From a virus: 43,010 nucleotides of DNA. This document shows, piece after piece, positions 1 through 43,010 of the stretch (its first letter is position 1; each line of letters begins with the position of its first letter). The notes below the pieces were generated by a model. The model had not been told where the DNA came from, did no database searches, and saw nothing but the letters and a program-made list of their open reading frames with translations. The DNA is taken from IMG/VR virus record IMGVR_UViG_3300025668_000018, positions 1 through 43,010 of that record; one strand, given 5' to 3'. The position numbers and the translations under genes are program-made.

Positions 1-13
1 AAATCTTTTCATC

Positions 14-145
14 ATGCGTATTGCTCTTGCTGCTATCATCGTTATCTGTGGTGCTAACTTACTCATTGAGTTGCTAGATTCTCCATTGATTGATGTTATT
101 AACGAAAGAAACGAAACGATTCAACGCCAAATCGATGCCATGTGA
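14..145 (+). CDS. Small single-span membrane protein, unknown function
   Basis: This is a 43-residue reading frame from an ATG at 14 to a TGA at 143-145. Residues 1-21 form an uninterrupted hydrophobic stretch (MRIALAAIIVICGANLLIEL), followed by a charged tail (NERNETIQRQIDAM). That is the shape of a small N-terminally anchored membrane protein of the kind common in cyanophage accessory regions. The frame stays open to the left edge of the window (from base 2), so it could also be the 3' end of a longer gene. The ATG is preferred because the hydrophobic segment begins there. No Shine-Dalgarno sequence is visible. It is not recognised as any named family. Confidence 0.42.
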   Translation: MRIALAAIIVICGANLLIELLDSPLIDVINERNETIQRQIDAM

Positions 146-181
146 CAGTCGGACAACTGTACCCAATATCGGGGTTTCCCG

Positions 182-209
182 TTGCCCCCCCTCCCAAAAC
201 TGCTACAAT
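182..209 (+). promoter_or_regulatory. Possible sigma70-type promoter upstream of the 113-residue gene
   Basis: A TTGCCC at 182-187 and a TACAAT at 204-209 are separated by 16 bp, a fair but not strong match to a host sigma70 promoter. It would place the transcription start about 45 bp before the ATG at 263. It falls where a TTG-started version of that gene would begin, which is one reason to prefer the downstream ATG. The -35 match is weak, so this is tentative. Confidence 0.3.
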
Positions 210-262
210 ACAGACAAGCGGGAAACGAAACCGAGAACCGCCTAAACCTCTTCTCTTCTCTC

Positions 263-604
263 ATGCGTAAAATCGAAACCCAAATGTGTGCCGCTATTCA
301 GGCAAACCAAGATTTCAAATCTGGCAACACTCAAGTGATCACGATTGAAGGCGTTAGTTTCATCTATCTCCATGGCAATCAAATTGCATCAGTCGATGAA
401 GATAGCATGACAATCTATGATGGTGGTTGGCAGTCAACAACAACTAAGAGCAGACTCAATGCCTTATGTGATTACTTCTGTGTTGCTGGTGAAGGTGTAT
501 TCCAAAAGAATTACAAGTGGTTTGTAAGAAAGTTCGCAGGACAACTAGGCACTGAAAAAGTATTCACAACAGAAGAATTCACTAACGGTTATGTCTTCGC
601 ATGA
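263..604 (+). CDS. Conserved cyanophage hypothetical protein (113 aa)
   Basis: The frame is open from a TTG at 182, but the ATG at 263 (MRKIETQMCAAIQ...) is preferred. The protein reads as a compact domain from there, and the extra 27 residues would overlap a promoter-like sequence. The centre has the features SFIYLHGNQIA, YDGGWQSTTTKSRLNALC and VFQKNYKWFVRK, ending in FTNGYVFA. This pattern resembles a small protein family that I associate with T4-like cyanophages; its function is unknown and no catalytic motif is apparent. Its TGA stop overlaps the ATG of the following 25-codon frame (ATGA). It is a confident gene with an unknown role. Confidence 0.75.
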   Translation: MRKIETQMCAAIQANQDFKSGNTQVITIEGVSFIYLHGNQIASVDEDSMTIYDGGWQSTTTKSRLNALCDYFCVAGEGVFQKNYKWFVRKFAGQLGTEKVFTTEEFTNGYVFA

Positions 605-678
605 TTAAAACTAAAAAAGAATGGGCAGCAATCTATGCTCGCTTTTATTCAATCATCCTCATCCTTATTCTCCTATAA
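601..678 (+). CDS. Possible 25-residue membrane peptide
   Basis: An ATG at 601 overlaps the previous stop codon (ATGA, 601-604) and opens a 25-codon frame ending with TAA at 676-678. The product starts MIKTKKEWAAIYARFY and ends in a very hydrophobic run (SIILILILL), like a tiny single-span membrane peptide with a positive N-terminus. The overlap suggests translational coupling, which phages use often. The frame is too short to be sure by composition alone, so it may be chance. Confidence 0.3.
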   Translation: MIKTKKEWAAIYARFYSIILILILL

Positions 679-703
679 CTAATCATTCCCATTCTTATTA
701 GTT
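677..703 (+). repeat. Inverted repeat (7-bp arms), weak stem-loop
   Basis: AACTAAT at 677-683 and ATTAGTT at 697-703 are perfect reverse complements around a 13-base loop. The stem is AT-rich and followed by only four T residues, so it is a poor intrinsic terminator. It marks the gap between the 113-residue gene and the 85-residue gene. Half of a 12-bp direct repeat (CTAATCATTCCC, 679-690, again at 1087-1098) lies within it. Confidence 0.35.
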
Positions 704-713
704 TTCCACAGAT
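702..713 (+). promoter_or_regulatory. DnaA-box-like motif TTTTCCACAGAT, first copy
   Basis: TTTTCCACAGAT at 702-713 is repeated exactly at 931-942, with the two copies flanking the 85-residue gene. The core TTTTCCACA (702-710) matches the DnaA-box consensus I recall for Synechococcus. A function in phage replication or host DnaA binding is inference; see the pair at 931-962. Confidence 0.4.
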
Positions 714-969
714 GAAAGACTTTACTCAGGGGCAACAAGTTACTTACAATCAGTTCCAAGGTAAAGTAAACTTTATCTGTGAACACTATGTAACTCTTAC
801 TATTCAAGAATGGGATAAACTCCCGCAGGAACAAGTAAATGCTAAACGTAACACTCATCAAGTCAACCTATGTGTATACAGAGAACATTGGAAAGATATA
901 CATTTAGTCCCTACACAGGTTAATAATACTTTTTCCACAGATAATGCGGAAATTGTGGAAAACTATTAA
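712..969 (+). CDS. Small conserved cyanophage protein (85 aa), unknown function
   Basis: An ATG at 712 opens a frame ending with TAA at 967-969. The sequence begins MKDFTQGQQVTYNQF, then GKVNFICEHYVTLTI, and later HQVNLCVYREHWKDIHLV. The alternating hydrophobic pattern (GQQVTY, GKVNFI, YVTLTI, VNLCVYREHW) is what a small SH3-like or OB-like beta barrel would show, and similar short proteins recur in cyanophage early regions. No catalytic residues are evident and the role is unknown. The last 13 codons overlap a perfect inverted repeat carrying two DnaA-box-like motifs, so this end of the gene is under a second, non-coding constraint or is itself regulatory. Confidence 0.68.
   Translation: MKDFTQGQQVTYNQFQGKVNFICEHYVTLTIQEWDKLPQEQVNAKRNTHQVNLCVYREHWKDIHLVPTQVNNTFSTDNAEIVENY
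931..962. promoter_or_regulatory. Perfect inverted repeat of two TTTTCCACA DnaA-box-like motifs
   Basis: TTTTCCACA (931-939) and its exact reverse complement TGTGGAAAA (954-962) form 9-bp arms with a 14-base spacer. A third copy of TTTTCCACA is at 702-710. TTTTCCACA is the DnaA-box form I recall for cyanobacterial DnaA. As RNA, the arms would also form a hairpin, but no T-tract follows, so a terminator is unlikely. Binding by host DnaA is inferred, not shown. Confidence 0.5.
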
Positions 970-1121
970 TAAATCTATTTGTGTTAGTTATATGCCTTAA
1001 AGGTGCTCTAGAGATGTACTCTTAGCACGTTCTCTAACAGTTGTCAACCCCTCTGAAATACTCGGAGGATACTCTCATCACCATTGCTAATCATTCCCCT
1101 CTGAGGGTCATACAGAGGCAC
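970..1121 (+). other. Non-coding regulatory stretch with short inverted repeats
   Basis: No credible reading frame is seen here. It contains GTGCT/AGCAC arms (about 1001-1026), a CCTCTG...CAGAGG inverted repeat (about 1098-1118), and the second copy of the direct repeat CTAATCATTCCC (1087-1098). The motif CCTCTGA recurs three times between about 1050 and 1425. These elements lie just upstream of the promoter at 1122 and could be an operator or an RNA structure ending an upstream transcript. No specific factor can be named. Confidence 0.35.
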
Positions 1122-1150
1122 TTGACAAACTATCAAATAGATGGTACAAT
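1122..1150 (+). promoter_or_regulatory. Strong host-type sigma70 promoter
   Basis: A perfect -35 TTGACA (1122-1127) and a -10 TACAAT (1145-1150) are separated by the optimal 17 bp. Transcription should start near 1157 and give a leader of roughly 38 bases before the ATG at 1195. This is the form expected of T4-like phage early promoters read by the unmodified host polymerase. Confidence 0.78.
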
Positions 1151-1194
1151 AACCTTGTAGGGGTTCAGAAACACTCCTTGTATCTTTGAGACTT

Positions 1195-1398
1195 ATGCAT
1201 TATCTTATCTACGACAACACAGAGACACTTAGAGCAACATTTGTAAGTGTCTACGATCTTGAGAAGTTCATCGATGGTATTAGAAACTCTCGGGGAGATA
1301 GTTACCCAAATACTCCGAGAATGTCTACCTTTGATTACATCAAGACTATCGGATGGTACTGGGAGGTTGTTGACAAATCTGCAGAGGTTAGTGTATAA
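1195..1398 (+). CDS. Small hypothetical protein (67 aa), probable early gene
   Basis: The frame can start at TTG 1186, but the ATG at 1195 gives the cleaner start (MHYLIYDNTETLRATFVSV). The protein is 67 residues with an aromatic C-terminal half (IKTIGWYWEVVDKSAEVSV) and no recognisable family. It lies directly behind the promoter at 1122-1150, so it is probably expressed early in infection. Its last codons contain a second near-consensus promoter (1370-1399), and its TAA stop is part of that promoter's -10 box. Confidence 0.6.
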   Translation: MHYLIYDNTETLRATFVSVYDLEKFIDGIRNSRGDSYPNTPRMSTFDYIKTIGWYWEVVDKSAEVSV

Positions 1399-1399
1399 T
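1370..1399 (+). promoter_or_regulatory. Host-type sigma70 promoter embedded in the end of the 67-aa gene
   Basis: TTGACA at 1370-1375 and TATAAT at 1394-1399 are both perfect consensus hexamers with an 18-bp spacer. The -10 box overlaps the TAA stop codon (1396-1398) of the upstream gene. Transcription would start near 1406 and give a leader of about 180 bases before the ATG at 1585. Confidence 0.7.
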
Positions 1400-1584
1400 A
1401 GCAGAAGGTATTGGAGGTCCTCTGAGTAACACTTAGCAGCAGTTATTAAATGTTACTTTGGCAGTTTATTGGGCCCCTTAAATATAAAAAAGGGCCATAA
1501 CCTAACCTACAAAGGTTCCCAGGCGCTTGAGATATTATTCAATAATACTTTAACGTCAAACTAAAAAAATTTCTGAGGTAAAAA
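1400..1584 (+). other. Untranslated leader with a GGCCC/GGGCC stem-loop
   Basis: No reading frame of note is present. A palindromic GGGCCC at 1471-1476 pairs through GGCCC (1472-1476) with GGGCC (1492-1496) across an A-rich loop. Neither strand has a T-tract after it, so it is not a typical terminator. A good ribosome-binding sequence (GAGG, 1575-1578) precedes the ATG at 1585 by six bases. The stretch is most simply the leader of the operon started at 1370-1399; a small RNA cannot be excluded. Confidence 0.4.
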
Positions 1585-1803
1585 ATGGATGCTAAGACCC
1601 GTGTAGAGAGACAAGACACTCGTGTATGGGCATTAGAGCAACTGATAAGGTTAGAGGCATTTCTAGACCCTAGGATGTACGAGTGTGCAGACTATTACAC
1701 ATCATCTTATGCTTCTCAAGTTGTAGAAGATCTATATACACTATGGGTTGAGTGGAAAGAAGATAATCCCACCAATAATCCCCAAGTAATAAACCGTATG
1801 TAG
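1585..1803 (+). CDS. Small hypothetical protein (72 aa)
   Basis: It starts at ATG 1585 with a good Shine-Dalgarno sequence (GAGG, 1575-1578) and ends with TAG 1801-1803. The product is acidic and aromatic: an N-terminal charged helix (MDAKTRVERQDTRVWALEQL) and a C-terminal VVEDLYTLWVEWKEDNP. It looks like a small all-helical protein. No family is recognised. It is the first gene of a tight run (4-bp gap to the next, then overlaps of 20 and 11 bp) leading into the 853-residue structural gene, so it is likely cotranscribed with that gene. Confidence 0.65.
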   Translation: MDAKTRVERQDTRVWALEQLIRLEAFLDPRMYECADYYTSSYASQVVEDLYTLWVEWKEDNPTNNPQVINRM

Positions 1804-1807
1804 AGTT

Positions 1808-1978
1808 ATGTCCCAGAGATTCACAACAACGATAGAAGAGGATGATTTAGGAGATTTAATATTAGTAGTACCATATGAGGTATGTGAGGAGATGGGGTGG
1901 GATGTTGGTACAGAATTAGAGTATGAATTAGATGACCAATCATTTATTTTAAAAAAGCATGACGAATCCGAAAATTGA
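1808..1978 (+). CDS. AbrB/MazE-like small protein (56 aa)
   Basis: The ATG at 1808 opens a 56-codon frame ending at TGA 1976-1978. The segment LVVPYEVCEEMGWDVGTE followed by LEYELDDQSFILKK follows the SpoVT/AbrB swapped-hairpin pattern. That pattern is a start-like ([IV]P), a short helix ending in a hydrophobic-Gly pair, the 'W-x-x-G-x-x-[LVI]' turn, then a beta hairpin ending in I-hydrophobic-K-K. Such domains act as DNA-binding transcription factors or antitoxins. No toxin gene is adjacent, so a regulatory role is more likely than a toxin-antitoxin pair. It overlaps the next gene by 20 bp. The family call is from pattern only; the gene is convincing by composition and packing. Confidence 0.62.
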   Translation: MSQRFTTTIEEDDLGDLILVVPYEVCEEMGWDVGTELEYELDDQSFILKKHDESEN

Positions 1979-2192
1979 TCGCTGGGCAGATAATGCCGAA
2001 GCACACCAGATTATTAATGAATGTCTATTATCATTAGCAGAGAGATTAAAGAAACTAGAAGAGTATGTAATAAATATTCCAACGCCAGATAAGATTTTAT
2101 ATAAACCGAGTGGTGAAGAGGAGTATTTAAATTTAAAAGAGAATTATGATTTAATCTATAAGAGTATAGAGGAATTAAGGAATGGGATGTAA
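1959..2192 (+). CDS. Small coiled-coil-like hypothetical protein (77 aa)
   Basis: It starts at ATG 1959 within the end of the AbrB-like gene and ends at TAA 2190-2192, overlapping the 853-residue gene by 11 bp. The protein is helix-rich and charged (NECLLSLAERLKKLEEYV, then LNLKENYDLIYKSIEELRNG), and would fit two helices or a short coiled coil. No family is recognised. The double overlap implies coupled translation with the structural gene that follows. Confidence 0.65.
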   Translation: MTNPKIDRWADNAEAHQIINECLLSLAERLKKLEEYVINIPTPDKILYKPSGEEEYLNLKENYDLIYKSIEELRNGM

Positions 2193-4743
2193 AACTAAGT
2201 ATTCTTCAGGGGAAAGTAGTCCATGTTTTAGAACAAATCATTGTTCAGTGAATGTTCCATTACCTGTAAATCAAGCAACCACTGTAGAGTTTCGCGAGCA
2301 TCCACTTGCGGTTTTTCGTAATAGTAATACCAACTATCAGATTGATAGGAGAGATAGTGTTGCGATTATGCATGAAAGTATTGCATTACCAGCAGTACCA
2401 GCTGGTGGCGGTTCACCTCCTGCTAGTGGTGCAATTTGTGGCAAAGTATTTCGATCTGCAGGTTGTGTCAATATTAGTCGATGGGTCTATGATTATGTAC
2501 CTAATGAGTTATCGTTTGACTTAGGATTAAGTGATCGATATTTTTCGTATCTATATGACACATCAAATAATGCTGGACATGTTGGTATTGCTTGTTATTA
2601 CTTAGAGACACGAAATGATACAAATACCTCTGCTAGCACTCCTCCAAGTGGTACAGAGGGACAACCTGGTTATGTACCAGGACAACCTGGTACATCAACT
2701 TCAACAGAATCAATTATTTGTAAACCTTGTACAGCATTTACATGTGCTCCAAGTAAGACAACTATGTCCTATTCTGGTACAGAAAATATATCAGGTGACC
2801 CCGACGCGCCGCATCCCACATTATTTGCAATTGGTACAGATTCAGATAAAGTTGTAGTATCATATGATTCGTTAAGTACCACAATACCAGATGGTGTTAC
2901 TGATATGGAGTTTTCGTATGATGGTGTAACTTATACTGATGTATGGGATCAGACAACACAAGCAGGTATTGAGTATGAGTCACCACAAAATCCATTTGTA
3001 ACTGGTCAAAATCAATTAAATGACTTTGAAATTTATAATTTAGATGTTGGTCTTGCGACAGGATTACGAATTAAAGTTGGTATCTCATCAATTGCAGATG
3101 ACACTGCAACACCTGGACCCACCTATTCTGGTGTCAGATGGCAGATTACAGAACTTATGAATACTGGTGCCGACTATACAGTAGGTACAGTAATTCCTTT
3201 GACGTATGCATATACCAAACCAGATAATACAGTTGTTAATTTAACAATGAATTTAAAGATCACTGGAGTTGGTCCTACTACATCAGTAACATCTCAGGCA
3301 GGATTTAATATTCTAAGAGTAGGTGATACTCTTAATGGGCATACAGTAACTCGTGCTTTTCATACTGATATCGATAATTTTCCATATCATGTCATTTATT
3401 TGAATGGTAGTGGCAGTGATTTTGTTAAAGATACGCAATATACATCTGATAGGAATCATGTAGTTACTGCACATGCAGGATTTGGGATTGTAGATAGAGG
3501 AATAATAGTTGGAAAGTACGAATTTCTTGATAAATCTATACAGTATAGCACTATAGATGTTGATAAAAATGCACCTGATGTGTTTAATACTCTTAAACAA
3601 CCAAAGGTTACTCTATCAGTATCAAATGGACAAGTAACAGGTGCCACAATCGTCTCTGGAGGTTCTGGATGGAGTGATGGTTCCACTCTTTCGGTAAGTT
3701 CTCCGCAAGATAATACAACATTTGAGTTAGATGCCAATGGTAATGTAGAAAAAGTCATCATAAAACCTGCTGATGAGTCTAATATTGCTAAATTGGAAGG
3801 AACTTTTACTAATGGATCGCTAACTGCGGTAACTGTAGTCGATGGCGGCAAAGGATATAACACAGTATTGACAAATGTGGACGGAGATGGTAATGAATAC
3901 ACCGAAGAAAATCTACCTACCGCGTTTGTGAGTGATATTGTAAATTATAAGACAAGGACTGATCCAAATGCAGCATATGAACCCGAAAAAGCGGACGATT
4001 ATATGGATACAATAAGCACATTTCCTCAAGATATCTCTCCAGAACTAGAAAATCAAATTTTTGGCGGATTTGACCAGGATCCTAAGTATGTTAATAATAT
4101 TCCTGCATCAAATATCACTCAAAAACGCGATCCTGAGCGATTAAAAATTGATATACAACCGCAGAGACTATATTCTAAGAAATCTGTTGATGAATATAGG
4201 GAAACTTATGAGTTAAGAGAGGATTTAACAGAAGAAATCCTTGCTGTTGACATTGATAGTAGTGTTAAGAATTCTGTTTTGAAAGGTCATATAGATGAAA
4301 CCAACGAAAGAATCGCACATGCAGATGCATTGGTGCAAGAAGTAATTCCTGAGTCTACAGTTGGTAATGAAGCATTGATTGAAACAGTCCAAGGTACATT
4401 TAATGATCTTCCAGTTGCGTCAACATACACTAAATACTTTATGAAACAATATCGTCCAGATTCATCTGGACCTATCACATTAAAAATTACTCTTGGGTGT
4501 GAGGTTGCTCAAGCAGGATGTGGACATGTTCCATGCGCTCCTGTACAATCTATAGGAAGTTCTACAACTAATGCAGATGGATCTACGGATGTCACCACCT
4601 TTACCCCACAAGTAGGACCTTTGGGAGGCGGTTGTAGGAACTGGACTGCAACTGGGAGTCTAGAGATCTTTAATGATCTGACTGGATCCGCTCAAACCTT
4701 TCGGGAAGCATGTGATGCTTTTGGAAATCCTTACGCTACTTAA
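2182..4743 (+). CDS. Virion structural protein (853 aa), candidate spike/hub-associated protein
   Basis: This large protein sits directly upstream (5-bp gap) of the PAAR tip gene, the position that T4-like logic gives to a central spike or hub partner; that role is inference. The N-terminus is Cys-rich (MGCKTKYSSGESSPCF...) with a conserved-looking region to about residue 145. A Gly/Pro/Thr/Ser linker (GQPGYVPGQPGTSTSTES) follows, then a CxxC-containing piece (CKPCTAFTC). Around residues 485-570 are two GGxGY-type repeats (SGGSGW, DGGKGY) of the kind abundant in the downstream giant gene. The charged part around residues 640-750 looks helical. The C-terminus is again Cys-rich (LGCEVAQAGCGHVPCAP, GGGCRNW). 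No lysozyme catalytic motif is seen. Confidence 0.8.
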   Translation: MGCKTKYSSGESSPCFRTNHCSVNVPLPVNQATTVEFREHPLAVFRNSNTNYQIDRRDSVAIMHESIALPAVPAGGGSPPASGAICGKVFRSAGCVNISRWVYDYVPNELSFDLGLSDRYFSYLYDTSNNAGHVGIACYYLETRNDTNTSASTPPSGTEGQPGYVPGQPGTSTSTESIICKPCTAFTCAPSKTTMSYSGTENISGDPDAPHPTLFAIGTDSDKVVVSYDSLSTTIPDGVTDMEFSYDGVTYTDVWDQTTQAGIEYESPQNPFVTGQNQLNDFEIYNLDVGLATGLRIKVGISSIADDTATPGPTYSGVRWQITELMNTGADYTVGTVIPLTYAYTKPDNTVVNLTMNLKITGVGPTTSVTSQAGFNILRVGDTLNGHTVTRAFHTDIDNFPYHVIYLNGSGSDFVKDTQYTSDRNHVVTAHAGFGIVDRGIIVGKYEFLDKSIQYSTIDVDKNAPDVFNTLKQPKVTLSVSNGQVTGATIVSGGSGWSDGSTLSVSSPQDNTTFELDANGNVEKVIIKPADESNIAKLEGTFTNGSLTAVTVVDGGKGYNTVLTNVDGDGNEYTEENLPTAFVSDIVNYKTRTDPNAAYEPEKADDYMDTISTFPQDISPELENQIFGGFDQDPKYVNNIPASNITQKRDPERLKIDIQPQRLYSKKSVDEYRETYELREDLTEEILAVDIDSSVKNSVLKGHIDETNERIAHADALVQEVIPESTVGNEALIETVQGTFNDLPVASTYTKYFMKQYRPDSSGPITLKITLGCEVAQAGCGHVPCAPVQSIGSSTTNADGSTDVTTFTPQVGPLGGGCRNWTATGSLEIFNDLTGSAQTFREACDAFGNPYAT

Positions 4744-4748
4744 CTATT

Positions 4749-5300
4749 ATGGCATTTGCAGCATTGTATATGGGAAAATGTTCTGGGCATATGGCAGGTC
4801 TGGGAGGTTCTTGGCACCCAGGACCTGGAGGGGGAGCTATTACACCATGTTCTGTTGGCAATTTGATAAACATTATACCCAAACCAATGGCAGACCATCT
4901 CATTTATGGTAATTGGTTACCAACACCACTACTCCCATTAACCCCATTGGGAGCAGCCCGAAATGTCTTTATTAATGGTATAATACCTATTGTAGACCAA
5001 GATCTACTCACACCCCACCCAACACTATCAGTCTACGCTGTAACTAGAACAGTTGGTAAATGTACCATTGTGGCACCTGCAAATGCCTGGTGGTGTCATA
5101 CCTATACTGGGATAGGCAATGTAGCTGGTAGAGAGCCACTTGTTGGTCATGTACGCAAAGCAATGGCGTCTACCCTAACCGTTTGGATTAATGGTAGGCG
5201 TGCATGTAGAGTGGGAGATCCTTTAGGGGATGGTACAACCAATTTCCCTTGTTTATCTCTCATTAGTGGCGGGTCACCCAACGTTATTATCGGAGTTTAA
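4749..5300 (+). CDS. PAAR-like spike-tip protein
   Basis: This 183-residue protein has the hallmarks of PAAR/DUF4150-type spike-tip proteins, which form a sharp cone at the end of contractile tail spikes. It has repeated short loops rich in Gly, Pro and Cys/His, an early PCSVGNLINII segment, a central ATRTVGKC-like hairpin region, a VWINGRRACRVGDPLGDG motif around residues 144-163, and the closing GGSPNVIIGV. It is longer than T4 gp5.4 (about 97 residues) and may hold two PAAR-like halves. Its position just before gp25 and gp6 fits a baseplate-spike role. His and Cys residues (for example WWCHTYTG) could bind a metal at the tip. Confidence 0.85.
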   Translation: MAFAALYMGKCSGHMAGLGGSWHPGPGGGAITPCSVGNLINIIPKPMADHLIYGNWLPTPLLPLTPLGAARNVFINGIIPIVDQDLLTPHPTLSVYAVTRTVGKCTIVAPANAWWCHTYTGIGNVAGREPLVGHVRKAMASTLTVWINGRRACRVGDPLGDGTTNFPCLSLISGGSPNVIIGV

Positions 5301-5301
5301 A

Positions 5302-5448
5302 ATGGCAGCAAGAACAAAGTCCCTTTCTGGGGCAAACATGATTGAAGCAAAACCTAAAAAAACTAGGCAAGGAACAGGAAAGCATACAAAATATGCTTCA
5401 ACTTCAAGGAATAGCGCCAAAAAGCGTTATCGTGGTCAGGGTAAGTGA
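5302..5448 (+). CDS. Very basic small cyanophage protein (48 aa)
   Basis: The chosen start is the ATG at 5302, two bases after the PAAR stop; the longer open frame from 5230 only reads through the end of the PAAR gene in another frame. The product begins MAARTKSLSGANMIEAKPKK and ends SAKKRYRGQGK. It is strongly Lys/Arg-rich with little hydrophobic core, so it is probably extended and nucleic-acid or phosphate binding. Short basic proteins of this look recur next to gp25 in T4-like cyanophages as far as I recall. Its function is unknown. Its stop codon touches the late promoter for gp25. Confidence 0.72.
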   Translation: MAARTKSLSGANMIEAKPKKTRQGTGKHTKYASTSRNSAKKRYRGQGK

Positions 5449-5455
5449 ATAAATA
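5448..5455 (+). promoter_or_regulatory. T4-type late promoter (AATAAATA) for gp25-gp6-giant gene
   Basis: AATAAATA at 5448-5455 matches the T4-like late -10 element (TATAAATA-type, read with gp55/gp33-like factors). It lies 25 bp upstream of the gp25 ATG. It overlaps the TGA stop of the preceding gene. No other such element is seen before 27063, so it would have to drive about 21.6 kb. Confidence 0.55.
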
Positions 5456-5479
5456 GTTAGGATATATCTCATCGTGTAG

Positions 5480-5899
5480 ATGGCATTAAAGGAACTAGGG
5501 GGAAAGGACTTTAAAAAGTCGCGATCTTTCTCTGACATTTTAATTTCTATGCAGAGGAATCCCTTTACGGATGATACCTCTGTTGTTAAAAATGATAATG
5601 CCATCAAGCAAGCAGTTAAGAATTTAATCCTTACGCAACCAGGTGAGAAACCTTTTCAACCATTAGTCGGATCTAAAGTCTATAATCTCCTCTTTGAACC
5701 TCTAGATGCTTTCACAGCAGATAGTATCAAGGATGAGATCATAAATACCATTAATCAGTATGAACCTAGGGTAGAACTTACAGACGTAGATGTTACTGCT
5801 ATTCCCGAGGGTAACAAACTAAATGTTGCCCTTGAGTATAGGATTGTAGGGTTACCGATTGTTGAAACAATTTCATTTGTTTTACAGAGACCTGAATAA
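5480..5899 (+). CDS. 25: Baseplate wedge subunit gp25
   Basis: This 139-residue protein is a clear gp25/GPW family member, about the length of T4 gp25 (132 residues). It includes the N-terminal basic stretch with RNPFTDD, the helix NDNAIKQAVKNLILTQPGEK that the family conserves, a GSKVYNLLFEPLD segment, and the EPR motif (QYEPRVELTDVDV), followed by a beta hairpin (LNVALEYRIVG). In contractile tails gp25 binds the gp6 core and is thought to nucleate sheath polymerisation. Its TAA stop overlaps the ATG of gp6 by one base (TAATG), which indicates coupled translation. Confidence 0.95.
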   Translation: MALKELGGKDFKKSRSFSDILISMQRNPFTDDTSVVKNDNAIKQAVKNLILTQPGEKPFQPLVGSKVYNLLFEPLDAFTADSIKDEIINTINQYEPRVELTDVDVTAIPEGNKLNVALEYRIVGLPIVETISFVLQRPE

Positions 5900-7929
5900 T
5901 GCAACCAAATAATTTAACAGCTTTAGATTTTGAGGATATAAAATCCTCCATCAAATCATATCTAAGAACAAGAACTGAGTTTTCAGATTACGACTTTGAT
6001 GGTTCTGCTTTGTCATATCTTATTGATATGATGGCATACAATACTTACTATACCTCATTTAATGCGAATATGGCATTGAATGAGGCATTTTTGCAATCTT
6101 CTACAGTTAGAGATAATGTTGTTAATATCTCAAAACTTTTAAATTATACCCCAAGGTCAATTTCATCATCTAAAGCATGTTTGAAATTAAATTTAACGAC
6201 TACTGCTGTTAATGGAGTTTACCCCAGTTCTATTACATTAAAATCTGGGGCAGTTTGTACAGGTGGTAATTTTATTTGGAATACTCTTAATGATGTTACT
6301 GTTGCAGTTAATACAACTACTGGTGCAGCAGAATTTGACAATCTTACAGTTTATGAAGGAAGTGTTCTTAACTTCACTTATATTGTAAATACGTTTGCCA
6401 GACAAGTATATACAATTCCTTCTCAAGATGTAGATATTGATACGCTTACTGTTAAAATCAAATCTAACGAATCTTCTACAGCATCAGATATTTACAGTAA
6501 AGTTGATATTGTTACTAACTTAACTGCGACTAGTAAATCATATTTCGTCTCCGAAGGCGAGGATATGAGATATGAAGTTAGATTTGGAGACGATAGTGTT
6601 GGTCGAGCAGTAAAAGATGGCGAAGTCATTGACCTTCAATACTTGACTACTTCGGGTGCAAGTGCAAATGAAGTTAGCAGATTTGCATTTGTCGGTAGAT
6701 TGATAGATTCTTTTGGTACTTCATACTCTGGTGCAGTAGCAACAGTAACAACCAAGGAGAGATCGCAGCAAGGGTCTGCAGCAGAGTCTATTGAGTCTAT
6801 TAAGTACAATGCACCTAGATTCTATTCATCGCAGTACAGAGCGGTTACAGCGCAAGATTATGCATTGATTACAAAGAAAATATATTCCAATGCAGATACT
6901 GTTGTTGCCTATGGTGGAGATTCTTTGAATCCTCCCATCTATGGAAAAGTATTCATTACAGTAAGAACAAAAACAGGTTCTACACTTAATGATATTACAA
7001 AAAAACAACTTTCTTTGGATTTGAGGAAGTATGCAATGGCTGCTATTGATCCAGTTATTGTTGACCCTGATAATATTTACATTTATACTAAAATCTTTGC
7101 ATTATATGACACTGGAAGTGGTTCAAATTCATCTACAATTAAAACAAATATTCAGAATGCTATAACTGAGTGGGCTAATCAGGTTAATATTAATAACTTT
7201 AACTCTACATTTAAAAGTCAGGATTATCAAAGAGCAATCAGTCTTTCAGATTCTGCAATTAGTGATGTTTCTGTTCAAACGACTCTTCTGAAGTATATTA
7301 CACCTATAACAAATCAAACAAACACATATTGCATTTCTACTGGAGGAGCTCTTTATAATAGTGCTCCTAGTCAAGACGGTAGTGATGGAACTTGTAAGAA
7401 AGAACCTATTCTAGTCTCAGGGACTTTTAGAACTTTTGATAGACCTGGTGTTGACCAACAGTTTGAGGATGATGGATTTGGAAATCTTAGAACATATTAC
7501 AATAGTGGTACTAAGAAAGTCTATACGAATAATTCTGCAGGAACTGTAAATTATGATACTGGTGAGGTTTGTTTTGGTCCTATCAATATTATCGGGGCAG
7601 GGGTAAATGTTACTCCCACAACCAACACTAATATTTCCGATTCTGTTACGGGAGCAGGATTGATTATCGATCTAGACCAACTTCCAACTGGTCTTCAAAT
7701 ACCAGTATTGCTTATTCCAGCAAACAGTACAACCATCCCTGCTTCCACTCCTGGAACAATCATTAACATCATCAATCCTGAGGTTACAGTTGCTCCAATT
7801 GGCACTACTCCCCCTACGACTATACCTCTAAATAGTTTGACGCCAAGTGTCTTCAATTCTACGCCAACAACGATTGAACTTACACCATTAGACAATAGCG
7901 GCTCCGTAAACACTTCTAGTTGTTTTTAA
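5899..7929 (+). CDS. 6: Baseplate wedge subunit gp6
   Basis: This 676-residue protein is close in length to T4 gp6 (660). It carries gp6/baseplate-J features: an N-terminal helical region with RTEFSDYDFDGSALSYLIDM and the SSTVRDNVVNISKLLNYTPRS segment, then YNAPRFYSSQYRAVTAQDY in the middle, the most recognisable J-family stretch. gp6 dimers form the inner ring that holds wedges together, with gp25 bound. Residues from about 575 to the end form a Pro/Thr/Ile-rich, low-complexity tail (TTTIPLNSLTPSVFNSTPTT), probably extended and unlike the T4 core. The gene overlaps gp25 by one base and is followed after 7 bp by the giant gene. Confidence 0.93.
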   Translation: MQPNNLTALDFEDIKSSIKSYLRTRTEFSDYDFDGSALSYLIDMMAYNTYYTSFNANMALNEAFLQSSTVRDNVVNISKLLNYTPRSISSSKACLKLNLTTTAVNGVYPSSITLKSGAVCTGGNFIWNTLNDVTVAVNTTTGAAEFDNLTVYEGSVLNFTYIVNTFARQVYTIPSQDVDIDTLTVKIKSNESSTASDIYSKVDIVTNLTATSKSYFVSEGEDMRYEVRFGDDSVGRAVKDGEVIDLQYLTTSGASANEVSRFAFVGRLIDSFGTSYSGAVATVTTKERSQQGSAAESIESIKYNAPRFYSSQYRAVTAQDYALITKKIYSNADTVVAYGGDSLNPPIYGKVFITVRTKTGSTLNDITKKQLSLDLRKYAMAAIDPVIVDPDNIYIYTKIFALYDTGSGSNSSTIKTNIQNAITEWANQVNINNFNSTFKSQDYQRAISLSDSAISDVSVQTTLLKYITPITNQTNTYCISTGGALYNSAPSQDGSDGTCKKEPILVSGTFRTFDRPGVDQQFEDDGFGNLRTYYNSGTKKVYTNNSAGTVNYDTGEVCFGPINIIGAGVNVTPTTNTNISDSVTGAGLIIDLDQLPTGLQIPVLLIPANSTTIPASTPGTIINIINPEVTVAPIGTTPPTTIPLNSLTPSVFNSTPTTIELTPLDNSGSVNTSSCF

Positions 7930-7936
7930 AAAATAG

Positions 7937-10900
7937 ATGGATATCAATAAGGTTTCACACGTCTCCTCGTATCAAACTCCTCAGTTTATAGAGAGTGAGT
8001 ATCCCCTATTCAATAAATTTATTGAATACTATTATCAGTCCCAAGAAAAGACTGGATTGGGTCAAAATATCGTTAATAATTTTCTTCAATATCTTAATAT
8101 TGATAAGTTAGATATTAGTATTCTTGATGGTGCTACTAGAGTTGTTGAGCCTGTTGGTGTAAGTGATACAACAATTACTGTTGAGACTGTAGACCCCTTT
8201 CTTGAGAAAGATGGTTCTGTTTTAATTGGCGACGAAGTAATTTATTATGAGGAGACTGTATCTTCTCCAAACATTGCATTAACTCCTGGTATTTCTTATA
8301 CTCAGGTTCAACTTAAGTGGGTTCTACTTGCCAACAATATTAGTCTCTTTGACGGTACAAGAACTGTCTTCCCTTTAGTTTCTCAAGATAATCCTATTGG
8401 ACCCTCTTCACCACAACACCTCATTGTTAAAGTTTACGGAAGAACCTTAACTCCAGTAGTAGATTATAACATTAGTGGAACTAATATTGTCTATACAACT
8501 GCCCCTAGAGTGGCGACAGCTTCTGATGATATTAGTACTACTAGCGTTACATATTTAAATGGTTTCAGTGAGAATACCATTGTACAAGTTGATGATATTT
8601 CCAGTGCTTTTGGTGACAATAAAACTAGTTTTGAACTGACTGTCAATAATCAGAAGTATGAACCTATTGCAGATGAGTTCTTACTTGCTGTTTATGATAA
8701 TAGACTACTTGTTCCTAAGGTAGATTATTTTACTGATGGATCTATCTTTGTATTCAATGTACCACCATTGAATGGTAGATCTCTGTCTTTATATTCCATC
8801 GAAGCACCTATCCCATCTTTTGGTTCTGGTGCTGTTGGATATGCTAGAGTAAATGATTTTGGAAATATCAGTTCTGTAATCCCAAGTGCAAACGGTTCTG
8901 GGTATAGATTCGATTATCCTCCTAAGGTTAGTGTAAATTCTAGTGTAGGTTCTGGTGCTTCTGTAAAGACTCTAGTAGATGGAATTAAGTCAGTTTCGTT
9001 ACTTAGTGGTGGTGCTGGATATAGTGAAAGTAATCCTCCCACTGTAAAAGTTCAATTTCCTACAAAAGAAGGATATGTAGAACCAACTTTAAAAGCAACG
9101 GTAACTAACGGGGCAGTTAGTGCTATTGACATCGTTAGTTCGGGTAGTGGATACACATTTACTCCTAGAATCACTTTTGAACAACCTGGAGGCGCTATCC
9201 TTGCCACTCCAACTATTGTTAATGGATCAGTTAGTGGTGCTATTACTATTACTAGTGGTGGTCAAGGATATACCACTCCTCCTTTGGTATACATTGATGA
9301 ACCTACAGGAGTTGATGGTATTAAAGCATCATTTACAACTACCTTGACAGATGGTGAAATTACTACTGTTAATATTCTAAATGCTGGTCAGGGTTATGAA
9401 ACAGTCCCTAGAATTTCTGTTATTGATCCTGTTGGAGCACAAGTTCTTGAAACTAAAGTTGACGGAGATGGCAGAGTTATTTCTGTTGAACTTTTGTTTG
9501 GTGGCAACGGATATACCGATGTCCCATCTGTTTATATCGTAGATAATCGTCAGAATGATGTTGGTACTTATATTGGAGGAACAGGTGCTACTGCAGTAGC
9601 AGCAATTTTCAATGGACAAATTACTGATATTAATATCACCAACTTTGGTACTGGATATAGTGCAGATAATCCTCCTCAAATTGTAATTCAAAAACCTGTT
9701 GATGCTAAGGCATCTGCAACAGTTGGTTTGCAGGAAATTACAGGTTTTTCTGTTCTTAAATCAGGAAAAGAATATACTAAAGCACAATTCCTTGGTTGTG
9801 CCAGAGCTGCTTCGGGTATTACTAATTATACACAAGATGGCAATGCAGTATTCTCTAATAACACTGTAGCAGCAGCGGCACCTACTGATGCGTCTGTAAA
9901 GTGTCTGGATGCATTGTTTGTTAAGAGACTGCTTGATAAGTATACAGAACAGTTCTTACCTGATGTTCCTACACTAGATTATAGCAAGATTGATGTTCGT
10001 ACATCGATCAAGACTATTAAAGACTTCTATTCTGCAAAGGGCACATCTTTCAGTATTGCATATTTGTTTAAACTTCTTTATGGAGAAACTGTAACAGTTT
10101 CATATCCTAAAGACCAAATTATCAAACCTTCTGCAGCAACCTGGTCTGTTGATACTGTTTTACGTGCAACATTAGTTAGTGGTCTTCCAGAAAATATTCA
10201 AGATGGTCTTCTATGTCAAGTTGCTGATATCTCAGATCCAAATATTTTAGCAGCAACAGCATTGATTGAAAATTTCATTTCAATTCAAACTGCCCAAGAT
10301 ACAATCTATGAACTTGCACTTTCAGAAGAAACAATTCAAGGGACATTTATAGTTCCATACAAAACAAAACTTGCTGAACCTCTTAATACTACAGAAGGTA
10401 TCATCACTGTTGACTCTACTATTGGATGGCCAGAAAGAAACGGCGAATTTGTAATTTCCACTGGTGTTGGTTCTGAAGTTGTTCAGTATAAAGAAAAATC
10501 ACTAAACCAGTTTATTGAGTGTACTCGTTCTGTTAACGGTGTTGTAGAAGATTGGGACTCTGCTACTCAGGTATCGTCCAACTTTAACGTATTCATCAAT
10601 AAAGGGACTGCTCAAGAAGTAGTGTTGAATATTGTTGGTATTGTTGATGCTCAACAAACAACACTCACCGATACTGGTTCTTATTACTTACCAGGTGATA
10701 AACTACTAATCTCCAAACTAGGTGGTACTGGAACAGGTCCAGAACTTACAACTTGGTTGTATAATGTTAAAAAGTTGATCGAAGTTGGGACAATCACTTT
10801 TGGTGGAATCAATAATCAATCTGCTACTGTAACTTGTAACAATCCTCATGGTCTACTAGTTGGAGATCAAGTTACAATTTATGGTGCAAATCCAATCATC

Positions 10901-13900
10901 TATAACGGATCTTTCCTTGTAACTTCTAGAGATAGTACTACTGTATTCCAGTATCAACTTCCTCAACCTGCAAATGTAGTTCCTCAAGGAAATATTCTTG
11001 TCTCTATTGACTTGAACAAAGGTAAGTCGGATAGTTCTGCAGTTAATAATGCAATCAGTCCTTACACAACGAATGTTCAGAATACATTCTTCAATACTAC
11101 AAACACTTATATTGCGTCTACAGGTATTCCAAACTATAATATTGGTCCTTTCCCTGGATCTGCATTATTACCTGGCAACCAACGTAAATTAAATAGATTC
11201 CCAATCAATCCTGTTACAATCTCAACCAAAAATTTGATTGTACCTGGTCCTATCGGAACTTGGGTTAATGGTGTCTCTATTTGGTCTTATAAGTCTGATG
11301 TCACTAAAATCTTTGGTGCTGTAACGTCAGTTGATATCACTAATGCAGGAAGCGGATATGATGCTGCATTCCCACCAGCAATTACGATTAGTGGTGGTGA
11401 AGGAACTGGAGCAGCAGCAAGTGCGACTGTTAACGGTTCTATCAGTGAGGTTACAGTAACTGCAGGCGGTTCTGGGTACACTTCTTCTCCATTGGTATCT
11501 ATTGTTGGTGGAGGCGGTTCTGGAGCGTCAGCAACAGCAATTATCACAAAGGGTGTAGTTTCTAGTATTCTTGTTAACTCTGGAGGAACTGGATATACAT
11601 CACAACCATCTATTACTGTTGTTGGTGGTGGGGGATCTGGTGCTGAGGGTACTGCAGCGGTTAGAGGACCAATTCAATCAGTCACTATCACTAATGGTGG
11701 GTCATCTTATACATCTAATCCTAGTATCATTCTTAGTTCTGGTACTGGTGCTGTTGCACAGGCAATTGTTAATGATGGACGTATTATTTCAATCGCTATC
11801 ATTTCGGCAGGTTCTGGATATACTACAGCACCAGAGGTAACTATCCAAGGAGAGGGTTTTGGTGCTGTTGCTAGAGCAACTATTGATGTTGATGGTGAAA
11901 ATGCTGGTAAAGTTACTGGAATTGAAATTATTAACAGAGGTATTGGATATAGTCAAGGTACGACTATTATCAATTTAAACTCTGTTGGTCAAGGTGCTAC
12001 TTTTGCAGCAAATGTATTCCAATGGACTTATAACTTACAAGAGACGACAACCGTTGATGCTGCTAAGGGATCTGTATTTGAGGGATTCAATAATCAGTAT
12101 GGTGGAGAATATGCACACCTTTCTAATCCTCAACGACTTAGATATATTTTAGGTGATAACCTATTTGTCAATGTAAGTGGACAAATTCTTGAACAGGATG
12201 ATCAATTAGCACACTCTCCTATTATTGGTTGGGCATTTGATGGCAATCCAATTTATGGTCCTTATGGATATTCAGATCCTACCAATCAGTCTTCTTCAAT
12301 CGCTAGATTGGGAACTTCTTATCGATTAAAGACAAATTTAGTTTATGATGTGATTACAAATCCAAATCCTGTTAGAACTGCTGGACCTCTTTTAACAGAT
12401 GAGATTGCAGGTAAGTTTGTAGAAGATTATGAGTATTCTTTCAGTTTAGGTGACCTTGACCAATACAATGGTAGATTCTGTAAGACTCCAGAGTATCCTA
12501 ACGGTAGATATTGCTACTTTGTAACTATTGATGCTACAGAAGCAGGCAATCCTGTATTCCCATATATTCTTGGACCAAGTTTTAACTCGGTTGTTGATGT
12601 CTGGAATCTTTCTACGAGTGCTGTTCAGCAAAATATTCCTATTGGTGTTGTTCGTTATCGCGATCCTTATGAAAATGTAGATATTGACGTTGAAAGGGCA
12701 CCAAATGCATCTACTAATGGATTGACATTGGAAAATGGCGATCTTCTAACTTTTGATGTAGAAGATGAAAATAGAGATGGTGTTATTAGTGCAGAAGAAA
12801 CTGCAGATCCAGATCAAATCTTTGAAGAGTCTCCATTACAACTATTCGATTACTTCCCGAAAGTAAAACTAGACTCCAAGGTTGATATTGAAGTTGAAAC
12901 TATCACTAAATTTGAGGATGCTTCAATTACAGGATTTGTTGTTGAAAATTCTGGTATTAACTATCAGGTAGATGATAGACTAATCTTTGATAATACAGAT
13001 ACTGGTGGTGATGGTGCTTCTGCACGAATTTCTAGAATTAAAGGTGAAACAGTTTCTGGGTATACATTTGAAAATGTTAGTGGTGAGAATTTTGGTGTAC
13101 TAACTACCAATGTCCCACATAATCTACAGCTTGATGATTCTGTTTTTGTAGATTATACTCCTATAATGGATAATACAAATAAAACATTTGTAGTCCGTCA
13201 ATATAAGGGTATTGAAGATATTGTAATTACACAATCTGGTTCTGGATACAATGAAGATATCCCTCCCACTCTTGTTATTGATGGAGATGGTATTTCTGGT
13301 GACCTTCAAGCAATTGTTACTAGTGTTGGATCAATTGATACCGTAAATATTCTTAATTCTGGTTCTGGATACACTTCTAATCCTAGAGTTATCATTAGCC
13401 ATCCTCAGGTATTCAAAAAAGCAGAATATATTGTTTCTAAAATAGAAAACAATGAAAATGTAAAAGTCAATGACATATTTGTAAACGAAAGTAAGGAAAT
13501 CTTTATCTGTGGTAAAACTTTAGACTCTAGTGGTAATGTTGTTGCATTTGTTTCTAAACTTTCCACAACAGGTGTCAAAGAGTGGGAAAAAACATTAGAA
13601 CTTACTTCTGGAACTAATTATGCAGAGTTCCAAAAACTCTATGTTGATGGTGATGATATCTGGGTAGTTGGTGTCAACCGACCAAATATCTTGGTTTTGG
13701 ATGCATATAATCCAGATATCATTTTGGTAAAATATACACAATCTTCTAATGGATTGAGTGCGACTCTTCAGTTCCAAAAAGGATATTCGGGAATCTCTGG
13801 TTCTACTAGAGCTGATAATGTCACATGTATCAAAAAATATTCAGATACTCGATATGTAATCGGAGGATATACTAATACTAACTCAGGAAGTCCTTTTGAT

Positions 13901-16900
13901 GCATTTATTGCCTTAATTGACACTGCTGGTAGTTTTGCAATTAAGAGAAAAATTGCTTCTGTAGATGATTCAGAAAAACTTACCGATATTGTTGTAGATG
14001 ACGGTAATATCTACTTCACTTTAGAAACTTCTAATACAAGCAGCGATAATAATGTTAATGTTGCATTTGGTAAAGCAATTGTAGGAACCAATGCCATTGA
14101 GGTTGAATACATTAATGAGTACAGCAATGCTGGATATTCATTCTTAGATAGTAGTCTTGCCATTGATGAATTTAAAGAACTTTATATCACTTCCACACTT
14201 AGAGCGAAGAGTGATAATGTCACTAGAGATAGTGTATGGGTTGGTAAAGTTAATACTGCTGGTAGTTTTGTTTGGAATTATAGATACCTTGCTCCAGGTA
14301 GGGATGTGAATGCTGTAGGTAAATGTGCCGTTGATATCTTCGGTGATTTAAACATTGCATTTAACAGAGTAGATAATACTACTGGTCTTAAAACTGTAGA
14401 TACTGTTAAGATTGGATATGATGGTGTAGTTAAAAATCATACAACTAATGAGTTCAATGAAAACAGAATCGAGGGTATTACAGCACATTCTATCGATGTA
14501 GATAACTCTGGTGATGTATATGTCTTTGGTCAGACTTCGTGGAACAGAAATGAATTCTTACTTGAGTTTACTGGTGGTGCCACTACAGATACTTTTGGCA
14601 ACTACACCCCAACGTTTGTTGGTGCTGATGCAACACAATCACTACATTTAGATGGTGGAGTTGCAAAAATTTATGGTAGAGATATTGCAACCCCTGCTAA
14701 TTGGGAAAATGCATACATTGAATTCCCTAACAACACCTTAGGCAATACACTCAATGAAAACTGGACTTTAGAGTTCATGTTATACCAAGATTCTGCTTCG
14801 ACTGATACTCATAGTCAAGATCAGCAAACTTTAGTTGCTATTGGCGATGCTACCGATGCAACTGGTGGTCTCTGGTTATATTATGATCGTACTGCTGCAG
14901 GTCCATCAGGATATTTGGAGTTGGTTGTAACTAACAACACCACATCCATCAATTCTGCTGGAGGTGCTGTACAGTCCACTCTGACTACGATGTTTGCTGA
15001 TGATACTTGGCAATTTATTGGATTAAAGAAAGAAGGTAATGTATTTACGGTTTATGTAAATGGTATTAGTGTTATTACTGCTACTGTTGCTGATACATCG
15101 TTCACATCTAAGAAACTTTATATTGGTAACATTGCTGGCAGGAATGGTACAACTGGAAATTGGAGAAAGGATGAGCAAGGTCAGTATTTTGTAGATAATC
15201 TTAAACTGAGAAATCGTGCTATTAATCCTACGGTTCCTTCTGATGTATCTGTTCTACCTACTAATGGTGCATTTGGTTTAAGTTATAGTTGGACTGATAC
15301 AGCATGGTTCAGCACATACAATAATGTGCATGATTACATTGATTATTCTGGTTGGGGTGTAAAAGTTGATAAAGATGCTGACTCTGCAAGAATTGGCGAT
15401 CAAGGTATTCAACTAGTTACTCAACTTGGATATGTTCGTACTGCAGTTACTCCTGTAACAGGTAGCACTTTAACTATTGGTAGCACAGGATTTGCTCTAG
15501 GTTCTTTAGGTCTTCAATCTTTAGACTTTGATGATGCAACAACTGTAATGACTCAGGATACTGAGACACTAACATACACTAAAGATATTTGGAGTTCTAG
15601 AACTGCCACAATTCCTTCTCCTGGATCACAAAAACTGATTATTAGCGCGGTTGTCAAGGATAGGTATTACTTCAAAGTTACTAATACTGTTAAAATTGAC
15701 AATGTTCAAATTTTAACCGTTAATCAGGCATTTAGATTTACTGTCGGCACAAAATTAGTTTTGAATGACGATAGTGGAAGTTTTGTCAATAGCGGATATA
15801 TCACAAAAGTTGATACTGATAATAATAAAGTATATTTGGCAGTTAATAACAATTCCTGGACTGATGACTTAAACACAGGTCAACTTTCTACAACTCAATT
15901 TAGTGAGCAGTCTACATACGGTATTGTTGGACCAATTCCTCTTGATATCAATCAAATTGATTCATATACATTTGCTCAGGTAGATAACACCACTCCTGGC
16001 ACCTTCACCATCGATCTTGACAAGTATAACTTAGATGGTACTTATAATGCAGCGGGTGGTCAAAATCTTGATTCCTTTGCTAAGTTCAAACCATATTCTG
16101 ATGATGATTATGCGGTTAGAATCGATGAAATTTCAGGTTCTTCTACATTCATCGTAGGATCGGTAGTCACTATAAATGGTGGAGATATTAGTTATAATGC
16201 AGCATATAGCACAGCGACTATTACTAATCTCACTGGTGTTCTTAAGATTACATTAGTTGCTAATCTAACAAAGATTCTTAGAGTTACTGCTGTAGCAAAT
16301 AGTGATGAAGTTTATGTCATTACTGACACTAGGCACTATCTAACTCCTGGATCTATGCTGAACGTAGATGGGAATCCATCAGAAACTGTTAATACAGTTG
16401 TTTATGATGAATATGATGGTTCTTTCCCTGTAGATACTGTAATCAGTCCTTTAGAATTTACATACAAACTTCCACAGGCAGCAGTTACAAGTCCTGCTAG
16501 TAGTTCTGGTAATGTTAGTATCTATGTTAAGTCTCCTGTCCTGAAGATGTATTATGGTCACCAGTATTTGTTTGACCTCAGTCATTCTTCGATGCTTGGT
16601 GGTAATTTATCCTTCTCGAAAGATCCTCTTTACAAACTTGAGTATTCATTCAACTCCATCGAAAGAGTTGGAACTCCTGGAGTAACTGGTCAAGGTGCCA
16701 CTACACCTACCGTTAAGTTCAAAGTTGATGAAGGTATTGTAACAAATATCTCATACTACTTCGATCCTTCTAGGGTTGGTGATAACGATTCACCCATCAT
16801 TCAAGGTAGTTATCTTGATGTTGTTACCTCTCCATATAAAGGAACATTCCAAGTTAGTGGTGTTGCTGGTGCAACTATTACTAGAGGGGCAGATCAGATT

Positions 16901-19900
16901 AAATTCCCTCTAATCAATGAACCAGAAGGGAATGCTGATGTTTCTAGAGCGTCATATTCAACTAGTTCCAGAAGGGCAGTTGGTTCGATCGATAGTATTC
17001 GTATTGTTAATCCTGGCGGATTCTACACAAGACTTCCTATTGTTGATAGCATTCAATCCACAAGACAGATTGAAAGAGTTAGTATCACTGAACCTGGTAC
17101 TGAATATGCTGTAGGACAGTATACAGGTGTTGCTATTGCTGGTGATGGCGAAGGTGGTTTCGTTACTATTACAGTTGCCGATGGAACTGATTCTGAGGGT
17201 AGTCCAATTCCTGGACAAGTTCAGAGTGTCCTCGTCACATCACCAGGAAAAGGATATACCACAGCAACCGTTGATATCGATTCTGTACCAGGCATTCTTG
17301 GCGCTGGTTTGACTGGTTCTGGTGCTGAAGTCACAGTAGTTATCCCCCCATTTGGAACAGCAGCATCTATCTTTACGGTAGGTTCAAGTGTCGGTAAGAT
17401 TAAAAAACTGAAGAATAATAACTTTGGTTATGATTATCCTCATGACTATACATTACGTCCTGAAATCACATTCCCAATTAATGCACAGTTAACATCTACT
17501 AGTATTTTGGATAGTGTTACAATCACTGATCCTGGTTCTGGTTATTCTCAGGCACCTGCAGTTATCATTACTGGTGGTGGCGGTACTGGTGCTATTGCCC
17601 AATCCACTATTAAGAATGGTCGTTTGGATAGAATTGAAGTCAAGGATCCTGGTCTTGGGTATTCTTCTACACCAAGTGTAGAATTAAAATCTTCGTTTAA
17701 TTACGTTGTTAACCTAGATTTGGGACTTTTGCAGTTCTCCTTCCCACATGGTATTGCACAAGGTTCTGAAATCACTCTCAACGTAGTAGATACTGGTGAT
17801 GGTGCTGATTTCCCAATCGCTGCTGGCGCTGTTGGTAGATTGAATGGTCTTACTACTTATTATGCAATTTCAGGAGCAGCAAATTCTCTTGAAGATGACC
17901 AATTAAAATTTGCAATCACTCCAGCAAACGCAGCACTTGGAGATGCATTATCGTTTACTAATGCTGGTACAGGTCGTCAACAAGTTCTTACAACATCGTT
18001 TGGTGGTGCAGCAACAGCAAATGTTATTACATCAACTTTCCTTGAGGGTGAGCAAGTGTATCAAGGCAGTTCTTTTGAAAATGCTACTGCACTTGGATTT
18101 GTCTCCACAAATAATGGTTGGCAAGTTGGACCTAGAATTGTAAAAATCGTCGATTACACTGGAGACTTTAACATTGGGGAAAGTATAACAGGTGTTATCT
18201 CCAAATCTTCTGGTACTATTAGTTCTTTGAATATCGCTACAGGTGTTCTTGATGTTGGATCTATCACAGAAACCTCAGGTCAGTTTATTGATGATGTTGG
18301 TAAACCCTCGGAGATTATCCAAAAGATTCAAGACTCCTATTATTATCAGGACTTCTCTTATGCAGTTAAGTCTGCTGTTTCAATTAATGAATGGAAAGAT
18401 ATTCTTATTAAGAATGTTCACCCTGCATCATTCAAAGTTTTTGGTGAACTCAATCTAAATGAATATGGATTTGTTCCTAATAAAGAAACATTCTTCCAGT
18501 TAACAAAATCTGTTGAACTTGCAAGACAAGCAACTGTACCAAACATTCAAAGTTTTGCTTTGGTTGAACCTGTATACAGTGCGTTTGATAATACAGAGGT
18601 ACTATTCCGTCAGAAGCGATTGACTTCTTCGGAGAACATCCTAACATCAGTTGTTCAAAGACTTGATGATATTTCAAATCTATTTGATGGTGAGAGAATT
18701 TCATTCCCACTACAAATTGATGGATCGAACGTTGTCGCCAACGCAAATCAATTGATGATTATTTTGAATGGTGTTGTACAAACTCCAGATACATCATTTG
18801 AAGTTCAAAACGATTCTATTGTTTTCTCAGAACCACCTCAACCTCCTGCTAGTGTTAAGTATGTAAATGTTACTATTCAACCAATTCAGGTCTATAAGTT
18901 TACAATTACTAATAATAGTGGTATTTTCCCAAGCACAAATAACACAGTTTTAGGAACACAATCTGGATCAAGACTTACTGTTACTAGTGTTGTTGGTGAT
19001 GATATTTTTGGTTTCGTTGCAGAAGGTAATGTTGGTATTGTTACCGCACTTAACAATGCTACATTAACTTCTGGTGCTGGTTATACTGATGGAACTTATT
19101 CAGATGTTGCTACTACTTCTAGTGGAGTTGGTACGGGACTTACTGTTAATATCACTGTCGCTTCTGGTGCTGTAACTCAAGCAAGTATCAATAGTGTTGG
19201 CGTTGGATATGCTTCTTCTGAAGTTATTACAATCACAGGTGGTACTACATCAGCAACTATTGCAGTCAGTACTGTTAGTGGATTTAATATTAACGAACTG
19301 ATAAGTGTTGGTGCAACTGGATTTACAGCAACTCTCACAGAAATTACTCCAATAGTTAACCTCAATCTGTTTAGTTTCAATGAGCAGATTAAAAACTTAA
19401 CTGGCAAAATTGCTGTAGTTGAAGAGGTCAACCTAGAAACAGGAGATTCTGTTCCTCTTGCCGATTTAAGATATACTATTGGTGCAGGAACGAGTACTGT
19501 TGAGGTTATCGACTCTGCTGCATTGACAGATACTGCAGTTCCAGCAAGCGTCTTTAGTGTAGATGCCAACTACCAGTTAGGAGCAGAGATTGTTACAGTG
19601 TCTGCTATTACAGTTGGACCTAATTCAACTACACTGACTGTATTGAGGGGTCAGTTGGGAACGACTGCTACTTCTCACCAAGAGGATCTGCCTTTGTATG
19701 GTACTGACATTAGTATTACTAATGAGTTGGCATTGAGTAAGACTGTAGGTACATATCAATCAAAACCTGGACTATTTGATATTCGACTTGATGATGTCAT
19801 TATTGGTTCTCAATCAGGTGTTGTTGCTAGAATTACCTCAACATCTGCATATCAAGATCCTACTACAAACGAATTCATCGAACAGGTTAATATTTCTGAT

Positions 19901-22900
19901 GGATCGTCTTTCTTCGGTCTACTATTCAACAGATTGACATCTGCTTCATATCCTAATGTTATTCTTGATAATATTTCTGAGTCTCAAGTAAATATTGTTG
20001 ATTTTACTGATAACACTACGAACTTTGATGCTAAATTCCCTGGAACTGAGTTTATTAGTAATTTAGTTATTCCTTATGACAATGCTACAGGCACATTCCA
20101 AGAAAACGAAATCATTCGTAACTACAAACTTGGATATGGTAATGTAACAGGGGTCTTCAATTCTTCCGAGAATATGATTACCAAAAAACTTGCTTTTGAT
20201 AGTAGAGTCGGGTCTGGATTCTTCCAACTTGGACAAGTCATTAGAACTCAAGATACTAAAGGTGAGGTTATTGGATACAATCAAGCACTTTCCACAATCT
20301 ATCTGGGTAAAGTAGGTAGAACTCTTTCTACTGGCGAAGATTACCATCAGGTTACTTTTGCGAACAATGCTCAATTAGATACAGATCAAAGTCATTATGG
20401 ATTAAGTTCTTTGCTACTTGATGGCACTGGAGATTATCTGTCTATCCCGACTTCTGCTGAATTTGGTTTTGGTGCAGGTGCATTCACAATCGAATGCTGG
20501 ATTCGTCCTTCTAGTGTTACAGGAACACAGCAAATCTTCGATTTTAGGACGACTGCTGTCGAAGTTTCTTCCGAACTACTACTTGTAGGCACAAATCTTA
20601 ATTATAGAGTTAATAATTCCACTACAATTACTGGAACAGCAACTCTTGCCGTAGATACTTGGTATCATGTTGCTATCTCAAGAAATGCTGCCACAACAAA
20701 GTTATTTGTTAATGGAACACAGGATGGTGGAGATTATTCTGATGGTAGTAACTATGGAAGCACTAAACCAATCATCATAGGTGCCTCCTATGCCTTTGGA
20801 GACGGTTTCGCTGGTCATATCGATGAGTTCAGAGTATCTAACACTTCGCGCTATCAGACGACATTTACTGCCCCTACAGGAATCTTCCAGGGTGATGCTA
20901 ATACTAAGTTACTGCTTCACTTCGAGGGTGCTGATACTCAAACATATGTTGAGGATTGGTCTGGTGGAGAGTCGTTTACAGACAACGAAGACTTCAACAA
21001 CGATGCCATTCTTAAGAACTGGAATGAAAATTCCACAAATCTTCCTGCTGGATTCGCAGGTAAGTCACAACGATATTATGATGCTGCTAACTTAATCGAA
21101 TCCAACAAAGACTTTGTTGCTAAAGAAGCAGTTTACTTACTGACTCAGCAGTATCCATCACTTGTAATTCCTGGTGGTAACGTAAATTGCGAAGATGATG
21201 TTCGCGATATCCTAACTGCTTTGATTGAGGATATGCGTAATGGATGTAATAGTCATATCTGGGATGCTTCGGCATTGTATGTTAATAGAACTGTTAATCC
21301 TATTACAATTAGTCATGTTGATACGGAAGTTGTAGAAACTGTCTGGGCTTATGATAAAGTCAAAGATATTCTTCAATATATCATCAATAATACTCTTTGG
21401 TCTGTTTCTGGCAGTCATGGCGTAAGACAAATCACTGATACCACAATTACTGATTCTTCTACAGGATCCTTTACCACAATTCAACCATCAGCAATTTCTT
21501 ATAATGCTGCTACTGGTGATATGGTCATGACATCGAACAGTCATGGATTAACGACAGCAAATACAATCGCTATTGCTGCAGAGTCACTGACATTCACATG
21601 CACGAGTGATGGTAATGAAAGAGAATTGATTCATCCTCGTAAGAGTGATACTAGAGCATATAATCAAGTTCTTGCAATCACTGCAGCAGATACTAATACA
21701 TTTACAGTAAATGTTGGTGCATCTCCAGCAGAGCAACAATATGTTCATACATTTGTAAGTGCAACTTCTAATGCTGTCACAGTCCTTGATTACACTACAG
21801 GTGATTGTGCCGATGTCTATTCCACGATTGGCAATCTCTTAGATATCCTTACGGATACACTTGAGCAAGCAAATCTGGGCAGTCCTGTAGACCACTTAGC
21901 AACTATCACTAAAGTAACTACTAATTATGAGTTCGTTGGTGCTACTGTTAATGCATATCTTGAAGTTCCGTTTAGCACCACATATCACAGTGCTGCTTCG
22001 GATATCTTATATACCAATAGAATTGACACTTCTGCTCGTGGAAGATTCCGTGATGCTTCAAATCTTATCAATGCAAACGCTTCGGTTATTGTTGATAAAG
22101 CAGCATTTGATATGCTTTCTAGATATCCAGATCTTGCTATTGACATGCCTAGAAACGCCGCTGGCGGTAGCACTGACGGAACTCTTCGTTGTAAGACTGA
22201 CTTAGGTTTAATCTTAGGAGCAATCGCGAAAGATATCTATGATGGAGGAAACTTCTTTACTGTCCAAGCTGCTAGGTTCTATATTGGTGAAAATGACGAA
22301 CTCAGACATATCCGTTTGCAAGTATGGCAGTCTGTATATGCTCATGATAGACTTGCATACTATGCTAAGCAAGCAGTTACGGGTGATCTGACATACGATA
22401 ACACCGACAATATTATCGTTGGTGACTGGGGTATTACTAATGACGCAGGAAACTGTGCAAATGTTCAATCTGCTATCGATACATTAGTTACTACCATCAA
22501 TGATATTATCGCTCCAACTAGCGAAGACTTCAATATTGCTGGCGATAGACTATACTTCAACCGCGAATATATTGCCGAAGAAATTACAGGTCTTACTGCA
22601 GCATATTTGACATATCAAGTTGATAACGCAAATCAAGTAGCGTATACATACGACACTGCTAAGTGTGAGCGTGATATTAAGTTACTGATTACTGCAATTA
22701 TCTCCGACCTACAGACAGGTGGTAATAATAGTACAGTTGATAACATGGGTCTGTACCTAACTGCTAACGGAGAACTGAATTATGTAGAAGAAGAACTTCT
22801 TCCTACAGTATTTGCATTCGAGCAGATTAGAACTCTTGGAGAAAAGGCAATCAGAAATCTCCTGTATGATGCAGGTGCAACTGTATCTGGTCAGCAATAT

Positions 22901-25900
22901 TCTGCTATTTACAGTGATAATACTGCATATAGAGATAGCGAAACTCCAACCGATATCGACCAAGCAGTTTGGAGACTTCGTGACCTAATTGATATTGTCA
23001 TTAATGGTCTCGCACCTGCAGGCAATGGAGTTAGAAATGCTGCCAAGAACTTCTACTTCAACCTCAAGTATTATAAGGATGAAATTGGAGCACAGATTGA
23101 TAGTCAGTTTGGTTCTGGTTCTTGGGTATATGATTCATTCCTTGAAGAAACTGCAAATAATATTGCAGCAGATAGTATCACAACAGATGTAAGTGCCTCA
23201 AATACCACTGTTGCTTATGAAATATCACTTTCTGGCATCATTGGAGACTTTGTAGCAGGAGAAACAGTAACATCCAGCAATGGTAGTACTGCGACTGTGC
23301 TTGAGTTTGATAAAGATAATCAGACAATTTATGTGGGACCCTTCTCATCCACTGCTTGGGCGGTTACTAATACTCTATCGGGTGGAAGTAGTTCAGCAAC
23401 AGCAACTATTGCTGCAGCATATGGATCTGTAGCATTTGATGGAACTGGTGACTATCTACAGACTGCTGCTGGTATTGCACTTGGAACTGGCAACTTTACC
23501 CTTGAGGGATGGATTCGTCGTACTGATACAAACAGCAACTTCTATCTATCTGGATCAACTGATAATAACTTCGGGTTCTTTGTAGGAACAGGTTCTTCTA
23601 ATGTCGGTTTCTACGGTGGAAGTAGTGGTAACTTTATTAATCTAACTAACACCACACTTACTGTTTCTGGGGGTAGATGGTATCACATTGCTGTTGTGAG
23701 AGAAGGAGTTGGTGCTAACCAAACTTCAATCTATATTGATGGTATTCTGCAAGGTAGTGGAACTGTTGCAACTAACTATGGTTCTACCACATTCGTTGTA
23801 GGTGCTAGTACATCTAGTACAGAATATGCAAATGGAAACATTTCTGATTGGAGATTGTCCAGCGTTGCTGTTTATCCAAAAGGAAGTACAGCAATTGGAG
23901 AAAAACTCTTTGCACTTCCTACACGACCATTTATTGCAGCAGACGTTACTGAAACCGAACTTATCTTGTGTCAAGGTAATACGATTCAAGATAATGGACC
24001 TAATAGTGTCTCAGTAACTGCTAACGGAAATGCTGCTGCTACTACAACTTCTCCCTTTGGATATTTCCCTGGTGTTTCCAACTCCTTTGATTGGTATATC
24101 TATCCTACCAATGTTGAGATTCTTTCTCAAGCAAGAGCAATTAGTTCTCCAGTCACAGGAGAAGTTAGTAGCGCAAATCTCTGGACTAATCCAGAAAATC
24201 TAAATTCGTCAAATTACACTTCTAACTTAGTTAATTATTTCTCTAATGTTACAAGTGCTCCTGATGGAACAGAAACTGCTGAAAAACTTTATGCTACAGG
24301 CACTGGAGTACATTCACTAACTAGAGATTTTAATCTAACTTCATATGAAACCTTTGACAATTCAACTGTAACATTTGATAGTGGTACTGAAACATTCGAT
24401 ACTGGATTTGGTGGTATTACTGAGCAGCAGACATTTACTCTGTCGGCATTCTTCAAGAAAGCAGAACTCGATAGTCTCAACTTCAAACTTTCTTTGGATA
24501 ATCAGTCGAAGAATATTAACTTCAATGTCAACCTTTCCACAGGTCAAGTTGATACAGGAACATTGTTTGTAAGTCCTGGTATTACTCTTAACGAGTATGG
24601 GGTAACACCAGTTGGTGGTGATTGGTTCCGTGTATACTCAACAATTACCTTCGGTTTTGGTATTGATAATCTTCAAAGTGACTTTGCTATCTACAATCGT
24701 TCATCTGTTGCTGCTTCTGGAAATCAAGGTTTCTATCTCTGGGGTATTAAACTCAACGCTGGTTTCCTTGATCCTTATACTGCTGGGTCTGGTAAGTTGT
24801 TCTATTCAAATACCGAATATAACATTAAGACATATGCGTTAGATCTTCTAAGAGAGTATATGGTTGCTTCAATTTCTAATGAACTTGTTGTTCCTTCCCC
24901 CATTGCTGCTGTAGGTTCTTTCTACCAGGATCCAACATCAGCAGCAGCTCTTGCTAATGGAAATTACAGCAATGAAAGCATCAGTAGATTGATTCGTTAT
25001 GGCACTAGCACAATTAAAAATCAGTTCATTAATGATGCATACTATACAAACCTCACTCAATATAATGCAGTAACTTTCGGTTCTAAAAACTACGGTGATA
25101 GAGATATTCCTGTAGGAATTACTGGAGGACTAAATTCTTCCGATTATTTCTATGGTCTGAGTTCCGATTCAAATGCCGAACTTGCAAATCTCACTATCAA
25201 TGAAGGTTTGATTGCTAAAGTTTACAGGAGATTCCGTATAGACGGCGATATTACTGATGGTCCATTCACCATGAATGAAGTTGTCGCTAAGCAGGGTGCT
25301 CCTAGTATTACTGGTGTAGTTTATGGATTCTATGAAGATGAGAACTTCAAGTATCTCGATGTCGAAGTTACTGCTGGTCCTTGGGCAGTTACAGACTTCA
25401 TTGTTGGAGCGGCAAACTCAACAACGGCACAAATCAGTGCAATCGAAGATCGTATTCACATTATCGATCTTAAAGGTGACTTTGTTCAGGATATTGAATT
25501 CCTTGGTTATACTTCTGGAGCAGTTGCTCAACCCACTTCATTCATCAAAGCAGAAGCATCCGTTACTTCTAATACTGGAGGTCTTCTGACAGTTGATACT
25601 GAGAGTTTGGTAGGCACTTTTGAGAAAAACTCGGTAGTCTATCCAGAATCGTCCAGACAGTATATTGATGTAAGTCAAATTTCTGGTCTTCAGGTATCGG
25701 TTGGTGATCGTATTGCATCTGATGGATATATCAGGTTGGGTGTCTCAGTCATCTCAACTTCTAATGTATTCATTGTTGGAAATAGGATTTATAAGGTTGT
25801 TAACAATCTTCAAGATAGCACCGTATATGGTGTTATCACCGAAGTAGATCTTGCTAACAATTACATCTACATCACAATGGTTCAAGGAGAATTCCAAAAT

Positions 25901-27067
25901 GGTGATTACATTGGAGATTATGGAGTCGATATTTTCCCTCAAGGATTCGCGACAATCAATACAAAGGTTGTTACTCCTGGAGCAGCCGCTGCTAGAGTTC
26001 AAGACATCAGAACAGCAGGATTGAGTAAGAGAATCTATCTTACAGATATTGCTGGAGCATTCTCTAGTAAAGATGCCATTATCGGAACTTCTGCATATAA
26101 GGCAGTTATCACCGATATTGTAGACCTTAAAGCTCGCGTGAAGAGATCCTCCAAAGGATTTGATGGTACACAAACTACCTTCTCTCTCACTATTGAAAAT
26201 GGAACTTCATATCTGCCCGACCCAGAGGGACATATGATGATTTTTGTCAACGGCATTCTTCAACCTCCTGGAGCAACTAACGCATATACAGCGTTCTCCG
26301 ACCAAATTCAATTCGCTGAGGCACCAGAACTTGGGTCCTCGTTTACTGGATTCTATATTGGTAAGTTGAGACAGTTGGATGATATCTCGTTTGAATTTGA
26401 TTCATTACGTCAGTCATTTAACCTCAAGCGTAACGAGGTATTCTACTCACTCACGCTGACAGAAGGTGTTCAATCTACTGTGATTAGACCTGAAAATAAT
26501 ATCATTGTTTCTCTCAATGGTGTTGTTCAGGAACCTGGAGTTGGTTTTGAGATTGTTGGTTCGCGAATCATCTTCTCTGAAATTCCTCGCGTAGATTCTA
26601 CATTCGTCGCGTTCTCTTATGTTGGTTCTGAAGCAGACGTTGATGCTGCTGAAGTAGTTCCACCAATCGAAACAGGAGATTTCATCGAAATTGAGGGTGA
26701 AACTGAGGATCGTGAGGTCGCGGTTATCGAATCGTCCAACTCACTCATCACCTTCGATTATCTTGGATCAGTCTTTGGTCAAGGTGCTATCGGACAATCT
26801 GCACTCACAAGTGGATTTATTAGTACTGTTCAGGTTACTTCTGGAGGTTCTGGTTATACAAGCAGACCTACAGTTAGAATCGATTCTATCTCTGGTTTCG
26901 ATGGTAACATCCGTGCATTGGTTGGTATTTCTAGTGTTGAATTGAATAGTTATGGTTCTGGATATCAGAATCCAGTTATCATTGTTGAGAGTGAAGTTCC
27001 TGATGATTGGACCGCACCAAATCTCGCAGATTATGGTGAGGAATTAATTGATCCAGAGATTGCATAA
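7937..27067 (+). CDS. Giant multidomain virion protein (6376 aa), baseplate/fibre-like
   Basis: A single unbroken 19.1-kb frame. The order by approximate residue is as follows. 1-60: conserved start (PLFNKFIEYYYQSQEKTG). 300-590: seven GGxGY repeats. 655-740: helical region (IKDFYSAKGTSFSIAYLFK). 1128-1352: six more GGxGY repeats. 1425-1550: YHYH-like domain (GWAFDGNPIYGPYGY, TPEYPNGRYCYF). 1610-1621: an EF-hand-like loop (DENRDGVISAEE). 1843-2211: seven propeller-like blades. 2215-2432, 4145-4340 and 5162-5378: three LamG-like domains. 3015-3250: more GGxGY repeats. 4380-5070: three helical repeats. 5412-5620: a carbohydrate-binding-like module. C-terminus: two LNGVxQ modules and two GGxGY repeats. 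Its position after gp6 is that of T4 gp7, but homology to gp7 is not shown. LamG-like and propeller folds suggest glycan binding on the host surface (inference). It shares the gp25-gp6 late transcript. Confidence 0.85.
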   Translation: MDINKVSHVSSYQTPQFIESEYPLFNKFIEYYYQSQEKTGLGQNIVNNFLQYLNIDKLDISILDGATRVVEPVGVSDTTITVETVDPFLEKDGSVLIGDEVIYYEETVSSPNIALTPGISYTQVQLKWVLLANNISLFDGTRTVFPLVSQDNPIGPSSPQHLIVKVYGRTLTPVVDYNISGTNIVYTTAPRVATASDDISTTSVTYLNGFSENTIVQVDDISSAFGDNKTSFELTVNNQKYEPIADEFLLAVYDNRLLVPKVDYFTDGSIFVFNVPPLNGRSLSLYSIEAPIPSFGSGAVGYARVNDFGNISSVIPSANGSGYRFDYPPKVSVNSSVGSGASVKTLVDGIKSVSLLSGGAGYSESNPPTVKVQFPTKEGYVEPTLKATVTNGAVSAIDIVSSGSGYTFTPRITFEQPGGAILATPTIVNGSVSGAITITSGGQGYTTPPLVYIDEPTGVDGIKASFTTTLTDGEITTVNILNAGQGYETVPRISVIDPVGAQVLETKVDGDGRVISVELLFGGNGYTDVPSVYIVDNRQNDVGTYIGGTGATAVAAIFNGQITDINITNFGTGYSADNPPQIVIQKPVDAKASATVGLQEITGFSVLKSGKEYTKAQFLGCARAASGITNYTQDGNAVFSNNTVAAAAPTDASVKCLDALFVKRLLDKYTEQFLPDVPTLDYSKIDVRTSIKTIKDFYSAKGTSFSIAYLFKLLYGETVTVSYPKDQIIKPSAATWSVDTVLRATLVSGLPENIQDGLLCQVADISDPNILAATALIENFISIQTAQDTIYELALSEETIQGTFIVPYKTKLAEPLNTTEGIITVDSTIGWPERNGEFVISTGVGSEVVQYKEKSLNQFIECTRSVNGVVEDWDSATQVSSNFNVFINKGTAQEVVLNIVGIVDAQQTTLTDTGSYYLPGDKLLISKLGGTGTGPELTTWLYNVKKLIEVGTITFGGINNQSATVTCNNPHGLLVGDQVTIYGANPIIYNGSFLVTSRDSTTVFQYQLPQPANVVPQGNILVSIDLNKGKSDSSAVNNAISPYTTNVQNTFFNTTNTYIASTGIPNYNIGPFPGSALLPGNQRKLNRFPINPVTISTKNLIVPGPIGTWVNGVSIWSYKSDVTKIFGAVTSVDITNAGSGYDAAFPPAITISGGEGTGAAASATVNGSISEVTVTAGGSGYTSSPLVSIVGGGGSGASATAIITKGVVSSILVNSGGTGYTSQPSITVVGGGGSGAEGTAAVRGPIQSVTITNGGSSYTSNPSIILSSGTGAVAQAIVNDGRIISIAIISAGSGYTTAPEVTIQGEGFGAVARATIDVDGENAGKVTGIEIINRGIGYSQGTTIINLNSVGQGATFAANVFQWTYNLQETTTVDAAKGSVFEGFNNQYGGEYAHLSNPQRLRYILGDNLFVNVSGQILEQDDQLAHSPIIGWAFDGNPIYGPYGYSDPTNQSSSIARLGTSYRLKTNLVYDVITNPNPVRTAGPLLTDEIAGKFVEDYEYSFSLGDLDQYNGRFCKTPEYPNGRYCYFVTIDATEAGNPVFPYILGPSFNSVVDVWNLSTSAVQQNIPIGVVRYRDPYENVDIDVERAPNASTNGLTLENGDLLTFDVEDENRDGVISAEETADPDQIFEESPLQLFDYFPKVKLDSKVDIEVETITKFEDASITGFVVENSGINYQVDDRLIFDNTDTGGDGASARISRIKGETVSGYTFENVSGENFGVLTTNVPHNLQLDDSVFVDYTPIMDNTNKTFVVRQYKGIEDIVITQSGSGYNEDIPPTLVIDGDGISGDLQAIVTSVGSIDTVNILNSGSGYTSNPRVIISHPQVFKKAEYIVSKIENNENVKVNDIFVNESKEIFICGKTLDSSGNVVAFVSKLSTTGVKEWEKTLELTSGTNYAEFQKLYVDGDDIWVVGVNRPNILVLDAYNPDIILVKYTQSSNGLSATLQFQKGYSGISGSTRADNVTCIKKYSDTRYVIGGYTNTNSGSPFDAFIALIDTAGSFAIKRKIASVDDSEKLTDIVVDDGNIYFTLETSNTSSDNNVNVAFGKAIVGTNAIEVEYINEYSNAGYSFLDSSLAIDEFKELYITSTLRAKSDNVTRDSVWVGKVNTAGSFVWNYRYLAPGRDVNAVGKCAVDIFGDLNIAFNRVDNTTGLKTVDTVKIGYDGVVKNHTTNEFNENRIEGITAHSIDVDNSGDVYVFGQTSWNRNEFLLEFTGGATTDTFGNYTPTFVGADATQSLHLDGGVAKIYGRDIATPANWENAYIEFPNNTLGNTLNENWTLEFMLYQDSASTDTHSQDQQTLVAIGDATDATGGLWLYYDRTAAGPSGYLELVVTNNTTSINSAGGAVQSTLTTMFADDTWQFIGLKKEGNVFTVYVNGISVITATVADTSFTSKKLYIGNIAGRNGTTGNWRKDEQGQYFVDNLKLRNRAINPTVPSDVSVLPTNGAFGLSYSWTDTAWFSTYNNVHDYIDYSGWGVKVDKDADSARIGDQGIQLVTQLGYVRTAVTPVTGSTLTIGSTGFALGSLGLQSLDFDDATTVMTQDTETLTYTKDIWSSRTATIPSPGSQKLIISAVVKDRYYFKVTNTVKIDNVQILTVNQAFRFTVGTKLVLNDDSGSFVNSGYITKVDTDNNKVYLAVNNNSWTDDLNTGQLSTTQFSEQSTYGIVGPIPLDINQIDSYTFAQVDNTTPGTFTIDLDKYNLDGTYNAAGGQNLDSFAKFKPYSDDDYAVRIDEISGSSTFIVGSVVTINGGDISYNAAYSTATITNLTGVLKITLVANLTKILRVTAVANSDEVYVITDTRHYLTPGSMLNVDGNPSETVNTVVYDEYDGSFPVDTVISPLEFTYKLPQAAVTSPASSSGNVSIYVKSPVLKMYYGHQYLFDLSHSSMLGGNLSFSKDPLYKLEYSFNSIERVGTPGVTGQGATTPTVKFKVDEGIVTNISYYFDPSRVGDNDSPIIQGSYLDVVTSPYKGTFQVSGVAGATITRGADQIKFPLINEPEGNADVSRASYSTSSRRAVGSIDSIRIVNPGGFYTRLPIVDSIQSTRQIERVSITEPGTEYAVGQYTGVAIAGDGEGGFVTITVADGTDSEGSPIPGQVQSVLVTSPGKGYTTATVDIDSVPGILGAGLTGSGAEVTVVIPPFGTAASIFTVGSSVGKIKKLKNNNFGYDYPHDYTLRPEITFPINAQLTSTSILDSVTITDPGSGYSQAPAVIITGGGGTGAIAQSTIKNGRLDRIEVKDPGLGYSSTPSVELKSSFNYVVNLDLGLLQFSFPHGIAQGSEITLNVVDTGDGADFPIAAGAVGRLNGLTTYYAISGAANSLEDDQLKFAITPANAALGDALSFTNAGTGRQQVLTTSFGGAATANVITSTFLEGEQVYQGSSFENATALGFVSTNNGWQVGPRIVKIVDYTGDFNIGESITGVISKSSGTISSLNIATGVLDVGSITETSGQFIDDVGKPSEIIQKIQDSYYYQDFSYAVKSAVSINEWKDILIKNVHPASFKVFGELNLNEYGFVPNKETFFQLTKSVELARQATVPNIQSFALVEPVYSAFDNTEVLFRQKRLTSSENILTSVVQRLDDISNLFDGERISFPLQIDGSNVVANANQLMIILNGVVQTPDTSFEVQNDSIVFSEPPQPPASVKYVNVTIQPIQVYKFTITNNSGIFPSTNNTVLGTQSGSRLTVTSVVGDDIFGFVAEGNVGIVTALNNATLTSGAGYTDGTYSDVATTSSGVGTGLTVNITVASGAVTQASINSVGVGYASSEVITITGGTTSATIAVSTVSGFNINELISVGATGFTATLTEITPIVNLNLFSFNEQIKNLTGKIAVVEEVNLETGDSVPLADLRYTIGAGTSTVEVIDSAALTDTAVPASVFSVDANYQLGAEIVTVSAITVGPNSTTLTVLRGQLGTTATSHQEDLPLYGTDISITNELALSKTVGTYQSKPGLFDIRLDDVIIGSQSGVVARITSTSAYQDPTTNEFIEQVNISDGSSFFGLLFNRLTSASYPNVILDNISESQVNIVDFTDNTTNFDAKFPGTEFISNLVIPYDNATGTFQENEIIRNYKLGYGNVTGVFNSSENMITKKLAFDSRVGSGFFQLGQVIRTQDTKGEVIGYNQALSTIYLGKVGRTLSTGEDYHQVTFANNAQLDTDQSHYGLSSLLLDGTGDYLSIPTSAEFGFGAGAFTIECWIRPSSVTGTQQIFDFRTTAVEVSSELLLVGTNLNYRVNNSTTITGTATLAVDTWYHVAISRNAATTKLFVNGTQDGGDYSDGSNYGSTKPIIIGASYAFGDGFAGHIDEFRVSNTSRYQTTFTAPTGIFQGDANTKLLLHFEGADTQTYVEDWSGGESFTDNEDFNNDAILKNWNENSTNLPAGFAGKSQRYYDAANLIESNKDFVAKEAVYLLTQQYPSLVIPGGNVNCEDDVRDILTALIEDMRNGCNSHIWDASALYVNRTVNPITISHVDTEVVETVWAYDKVKDILQYIINNTLWSVSGSHGVRQITDTTITDSSTGSFTTIQPSAISYNAATGDMVMTSNSHGLTTANTIAIAAESLTFTCTSDGNERELIHPRKSDTRAYNQVLAITAADTNTFTVNVGASPAEQQYVHTFVSATSNAVTVLDYTTGDCADVYSTIGNLLDILTDTLEQANLGSPVDHLATITKVTTNYEFVGATVNAYLEVPFSTTYHSAASDILYTNRIDTSARGRFRDASNLINANASVIVDKAAFDMLSRYPDLAIDMPRNAAGGSTDGTLRCKTDLGLILGAIAKDIYDGGNFFTVQAARFYIGENDELRHIRLQVWQSVYAHDRLAYYAKQAVTGDLTYDNTDNIIVGDWGITNDAGNCANVQSAIDTLVTTINDIIAPTSEDFNIAGDRLYFNREYIAEEITGLTAAYLTYQVDNANQVAYTYDTAKCERDIKLLITAIISDLQTGGNNSTVDNMGLYLTANGELNYVEEELLPTVFAFEQIRTLGEKAIRNLLYDAGATVSGQQYSAIYSDNTAYRDSETPTDIDQAVWRLRDLIDIVINGLAPAGNGVRNAAKNFYFNLKYYKDEIGAQIDSQFGSGSWVYDSFLEETANNIAADSITTDVSASNTTVAYEISLSGIIGDFVAGETVTSSNGSTATVLEFDKDNQTIYVGPFSSTAWAVTNTLSGGSSSATATIAAAYGSVAFDGTGDYLQTAAGIALGTGNFTLEGWIRRTDTNSNFYLSGSTDNNFGFFVGTGSSNVGFYGGSSGNFINLTNTTLTVSGGRWYHIAVVREGVGANQTSIYIDGILQGSGTVATNYGSTTFVVGASTSSTEYANGNISDWRLSSVAVYPKGSTAIGEKLFALPTRPFIAADVTETELILCQGNTIQDNGPNSVSVTANGNAAATTTSPFGYFPGVSNSFDWYIYPTNVEILSQARAISSPVTGEVSSANLWTNPENLNSSNYTSNLVNYFSNVTSAPDGTETAEKLYATGTGVHSLTRDFNLTSYETFDNSTVTFDSGTETFDTGFGGITEQQTFTLSAFFKKAELDSLNFKLSLDNQSKNINFNVNLSTGQVDTGTLFVSPGITLNEYGVTPVGGDWFRVYSTITFGFGIDNLQSDFAIYNRSSVAASGNQGFYLWGIKLNAGFLDPYTAGSGKLFYSNTEYNIKTYALDLLREYMVASISNELVVPSPIAAVGSFYQDPTSAAALANGNYSNESISRLIRYGTSTIKNQFINDAYYTNLTQYNAVTFGSKNYGDRDIPVGITGGLNSSDYFYGLSSDSNAELANLTINEGLIAKVYRRFRIDGDITDGPFTMNEVVAKQGAPSITGVVYGFYEDENFKYLDVEVTAGPWAVTDFIVGAANSTTAQISAIEDRIHIIDLKGDFVQDIEFLGYTSGAVAQPTSFIKAEASVTSNTGGLLTVDTESLVGTFEKNSVVYPESSRQYIDVSQISGLQVSVGDRIASDGYIRLGVSVISTSNVFIVGNRIYKVVNNLQDSTVYGVITEVDLANNYIYITMVQGEFQNGDYIGDYGVDIFPQGFATINTKVVTPGAAAARVQDIRTAGLSKRIYLTDIAGAFSSKDAIIGTSAYKAVITDIVDLKARVKRSSKGFDGTQTTFSLTIENGTSYLPDPEGHMMIFVNGILQPPGATNAYTAFSDQIQFAEAPELGSSFTGFYIGKLRQLDDISFEFDSLRQSFNLKRNEVFYSLTLTEGVQSTVIRPENNIIVSLNGVVQEPGVGFEIVGSRIIFSEIPRVDSTFVAFSYVGSEADVDAAEVVPPIETGDFIEIEGETEDREVAVIESSNSLITFDYLGSVFGQGAIGQSALTSGFISTVQVTSGGSGYTSRPTVRIDSISGFDGNIRALVGISSVELNSYGSGYQNPVIIVESEVPDDWTAPNLADYGEELIDPEIA
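8840..9705 (+). repeat. GGxGY protein-repeat block 1 in the giant gene
   Basis: Seven imperfect repeats of about 35-45 residues, each with a Gly-rich turn ending in GY (NGSGY, GGAGY, SGSGY, GGQGY, AGQGY, GGNGY, FGTGY), then a Pro, then short beta strands and a NGxI/V strand. The regular strand-turn spacing suggests a beta-solenoid or string of small beta units. The repeats are coding and diverged at the DNA level. Confidence 0.75.
11320..11990 (+). repeat. GGxGY protein-repeat block 2 in the giant gene
   Basis: Six repeats, the most regular of the gene. GGSGYTSSP and GGTGYTSQP lie 39 residues apart and the next GGSSYTS is 38 further on, with GGGGSGA turns midway between. The register shows a unit of about 38-39 residues. 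The same unit appears in the 853-, 510- (gp8) and 1405-residue proteins of this window. Confidence 0.78.
16980..17690 (+). repeat. GGxGY protein-repeat block 3 in the giant gene
   Basis: Five more diverged copies, recognisable by NPGGFY, EPGTEY, SPGKGY, DPGSGY and DPGLGY, again with a GGGGTGA turn between the last two. Here the two residues before the turn are usually a residue plus Pro, a sub-type distinct from the SGG/AGG copies of blocks 1 and 2. Confidence 0.68.
21073..23150 (+). repeat. Three tandem copies of a helical module in the giant gene
   Basis: Residues of about 4380-5070 contain three related units. Each has an 'LI-x-x-N-x-x-x-V/I' helix, then a Cys-x-x-Asp helix (NCEDDVRDIL, RCKTDLGLIL, KCERDIKLLI), an Asn/Gly-rich turn, an A/G-x-LY or RFY segment, then a V-x-A-x-(D/E) helix (VWAYDKVKD, VYAHDRLAY, VFAFEQIRT). 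The rest of the protein is mostly beta, so this is a helical island. It lies between the second and third LamG-like domains. Confidence 0.65.
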
Positions 27068-27070
27068 ATA
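27063..27070 (+). promoter_or_regulatory. T4-type late promoter (CATAAATA) before the 406-aa gene
   Basis: CATAAATA at 27063-27070, followed by ACT, lies 19 bp upstream of the ATG at 27090. The TAA stop codon of the giant gene (27065-27067) is inside the element, so the promoter and the gene end are merged. Confidence 0.65.
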
Positions 27071-27089
27071 ACTAAAAACGTAGTAAGTA

Positions 27090-28310
27090 ATGGCTAAACA
27101 AGCACTAAACCTTGGAGCTTCTGCTAATGACAATACGGGGGATACCCTCCGTATTGGTGGTGATAAAATTAATGATAATTTTAACGAACTATATACCGCT
27201 TTAGGTAATGGAGTAAGTTTAACTGTTAATACATTGAACCCCGTTGCAGGACAGGTTCTTCGTTATAATGGATCTACTTTCCTGCCTTCAGATTATAGTA
27301 ATCTTACATCTGCTTTAGATGTAAATGGAAACTCAATTATTTCATCCAGCGATGGTAATATTCCTGTCGCTGCAAACGGTACTGGTGTTATTACATTAGC
27401 ATCCAACTCGATTACTTCGACATTTGGTGCTAATGTTGACATTCCTACAATCGTAAAGTATAAAAACGAATATGCAACTTTAGGAGATGCTCCTGCTGCA
27501 GCATCCTATCCTGGTTACTTTTTTACTGTAGACGGTACTGATGACCCGTATGTAAACATTAATATCACTGCTGGGGGTCTTGGTGATGTTAGAGCAAAAC
27601 TTCTCACTGAGTATTCAAGTATTGATGATTTGAGTAATGTTGATGTCACAACAGCAGCACCAACAGCAAATCAAGTTCTTAAGTGGGATGGTTCTAATTG
27701 GATTCCTGGAGATGACCAAGCAGGTGTAAGTGCTATTAATGTTTTCCAGACTGTCACTGCAGATTCGGGAACTACTACTGCAAACAGTCAAACAGACACT
27801 CTTACTATTGCTGGTGGTACTAATATTACTACAGCAGTTGTTGGTGATACTTTAACTGTAAACTTCAGTGGCACTCTTACTACTACTTTAGCAGCATTAA
27901 CTGATACTGATACTGCTGGTCTTACTCAGGGCGATATGCTCTATTGGAATGGTTCTAATTGGATACCAACTCGCAGTCCAATGCTTTGGTATGAAATTGG
28001 AGCACCTCCAGGAAATAATTCCAATTACTATACAATAGCAGGACCTGGATCATCTATCGCTACTCAAAATCCCACTATCTATGTTCATAGAGGATTCACA
28101 TATGCCTTCGATAATAGTGTCGAAGGTGGTGGTCATCCTTTTAGAATTCAATCTACTCAAGGACTGACGGGCACTCCGTATACTGATGGACAGAGTGGAA
28201 GTATAACCAATGTTCTTTATTGGACAATTCCAATGGATGCACCGAATACACTGTATTATCAGTGTACTCTCCATTCATTGATGCAAGGCACCTTTACCGT
28301 CGTAAACTGA
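27090..28310 (+). CDS. Fibre-like structural protein with C-terminal cupredoxin-like domain (406 aa)
   Basis: The N-terminus has the motif NLGASANDNTGDTLRIGGDK and then INDNFNELYTAL, common at the start of phage tail and fibre proteins. Three short units with the pattern 'L-[YW]-[ND]-G-S-x-[FW]-x-P' follow (LRYNGSTFLP, LKWDGSNWIP, LYWNGSNWIP). The last 90 residues look like a cupredoxin: strands YVHRGFTYAFDN and GGGHPFRIQST, then LYYQCTLHSLMQGTFTVVN. His349, Cys392, His395 and Met398 fit the four type-1 copper ligands, and the Cys-x2-His-x2-Met spacing is that of amicyanin. Whether copper is bound is not known; the domain may be used as a stable beta sandwich. The gene ends with TGA, three bases before the next ATG. 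Confidence 0.83.
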   Translation: MAKQALNLGASANDNTGDTLRIGGDKINDNFNELYTALGNGVSLTVNTLNPVAGQVLRYNGSTFLPSDYSNLTSALDVNGNSIISSSDGNIPVAANGTGVITLASNSITSTFGANVDIPTIVKYKNEYATLGDAPAAASYPGYFFTVDGTDDPYVNINITAGGLGDVRAKLLTEYSSIDDLSNVDVTTAAPTANQVLKWDGSNWIPGDDQAGVSAINVFQTVTADSGTTTANSQTDTLTIAGGTNITTAVVGDTLTVNFSGTLTTTLAALTDTDTAGLTQGDMLYWNGSNWIPTRSPMLWYEIGAPPGNNSNYYTIAGPGSSIATQNPTIYVHRGFTYAFDNSVEGGGHPFRIQSTQGLTGTPYTDGQSGSITNVLYWTIPMDAPNTLYYQCTLHSLMQGTFTVVN

Positions 28311-28313
28311 TAA

Positions 28314-31300
28314 ATGACAAGAACCGTACCTGGATCAGGAGCGCAAATTAATCCGATCTTCGATGAAGTTTTTGGTGTTCGCGCTGTAGAATTAATTAGT
28401 GGTGGAACTGGATACGATCCTGCCGACCCTCCAAGATTAACCATCGATGGTTGCGGCACTCCTGCTCAAGAAGCACTGCTATATCCAATCATTGATAAAG
28501 ATTCGGGTAGAATTGTTCACGTTCGTGTTCTTCAAAGGGGTAGCGGGTATGATCCTCTAAGACTTAAAATTGTTCCCACGTCTGAAACACCAAATGTTTT
28601 AGACTCTTTTGATGTTAATAGAATCTGGCAAAATCATCCAAATTCATTGACAAGAGGCACCTTCCAGACTTCTGGTACACCTCCTGTTAAGAATGATAGA
28701 CTTCGTATTGAGTCTGATAATAATCCTAAACCTACTTGGATATTAGAAGAGGCACAACCTGGAGGTTCTGGAAATATTGTAGACAGATCTTTTGACCAAG
28801 TTTTTATATATCGTGGTGGTAAAGATGTTCCTTATGAAGGAACTAGAAGTTTTCAAAATAATAAATCTTTAGGAATTCTGGCAAACGGTGGTTTATTACA
28901 TACTCCAGAATGGGGTACTTTTGGCAATGCACCAACAAACTTTTCTATTGATACTGTAAAATATGATTATGTTAAAAATACTGACGCTAATGATGTAATT
29001 CTTGACAATTCGATTCATTACTATCAGACTAGTAAATTAATTAATGAATTTGATAATCATAACGGCGTATTTCAGTGGGGGTCTTTAGAGCAGTTTGTTT
29101 GGAATATTAAGGTAGAGTTTAATAATGTCATGCTTTTCGTCGATAATGTAGACGAAACTCTAAATCCAATTGAAATTGGTAGGACGATAAATGAAGTAGG
29201 CGGTTCTTCTTCGGGAGAGATTGCAAAAATTGTCAGAAATGCTCAGAACCAGATTGTTAGAATTTATTTAAGAGATGTTATAGGGACTTTTGAGACAACT
29301 GATTTTATTTTAGGATCTACGGGATTCACATTTAGAATTAATGGCGACCCGATTCTATTCCCCAATGGTCTCTTCTATATTGATTTTGGTGTTGATGCTC
29401 ATGAGTTTGGTTCATTTATTCCTGGAGTGTATTATCTCGCCCCAGAAAATATTAAAGTTCAAAGAAACTATCTGATTATTTGGAATCAAACTGATGCGAC
29501 AAATCAACCGTCAGCACAGCACGCTCAAGGTCATCCAATGCAATTCAGTACGACCCAAGATGGTCTTCTGAATAACGGAACTTTATATTACAATAGTACA
29601 GGCGCATCTTCTGCACCTGCAGTAGATTATGAAGATGAGTTTAACCCACTCTTCATTATGAATGCAGATGAAAATAATCGCATTTATTATTACTGCAAAG
29701 TTCATCGTTATATGTCAGGATATGAAGGTGATGAAGGATACATGTATCTAGATCCTGCTATTGAAGAGGAAGAGGAACATGCAAATAACTACTATTATAA
29801 GAATTATTATCAAACCGATTCAAACGATCCAAACACTATTGATAGATCTCGTCATGTAGATGGTCACTCAAAAGTCCTTGGTATGTCTTTTGATGGATAT
29901 CCTATTTACGGACCATTTGGATATACTACTGGCAGGACTGTCGGCAGAATGACGAGTTCGTTTAGATTTAAAACTACTGCTGAACTTTCTGGTACTAGAG
30001 AGGAGGTTGTAACTGCGAGCACTGTAACATATGCTGTTACTATTTCAAATTCTAAATTTTATTTTAACGGACAAGAACAAGAATTACTGAATCTGAAAAG
30101 AGGGAAAACTTATATCTTCAATCAAGATGATGCTAGCAATACTGCTAATGGCAACTTCTTGATGTTCTCCTTGACTGAAGATGGTTGGCACGATACAGGA
30201 AGTTCACTTGATATTGGAACAACTTCATATCTATATGATGCTTCAGGTTTAGTTGAATATTATTTGGATGGAGTTCTAACACCATATGCCACATATTTGG
30301 GCGGTTTTGCTAGTGCGACGACAAGAGAAGTTCGTATTACTATTCCTGTAAATTCACCTAGGGTTGTTTATACTTTCTCATATTCAAATTCTGGTTATGG
30401 ATCTCGTCTTGTTAATGAAGGATATATTCTTGGTGATTTGACTCAGGACTATATCTACGATTCTTCTGTAGGCAATCTTGACCAATATAATGGTAAGTAC
30501 GTTGTTACCCCAGAATATCCGAATGGTACTTATGCATATTTCATGACAGAGGATAGTAGTGGGAATCCCGTTTATCCATATGCGATTGGTCCCCAGTACT
30601 ATGGAACACCTATATTTGAAGGTGATGCTATTCCCGAACAAGTATCAGTTTTCCCAACTGAAGCAGAAGGTGATATTGTCCTTAATACTGATGGGACGGT
30701 ATCTTATATTAAGATGACTAAAAACGGTGATAACTTCTTCGGTACAGCAAAAGCAGTTATTCTTGGGGGCGAAGGAACTGGTGCTGCAGCAACTCCTGTC
30801 ACTCAAACTATTACTGGTCTATCGTTGTTAAACGAAGGTAGAAGTTATGCAACACCACCAAACCTTATCTTTGAAGGAGGTGGTGGACAAGATGCTGAAG
30901 GTGCAGCATCAATTGATACTCTCGGTAAAGTTACGTCAATTAATGTTGTTGATGGTGGTGAATTCTATCAGACAGAACCATATATTCTTTTGACTGGTGG
31001 TGGTGGACTTGGCGCAAAGGCAGAAGCAGTTATTAGTCAAGGTGCTATTACTGGTATCAATATTACTGATCCTGGAAAAGGATATACCTCTCCACCAAAT
31101 ATTGTCTTCACTAGACTTGTAAATCTTAAGCGTAAAACCAGATCTCGTCAGGCATTTAACTCCTCTGATATTTACTTGACAGGTCTGACTAAAGCACTCA
31201 GTTCTAGTGATACTACAGTTTATGTTTCTTCTACAGATGCATATCCAGGATCTGGTTCTCTCATAATCGATAAAGAAACTATCTCATATACTTCTAAAAG

Positions 31301-32531
31301 TAGAGGTAGATTTACTGGAATTACTAGAGGTGTTAATTTTAAATATGACCAAAGAGTTATATTAGACGACGGGCAGAATGATGCTAATGGAGATTCCAAC
31401 TATAAGTTTAATGTTGGTGATAGAGTAATTCGTAGGGTTGAGAGTGCTAATAATAAAATTGCTAAAGTATATGATTGGGATCCTAGCACTAGAGAACTTT
31501 TAGTTACGTTTGAAGTAGACGAACTTGCATTCATTGATGCTGGAATCCCTTCAACTACTGATGCTATCGTTCAGTTTGATGCTGGTGTTGCAAATAGTAG
31601 TGGAACAGGTGTTCTTCCACATACAATTATTAATGCGGTTGGTAGTAGCATATCTACTTTAACCGTACCAATTGGAGCACTTGTAGATAAAGCGTTTGAG
31701 GATAATGATGAAAATGAAGATCCTTTGAATCCAGGAACATTCTTAGGAGATGGTATTGCAGATTTAATTAATACTGCTACAGATTATGCAAGTCAAATCA
31801 GTCTAGATGGTGGCATTTTCGATTCATTGTATGGTATTGAAGAGACTCAAGGTGGTCAAAATACTACATTACTTCAAGTTGGAGATAATATCAAAGACGC
31901 AGATATACCATTCAAATATGCCACAATTACTTCTGCAGGTGGATTGAGTGATGGTGTTGAACACCCTGTTCTTTTGACACTGACGTTGGATGCTTCTAAT
32001 GGTAACGGTCAAAACTACAGTACAAATGAAGTTGTAACTGGTGCTATCTCAGGTATTCAAGGAACGGTAGTATCTTGGGATATTACTTCATCAAAATTAG
32101 TATTGAAGGATATTGTTCCTTTCAATACAAATAATGTTAATATTGGTGTAAATGGATATCTGTACGAGTTCTCAAGTAACAGTACAGTTGTTGATATTGT
32201 TGTCGTGAATAACGGAACAAACTATACCGCAGTTCCAAATATTGTTATTGAAAGCACGGGTGATATTCAAGCAACTGGTACTGCTGTTATGTCAACATCT
32301 GGTGACCGAGTAGATTCTATAACCATTTCAAATGGAGGTTATGGAATCCCTCAAACAGTTGACAATAGTTATAATCTACACCCAACAATCACATTTACAA
32401 ATACTGGTGGTGATATCACTGGTTCTGGTGCAGCAGCTCAGGCAGTTTTGGGTGGAGAAAATGTGACTGGTAATGGCGGAGCGAGTTATCGTATCAAATC
32501 TATTGAATACTCTACATTAGTTCGCTCGTAA
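28314..32531 (+). CDS. Large structural protein with cupredoxin-like and YHYH-like domains (1405 aa)
   Basis: The order is: two GGxGY-type repeats (GGTGYDP, RGSGYDP) near residues 28-80; a GExITG-like unit around 280-345; a cupredoxin-like domain around 372-480 with His407, Cys461, His464 and Met467 as candidate copper ligands (GHPMQF and YYYCKVHRYMSG); and a YHYH-like domain starting at FDGYPIYGPFGY (about 525). That domain is interrupted by about 130 residues of a second cupredoxin-like unit without metal ligands, then resumes at LDQYNGKYVVTPEYPNG (about 723). GGxGY repeats follow (about 840-930), then a module with ITRGVNFKYDQ (about 955-1020), another GExITG unit near 1240, and final GGxGY-like repeats. 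It has no T4 counterpart known to me. It is probably a fibre or baseplate appendage cotranscribed with the 406-residue gene. Confidence 0.83.
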   Translation: MTRTVPGSGAQINPIFDEVFGVRAVELISGGTGYDPADPPRLTIDGCGTPAQEALLYPIIDKDSGRIVHVRVLQRGSGYDPLRLKIVPTSETPNVLDSFDVNRIWQNHPNSLTRGTFQTSGTPPVKNDRLRIESDNNPKPTWILEEAQPGGSGNIVDRSFDQVFIYRGGKDVPYEGTRSFQNNKSLGILANGGLLHTPEWGTFGNAPTNFSIDTVKYDYVKNTDANDVILDNSIHYYQTSKLINEFDNHNGVFQWGSLEQFVWNIKVEFNNVMLFVDNVDETLNPIEIGRTINEVGGSSSGEIAKIVRNAQNQIVRIYLRDVIGTFETTDFILGSTGFTFRINGDPILFPNGLFYIDFGVDAHEFGSFIPGVYYLAPENIKVQRNYLIIWNQTDATNQPSAQHAQGHPMQFSTTQDGLLNNGTLYYNSTGASSAPAVDYEDEFNPLFIMNADENNRIYYYCKVHRYMSGYEGDEGYMYLDPAIEEEEEHANNYYYKNYYQTDSNDPNTIDRSRHVDGHSKVLGMSFDGYPIYGPFGYTTGRTVGRMTSSFRFKTTAELSGTREEVVTASTVTYAVTISNSKFYFNGQEQELLNLKRGKTYIFNQDDASNTANGNFLMFSLTEDGWHDTGSSLDIGTTSYLYDASGLVEYYLDGVLTPYATYLGGFASATTREVRITIPVNSPRVVYTFSYSNSGYGSRLVNEGYILGDLTQDYIYDSSVGNLDQYNGKYVVTPEYPNGTYAYFMTEDSSGNPVYPYAIGPQYYGTPIFEGDAIPEQVSVFPTEAEGDIVLNTDGTVSYIKMTKNGDNFFGTAKAVILGGEGTGAAATPVTQTITGLSLLNEGRSYATPPNLIFEGGGGQDAEGAASIDTLGKVTSINVVDGGEFYQTEPYILLTGGGGLGAKAEAVISQGAITGINITDPGKGYTSPPNIVFTRLVNLKRKTRSRQAFNSSDIYLTGLTKALSSSDTTVYVSSTDAYPGSGSLIIDKETISYTSKSRGRFTGITRGVNFKYDQRVILDDGQNDANGDSNYKFNVGDRVIRRVESANNKIAKVYDWDPSTRELLVTFEVDELAFIDAGIPSTTDAIVQFDAGVANSSGTGVLPHTIINAVGSSISTLTVPIGALVDKAFEDNDENEDPLNPGTFLGDGIADLINTATDYASQISLDGGIFDSLYGIEETQGGQNTTLLQVGDNIKDADIPFKYATITSAGGLSDGVEHPVLLTLTLDASNGNGQNYSTNEVVTGAISGIQGTVVSWDITSSKLVLKDIVPFNTNNVNIGVNGYLYEFSSNSTVVDIVVVNNGTNYTAVPNIVIESTGDIQATGTAVMSTSGDRVDSITISNGGYGIPQTVDNSYNLHPTITFTNTGGDITGSGAAAQAVLGGENVTGNGGASYRIKSIEYSTLVRS

Positions 32532-32535
32532 CCTT

Positions 32536-32543
32536 CATAAATA
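32536..32543 (+). promoter_or_regulatory. T4-type late promoter (CATAAATA) for gp8 operon
   Basis: CATAAATA at 32536-32543, followed by AAC, stands in the short gap between the 1405-residue gene and gp8, 27 bp before the gp8 ATG. It is identical in the core to the elements at 27063 and 41799. Confidence 0.68.
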
Positions 32544-32570
32544 AACAAGAGGACAATAATCCCTTAGGAA

Positions 32571-34103
32571 ATGGCAGCTCTATTAACTGATCAATTTAGG
32601 ATTTTCTCAGCGAGAAAGTTCATTAAGGCATTGGAAGGACCCGATGCCACTCAGAGTGATGATGTAGCAGGTACAACGAGAGATCGTTTATACCTGTTCA
32701 TTGGTCGTCCTCAAACTTGGGATAATGAAAATTCTCCTCCTCAAGCAGTAGATTCCTTTGAGGAATTTTCTGGTTCTTATGATGACATGATCTCTTTGAA
32801 GCGCGTCCTCGCTTCAGATACTGTTCAGGTTGTTCGTCGTATTGACTGGGTTTCTCCAGAACAAACTACAGGTGGACTTGGTTTCACCTATGACATGTAT
32901 CGTCATGATTATTCTCCTAGCAAGACTGCTTCTTCTGGTGCTACCAAACTTTATGACTCAGATTTTTATGTTGTAAACTCACAATATCAAGTTTACAAGG
33001 TAATCTATAACGGCACATCTCCTTCGGATCCTAACGGCAAACCCTCTACAGTTGAACCTACAGGTTCTTCTACTAGTATTATCACTACAGGTGATGGATA
33101 CCGTTGGAAGTACATGTATACAATTCCCGTTGCCTCAGTCCTTAAGTTTTTCTCCAATGATTACATGCCCGTCTTTACAAATGACGCGGTAAGAACCAAT
33201 GCGGTTGCTGGAGAAATTGATACCGTAGTCATTAGTTCTGCAGGTTCTGGATATAACAACGGCACTTATGACAACGTTGCCATTAACGGCGACGGTACTG
33301 GCGGTAGAGTTTCTATTGTTATTGATGGTGGTAGAATTATTTCTGCTACTGTAACTTCTGGTGGTACTGGATATACATTCGGTAAAATCAGTATTGATTC
33401 TATTACTGGTATTGGTACTGGTGCTAGTGGTATTGTTGATGTTATTATGCCTCCTCCTGGTGGGCATGGTTCTGATTCTGTTGTAGAACTTGGTGCATTC
33501 CGAGTCATGGTTAATGCTAAACTTTCTTATGATGAAGGTGCTGGAGATTTTCCAATCGATAACGACTACCGTCGTATTGGTCTTGTTACCAATCCTCTGA
33601 AGTTTGGTACGGAAGAACTCATTTCAGACTTGACAGTTTCTGCTGCTAAAGCAGTCATCTTCTCTCCTACATTCCAAGGCAACTATGTTCCTGATGAAAT
33701 TGTTACTCAAACAAGAGTTGTTGGTGGTGTAAGTATCACTGGTCGTGGCAGAGTGATTTCATGGAATCCTACTACTAAAGTATTGAAGTACTATCAGAAC
33801 TCAATTGATGGTATTTTCCCTGAAGTTACAGGCACGCAAAACGAACTTGACGGTTCTAATGTTATTAGTGGGGCAACTTCTGGTGCCGCTGGGCAACCAG
33901 ATGTAAACTTCCCTGCTGTTCCTAACTCATCTTCTAGAACAATTAATAATACAGAATATGATTTAGGTATGAAGTTTAACAATGGTTATGGAAAACCCGA
34001 AATCAAATCAAACAGCGGTAATGTTGTTTACATAGATAATAGACGGGCAATCAGTCGTGCAAACGACCAGGTAGAAGACATCAAAATCGTAATCGAATTC
34101 TAA
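32571..34103 (+). CDS. 8: Baseplate wedge subunit gp8, expanded with repeat modules
   Basis: The N-terminal part is gp8-like: FRIFSARKFIKALEG, an RLYLFIGRPQTWDNENSPP segment, MISLKRVLASDTVQVVRRIDW, and YDSDFYVVNSQYQVYKVIYN followed by GDGYRWKYMYTIP, a series conserved in cyanophage gp8. At 510 residues it is clearly longer than T4 gp8 (334). Much of the extra length is repeat modules: two GGxGY units around residues 214-300 (SAGSGYNNG, SGGTGYTFG) and a GExITG-type unit around 367-410 (YVPDEIVTQ ... GRVISWNPTTKVLKY). After the first insert the gp8-like sequence resumes (FPIDNDYRRIGLVTNPLKFG). In T4, gp8 dimers link the wedge components. Its TAA overlaps the next ATG by one base. Confidence 0.9.
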   Translation: MAALLTDQFRIFSARKFIKALEGPDATQSDDVAGTTRDRLYLFIGRPQTWDNENSPPQAVDSFEEFSGSYDDMISLKRVLASDTVQVVRRIDWVSPEQTTGGLGFTYDMYRHDYSPSKTASSGATKLYDSDFYVVNSQYQVYKVIYNGTSPSDPNGKPSTVEPTGSSTSIITTGDGYRWKYMYTIPVASVLKFFSNDYMPVFTNDAVRTNAVAGEIDTVVISSAGSGYNNGTYDNVAINGDGTGGRVSIVIDGGRIISATVTSGGTGYTFGKISIDSITGIGTGASGIVDVIMPPPGGHGSDSVVELGAFRVMVNAKLSYDEGAGDFPIDNDYRRIGLVTNPLKFGTEELISDLTVSAAKAVIFSPTFQGNYVPDEIVTQTRVVGGVSITGRGRVISWNPTTKVLKYYQNSIDGIFPEVTGTQNELDGSNVISGATSGAAGQPDVNFPAVPNSSSRTINNTEYDLGMKFNNGYGKPEIKSNSGNVVYIDNRRAISRANDQVEDIKIVIEF

Positions 34104-37100
34104 TGGCACAAAATACCAATCTAAACGTTACACCCTATTACGACGATTTCGATAAAGATAAGAATTTTTATCGAGTTCTATTTCGTCCTGGATTTCCAAT
34201 TCAGGCAAGAGAACTTACCACAATGCAGAGCATTCTGCAGAACCAGGTTGAGAATGTAGGTTCTCACCTGTTCAAGGATGGCGCAATGGTCATTCCAGGG
34301 CAAGTAGGTTATGACCTGACCGTTGATGCTATCATGCTTCAAGAGTCTTTCCTTGGTGCTGATGTCGAGTCTTATAGAACACAATTGAATGGACTGATTA
34401 TTGAAGGTCTAACAACTGGTGTTAAGGCGAAAGTTCTCTATAGTATTTCTTCTACTGAATCCGATAAGGGATATATTACATTATATTTAAAGTATATTGA
34501 ATCTGGCGGTACTAATAATTCGACTGAACTGTTTGCAAGTAATGAACAGTTAGTTACAAATACAGAAATTACTTTTGGTACAACTCTAATTGAGGTAGGT
34601 TCTCCTTTTGCTCAGTTATTGCCTACAGATGCACTACAGATGGGATCTGTCTCGTATGTACAGCAAGGTGTGTACTTCATCCGAGGATTCTTTGTTGATG
34701 TAGATTATCAATATATCCTTCTTGATCAGTATGGAAGCAACCCCTCCTATCGTATCGGTCTCAACATTCAAGAATCGATTGTTACCCCAGAAGACGACCT
34801 TAGTCTTAACGATAACGCTGCTGGAACATCTAACTATGCTGCTCCTGGTTCTCATAGATTTAGAATCAAGACAACATTAATTAAGAAACTTTTAACTGAT
34901 GATGCTGATAAGAACTTCATTGAACTTCTTCGTATCAACAACTCTAAGGTAGAGAAGTTAGTTGATAGAACTGCACTAAATGAACTGGAGAAAGGTCTTG
35001 CATTAAGGACTTATGAGGAATCTGGTAACTATGTTGTAAAAGATTTTGAAATCTCTGTCAGAGAAAGTCTTGACGATGGATTCAATAATGGTGTATATGC
35101 TGCAGGAGCAACAACTTCTAATGGAACTACTACCTCCGATGCCAAATATGCTGTAGAATTTGGTGCTGGTGTTGCATATATTAGAGGTTATAGAGTTAAG
35201 CGTCTTTCTCCATCATATGTCGATTTAGACAAACCTCGTGAAACTTTAGACGCACAAAACGTCATTATCCCATTTGAAATGGGGAACTTTAGTAATGTTA
35301 CTAATATTTTTGGATTCCCAAATACATCAGGTTCCACTATTACTAATGCGTATCATACTTTAGAATTAAGAGATACTGCTAGTGCTTCTGCTGGTTCTGC
35401 TGCAGGGGATTTGATTGGATATGCTAGAGTTACATCAATCGAGCATCTTAACGATCCTGATAATACCTTTGGTAATACAGATGACCAGTATAAACTGAAC
35501 GTCATGGATGTTCAGATGTTTACTGTATTAGAACTTGCTAGTGCTAAAAGTATTCCTCAAGGTTCTTTGGTAGTTGGTGGAACTTCTGGTGCCAGAGCAT
35601 ACATTGTATCTGCCACAACTTCTAGTGATAGAGTTGATGTGTATCAAGTAGAAGGAACATTCCTGCAGAATGAAATGCTCCTTATTGATGGCGCATTCCT
35701 TGATACTATCAACCATATCCATAGTTATCAGTATTCAGATACACGTCAATTTGTTGCAAGAGATGAGTCAACTCTTGCTATTGAGTTTACTGCCGATTTA
35801 GTTCTTGAAGATGTTCAATTGGTGGAAGGTAGTACTTTCACTTATGATGCAACTGGTGGTGCTGAAACTATCACGGGTCTTCAATCAAACTTTGCTTTAG
35901 ATCTTCGTCCTGGGGATAAAATCTTCTTCAATAATACTCAATTTGTAACTGTTGATATTATTACTCCTGGAGACCTTGCTGCTGGAGGTAGTGCATCTAT
36001 CTTTAACTACGCAAATCAGGTTGTTAATGTAACTCCTCCTAGTAGTAACTTCCCTAGTGCAGGAACTTATAATACCTTACTTAGGTATAGAACTAAATTA
36101 TTTGATGTTGCTAATGCGGATCTTCTTAGCGATATGCCTAAGAAGTATATTAAGAGTATTTCTGACGAATCTATGATTGTTAGAAGAACTTTTGATGCTC
36201 AAACAGTTTCTTCAGATTCAATTTCAATCACATTACCAGAGAATGAGCAGTTTGAAAGTATTACTGATGAAGCATATACTGTAACTGTATTGGCAGGTAC
36301 AAATAGTACTCATCCTGTAGGGGATCAAATTACCCTGGATACTGTTACTACTAGTGCTTTGGGTTATATCTCGTTCACGTCAGCAGACAGAACTACCCTT
36401 CAGATTGAAAATCTTACAAATATCACATCAGTTAAAGTAACTGCTACAGTTTCTAAGAACATAACTGTCAAAAAAACTAAATCTGGCAATGAGATGTTTG
36501 TTTTAAAAGTAACAAATACTACTTCTAATTTAGATAAGCAAAATTATAATCTAACCTATTCCAACCTTTATGGTACTAGAATTGAAGATAAAGAGTTATC
36601 ACTTGGTCTGACAGATAGTTATAGATTACATGCAGTATATGAGTCTAATGATGATAACGATCCTATTATTCCATCAGTAGTTCTGGTTGAACCTGTATTC
36701 TTTGCTAATGGTACTATTGTAACTGGCAGAACATCTAAATCAAGAGCAAAGGTTGTTGATTTTGCATCAGGTAGTTTAAAACTTAGTTTAGTTTATATCA
36801 CTGGTTCGTTCCTATCTGGTGAAACCTTGGATGGTTTTGATAGTACTGGAGCATCGATTTCTGCAATTATTAACGATAGCGAAGGTTCTATTGTAGCTGG
36901 TTCTAAGGTCGTAACTGATAATTACTTCCTGGAAGTTGCACAGACTGGTTTCATCTATAACATCTCAAGAGTTGTTCGCAAAAAAGGCACTATTGCCCCT
37001 ATCAGAAAACTGAAACTCGTTCTCGACTACTATACACACTCTTCAACTGGTGATTATTTTGGTGGTCAGTCATATTTGAATACTGCTTATACGGACATTC

Positions 37101-40100
37101 CTTTCTTTGGATTTAAATTCCTTGCAGATTACTTAGATTTCCGTCCAGGTGTGAAGAATTTGTATAGTGGAACTGGTACTGTAGCGTCTCCAGCATATGT
37201 AAACTGCTCTACATTTGACTTCAAGTCACGAGTATTTAATATCTCGGGCACTCCAAACGCAACTGTCTTTGATGTTCCTAAGTTGAACAGCAACTTCCGC
37301 TGCGATTTTGATTGGTATTTGCCTAGAAAGGATAAAGCATTCATCACACCTGATGGTGAGTTCCAGATTATTAAAGGTAAGTCTTCGGATACTCCAGAAG
37401 AACCCGATGATTTGAAAGATGGTATGCTTCTTGCGACTATTAGTCACAAACCATATGGTTTTGATCCTGAAAATGACACCGTAATTGTTCGTTCTGATAA
37501 CAGACGCTATACAATGCGTGATATTGGTGCTATTGAGCGTCGTCTAGATCAAGTTGAATATTACACATCACTCAATCTACTTGAAAGTGATACCTTCAAT
37601 AGTCAGATTTTGGATTCTAGTGGAAAGAATCGTTTAAAGAATGGATTCATTGTTGATGACTTTACTGATCATGGTAAATCTGATACTGCTCATGAAGATT
37701 TCTCAGCAGCACTCGATTTTGAGTTTGGAGAATGTCGTCCATCGCACTACACAACTAATGTTCCTTTAATTATTAATGAGAGTCTATCAACAAATTATCA
37801 GCAGACTGGTCCTCTAATTACATTACCTTACACTGAACTCAAAATTATTGAGCAACCATATGCATCTAGAGTTGAAAATATCAACCCATTTAATGTCTTC
37901 ACATATATTGGACGTATTACATTAACTCCTGGTTCTGATGATTGGTTGGATACTTCCAGAGTTCCTGCAAGAGTCACACAAATTGAAGGAGATTTCCAAC
38001 AAGTTTCTTCTGAACTGAATGTTGACCAGAATGGTTTTGCTCCTATTCAATGGAGAGCATGGCAAACCAATTGGACTGGTGAAAGAGCCATCGGTTCGAG
38101 AACTACTAGAAACTCTGGTTGGTTGGCACAAGATAGGGGTAGATCACCATCACCTGGCGTCTGGGGTGGTCGTGGTATGCGTCGTATCAATAGAACAACA
38201 ACAATTGAAACGACAGGTACACAAACTCGTCAGGGTGTAAGAAGTAGAGTTATTCCTAGAATTGATAGACAATCTTTAGGTGATAGTATTCTTTCTAGCA
38301 CTAGCATTCCTTGGATTCGTTCTAGAAACATTGATGTTGATGTTGCTCGTTTAAAGCCAAGAACTCGTTTCTATTCATTCTTTGACGGCAGATCTACAGT
38401 CGATTTCCAAGTTCCTAAAATGATTGAAATCATCAAGGATCCAGCAATTGATAGCAGAACAAACTCTACACCATTCGTTATTGGAGAAACTGTAACAGGT
38501 TTGACTTCTGGATGTAAGTTCAAAGTTGCTGCACCAAATGACTTCTATAGGTTTAATCCTTATGATGACACCGCACTTCCTGAGTCTTATGCATCTACAA
38601 CAGCATTCCTGAATATCGATACTGTTGAACTATCTAAGCAGGCAACTGGTGATTACTATGGCAACTTCCAAGTTCAGGAAGTTCTAGTTGGTACTTCTGG
38701 TGCAACAGCAGTTGTAAGAGACCGCCGTTTAATTTCAGATCGTTTCGGCAAACTTAGAACTTCATTCTTTATTCCATCTCCATCTCTTGATACCAATCCT
38801 AGATGGGCAACTGGTACTAGAACATTGAGATTGTCTACATCTGACACCGATTCACGTCTTGGGGGTGCAGTAGCATCTGCTGCTGAAACCAATTATGAAG
38901 CATCTGGTACTTTGAACACTATCCAAGAAAATGTTCTTGCTGTTCGTAATGCTGAGGTTGTTCGCGATACTGTAACTCAGAACAGAACAGTTCGTTCTAC
39001 TAGAACTGAGATTAGACAGATTGGTTGGTATGACCCTCTAGCACAATCATTCATTGTTGATGAAACTGATGGTGTATTCCTAACTTCTATTGATGTATAT
39101 TTCTTCAAGAAAGATGCCAGTATTCCCGTTTCGATGCAAATCAGAACTATGGAAAATGGTTATCCAACAACAACTATTTTACCATTCTCTGATGTAACCC
39201 TCGAACCTGATAGTGTTCAGTTATCAGAATCTGCTGCTGTTGCAACCAAGTTTACATTTGATGCTCCCGTATTCATTCCTCAGTCAGTTGAGCATTGCTT
39301 TGTTCTCCTATCAGACTCCAACTCTTATCAGATCTGGATTTCTAGAATGGGTGAGCAAGATATTACTGGCGACAGAACGATTTCTGAGCAACCTTATGCT
39401 GGTGTTCTATTCAAATCACAGAACGCATCTACATGGACTGCTGACCAGTATGAAGATCTTAAGTTTGTTGTTAACAGAGCAGACTTCACCAATACATTGA
39501 ATACTAGATTGGTTGTTAATAACTCAGCATTATCAAGAGGTAATGGTGGTGAGTTGAATCTTCGTAGAGATGCTATTCAGACATTCACTCCAGAATTGGT
39601 TCTGACATTAAACTCGACTACATTACCTTATACTGTTGGATCTCGTATCTACCAGAAAACGACTTTGGCAGAAGGCACTATTTCGGCAGTACAAACTACT
39701 GTTGCTGGAGTTCTACTGACAATTAACGATATTAGTGGTACTTGGGCAGCAGGTTCTAATACTGGTGGAGTTATTACTAACCGTGTAGTTTCATCTAAGA
39801 CACTAGCAACTATGGTTGTTAGTACTCCTACAGGAGACTTTACTCCTGGTGAAACTATTACTGGTAATAGTGCTGATGCACCAACTGCAGAAGTTCTAAC
39901 CTGGAATTCAGGAACCAATACATTGACACTTCGTTATGTATCTACTGACTTTACTGCCTCTACAGAGACTATTACTGGTGGAACATCTGCTATTACAGCA
40001 ACAGTTAGTAGCGTCACTTATAGTGGAGACGCTATTGAATCTTCTGCAGTCAGCGATTCGTTCGTCAGTGCTACACCTACTTACAGTACTGGACAGAGAA

Positions 40101-41311
40101 AAGTTCGTGTTTATCACAGTAATCACTGTATGCACAGCACTTCCAATAATGTAATTATTAGTGGTGCAATCTCTGAGGTTAGCGATACTTCGTTAACTGC
40201 ATCACTTTCTGCATCTGATGTTAGTATTTCAGTATCAGATGCTACAGCATTCCATAAAATTATTAATGGTCTTGCAATTTCTGTAAGTAATGTTGGATTT
40301 ATTAAGATTGGTAATGAGGTTATTTCCTATAGTGCAATCAGTGGTGATAACAAAACCATTACTGTATACGAAAGAGGTGTTGATGGTACGACTGCTGTAT
40401 CTCATGCAGATGAATCAGTTGTTGAGTGCTATAACTTAGATGGTATTCCACTACCTCAGATCAATAGGACTCATACAGGAATCTTGAATCCCACTCTCGA
40501 TTACTATGAATTGAGCACCTCTTCTATTGCAAGACTAGGTATTATTGGTGGTGGTACTAATATTACTGCTACACAAAACGTTCAGTATAATGTTCTCGTT
40601 CCTCAGATTGAGAGAATGCTACTACCTAAGACTGATATTACTGCTAGAATCAATACGATCAGTGGTACATCAATCAATGATGGAACATCATTAGCGCAAG
40701 CATCATTCGCCAACGATGGAGTATTCCGTGATGTTATCCTAGGAACAGATAACTATCTCGAAAAACCTGCATTGATTTGTTCTACAGTCAATGAATCTGC
40801 AGAACTAAGTGGCGCTAAGTCATTCAGACTAGACCTAACGATGATTAGTGATAAAACTAACATCAGTCCTGTCATTGATACTGATAGATTATCTGCCACA
40901 TTGGTATCCAATAGGATTAACAATCCTGCCGATGTCAACAGTGCAAACCTTGCCGTTGGTGATAAGCATGAGGCAGTATACATTACAAGAACTGCTGATT
41001 TGAAGAATCCTTCAGGTTCTATTAAGTTGTATTTTACAGGATACCGTCCCCCCAACACAACGATTAAAGTCCTATATAGAGTACGACCGATTGGTTCTAC
41101 GACTCCCATTGAAGAATTGGGATTCAACTTCTTCCCAGCAGAAGGATCCAATATACCAGTTACATCAGAGACTCAAATTTTCAGCGAATATGAGTACGAG
41201 GTAAGTGGTCTGAACTTCGATCAGTATCAAGTTAAGGTTCTGTTTGTATCTCCAAACCAATCCTTGGTTCCTATTATCAAAGATTTGAGAGCGATTGCTC
41301 TTGCTGTATAA
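34103..41311 (+). CDS. Large DUF4815-type baseplate/fibre protein (2402 aa)
   Basis: The first 330 residues match the DUF4815 pattern known from phage structural proteins (LNVTPYYDDFDKDKNFYRVL, RPGFPIQARELTTMQSILQN, VYFIRGFFVDVD). The middle has GExITG-like units, and an Arg-rich stretch around 1325-1435 (RTTRNSGWLAQDRGRSPSPG) that ends in IPWIRSRNIDVDVARLKPRT. Next comes a conserved region around 1634-1775 (YDPLAQSFIVDETDGVFLTS, then IDVYFFKKD). Two more GExITG units and a module with EVISYSAIS and YERGVDGTTAVSH lie near 1910-2115. The C-terminus is beta-rich (IKLYFTGYRPPNTTIKVLYR). By position after gp8 it may replace T4 gp9/gp10 in connecting fibres to the baseplate, which is inference. 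It overlaps both neighbours by one base (TAATG). Confidence 0.87.
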   Translation: MAQNTNLNVTPYYDDFDKDKNFYRVLFRPGFPIQARELTTMQSILQNQVENVGSHLFKDGAMVIPGQVGYDLTVDAIMLQESFLGADVESYRTQLNGLIIEGLTTGVKAKVLYSISSTESDKGYITLYLKYIESGGTNNSTELFASNEQLVTNTEITFGTTLIEVGSPFAQLLPTDALQMGSVSYVQQGVYFIRGFFVDVDYQYILLDQYGSNPSYRIGLNIQESIVTPEDDLSLNDNAAGTSNYAAPGSHRFRIKTTLIKKLLTDDADKNFIELLRINNSKVEKLVDRTALNELEKGLALRTYEESGNYVVKDFEISVRESLDDGFNNGVYAAGATTSNGTTTSDAKYAVEFGAGVAYIRGYRVKRLSPSYVDLDKPRETLDAQNVIIPFEMGNFSNVTNIFGFPNTSGSTITNAYHTLELRDTASASAGSAAGDLIGYARVTSIEHLNDPDNTFGNTDDQYKLNVMDVQMFTVLELASAKSIPQGSLVVGGTSGARAYIVSATTSSDRVDVYQVEGTFLQNEMLLIDGAFLDTINHIHSYQYSDTRQFVARDESTLAIEFTADLVLEDVQLVEGSTFTYDATGGAETITGLQSNFALDLRPGDKIFFNNTQFVTVDIITPGDLAAGGSASIFNYANQVVNVTPPSSNFPSAGTYNTLLRYRTKLFDVANADLLSDMPKKYIKSISDESMIVRRTFDAQTVSSDSISITLPENEQFESITDEAYTVTVLAGTNSTHPVGDQITLDTVTTSALGYISFTSADRTTLQIENLTNITSVKVTATVSKNITVKKTKSGNEMFVLKVTNTTSNLDKQNYNLTYSNLYGTRIEDKELSLGLTDSYRLHAVYESNDDNDPIIPSVVLVEPVFFANGTIVTGRTSKSRAKVVDFASGSLKLSLVYITGSFLSGETLDGFDSTGASISAIINDSEGSIVAGSKVVTDNYFLEVAQTGFIYNISRVVRKKGTIAPIRKLKLVLDYYTHSSTGDYFGGQSYLNTAYTDIPFFGFKFLADYLDFRPGVKNLYSGTGTVASPAYVNCSTFDFKSRVFNISGTPNATVFDVPKLNSNFRCDFDWYLPRKDKAFITPDGEFQIIKGKSSDTPEEPDDLKDGMLLATISHKPYGFDPENDTVIVRSDNRRYTMRDIGAIERRLDQVEYYTSLNLLESDTFNSQILDSSGKNRLKNGFIVDDFTDHGKSDTAHEDFSAALDFEFGECRPSHYTTNVPLIINESLSTNYQQTGPLITLPYTELKIIEQPYASRVENINPFNVFTYIGRITLTPGSDDWLDTSRVPARVTQIEGDFQQVSSELNVDQNGFAPIQWRAWQTNWTGERAIGSRTTRNSGWLAQDRGRSPSPGVWGGRGMRRINRTTTIETTGTQTRQGVRSRVIPRIDRQSLGDSILSSTSIPWIRSRNIDVDVARLKPRTRFYSFFDGRSTVDFQVPKMIEIIKDPAIDSRTNSTPFVIGETVTGLTSGCKFKVAAPNDFYRFNPYDDTALPESYASTTAFLNIDTVELSKQATGDYYGNFQVQEVLVGTSGATAVVRDRRLISDRFGKLRTSFFIPSPSLDTNPRWATGTRTLRLSTSDTDSRLGGAVASAAETNYEASGTLNTIQENVLAVRNAEVVRDTVTQNRTVRSTRTEIRQIGWYDPLAQSFIVDETDGVFLTSIDVYFFKKDASIPVSMQIRTMENGYPTTTILPFSDVTLEPDSVQLSESAAVATKFTFDAPVFIPQSVEHCFVLLSDSNSYQIWISRMGEQDITGDRTISEQPYAGVLFKSQNASTWTADQYEDLKFVVNRADFTNTLNTRLVVNNSALSRGNGGELNLRRDAIQTFTPELVLTLNSTTLPYTVGSRIYQKTTLAEGTISAVQTTVAGVLLTINDISGTWAAGSNTGGVITNRVVSSKTLATMVVSTPTGDFTPGETITGNSADAPTAEVLTWNSGTNTLTLRYVSTDFTASTETITGGTSAITATVSSVTYSGDAIESSAVSDSFVSATPTYSTGQRKVRVYHSNHCMHSTSNNVIISGAISEVSDTSLTASLSASDVSISVSDATAFHKIINGLAISVSNVGFIKIGNEVISYSAISGDNKTITVYERGVDGTTAVSHADESVVECYNLDGIPLPQINRTHTGILNPTLDYYELSTSSIARLGIIGGGTNITATQNVQYNVLVPQIERMLLPKTDITARINTISGTSINDGTSLAQASFANDGVFRDVILGTDNYLEKPALICSTVNESAELSGAKSFRLDLTMISDKTNISPVIDTDRLSATLVSNRINNPADVNSANLAVGDKHEAVYITRTADLKNPSGSIKLYFTGYRPPNTTIKVLYRVRPIGSTTPIEELGFNFFPAEGSNIPVTSETQIFSEYEYEVSGLNFDQYQVKVLFVSPNQSLVPIIKDLRAIALAV

Positions 41312-41547
41312 TGTCACACATTCCTGTAAAAAATAAAGATAACTGGTACAGAAACTCGGAAACGGGTTCTGTACTGTGTTCCGATTCTGATACATATCAG
41401 AAATATATGGCTGCATATAAATCAGATAAACAGAAGCAGGAGGACTTTAACACTTTACAAAACGAAGTTTCTGAGTTAAAATCAGATGTAAGTGATATCA
41501 AATCACTTTTACTAACGTTAGTACAAAGTAAAGAGAACAAATTATGA
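41311..41547 (+). CDS. Small protein with C-terminal coiled coil (78 aa)
   Basis: It starts at ATG 41311, overlapping the stop of the 2402-residue gene, and ends at TGA 41545-41547. The first half is polar and aromatic (NKDNWYRNSETGSVLCSDS). The second half is a clear heptad pattern (FNTLQNEVSELKSDVSDIKS, then LLLTLVQ), so it should form a short coiled coil. Small proteins of this form follow the large baseplate gene in other T4-like cyanophages as far as I recall. It may be an assembly chaperone or a bridging peptide; the function is unknown. Confidence 0.75.
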   Translation: MSHIPVKNKDNWYRNSETGSVLCSDSDTYQKYMAAYKSDKQKQEDFNTLQNEVSELKSDVSDIKSLLLTLVQSKENKL

Positions 41548-41762
41548 CGATTGAACAAGTCTCTCAGGTTGACATGCTCTCTCAATTTAAAGAGCGTCTT
41601 CAAGCAATCATTACTGAGAATCAGCAACTTGCTGCTAAAATTAAAGAAAATGAAACAACGGGACTGAAACTTCAGGGTGCTATTGAAGCACTTGAATATT
41701 ATAATCCTCAGGAGGAAGAGACCTCTTCCCAACCTCCAGAAGAAGAAGAAACTGAAGAGTGA
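41544..41762 (+). CDS. Small coiled-coil protein with acidic tail (72 aa)
   Basis: It starts at ATG 41544 inside the end of the previous gene (ATGA overlap) and stops at TGA 41760-41762. Residues of about 10-50 form a helix with heptad character (MLSQFKERLQAIITENQQLA, then AKIKENE). The tail is Pro/Glu-rich (QEEETSSQPPEEEETEE), strongly acidic and likely disordered. It closes the gp8 operon directly ahead of a terminator. It is probably a partner of the preceding coiled-coil protein, judging only by coupling and shape. Confidence 0.75.
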   Translation: MTIEQVSQVDMLSQFKERLQAIITENQQLAAKIKENETTGLKLQGAIEALEYYNPQEEETSSQPPEEEETEE

Positions 41763-41770
41763 TAGATTGG

Positions 41771-41790
41771 GGGGCAGAAATGCCCCTTTT
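41771..41790 (+). terminator. Intrinsic terminator closing the gp8 operon
   Basis: GGGGCA (41771-41776), a GAAA tetraloop and TGCCCC (41781-41786) make a perfect 6-bp GC-rich stem, followed at once by TTTT. It lies 8 bp after the stop of the last gene of the operon and before the next late promoter. Confidence 0.88.
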
Positions 41791-41798
41791 CTATTACG

Positions 41799-41806
41799 CA
41801 TAAATA
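41799..41806 (+). promoter_or_regulatory. T4-type late promoter (CATAAATA) for the tail-fibre gene
   Basis: CATAAATA at 41799-41806, followed by ACT, lies 8 bp after the T-tract of the terminator and 37 bp before the ATG at 41844. The arrangement of terminator then late promoter makes this a new transcription unit. Confidence 0.68.
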
Positions 41807-41843
41807 ACTTGGAAGCATAATCACTATCGAGTTGTCGTAAAAA

Positions 41844-43010
41844 ATGGCAAATAGAATACAGTTAAGACGCGGTGGTGCTCAGGAATGGGCAAACGCGAAT
41901 CCAACTCTTGCACAGGGTGAACTTGGAATTGAACTTGATACTGGTCGGTTCAAAATCGGTGATGGTGCAACAGCATGGAACACGCTAAGATATGAGCGTC
42001 CTGTAGAGTCCAACACTAATACACCAAATACTCTTGTACAAAGAGATGCAGATGGAAGTTTTTCTGCGGGTACTATTACATCAACTCTTATTGGTAATGC
42101 TTCAACATCAACTAGACTTGAACAGACTAGACAGATCCAGTTATCTAACGATGTAACGGCAACGGGCAACTTTGATGGTTCCCAAAACTTAAATTTAAGT
42201 ACTGCTTTATCACTGATCAATACTCTTCCTCATTACTTGGAAGGTGGTTTAAGCACTACTACTAGAACATTTACTGAGGTTACTGTTGATCAGAAGGGTA
42301 GAGTTATAAATGCTAGAACTCCTGCTCAACTAAATCTTACAGATTACGGTCTTGATGGTTCTGCAACTAGTGATACAACTTTAGCACAACCCTGGAATGC
42401 AAACTTAGAAGCAATCTCAGACGAAACTGGTACTGGTTTATATTCAAAAACTGCAGCAGGTGTTGTTGAGACCAGACTTATTACTGGTGCTGCTGGTCAA
42501 ATTGTTATTACTGATGGTGGTGGTATTAGTGGCAATCCTCTAATCTCACTGTCGATTCAAGCAAACGTTGTTCCTGGAGATTACAATACAGAATCTCTTA
42601 CATCAGTATCACAAGCTGGTAGTAATGGAGAACCTTTTGGTACAGAGACTGTTAATGCTTCCAAGTTTTCTGTTGACGATAAAGGGCGTTTAACAACCGT
42701 AACAAATGTGCCTATTGCTACTGCTACCGAGGGTAGTAAGTATGATGACTATGATGCTGGCACTGCTTATTCTAGATATGCAATCATTCAGAATGCATCG
42801 AAAGTATACCAAGCGATTGCAGACATCGGTGCTGGTGTTGGTGCTCCTACTCATTCCAGTGGTGATACTGGATCATGGCGTTACCTCGCGGCTGAGGCAA
42901 CGGAGCAGAAGGGACTGGCTAGTTTTGCACAGGAAGATTTCGATGTTGACAGTAACGGGCATGTAACTATTGCTGCCCTAGGCGTAGATAATACACAATT
43001 ACAAAATAAT
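41844..43010 (+). CDS. Tail-fibre-like protein, 5' part (runs off the window)
   Basis: An ATG at 41844 opens a frame that remains open for 389 codons to the window end, so this is the N-terminal part of a longer protein. The start IQLRRGGAQEWANANPTLAQ, then GELGIELDTGRFKIGDGATA and WNTL, is the N-terminal domain found in the Bordetella phage Mtd tropism protein family and in many phage fibres, where it attaches the fibre. Two copies of a 'V-x-V-D-x-K-G-R-[VL]' unit (VTVDQKGRVINA, FSVDDKGRLTTV) and a third degenerate one (VDSNGHVTIA) follow, typical of repetitive fibre shafts. It should be a distal or side tail fibre. The receptor-binding end is outside the window. Confidence 0.88.
   Translation, partial: MANRIQLRRGGAQEWANANPTLAQGELGIELDTGRFKIGDGATAWNTLRYERPVESNTNTPNTLVQRDADGSFSAGTITSTLIGNASTSTRLEQTRQIQLSNDVTATGNFDGSQNLNLSTALSLINTLPHYLEGGLSTTTRTFTEVTVDQKGRVINARTPAQLNLTDYGLDGSATSDTTLAQPWNANLEAISDETGTGLYSKTAAGVVETRLITGAAGQIVITDGGGISGNPLISLSIQANVVPGDYNTESLTSVSQAGSNGEPFGTETVNASKFSVDDKGRLTTVTNVPIATATEGSKYDDYDAGTAYSRYAIIQNASKVYQAIADIGAGVGAPTHSSGDTGSWRYLAAEATEQKGLASFAQEDFDVDSNGHVTIAALGVDNTQLQNN

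Follow-up and report, generated by a model that had tools for sequence, protein, structure and literature searches.

The window, a 43,010-base IMG/VR virus record, contains at 7937-27067 a gene for a putative gp7-type giant virion protein of 6376 amino acids, which, like its domains and the neighbouring genes up to gp8 that are listed next, is encoded on the plus strand. As had been predicted, this gene directly follows that for gp6, its baseplate wedge partner (5899-7929; PF21379, E 1.9e-17). The original prediction also placed it before gp8, which was not confirmed: the next gene encodes a gp9/gp10-like protein (27090-28310; PF07880, E 8.7e-10), the one after it a 1405-amino-acid baseplate wedge protein with a YHYH domain (28314-32531; PF14240, E 7.5e-16, and synteny with SSM1_104), and the baseplate wedge gene gp8 (32571-34103; assigned by synteny and by a length as in S-SM1 gp8) comes third, as it does in phage S-SM1. 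A second giant frame, at 34103-41311 (2402 amino acids; 'VrlC protein' in S-SM1), had no NCBIfam match.

The frame of the giant gene runs from an ATG start to a TAA end with no internal stop and no ambiguous base (N), which bears out the claim that it is single and intact. In phage Syn33 there is a frame of identical length (19,131 nucleotides) that aligns without indels and with a DNA identity of 92.7%, and at least 80% of the giant gene is covered by each of 26 phage records, so a frame of this size is not due to chance; colinear copies, at about 92.7% DNA identity, are found in Syn33 and in S-RIM12 isolates. When the gene is compared with its Syn33 counterpart, third codon positions take most of the substitutions in every 400-codon block, and dN/dS is 0.06-0.19 across these blocks (dS was not computable in one of them). 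This purifying selection in all blocks indicates that the entire 6376-amino-acid frame is maintained as protein. A self-BLAST of the protein gave no internal repeats above threshold. Within the coding sequence, at 8007-8028, there is a palindrome of 22 bases that equal their own reverse complement.

A family of giant virion proteins

The giant gene belongs, as an unexceptional member, to a known family of giant virion proteins of marine cyanophages. The PHROG_701 profile spans the protein from end to end, with an E-value of 0 for both halves, and its orthologs Syn33_092 and S-SM1 SSM1_102 are full-length and show no essential difference from it; the sole annotation of these orthologs and of PHROG_701 is 'virion structural protein'. 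In S-SM1 the ortholog is labelled T4-GC969, which is among the 41 proteins detected with multiple peptides when purified S-SM1 virions were analyzed by mass spectrometry (Sullivan et al. 2010, PMC3037559). Virion membership has therefore been published for an ortholog, and the prediction of a virion protein is supported through S-SM1 rather than for the present phage.

The size of the protein had been regarded as unusual for a phage, and within cyanophages this view fails because of the lengths found in the same gene slot. In the cyanophage records read, the gp7 slot encodes about 3,000 to 8,573 amino acids: 3,007 in S-SSM7, 4,067 in SynMITS9220M01, 4,225 in ACG-2014f, 4,446 in P-HM1 (named gp7), 5,195 in P-SSM2 (named gp7), 6,076 in syn9, 6,180 in S-SM1, 6,198 in S-RIM14, 6,376 in Syn33, 6,619 in S-SZBM1, 6,818 in ACG-2014d, 7,124 in P-SSM7 and 8,573 in P-RSM6. 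The P-RSM6 gene (HQ634193.1 103907-129628) is thus still larger, at 25.7 kb; its product is annotated as 'hypothetical protein' and has seven phycobiliprotein-like repeat matches. The S-SSM7 entry is one of two genes, both labelled gp7, that share the gp7 material (L016 1562-20656) and are separated by a gp9/10-like gene, so that in this phage the giant is naturally split.

If the product were a polyprotein that is cut during assembly, the particle would contain no chain of 6376 residues. The S-SSM7 arrangement (3007 plus 3001 amino acids) lends some weight to this alternative, since it indicates that halves can work as separate chains, but most relatives encode the protein in one frame and purifying selection along it is even, so we regard proteolytic division as improbable.

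A gp7 core in three pieces and the modules between and after them

The giant protein is longer than T4 gp7 (1032 amino acids, NP_049765) by a factor of about 6.2, which confirms the roughly sixfold ratio first proposed. That it occupies the slot of gp7 is borne out, and taken further, by ordered matches to T4 gp7 of profiles built from cyanophage proteins and compact gp7s (E-values against T4 gp7 are those of a single-target search) and by a Pfam Baseplate_wedge match (PF23786, residues 683-728, E 1.4e-6). The first core piece is the helical N-terminus (residues 1-105, with the conserved core at 5-105; 7937-8251), whose profile detects the compact gp7s of pf16 (5e-24), phiN3 (2e-18) and DLP6 (1e-18); its match to T4 gp7 653-689, a helix, is not significant alone, but its position is in order. 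The second (residues 645-754; 9869-10198), which contains the motifs D-F-Y-S-x-K-G-T and F-K-L-L-Y-G-E, is found by profile (T4 gp7 724-758, E 1.7e-12), by PF23786 and by BLASTP, in which residues 696-722 align to T4 733-759 with 52% identity over 27 amino acids (E 7e-4). The third (residues 3443-3542; 18263-18562), with YQDFSY, W-K-D and V-H-P-A-S-F, has a profile match to T4 gp7 862-894 (E 1.5e-6), a weak BLASTP match of residues 3477-3499 to T4 gp7 866-888, and counterparts at pf16 358-456, phiN3 928-1004 and DLP6 453-533. Two of the three segments are consequently significant against T4 gp7, and all three are so against pf16, phiN3 and DLP6, whose gp7s occupy the same slot (523, 1006 and 1288 amino acids) and have most of their alignment to the giant near residues 645-805 and 3460-3545, that is, in the regions of core pieces. 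The proposal to compare residues 1-740 with T4 gp7 captured two of these pieces, and the third lies outside that interval.

The giant protein is thus well supported, by sequence comparison, as a T4 gp7 homolog whose conserved core appears to survive as three pieces. It shares with T4 gp7 the slot after gp6 and the order of these segments, and it differs in being six times longer, in having the core split by intervals of about 540 and about 2,690 residues (the latter about 210 in pf16), in a C-terminal extension of about 2,830 residues after the third piece, and in its additional lectin-like, spike and phycobiliprotein-like domains. The same core pieces are present in the same slot in the giant 'gp7' proteins of P-SSM2 (5195 amino acids) and P-HM1 (4446 amino acids), but their module content differs from that of the giant, and the P-SSM2 protein is without phycobiliprotein-like repeats. 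Structure prediction by segments had also been suggested, and its outcome was divided: the model of residues 4366-5010 matches phycobiliproteins, and a model of residues 1-760 alone has an AlphaFold pLDDT below 50 for core pieces 1 and 2 and did not list gp7 in a fold search. Such low confidence might be expected if the core needs gp6, so the split-core reading rests on sequence.

Could an unrelated giant fibre merely have replaced gp7? Older annotations of orthologs, which are 'putative fiber' (in syn9) or 'structural protein' rather than gp7, would fit such a replacement. Because profiles match T4 gp7 and the compact gp7s of the same slot significantly and in order, it is the least probable of the alternatives that we considered.

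Several kinds of domain were confirmed along the chain, in agreement with the predicted multi-domain composition. Residues 214-295 (8576-8821) form a beta domain with the N-terminal anchor fold of fibres and tailspikes, for which VIA-align scores are modest (Z 8.7 to CBA120 TSP4, and 5-7 to the T7 gp17 N-terminus, HRP29, Kp9, N4 and the KP1 baseplate). It is followed by a repetitive beta region of G-Y/G-G-x-G-Y units (residues 350-600; 8984-9736), modelled by AlphaFold with a pLDDT of about 75-93 over most of its length, for which a fold search returned weak Ig-like matches only and no clear known fold. A YHYH domain (residues 1363-1534; 12023-12538; PF14240, E 2.3e-31) lies between core pieces 2 and 3, and a domain of this type is also present in the 1405-amino-acid wedge gene at 28314-32531. 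Beyond core piece 3 are a LamG/concanavalin-A-like domain (residues 4162-4305; 20420-20851), a second LamG-like domain at about residues 5157-5319 (23405-23893), which cross-matches the first LamG region of P-SSM7, and a spike-fibre domain (residues 5481-5609; 24377-24763; NCBIfam NF048003, E 2.6e-9, above cut-off); the two LamG-like domains correspond to the two stretches of a PF13385 match with E 1.2e-37 for the protein. The anchor-fold, YHYH, LamG and spike-fibre modules would suit contact with the host surface, and the lectin-like LamG, T7-gp17-type anchor and spike-fibre domains make likely a multi-domain adsorption appendage, as had been anticipated in the form of a very long or multi-receptor one.

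The explanation that we favor, with a probability of roughly 0.8, is that the giant is the baseplate wedge protein gp7 of a T4-like marine cyanophage, with a split core and with adsorption modules in its loops and C-terminus. The three core pieces should then meet next to gp6 and anchor the chain in the baseplate, whereas the long loops between pieces and the C-terminal part of about 2,830 residues would be filled with adsorption modules (the fibre-anchor fold, beta repeats, YHYH, LamG, the spike-fibre domain and three phycobiliprotein-fold repeats), and the loops may project as arms that touch the host. By analogy with T4, six copies of the giant gp7 would be expected per particle.

Phycobiliprotein-like repeats

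Residues 4375-4975 contain three repeats with the predicted fold of phycobiliproteins, pigment-binding proteins with which cyanobacteria harvest light, which the earlier reading missed and which are not in the annotation. Repeat 1 (residues 4375-4490; 21059-21406) includes Cys4418 and has a Pfam Phycobilisome match near residue 4374 that is just below threshold (PF00502, 21.9 bits against a cut-off of 22.2). It is interrupted in the AlphaFold model by an inserted beta domain (residues 4520-4610), after which comes the last helix with Cys4624 in G-D-C-A-D-V (21494-21871 for insertion and helix). Repeat 2 (residues 4703-4862; 22043-22522), with Cys4752 and Cys4840, has the complete fold according to VIA-align, and repeat 3 (residues 4868-4975; 22538-22861) includes Cys4910 in C-E-R-D. 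Among phages, the number of repeat matches per genome varies from 1 to 16. The annotated tail fiber protein gene of S-SKS1 contains a phycobiliprotein-like repeat (NC_020851.1 17250-17801).

Sequence profiles and predicted models both relate these repeats to phycobiliproteins. Residues 4340-4990 searched against the PDB as a single sequence gave 14 hits, mostly to phycobiliproteins or the phycobiliprotein-derived smURFP and in two different parts of the segment. When a profile was made from repeats of many phages, in whose 32-repeat alignment Asn10 and Cys38 are the invariant columns, all 60 listed PDB hits, the best of them at E 3.5e-7, were phycobiliproteins or proteins closely derived from these. 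A narrower profile, for repeat 2 (A6), was rejected as too uniform; at E about 0.05 it found mostly phycobiliproteins plus MogR and left helix H unaligned by sequence. Modelled by AlphaFold with a mean pLDDT of 74, residues 4366-5010 retrieved only phycobiliproteins in the top 50 rows of a Foldseek search (probability 1.00, E about 0.01), and VIA-align gave Z up to 18.6 and still 16.2 at rank 50, against a baseline, for helical models that have no clear match, of about 14 for the top hit and 6 for rank 50. In this predicted model repeat 2 superimposes on the beta subunits of phycoerythrin or phycocyanin over 140-144 residues at 2.0-2.2 A and has the globin-like fold through helix H; judged by their ranges, several of the best superpositions have their first aligned phycobiliprotein residue at about 27-33, so that the N-terminal X-Y helix hairpin used in alpha-beta pairing is only a possible feature of the repeats.

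Middling fold scores come easily to helical bundles, and a mean pLDDT of 74 with Foldseek E-values of merely about 0.01 could reflect convergence on such a bundle rather than descent. This is very improbable, because the sequence profile by itself places phycobiliproteins in all 60 listed positions with the bilin Cys aligned, PF00502 and NCBIfam apcB both turn up independently, and the superposition reaches Z about 18 and 2 A over 140 residues. Common ancestry and a common fold with phycobiliproteins are thus shown by profile comparison and in predicted models. The repeats resemble phycocyanin, phycoerythrin and allophycocyanin (PF00502) in the globin-like fold of ~140 residues, the bilin-attachment Cys and the Asp that follows it, and they differ in standing in tandem inside a virion protein, in the usual loss of the pocket Arg and in the beta domain inserted in one of them. 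No report of phycobiliprotein domains in phage virions was found in the open-licence literature, and as far as that search shows such repeats had not been described in virions.

Candidate bilin sites, a CpeT-like lyase and a possible link to light-dependent adsorption

Cys38 of the repeat profile falls on the chromophore Cys of the alpha subunits of phycocyanin and phycoerythrin. Of 94 repeats, 76 have this bilin-attachment Cys, the Asp at +3 from it is present in 80 of 95, and both residues of the alpha84/beta82 site are present in all three repeats of the window. Tyr replaces the Cys in some repeats, and the equivalent of Cys4910 of repeat 3 is missing in some relatives. The pocket Arg at +2 (C-x-R-D) is found in only 26 of 95 repeats and, within the window, only in repeat 3, so the repeats are best described as derived from and folded like phycobiliproteins rather than as working phycobiliproteins. 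In alignment A2, Cys4752 is at least 90% conserved and Cys4840 invariant. Cys4840 and Cys4624, the latter conserved to at least 90%, represent a second, strongly conserved Cys with which the last helix starts. Helix H ends 19 residues after Cys4840, which we take to be at the position of phycocyanin beta Cys153 and phycoerythrin beta Cys158 if helix H aligns without gaps. On the same condition, Cys4624 and Cys4840 would be at the site of a T-type lyase, the lyase type assigned to Cys153 (PMC10452541).

Cyanophages encode such a T-type phycobiliprotein lyase, CpeT, as a separate gene that is not a part of the giant. In the literature the role and target of cyanophage cpeT in infection are called unresolved, and the role of pebS/pcyA a mystery (PMC3037559). 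Thirty complete phage genomes were scanned with the repeat profile and with a profile of seven phage CpeT-like proteins, Pfam CpeT alone having missed divergent phage copies. Repeats and a CpeT-like gene were both found in 17 genomes, which thus include every repeat-bearing isolate of the set, neither was found in 13, and none had one alone. Seven of the 17 supplied the sequences of the CpeT profile and so match it by construction, which is not the case for the other ten. The 13 negative genomes are those of the cyanophages P-SSM2, S-SSM7, S-SM2, SynMITS9220M01, S-SRM01, S-B05, MA01 and P-TIM68, the pelagiphage HTVC008M and four phages of other hosts. In S-PM2, Syn1, S-RSM4 and ACG-2014j the CpeT-like gene is 0.3-1.5 kb upstream of a repeat-rich fibre gene of 3.8-4.2 thousand amino acids, and coordinates suggest the same neighbourhood in S-RIM44, S-RIM32, S-CAM1, S-CAM3, S-H9-1 and Sf-CH1a. 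The CpeT-like match of P-SSM7 (GU071103.1 13413-13838) has one in-frame TAA.

A prediction made in advance, that Syn1 would be without repeats since CpeT is absent from its entry in a table of 2010, failed: Syn1 has repeats plus a CpeT gene, by profile and in agreement with its GenBank annotation. In a 31st genome, the 181-kb record L317, one repeat was found but CpeT was not detected. The trait is phylogenetically clumped, and on a terminase tree it changes three times, one of them on well-supported (starred) branches; with only three changes, co-occurrence with the lyase may reflect shared descent, and the co-distribution is a strong lead that falls short of statistical proof. The terminase gene gp17 of S-ShM2 (NC_015281.1 108576-110220) is in two overlapping frames (364 and 192 amino acids) and is a single frame in the near-twin S-RIM14, so the split is a frameshift or a sequencing error. 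Pattern and terminase scans for further complete cyanophage genomes returned almost only fragments, and the bilin reductase family gave no pattern that matched the repeats.

These data bear on two views of the repeats. One, to which we give even odds, holds that they are captured host domains that serve as pigment-free helical spacers or as protein- or glycan-binding modules of the adsorption arm. The frequent loss of the pocket Arg, the occasional Tyr in place of Cys, a repeat number that varies among genomes as that of spacer or receptor modules would, and the repeat without CpeT in L317 agree with such a role; on the other side, the Cys and the Asp at +3 are among the most conserved columns, helix H still starts with the second Cys, and a lyase of the CpeT type follows the distribution of the repeats and, in S-PM2-like phages, is encoded beside the fibre gene. 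The other, which we propose as a hypothesis that is possible although less probable, is that repeat cysteines receive a bilin through the action of the CpeT-like lyase that the phage encodes.

Some cyanophage strains do not adsorb in the dark (PMC7238727), and this is so for P-HM2 (PMC7112961), whose gp7 carries repeats. In addition, the S-PM2 giant proteins 088 (3338 amino acids) and 218 (3779 amino acids), both of them repeat-bearing, were mutated during long coexistence with the host (PMC9910659). It is conceivable, if unlikely, that a bilin chromophore bears on the light-dependent adsorption of repeat-bearing phages. The fuller proposal, that virions carry pigmented adsorption modules on the giant gp7 arm and on S-PM2-like tail fibres, loaded with bilin by the phage CpeT-like lyase, and that these help to explain the restriction of adsorption to the light in several of these phages, is speculative to a similar degree.

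The split-core reading would give a gp7 identity to what had been a 'virion structural protein' with no known role, and would show that a baseplate wedge protein can expand as much as eightfold when its loops take up modules. If bilin attachment proves true, phage-encoded bilin genes would gain a target and the virion a light-absorbing group. Repeats that retain the bilin Cys, are part of adsorption proteins and track a lyase gene offer a concrete and cheap test for questions about cpeT, pebS/pcyA and the relation of light to adsorption.

Follow-up and report, generated by a model that had tools for sequence, protein, structure and literature searches.

The last 110 residues of a gp9-type baseplate wedge / tail-fibre connector of a marine cyanophage are predicted to form a cupredoxin domain related to blue copper proteins, with residues equivalent to all four type-1 copper ligands (His349, Cys392, His395 and Met398) in place. 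The site most likely holds one metal ion per chain in the finished virion, with copper as the best, although unproven, candidate. The stretch of DNA analysed (the window) is a 43,010-base virus record with the gene order of a T4-like baseplate cluster: gp25-like 5480-5899, gp6-like 5899-7929, a giant 6376-aa open reading frame at 7937-27067, gp9-like 27090-28310, gp10-like 28314-32531, gp8-like 32571-34103 and a DUF4815 protein at 34103-41311. The T4 names of the first two are inferred from 'baseplate wedge subunit' PHROGs and gene order. The 6376-aa frame, annotated in relatives as structural protein or baseplate wedge initiator, is rich in repeated GSGYT-type segments and contains a YGPYGY (YHYH-like) segment. 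The features that bear on the cupredoxin domain are as follows.

27090..28310 (+), gp9-like baseplate wedge / tail-fibre connector, 406 aa
27978..28307 (+), predicted C-terminal cupredoxin domain, aa 297-406
28134..28136 (+), His349, first ligand residue (model residue 56, two residues before strand 58-61), followed by Pro350-Phe351
28263..28265 (+), Cys392, thiolate ligand residue (model residue 99, end of strand 94-99)
28272..28274 (+), His395, second His ligand residue, in the loop between the last two strands
28281..28283 (+), Met398, axial ligand residue with amicyanin spacing
28314..32531 (+), gp10-like baseplate wedge protein, 1405 aa, with a YHYH domain
29412..29756 (+), second cupredoxin-like domain in gp10 (about aa 367-481), with His407, Cys461, His464 and Met467
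30015..30431 (+), third, decayed copy in gp10 (about aa 568-706), without Cys-His-Met ligands

A sequence-only reading had proposed a cupredoxin-like domain with a complete amicyanin-type copper site at 28050-28310, in a phage fibre-like protein of a virus that infects photosynthetic cells. The four residues and the loop C-T-L-H-S-L-M are confirmed, but the start at 28050 cuts the domain, which begins near residue 297 (27978), and 'fibre-like' should read gp9-type baseplate wedge / tail-fibre connector (PHROG 677, E 4e-197; Pfam T4_gp9_10_N, E 9e-10). With phmmer, the protein matches T4 gp10 (E 8e-6) and T4 gp9 (E 0.0018; PDB 1qex, 1s2e) over roughly its first 60 residues. Beyond about residue 61 there is no sequence match, and T4 gp9 is absent from the 50 listed Foldseek hits of the C-terminal domain; a T4-like gp9 C-terminus is therefore not supported, as judged without direct structural comparison. 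The protein is 95% identical to gp9 of cyanophage S-RIM12 and of phage Syn33, which infects Synechococcus WH7803, and the host proposed in the earlier reading is thus sound. The motif is not a chance one: none of 2000 shuffles of the five big structural proteins (11,099 aa) contained H-x30-70-CxxHxxM, whereas the window has CxxHxxM at two places, both in this domain family. Cys392 is the only cysteine among the 406 residues, which excludes a disulfide within a chain.

To assess the relationship with known cupredoxins, we compared the domain with sequences and structures by several routes. A single-sequence search of PDB gave only weak, unrelated hits, and Pfam identified no copper family in this one sequence, although 12 of 48 relatives match Pfam Copper-bind weakly. 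By contrast, a profile of 30 relatives hit amicyanin first (E 2.3e-4), followed by copper nitrite reductases, plastocyanins, pseudoazurin, auracyanin and azurin. A broad profile, from the alignment of relatives denoted A2, hits PDB less cleanly than alignment A1, its first row being a weak match to an unrelated protein. Interestingly, 30 of the 48 members of A2 weakly match Pfam PF25489 (At5g54830-like domain; best E 2e-6), suggesting that this domain may be cupredoxin-related too. Profile-profile alignment (hhalign) with cyanobacterial plastocyanins gave E 6.5e-8, and with their amicyanin-type subset E 6.1e-8; the scores of 46-47 compare with at most 16.3 in 40 column-shuffled controls for each. 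In the plastocyanin alignment, His349, Cys392, His395 and Met398 sit on the plastocyanin ligands. AlphaFold2 modelling on 48 sequences yielded ten strands with pLDDT 92.1 and pTM 0.85, with His349 just before a strand and Cys-His-Met in the loop between the last two strands (94-99 and 106-112), which is the type-1 arrangement as inferred from topology and alignment only. The top Foldseek PDB hits of this model are nearly all cupredoxins, led by rusticyanin (E 6.6e-6) and nitrite reductase (6e-5), then pseudoazurin and amicyanin, but TM-scores to solved cupredoxins are modest (about 0.5-0.55, rmsd 5-6 Angstrom).

Comparison with individual cupredoxins reveals both shared and divergent details. 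Amicyanin from Paracoccus (PDB 1aac, 1sf3) has a CTxHxxM loop with identical Cys-x2-His-x2-Met spacing, but is a free periplasmic electron carrier for methylamine dehydrogenase with His-Asn at the first ligand; here, the domain is fused to a virion connector and reads His-Pro-Phe. Pro occupies the position after the first His in 98% of relatives with an intact site, and Ala in the rest. Rusticyanin (PDB 1rcy; TMq 0.53) also lacks the usual Asn, with Ser at this position. Replacement of Asn by Pro removes one usual hydrogen-bond donor to the Cys sulphur; however, the type-1 sites of laccases, which are among the Foldseek hits, appear to have the same His-Pro-Phe (HPFHLHGH), and the substitution does not exclude copper. 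Compared with the laccase / multicopper oxidase sites, the phage protein has no HxH motifs for type-2/3 copper, different Cys-His spacing and one domain only.

Conservation indicates that the site is under selection. Among 206 distinct relatives with all four columns filled, 174 are His-Cys-His-Met, 2 are His-Cys-His-Gln, and 30 are Phe-Ala/Ser-Thr/Val/Ile-Met. No sequence has lost just one or two of the His-Cys-His trio, as expected of a metal site. Gln in place of the axial Met corresponds to the change found in stellacyanins. The 30 site-less sequences belong to S-B05-like tail fibres, apparently one derived lineage that lost His, Cys and His together but kept the fold signature and the Met—a natural metal-free control. 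In a tree made without the ligand columns, the one site-less row that passed the redundancy and gap filters lies inside site-bearing lineages, consistent with a single derived loss. These are counts of sequences, not independent events, and some of the peptide words used to fetch loci contain a ligand residue, so that the proportions are not population frequencies. Nevertheless, a tblastn survey without such bias agrees: of the divergent isolates examined, all but S-B05 keep the site. It remains conceivable that the fold serves only as a metal-free beta-sandwich bead whose ligand residues are inherited or needed for folding, as the site-less lineage and the decayed third copy in gp10 show that the fold can persist without metal. 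We consider this doubtful, because His, Cys and His are 100% conserved in 174 distinct sequences, some only about 35% identical to the window, while several neighbouring loop positions vary freely.

The sequence-only reading missed both a second copy of the domain in the next gene and how widespread the family is. The adjacent gp10-like protein (PHROG 708, E 0; Pfam YHYH, E 7.5e-16) carries a second domain, found with the iterated family profile (E 1.6e-21 in the relative at locus L005), in which His-Cys-His-Met is kept in all 38 distinct sequences with the four columns filled; the domain is present in 216 phage records. Its own AlphaFold2 model is poor (pLDDT 53) and its PDB profile search hit only antibodies and no cupredoxin, so its assignment rests on homology to the gp9 domain and its ligand motif. 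The third copy, detected by family profile hits in relatives, has lost its ligands in most relatives but retains Cys-x2-His-x2-Met in S-RIM14 and ACG-2014d. Some relatives carry a further inserted copy of the Cys-x2-His-x2-Gln type (aa 448-561 of the gp10-like frame at locus L070; also loci L045 and L049).

The family is widespread in aquatic phage tail proteins and, among isolates, nearly confined to cyanophages. The gp9-domain query matches 335 phage records, nearly all cyanophages, and a more divergent member matches 357, of which 347 are named Synechococcus phage, Prochlorococcus phage or cyanophage. In the gp9 relatives examined, the domain lies at the C-terminus of gp9; other carriers include proximal long tail fibres, other tail fibres and a podovirus protein beside the tail genes. 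Structure comparison also finds similar domains annotated as 'beta-sandwich protein' in Pithovirus and Marseillevirus (BFVD A0A481Z7Q7, A0A481Z6J5, A0A481YWX9). Hits in genome collections are few and mostly in metagenome bins (Rhodopirellula, Planctomycetota, Rickettsiales), probably misbinned phage contigs, and no cellular donor was identified among them.

We favour, with moderate confidence, a structural or attachment role for the metal site. The gp9 family links baseplate to tail fibres in T4, and the cupredoxin domain is the distal tip of the present protein. A bound ion, most likely copper, would pin the strand carrying His349 to the Cys-His-Met loop, making a rigid, protease- and seawater-resistant bead for subunit contact at the fibre joint or for attachment to the cell. 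Since the site-less lineage shows that the fold can persist without metal, the metal probably adds stability or regulation, not the fold itself. Metal occupancy, the identity of the metal and this role are inferred. Virion proteins presumably fold and assemble in the host cytosol before lysis, where free copper is probably vanishingly low, and thus either zinc occupies the site or copper enters at or after lysis. In the former case, the site would be a structural one for zinc, Cu(I) or Fe(II) and never a blue copper centre. Type-1 sites can likely bind Zn(II), and all-or-none conservation fits any structural metal, but an axial Met or Gln plus the amicyanin-like CTxHxxM loop is typical of copper, and zinc sites rarely keep a strictly conserved Met. 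We regard this alternative as possible but less likely.

A redox-active module that exchanges electrons with the host surface or periplasm, or senses redox state, for example to trigger the baseplate, appears unlikely. The ligand set is complete and most isolates with the domain infect the photosynthetic Synechococcus or Prochlorococcus; however, the domain is fused to a structural protein, no redox partner was identified, and relatives occur in many different tail proteins, with one lineage lacking the site. More remote still is the possibility that bound copper is displayed as bait for a host metal-uptake receptor, a copper version of the iron Trojan Horse idea for phage fibres (PMC11705849). 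The domain does lie at the fibre joint and in fibres, and several copies per virion are likely by analogy with T4, yet there is no receptor evidence and buried type-1 copper is poorly accessible. Speculatively, and with low probability, virions of abundant marine cyanophages could be copper-loaded particles with type-1 centres in two neighbouring baseplate proteins (perhaps 18 copies each, by analogy with T4), in which the metal acts as a switch that is loaded only after lysis, or changes redox state at the cell surface, and so matures or triggers the attachment apparatus.

Iron sites in phage fibres are known or proposed, but the HxH sites of T4 gp37 and Alteromonas phage R22Y (PMC11705849) hold iron by His-x-His between intertwined chains, not by Cys-His2-Met inside a beta-sandwich. 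Cyanophages also carry free plastocyanin genes (PMC3037559, PMC2984593), which is a different matter, and virion proteomics exists for S-SM1, S-PM2 and Syn9 (PMC3037559). We found no report of a cupredoxin in a virion protein in literature searches that reached few subscription papers. Cupredoxins are known as free or membrane-bound electron carriers and as oxidase domains. A selected type-1 ligand set in a phage baseplate connector, repeated in the next protein and kept in hundreds of T4-like cyanophage records, would be a new use of the fold and a metal site in virions of some of the ocean's most abundant viruses.

Follow-up and report, generated by a model that had tools for sequence, protein, structure and literature searches.

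The closest described counterparts of the domains considered here are amicyanin and plastocyanin (PF00127, Copper-bind), free electron carriers with the ligand order His ... Cys-x2-His-x2-Met, together with the N-terminal cupredoxin of Hyphomicrobium nitrite reductase (2dv6), an enzyme module, and rusticyanin, an acid-stable carrier. In a type-1 copper site, the three equatorial ligands are expected to be kept or lost jointly, and the axial ligand may be Met, Gln (as in the stellacyanin type), or another residue. Small blue copper proteins have 'HN' after the first His, and multicopper oxidases have HP at the T1 His. Few viruses of the ocean are as abundant as cyanomyoviruses, and copper there is a trace metal both scarce and toxic. 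A literature search for cupredoxins in cyanophages, tail fibers, or virions, which covered few subscription papers, found nothing relevant. The cupredoxin itself is a known domain; its setting in phage baseplate proteins, where it is both fused to and nested in a YHYH domain and where intact sites have been gained and lost repeatedly, is not described in the literature searched.

The window, i.e., the whole stretch of 43,010 nucleotides analyzed, derives from a T4-like marine cyanomyovirus, and positions 27090-34103 show 91-92% DNA identity to Prochlorococcus phage Syn33 and cyanophage S-RIM12. The two open reading frames (ORFs) under study, of 406 and 1405 aa, are borne out (Table 1). Full-length profile matches assign the larger and the smaller product to T4-like baseplate wedge families (phrog_708 and phrog_677; E 0 and 3.7e-197), in database records these genes are annotated either as hypothetical or as baseplate proteins, and most of the annotated cyanophage records compared share the order gp9 - large protein - gp8. 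The 406-aa protein resembles T4 gp9/gp10 in its N-terminal domain (PF07880, 8.7e-10; T4 gp10, 8.2e-6), although the match is limited to residues 3-57, near the N-terminus, and the cupredoxin C-terminus is unmatched. Both cupredoxin-bearing proteins are predicted by homology to be T4-like baseplate parts. To that extent, the description of the two as virion genes in an earlier, sequence-only reading is upheld: the resemblance to baseplate families stands, and the place in the virion follows by homology.

Table 1. Features of the baseplate region, in window coordinates
Feature	Coordinates	Strand	Basis and remarks
gp9 homologue, 406 aa	27090..28310	+	phrog_677, baseplate wedge tail fiber connector; PF07880 at N-terminus
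cupA, C-terminal cupredoxin domain of gp9 homologue, residues 301-406	27990..28307	+	model; ligands 71/71
cupA ligand His349	28134..28136	+	
cupA ligand Cys392	28263..28265	+	
cupA ligand His395	28272..28274	+	
cupA ligand Met398	28281..28283	+	
1405-aa baseplate wedge subunit carrying cupB, YHYH, and cupC	28314..32531	+	phrog_708
cupB, cupredoxin-like domain, residues 375-482 of 1405-aa protein	29436..29759	+	homologue profile; BLASTP chain; hhalign
His407, first ligand of cupB (GHPMQF)	29532..29534	+	84/84 invariant; 10 silent, 0 replacement changes
Cys461, ligand of cupB	29694..29696	+	84/84 invariant; 11 silent, 0 replacement changes
His464, ligand of cupB	29703..29705	+	84/84 invariant; 12 silent, 0 replacement changes
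Met467, putative axial ligand of cupB	29712..29714	+	84/84 invariant; Tyr in distant S-RIM4
YHYH N-terminal part (SRHVDGHSKVLGMSFDGYPIYGPFGY)	29790..29948	+	His518 84/84, His514 75/84
cupC, third cupredoxin-like domain, residues 567-706	30012..30431	+	VIA; Cys/His/Met ligands lost in this lineage
YHYH C-terminal part (DQYNGKYVVTPEYPNGTYAYFMTED)	30420..30623	+	PF14240 best stretch, residues 703-748
gp8 homologue (context)	32571..34103	+	phrog_438, PF09215

The sequence-only reading had assigned four ligands to each protein, with a longer interval between the first His and the Cys in the larger one, and both the residues (His407, Cys461, His464, and Met467 in the 1405-aa protein; His349, Cys392, His395, and Met398 in the 406-aa protein) and the spacings (54 vs 43 residues) are confirmed. 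The last three ligands of the larger protein are contained in YYYCKVHRYMSG, and a full set of the form His ... Cys-x(2-4)-His-x(2-4)-Met/Gln, in this order, is present in cupA and in cupB. The only Cys of the 406-aa protein is the ligand, as is one of the two in the 1405-aa protein. When the composition of each protein was shuffled 20,000 times, C-x2-H-x2-M arose in a fraction of 0.00015 for the 1405-aa protein and in none for the 406-aa protein.

Relatives were gathered for the most part by peptide patterns without any ligand residue and also through their similarity to phage records. None of the four ligands varies among the 84 distinct cupB-region sequences, where 80 of 440 well-occupied columns are invariant overall, or among the 71 distinct sequences of cupA (26 of 132 columns). 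The probability that four named columns are all invariant is ~0.001 per domain, and the conservation counts are not independent because the sequences share descent. On parsimony trees, the ligand codons underwent 33 synonymous and no non-synonymous changes in cupB, and 31 and none in cupA; over the whole regions, replacement and silent changes are of similar frequency (5631 vs 5411 in cupB; 1367 vs 1698 in cupA). The neighbors of the ligands are variable: the Pro after His407 is replaced by Gln, Ala, or Ser, and the residue preceding Cys461 by His or Phe. Among the loci scanned with the cupA profile, 220 of 221 full-length matches, many of them near-identical, were ligand-complete. Scans with alignment A6 used patterns that include ligand residues, and ligand conservation from these scans is excluded as evidence; the same caveat applies to part of an HCHM count of 323. 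A chance motif is rejected on the grounds of invariance, composition shuffles, silent-only codon changes, and column probability, and free variation of the ligands among close homologues is rejected by their invariance in both domains. The ligand sets of cupA and cupB are not due to chance, and the earlier argument for function is supported by the invariant ligands and the silent-only changes of their codons.

Regarding the fold, the AlphaFold model of cupA (pLDDT 84.1) finds its best VIA matches in the N-terminal cupredoxin of 2dv6 (Z 10.0) and in rusticyanin (Z 9.7), although identity is ~20% and the phage domain has no enzyme context. In profile–profile comparison, cupA and cupB align with the four ligands in register (E 1.3e-4 and 4.8e-5, single comparisons), and hhalign of cupB to cupA and to the third domain, cupC, likewise places the ligand slots in register. 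As to the structural superposition of the two domains raised in the earlier reading, cupA is a predicted cupredoxin, cupB aligns to it with its ligands in register, and the cupB half rests on homology. Furthermore, BLASTP relates a virion protein domain of S-TIM66 to cupB of S-CAM22 (5e-12), to cupC of the same S-CAM22 protein (9e-8), and to a cupA-like domain of the marine virus AG-345-E02 (1e-12), and another domain of this AG-345-E02 (Kyanoviridae) protein passes PF00127 (24.6 vs a cut-off of 21.2). In an alignment of 18 diverse phage domains (18-67% identity to the first domain), only five columns, H, G, C, H, and M, show no variation. The profile of these domains matches amicyanin (1.4e-5), Cu-nitrite reductase (5.5e-5), and plastocyanin (6e-5) in the PDB, with the ligands in register with amicyanin in the displayed alignments.

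A profile of cupB alone retrieved no cupredoxin from the PDB, its top matches being antibody chains, and the assignment of cupB to the cupredoxin fold therefore rests on its relatives by homology. The full 1405-aa protein gave no phmmer match in the PDB. At the PF00127 cut-off, cupB has no match and none of the gp9 domains reach it; the cut-off is reached by relatives at loci L234, L235, and L236. Searches with Foldseek and VIA on a model of residues 335-800 are chiefly a test of cupC, with little bearing on cupB. A weak match to the At5g54830-like domain (PF25489) occurs in 33 of 38 gp9 C-terminal domains (best 2.7e-4), although these matches lie under the curated cut-off. The same domain is also found in small or multidomain proteins of marine bacteria, i.e., Polaribacter, Bacteroidetes single cells, SAR324, and Planctomycetota (L240, L235, L236, L251, L254, and other loci), two of them at or above the PF00127 cut-off. 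In summary of the likeness to amicyanin and plastocyanin, the phage domains share the ligand order and the amicyanin-short loop; by contrast, they are parts of baseplate proteins, their first His is followed by Pro, the His-to-Cys spacing of cupB is long, and cupA and cupB fall below Pfam cut-offs.

The leading explanation, which falls a little short of being probable, is that residues 375-482 form a cupredoxin with a type-1-like copper site and serve a docking or rigid-face role on the baseplate. The putative site would comprise His407, Cys461, His464, and axial Met467 with an amicyanin-length C-x2-H-x2-M loop, in a domain akin to the one at the C-terminus of the neighboring gp9 protein. Since both proteins are T4-like baseplate homologues, the domains would most likely lie on the outer face of the baseplate, at the attachment of the tail fibre. 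Each site would bind one copper ion, taken up upon lysis or from seawater; the metal would lock the beta-sandwich and the ligand loop into a rigid face, and this face would mediate contact among baseplate, tail fibre, and host surface. The analysis shows the motif, its conservation, the homology, the predicted fold of cupA, the loss in cupC, and ligand-complete copies retained or inserted elsewhere; copper as the metal, the location in the particle, and docking rather than electron transfer are what we infer. In support are the silent-only invariance, the invariant columns of the 18-domain set, the PDB profile matches, the Z-scores of cupA, the PF00127 score of AG-345-E02, ligand variation of the kind expected for type-1 copper, and the complete sites in all full-length YHYH-bearing relatives examined but S-RIM4; counted against are the cupB-only profile without a PDB cupredoxin, the 'HP', not 'HN', after the first His, the shared descent of the sequences, and a redox role that accords with the same data. 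The conserved sites suggest that the baseplate tail tips of these viruses may hold copper.

The strongest rival to a docking role is a redox role, in which cupA and cupB would shuttle electrons or, together with the YHYH domain, form an oxidative tool acting on the host envelope or on an electron carrier at first contact; this is possible but rather unlikely. The ligand set is intact and of the electron-transfer type, and the axial residue varies as in known blue copper proteins. Thus, cupB of S-RIM4 (L232, ORF from 3903) retains His, Cys, and His with Tyr in place of the axial Met. In 12 contigs (L191, L188, L189, L179, L192, L176, L202, and others; gene after gp9), cupB is interrupted between its first His and its Cys by another entire cupredoxin domain, of the form His ... 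Cys-x2-His-x2-Gln; the inserted domain recalls the stellacyanin type, although the equivalence of its Gln to an axial ligand comes from alignment only. Moreover, the site adjoins a YHYH domain (PF14240; 59.1 bits vs a cut-off of 25, E 7.5e-16 for the whole protein) with the conserved His and the PIYGP motif, a distinct domain of the same 1405-aa protein that is predicted to be a metal-dependent tail hydrolase (PMC7824862), so that the protein may carry two metal sites. Against a redox role, no partner, substrate, or second copper centre was seen, and cyanophages encode plastocyanin separately, as petE (PMC3037559), so that the virion is unneeded for plastocyanin function.

The YHYH domain is split by cupC, which was absent from the sequence-only reading. 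The predicted fold of cupC matches rusticyanin (VIA Z 8.4; model residues 235-368), and the profile alignment shows Tyr, mostly Ser or Ala, and Gly here in the slots for Cys, His, and Met. Trp625-His626 of cupC stay conserved (84/84 and 83/84). In the cupredoxin domain of a tail fibre protein of RN05-S (L230, ORF from 3440, residues 168-276), the ligands are replaced as His to Phe, Cys to Ala, and His to Val, and the Met is kept. As cupC and the RN05-S domain persist without ligands, the fold does not need them, and a fold that requires the ligands is rejected. The same two domains bear on the improbable alternative that the ligand residues are kept, metal-free, for folding and packing of the beta-sandwich. 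Some cupredoxin-fold proteins indeed carry no copper; however, cupC keeps its predicted fold with the slots replaced, the RN05-S domain survives the loss of its His, Cys, and His, and conservation within the diverse 18-domain set is highest at the ligands. The variation of the ligands, i.e., of the axial residue alone in two groups and of His, Cys, and His jointly in RN05-S, as read from the alignments, is how sites following type-1 copper chemistry would be expected to vary.

The identity of the metal offers a further alternative, slightly less likely than a metal-free domain, namely a purely structural role for another metal (Zn2+) or for Cu(I). Phage tails elsewhere use structural metals, and Cys-His-His-Met sets can bind soft metals; nevertheless, the type and order of the ligands and the loop fit type-1 copper, and the profile matches are to blue copper proteins. 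Least likely of all, the virion might carry copper as cargo, for scavenging or for adsorption via host copper uptake by analogy with the iron 'Ferrojan horse', an idea with literature precedent, and several ligand-complete sites do lie in adjacent baseplate proteins.

A wider proposal, more tentative than the docking explanation for cupB itself, is that in T4-like marine cyanophages several type-1 copper centres are displayed on the outside of each baseplate wedge; repeatedly duplicated, inserted, and lost as modules, they would serve as redox or metal-dependent docking sites at first contact with the photosynthetic host. A complete site is confined to cupB in 150 of the full-length YHYH-bearing relatives examined and to the cupC slot in seven, which lack cupB; 11 have two sites, and S-RIM4 alone has no complete site. 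cupB is missing in ACG-2014d, S-SSM4, S-RIM14, and related contigs, where cupC keeps His ... Cys-x2-His-x2-Met, and an extra ligand-complete cupredoxin domain lies inside the YHYH domain of a 1520-aa homologue (L134:4687-4995). If type-1 copper is indeed bound, virions would hold a reservoir of copper that has gone unnoticed, adsorption could be affected by copper or by redox state, the large 'hypothetical' baseplate proteins would gain a role, and their relatives would offer a series of natural gains and losses of copper sites.

Several minor observations concern proteins around or related to this locus. In cyanophages without cupB (L015 and L016), an extra ORF of ~590 aa with a YHYH motif and no C-x2-H-x2-M lies directly upstream of gp9. 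In the window, the giant upstream ORF 7937-27067 (6376 aa) contains a YHYH domain at residues ~1363-1534 (PF14240, 3.4e-31), and its residues ~2862-2943 (MYYGHQYLFDLSHSSML) show a weak likeness to a ligand-less cupredoxin. Finally, an 1118-aa ORF of AG-345-E02 (L234, from 4785) encodes a structural protein that combines two ligand-complete cupredoxin domains with a peptidase S74 tail-fibre chaperone domain.

Follow-up and report, generated by a model that had tools for sequence, protein, structure and literature searches.

The window, the whole stretch of 43,010 nt that was analyzed, belongs to a T4-like marine cyanophage and contains its baseplate operon, with the gene order gp6-gp7-gp9-phrog_708-gp8 (Table 1). 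Counterparts of the giant protein are labelled 'similar to gp7' or 'baseplate wedge initiator' in the records of relatives. The protein under study was matched end to end, over residues 1-1405, by PHROG family 708 ('baseplate wedge subunit') with 2513 bits, and this full-length family match together with the operon position identifies it as a phage baseplate protein. It is an ordinary member of phrog_708 of T4-like cyanophages, and no difference from the other members was seen. In the GenBank record of P-SSM3 (HQ337021), the phrog_708 gene is an open frame of 1265 aa (L083 2499-6294) for which there is no annotated CDS.

Table 1. Genes of the baseplate operon and features of the phrog_708 protein and its neighbors, in positions of the window
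Feature	Position (nt)	Strand	Residues, size or motif	Evidence
gp6-like gene	5899-7929			
Giant gene (gp7-like)	7937-27067		6376 aa	
Uninterrupted YHYH domain of the giant protein (comparison domain)	12011..12538	+		PF14240 model 47-185, single piece
gp9 gene (tail-fibre connector)	27090-28310			
Third cupredoxin-type unit of the operon, gp9 C-terminus	27945..28307	+	CTLHSLM at 28263	
Host ORF of the nested unit, phrog_708, between gp9 and gp8	28314..32531	+	1405 aa	
YHYH first segment	28860..29081	+	~183-256	Alignment with relatives lacking the upstream insert
Upstream insert, first part: beta domain	29082..29438	+	~257-375	Absent in upstream-lacking relatives; VIA
Upstream cupredoxin unit D1	29439..29765	+	376-484; H407, C461, H464, M467	Ligand alignment, hhalign
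YHYH second segment	29784..29987	+	491-558; RHVDGHSK...DGYPIYGP	PF14240 model 74-137; H518, D527
Nested cupredoxin-fold unit without ligands	29988..30422	+	559-703	PF14240 gap, alignment, hhalign, AlphaFold2 model
Former Cys-His-Met loop	30378..30407	+	689-698; now [A/S/G]-Y-x5-G-x-R	Conservation in 100 proteins
YHYH third segment	30423..30629	+	704-772	PF14240 model 138-184
gp8 gene	32571-34103			

The YHYH model PF14240 matched above its curated cut-off at three places in the window. In the 1405-aa protein it was matched in two pieces, model 74-137 at 29790-29987 and model 138-184 at 30417-30557, which scored 41.4 and 26.5 bits (cut-off 25). The break lies between the adjacent model positions 137 and 138 and is filled by the nested unit (residues ~559-703). 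The initial annotation of this DNA had described a unit that splits a YHYH-like domain, and the split is real, the model being cut at 137/138 by residues ~559-701. The domain of the giant protein that it named as the uninterrupted form was indeed matched in one piece, but its extent (residues ~1359-1534) was wider than the 1425-1550 claimed. The insertion is not a normal part of all YHYH domains. Ten YHYH domains were uninterrupted, and the gaps found elsewhere were of 18-36 residues; the candidate explanation that the nested unit is a standard part of every YHYH domain was ruled out on these grounds.

In the phrog_708 proteins of Lowelvirus (ACG-2014d) and Ahtivirus (S-RIM14), of 1154-1186 aa, the stretch from the YHYH-motif strand to RHxxGHSK is shorter by about 230 residues. 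Their first PF14240 piece is unbroken (model 18 or 11 to 137), and in the window and the other genomes bearing the upstream unit this piece starts at model 74 to 93. The unbroken piece in the upstream-lacking relatives therefore shows that this YHYH domain has a second insert, residues ~257-490. An intact and a dead metal site in one protein, with one of them inserted into another domain, had been noted before; both states were found, but the intact unit also lies inside the same YHYH domain. The beta domain of the insert (residues 87-168 of the structural model described below) matched residues 764-844 of the T4 baseplate chain 5iv5_BJ in VIA (Z 7.9, rmsd 2.7, 76 residues); from its length, we take this chain to be gp7. 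The cupredoxin unit that follows matched the profile of nested units that keep the metal site (live units) with E 8e-8, all four ligands being aligned by hhalign, and by this match it appears to belong with the cupredoxins. Among the named phages, the upstream insert was present in 216 of 50,697 records, one per record. A query with the split YHYH domain matched 431 records, 280 of them with at least 80% cover.

Relatives were compared in an alignment set of 115 distinct phrog_708 proteins, 100 with the upstream unit and 15 without it. The set was selected for the YHYH pieces and the nested unit, and absence of the nested unit was judged from the 160-domain survey described below. Of 159 rows, six had no anchor and were not extracted; L132 and L133 were re-added by hand, which gave the 115 distinct rows, and the giants L161, L162 and L164 were excluded as a different protein.

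The degenerate YHYH-motif strand was located at residues 235-238 (HYYQ) by blastp against the intact YHYH protein of S-WAM1 and by the motif columns. These columns are mostly Y/H-Y-Y-Q in the 115 rows, so the motif histidines have been lost in phrog_708; an intact motif was found in separate proteins. H518 and D527 were invariant (115/115). For YHYH domains of phage tails, a passage of PMC7824862 gives a predicted metal-dependent hydrolase with a site of three histidines and one aspartate, and the domain is also treated in part of PMC7029224. Because the motif histidines are lost, the predicted YHYH metal site would be incomplete in phrog_708. Thus, the 1405-aa protein shares with YHYH domains the passing of the PF14240 cut-off, H518 and D527, but phrog_708 differs from them in the lost motif histidines and in its two cupredoxin inserts. 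In proteins of the S-RIM2 type (L087 1968-7106; L047; L049), the last YHYH segment is enlarged by a further insert, about 290 residues long, with the histidine-rich stretch HVFHTLHMHGL. Both upstream-lacking genomes searched (L081 1-1502, L082 1-1422) encode, ahead of gp9, an additional stand-alone protein whose YHYH domain is uninterrupted, and in L081 the YHYH motif of this protein is intact. In the same PF14240 search, eight upstream-bearing genomes had YHYH only in the giant and in the split domain.

The alignment with relatives that keep the site placed N614, S689, N692 and Y695 of the nested unit in the His, Cys, His and Met columns, as had been read from the window, and the type-1 copper ligand set (His, Cys, His, Met) is absent from this unit. 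Homology to the upstream unit, which had likewise been proposed, was borne out by hhalign. The profile of the upstream unit matched that of the nested units without the site (dead units) with E 5e-6 over 38 columns, compared with E 0.03-0.5 for five column-shuffled control profiles. Dead and live nested units matched each other with E 3e-46 and form a single family. Chance resemblance as the source of the ligand pattern was excluded, since live relatives define the columns and shuffled profiles gave no match.

The AlphaFold2 model of residues 181-774, built from 79 aligned sequences, had a mean pLDDT of 92.4 and a pTM of 0.82. The earlier reading required the intervening segment to be a beta sandwich, and the model and structure searches predicted one that matches cupredoxins. 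The best PDB matches of the model in Foldseek were laccases and Cu nitrite reductase, with some S-layer proteins too, at TM-scores that are low and were taken over the whole multi-domain model. Model residues 384-523 (564-703 of the protein) matched auracyanin A in VIA (Z 8.0, rmsd 3.1, 105 residues). The dead nested unit also matched rusticyanin (Z 7.8) and small laccases (Z 7.7), where a Z under 8 by itself may reflect a common arrangement; the rows listed were cupredoxins almost throughout, and the listing was taken up by the nested unit, not by the upstream one. The nested unit is predicted, from model and sequence together, to have a Greek-key beta sandwich of the cupredoxin type, a fold that we hold to because sequence homology to ligand-bearing units backs the structural match. 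The live nested unit of L125 matched a Cu nitrite reductase domain with Z 9.0 in a model that was poor overall (mean pLDDT 53), from which only residues ~150-300, mostly at 80-95, were used.

Pfam PF00127 and PF13473 gave no match above the curated cut-off for the upstream, nested or gp9 unit. A search for solved structures related by sequence gave none that was convincing, only antibody chains (E 0.51 and 0.28). For the live nested unit, cellular relatives were sought in GTDB contigs by a scan of limited reach, which gave 68 pattern matches with none confirmed. Cyanophage PSS2 encodes a free-standing protein of 112 aa that resembles the nested unit (L292 4962-5300), lacks the Cys and His ligands and is annotated 'baseplate wedge subunit'.

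Among the proteins with the upstream unit, this unit carries the full type-1 set of four ligands in 100 of 100, while the nested unit of these proteins has the Cys in 0/100, the second His in 0/100, the first His in 5/100 and the Met in 5/100. The nested unit of the upstream-lacking proteins (Lowelvirus- and Ahtivirus-type) has all four ligands in 15/15. We also surveyed 160 distinct cupredoxin-bearing YHYH domains, besides the ten uninterrupted ones; N-truncated domains (<200 residues) were skipped and uncounted. The upstream unit was live and the inside one dead in 118 domains, and 21 domains had no upstream unit and a live one inside. In 11 the upstream unit was dead and the inside one live, all of them in giants with two YHYH domains (L161 type). 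Both sides were live in nine, eight being giants of the L161 type and the ninth L265. The only domain dead on both sides by the pattern used was that of S-RIM4, a phage outside the set of 100 proteins, whose upstream unit keeps His, Cys and His and has lost the Met (CKNHGSYHP; L291 4239-8378); this is the only changed upstream site seen in phrog_708. At least one C-x2-H-x2-M site was thus kept in 159/160 domains, and an inner unit was present in all of the 127 domains with a live upstream unit. A strict rule of exactly one live site per domain fails, because 9/160 domains are live on both sides, and redundancy is therefore tolerated.

Cupredoxin-type units were also found elsewhere. The motif C-x2-H-x2-[ML] occurred within the last 150 residues of gp9 in 91 of 91 distinct proteins, from phages both with and without the upstream unit. 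The phrog_708 protein of L265 (1940-6499) carries, along with a live upstream and a dead nested unit, a third, live cupredoxin (CQAHGYM) that splits the second YHYH segment. The giant family (L161, L164, L239) has two YHYH domains with cupredoxins in both loops of each; in the second YHYH domain of L239, the upstream-side unit is dead and the inner one live. The L161 giant also has a tandem cupredoxin pair, one of which passed PF00127 (22.6 against 21.2 bits).

In a core tree of 45 of the 115 rows, from which both cupredoxins were omitted, a single branch (SH-aLRT 99) separated the upstream-bearing from the upstream-lacking proteins. The cupredoxin tree gathered the dead nested units in one clade (99) with the live ones outside it, and this clade lay within a larger group (94) that also included live nested units and the inner unit of the giants. 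The upstream units formed a separate clade on a long branch. The dead state most likely arose once, from a live state, as judged from these sequences. The complementarity within phrog_708 is essentially a single event, and the many rows are therefore not many tests. A mirror loss was seen in the giant two-YHYH family, which lost the upstream-side site and kept the inner one (11 rows). The closest profile to the upstream unit was the giants' upstream-side unit (E 4e-10), followed by the live nested units (9e-7). The giants' inserts lie, by eye, about 10-20 residues off the phrog_708 insert positions and are therefore probably separate insertions of related modules.

The explanation that we consider probable is a hand-off of the metal site from one cupredoxin module to another on a shared YHYH scaffold, with the older module left structural. 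That relatives without an intact upstream module keep the nested site suggests such a transfer. The nested unit would once have carried a type-1-copper-like His-Cys-His-Met site, which would have been lost once, in the lineage with the upstream module (the beta domain together with the intact cupredoxin). The upstream unit may have replaced it functionally by taking over the job of the site, and the emptied nested unit would have been retained, with its ligand loop rebuilt, as a module that carries no metal and serves structure or contacts in the baseplate protein. The sequences themselves show the nested domains, the ligand state of each unit, the relatedness of live and dead nested units, one origin of the dead state and purifying selection.

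The strongest alternative, although a doubtful one, is reciprocal loss, in which the ancestor had both units live, like the second YHYH domain of the giants, and one lineage then lost the nested site and the other the upstream insert. Live/live domains do exist (9/160), and the tree with outgroups leaves the order of events undecided; however, the offset of the giants' inserts points to separate insertions, and the uninterrupted YHYH domains have neither insert. Internal duplication within this protein, in either direction, with one copy then losing its metal site, is unlikely, even though the two units are homologous and stand in one protein. In the tree, both dead and live nested units fall together with units from another phage protein, apart from the upstream unit; the latter has a long branch to itself, beyond the nested-unit clade, and its nearest profile is likewise a cupredoxin of another phage protein, the giants' upstream-side unit. 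Moreover, live nested units occur in relatives without any upstream unit. The suggestion of the initial annotation, a duplication after which the nested copy died, is not upheld by these results.

Next to the proposed metal-site hand-off, a further question is what keeps the emptied unit. We analyzed dN/dS as a ratio of means over close pairs (109 nested, 106 upstream, 109 YHYH) and obtained 0.161 for the nested unit, 0.109 for the upstream unit and 0.132 for the YHYH domain. Divergence relative to YHYH had a median ratio of 1.50 for the dead unit and 1.34 for the live units; the dead unit is hardly faster than the live ones, so little relaxation shows. In the former ligand loop, Y690 is conserved in 99%, G696 in 100% and R698 in 99% of the 100 proteins. 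The repurposing of the dead unit proposed earlier can be kept in view of the dN/dS of about 0.16, the confident fold and the new conserved Y-G-R pattern, and the unit appears to be kept by purifying selection and still in use. One could read the new loop residues (Y690, G696, R698) or W625-H626, whose columns are 98-100% conserved in the 100 proteins, as a site for another metal or ligand. We think this improbable, as W625-H626 is also conserved in the live units and hence not new, and the old metal positions vary freely. That the nested unit is neutral debris being lost is extremely improbable despite the loss of all four ligands, since neutral decay is rejected by the dN/dS of 0.16, the inner unit is kept in 127/127 domains and the model confidence is mostly >90.

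Nested domains and copper-free cupredoxin domains are already known kinds. The nested unit shares its fold with the type-1 copper proteins (auracyanin A, rusticyanin, two-domain laccases, Cu nitrite reductase), and the upstream and live nested units also share their His...Cys-x2-His-x2-Met order; the short C-x2-H-x2-M loop resembles that of amicyanin. The nested unit of the window differs from these proteins in having no ligands, and both units differ in being inserts in a baseplate-type YHYH domain. Multicopper oxidases and the blood factors V/VIII, which were among the matched structures, have, in tandem within a single chain, cupredoxin domains of the copper type and others that are free of copper. 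In contrast, the two cupredoxins of phrog_708 sit within loops of a third domain, and which of them is empty varies between relatives. In the literature searched, we found no report of a YHYH baseplate domain with two nested cupredoxins whose live and dead sites are complementary among sister phages, and no description of copper-protein-like modules (upstream, nested, gp9) of cyanophage baseplates. In the paper on the tail of Anabaena phage A-1(L) (PMC10966104), a term search gave no mention of cupredoxin or YHYH.

The metal-site hand-off would be a clear natural case in which a metal site was lost in one domain and is carried, in the same protein, by a domain that is not its recent copy, while live and dead nested states both persist in sister phages. 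It also suggests that cyanophage baseplates contain a layer of copper-protein-like modules, made up of the upstream unit, the nested unit and gp9. From their ligand order, the sites are predicted to bind copper. As to what the predicted metal does, stability of an exposed virion domain is a plain guess and a copper- or redox-dependent switch a bold one. A broader proposal, which we regard as rather unlikely, is that the YHYH scaffold of this baseplate protein must carry one or more type-1 copper sites in marine T4-like cyanophages, at a place that is not fixed: cupredoxin modules would be inserted repeatedly into different YHYH loops, the site would move between modules, and emptied ones would stay as building blocks. 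If this were true, each virion would, with the gp9 C-terminal unit, display many copper sites at its host-contact end, and infection might use these as a switch that depends on copper or redox state. The role of the metal in cyanophage attachment becomes testable with recombinant proteins.
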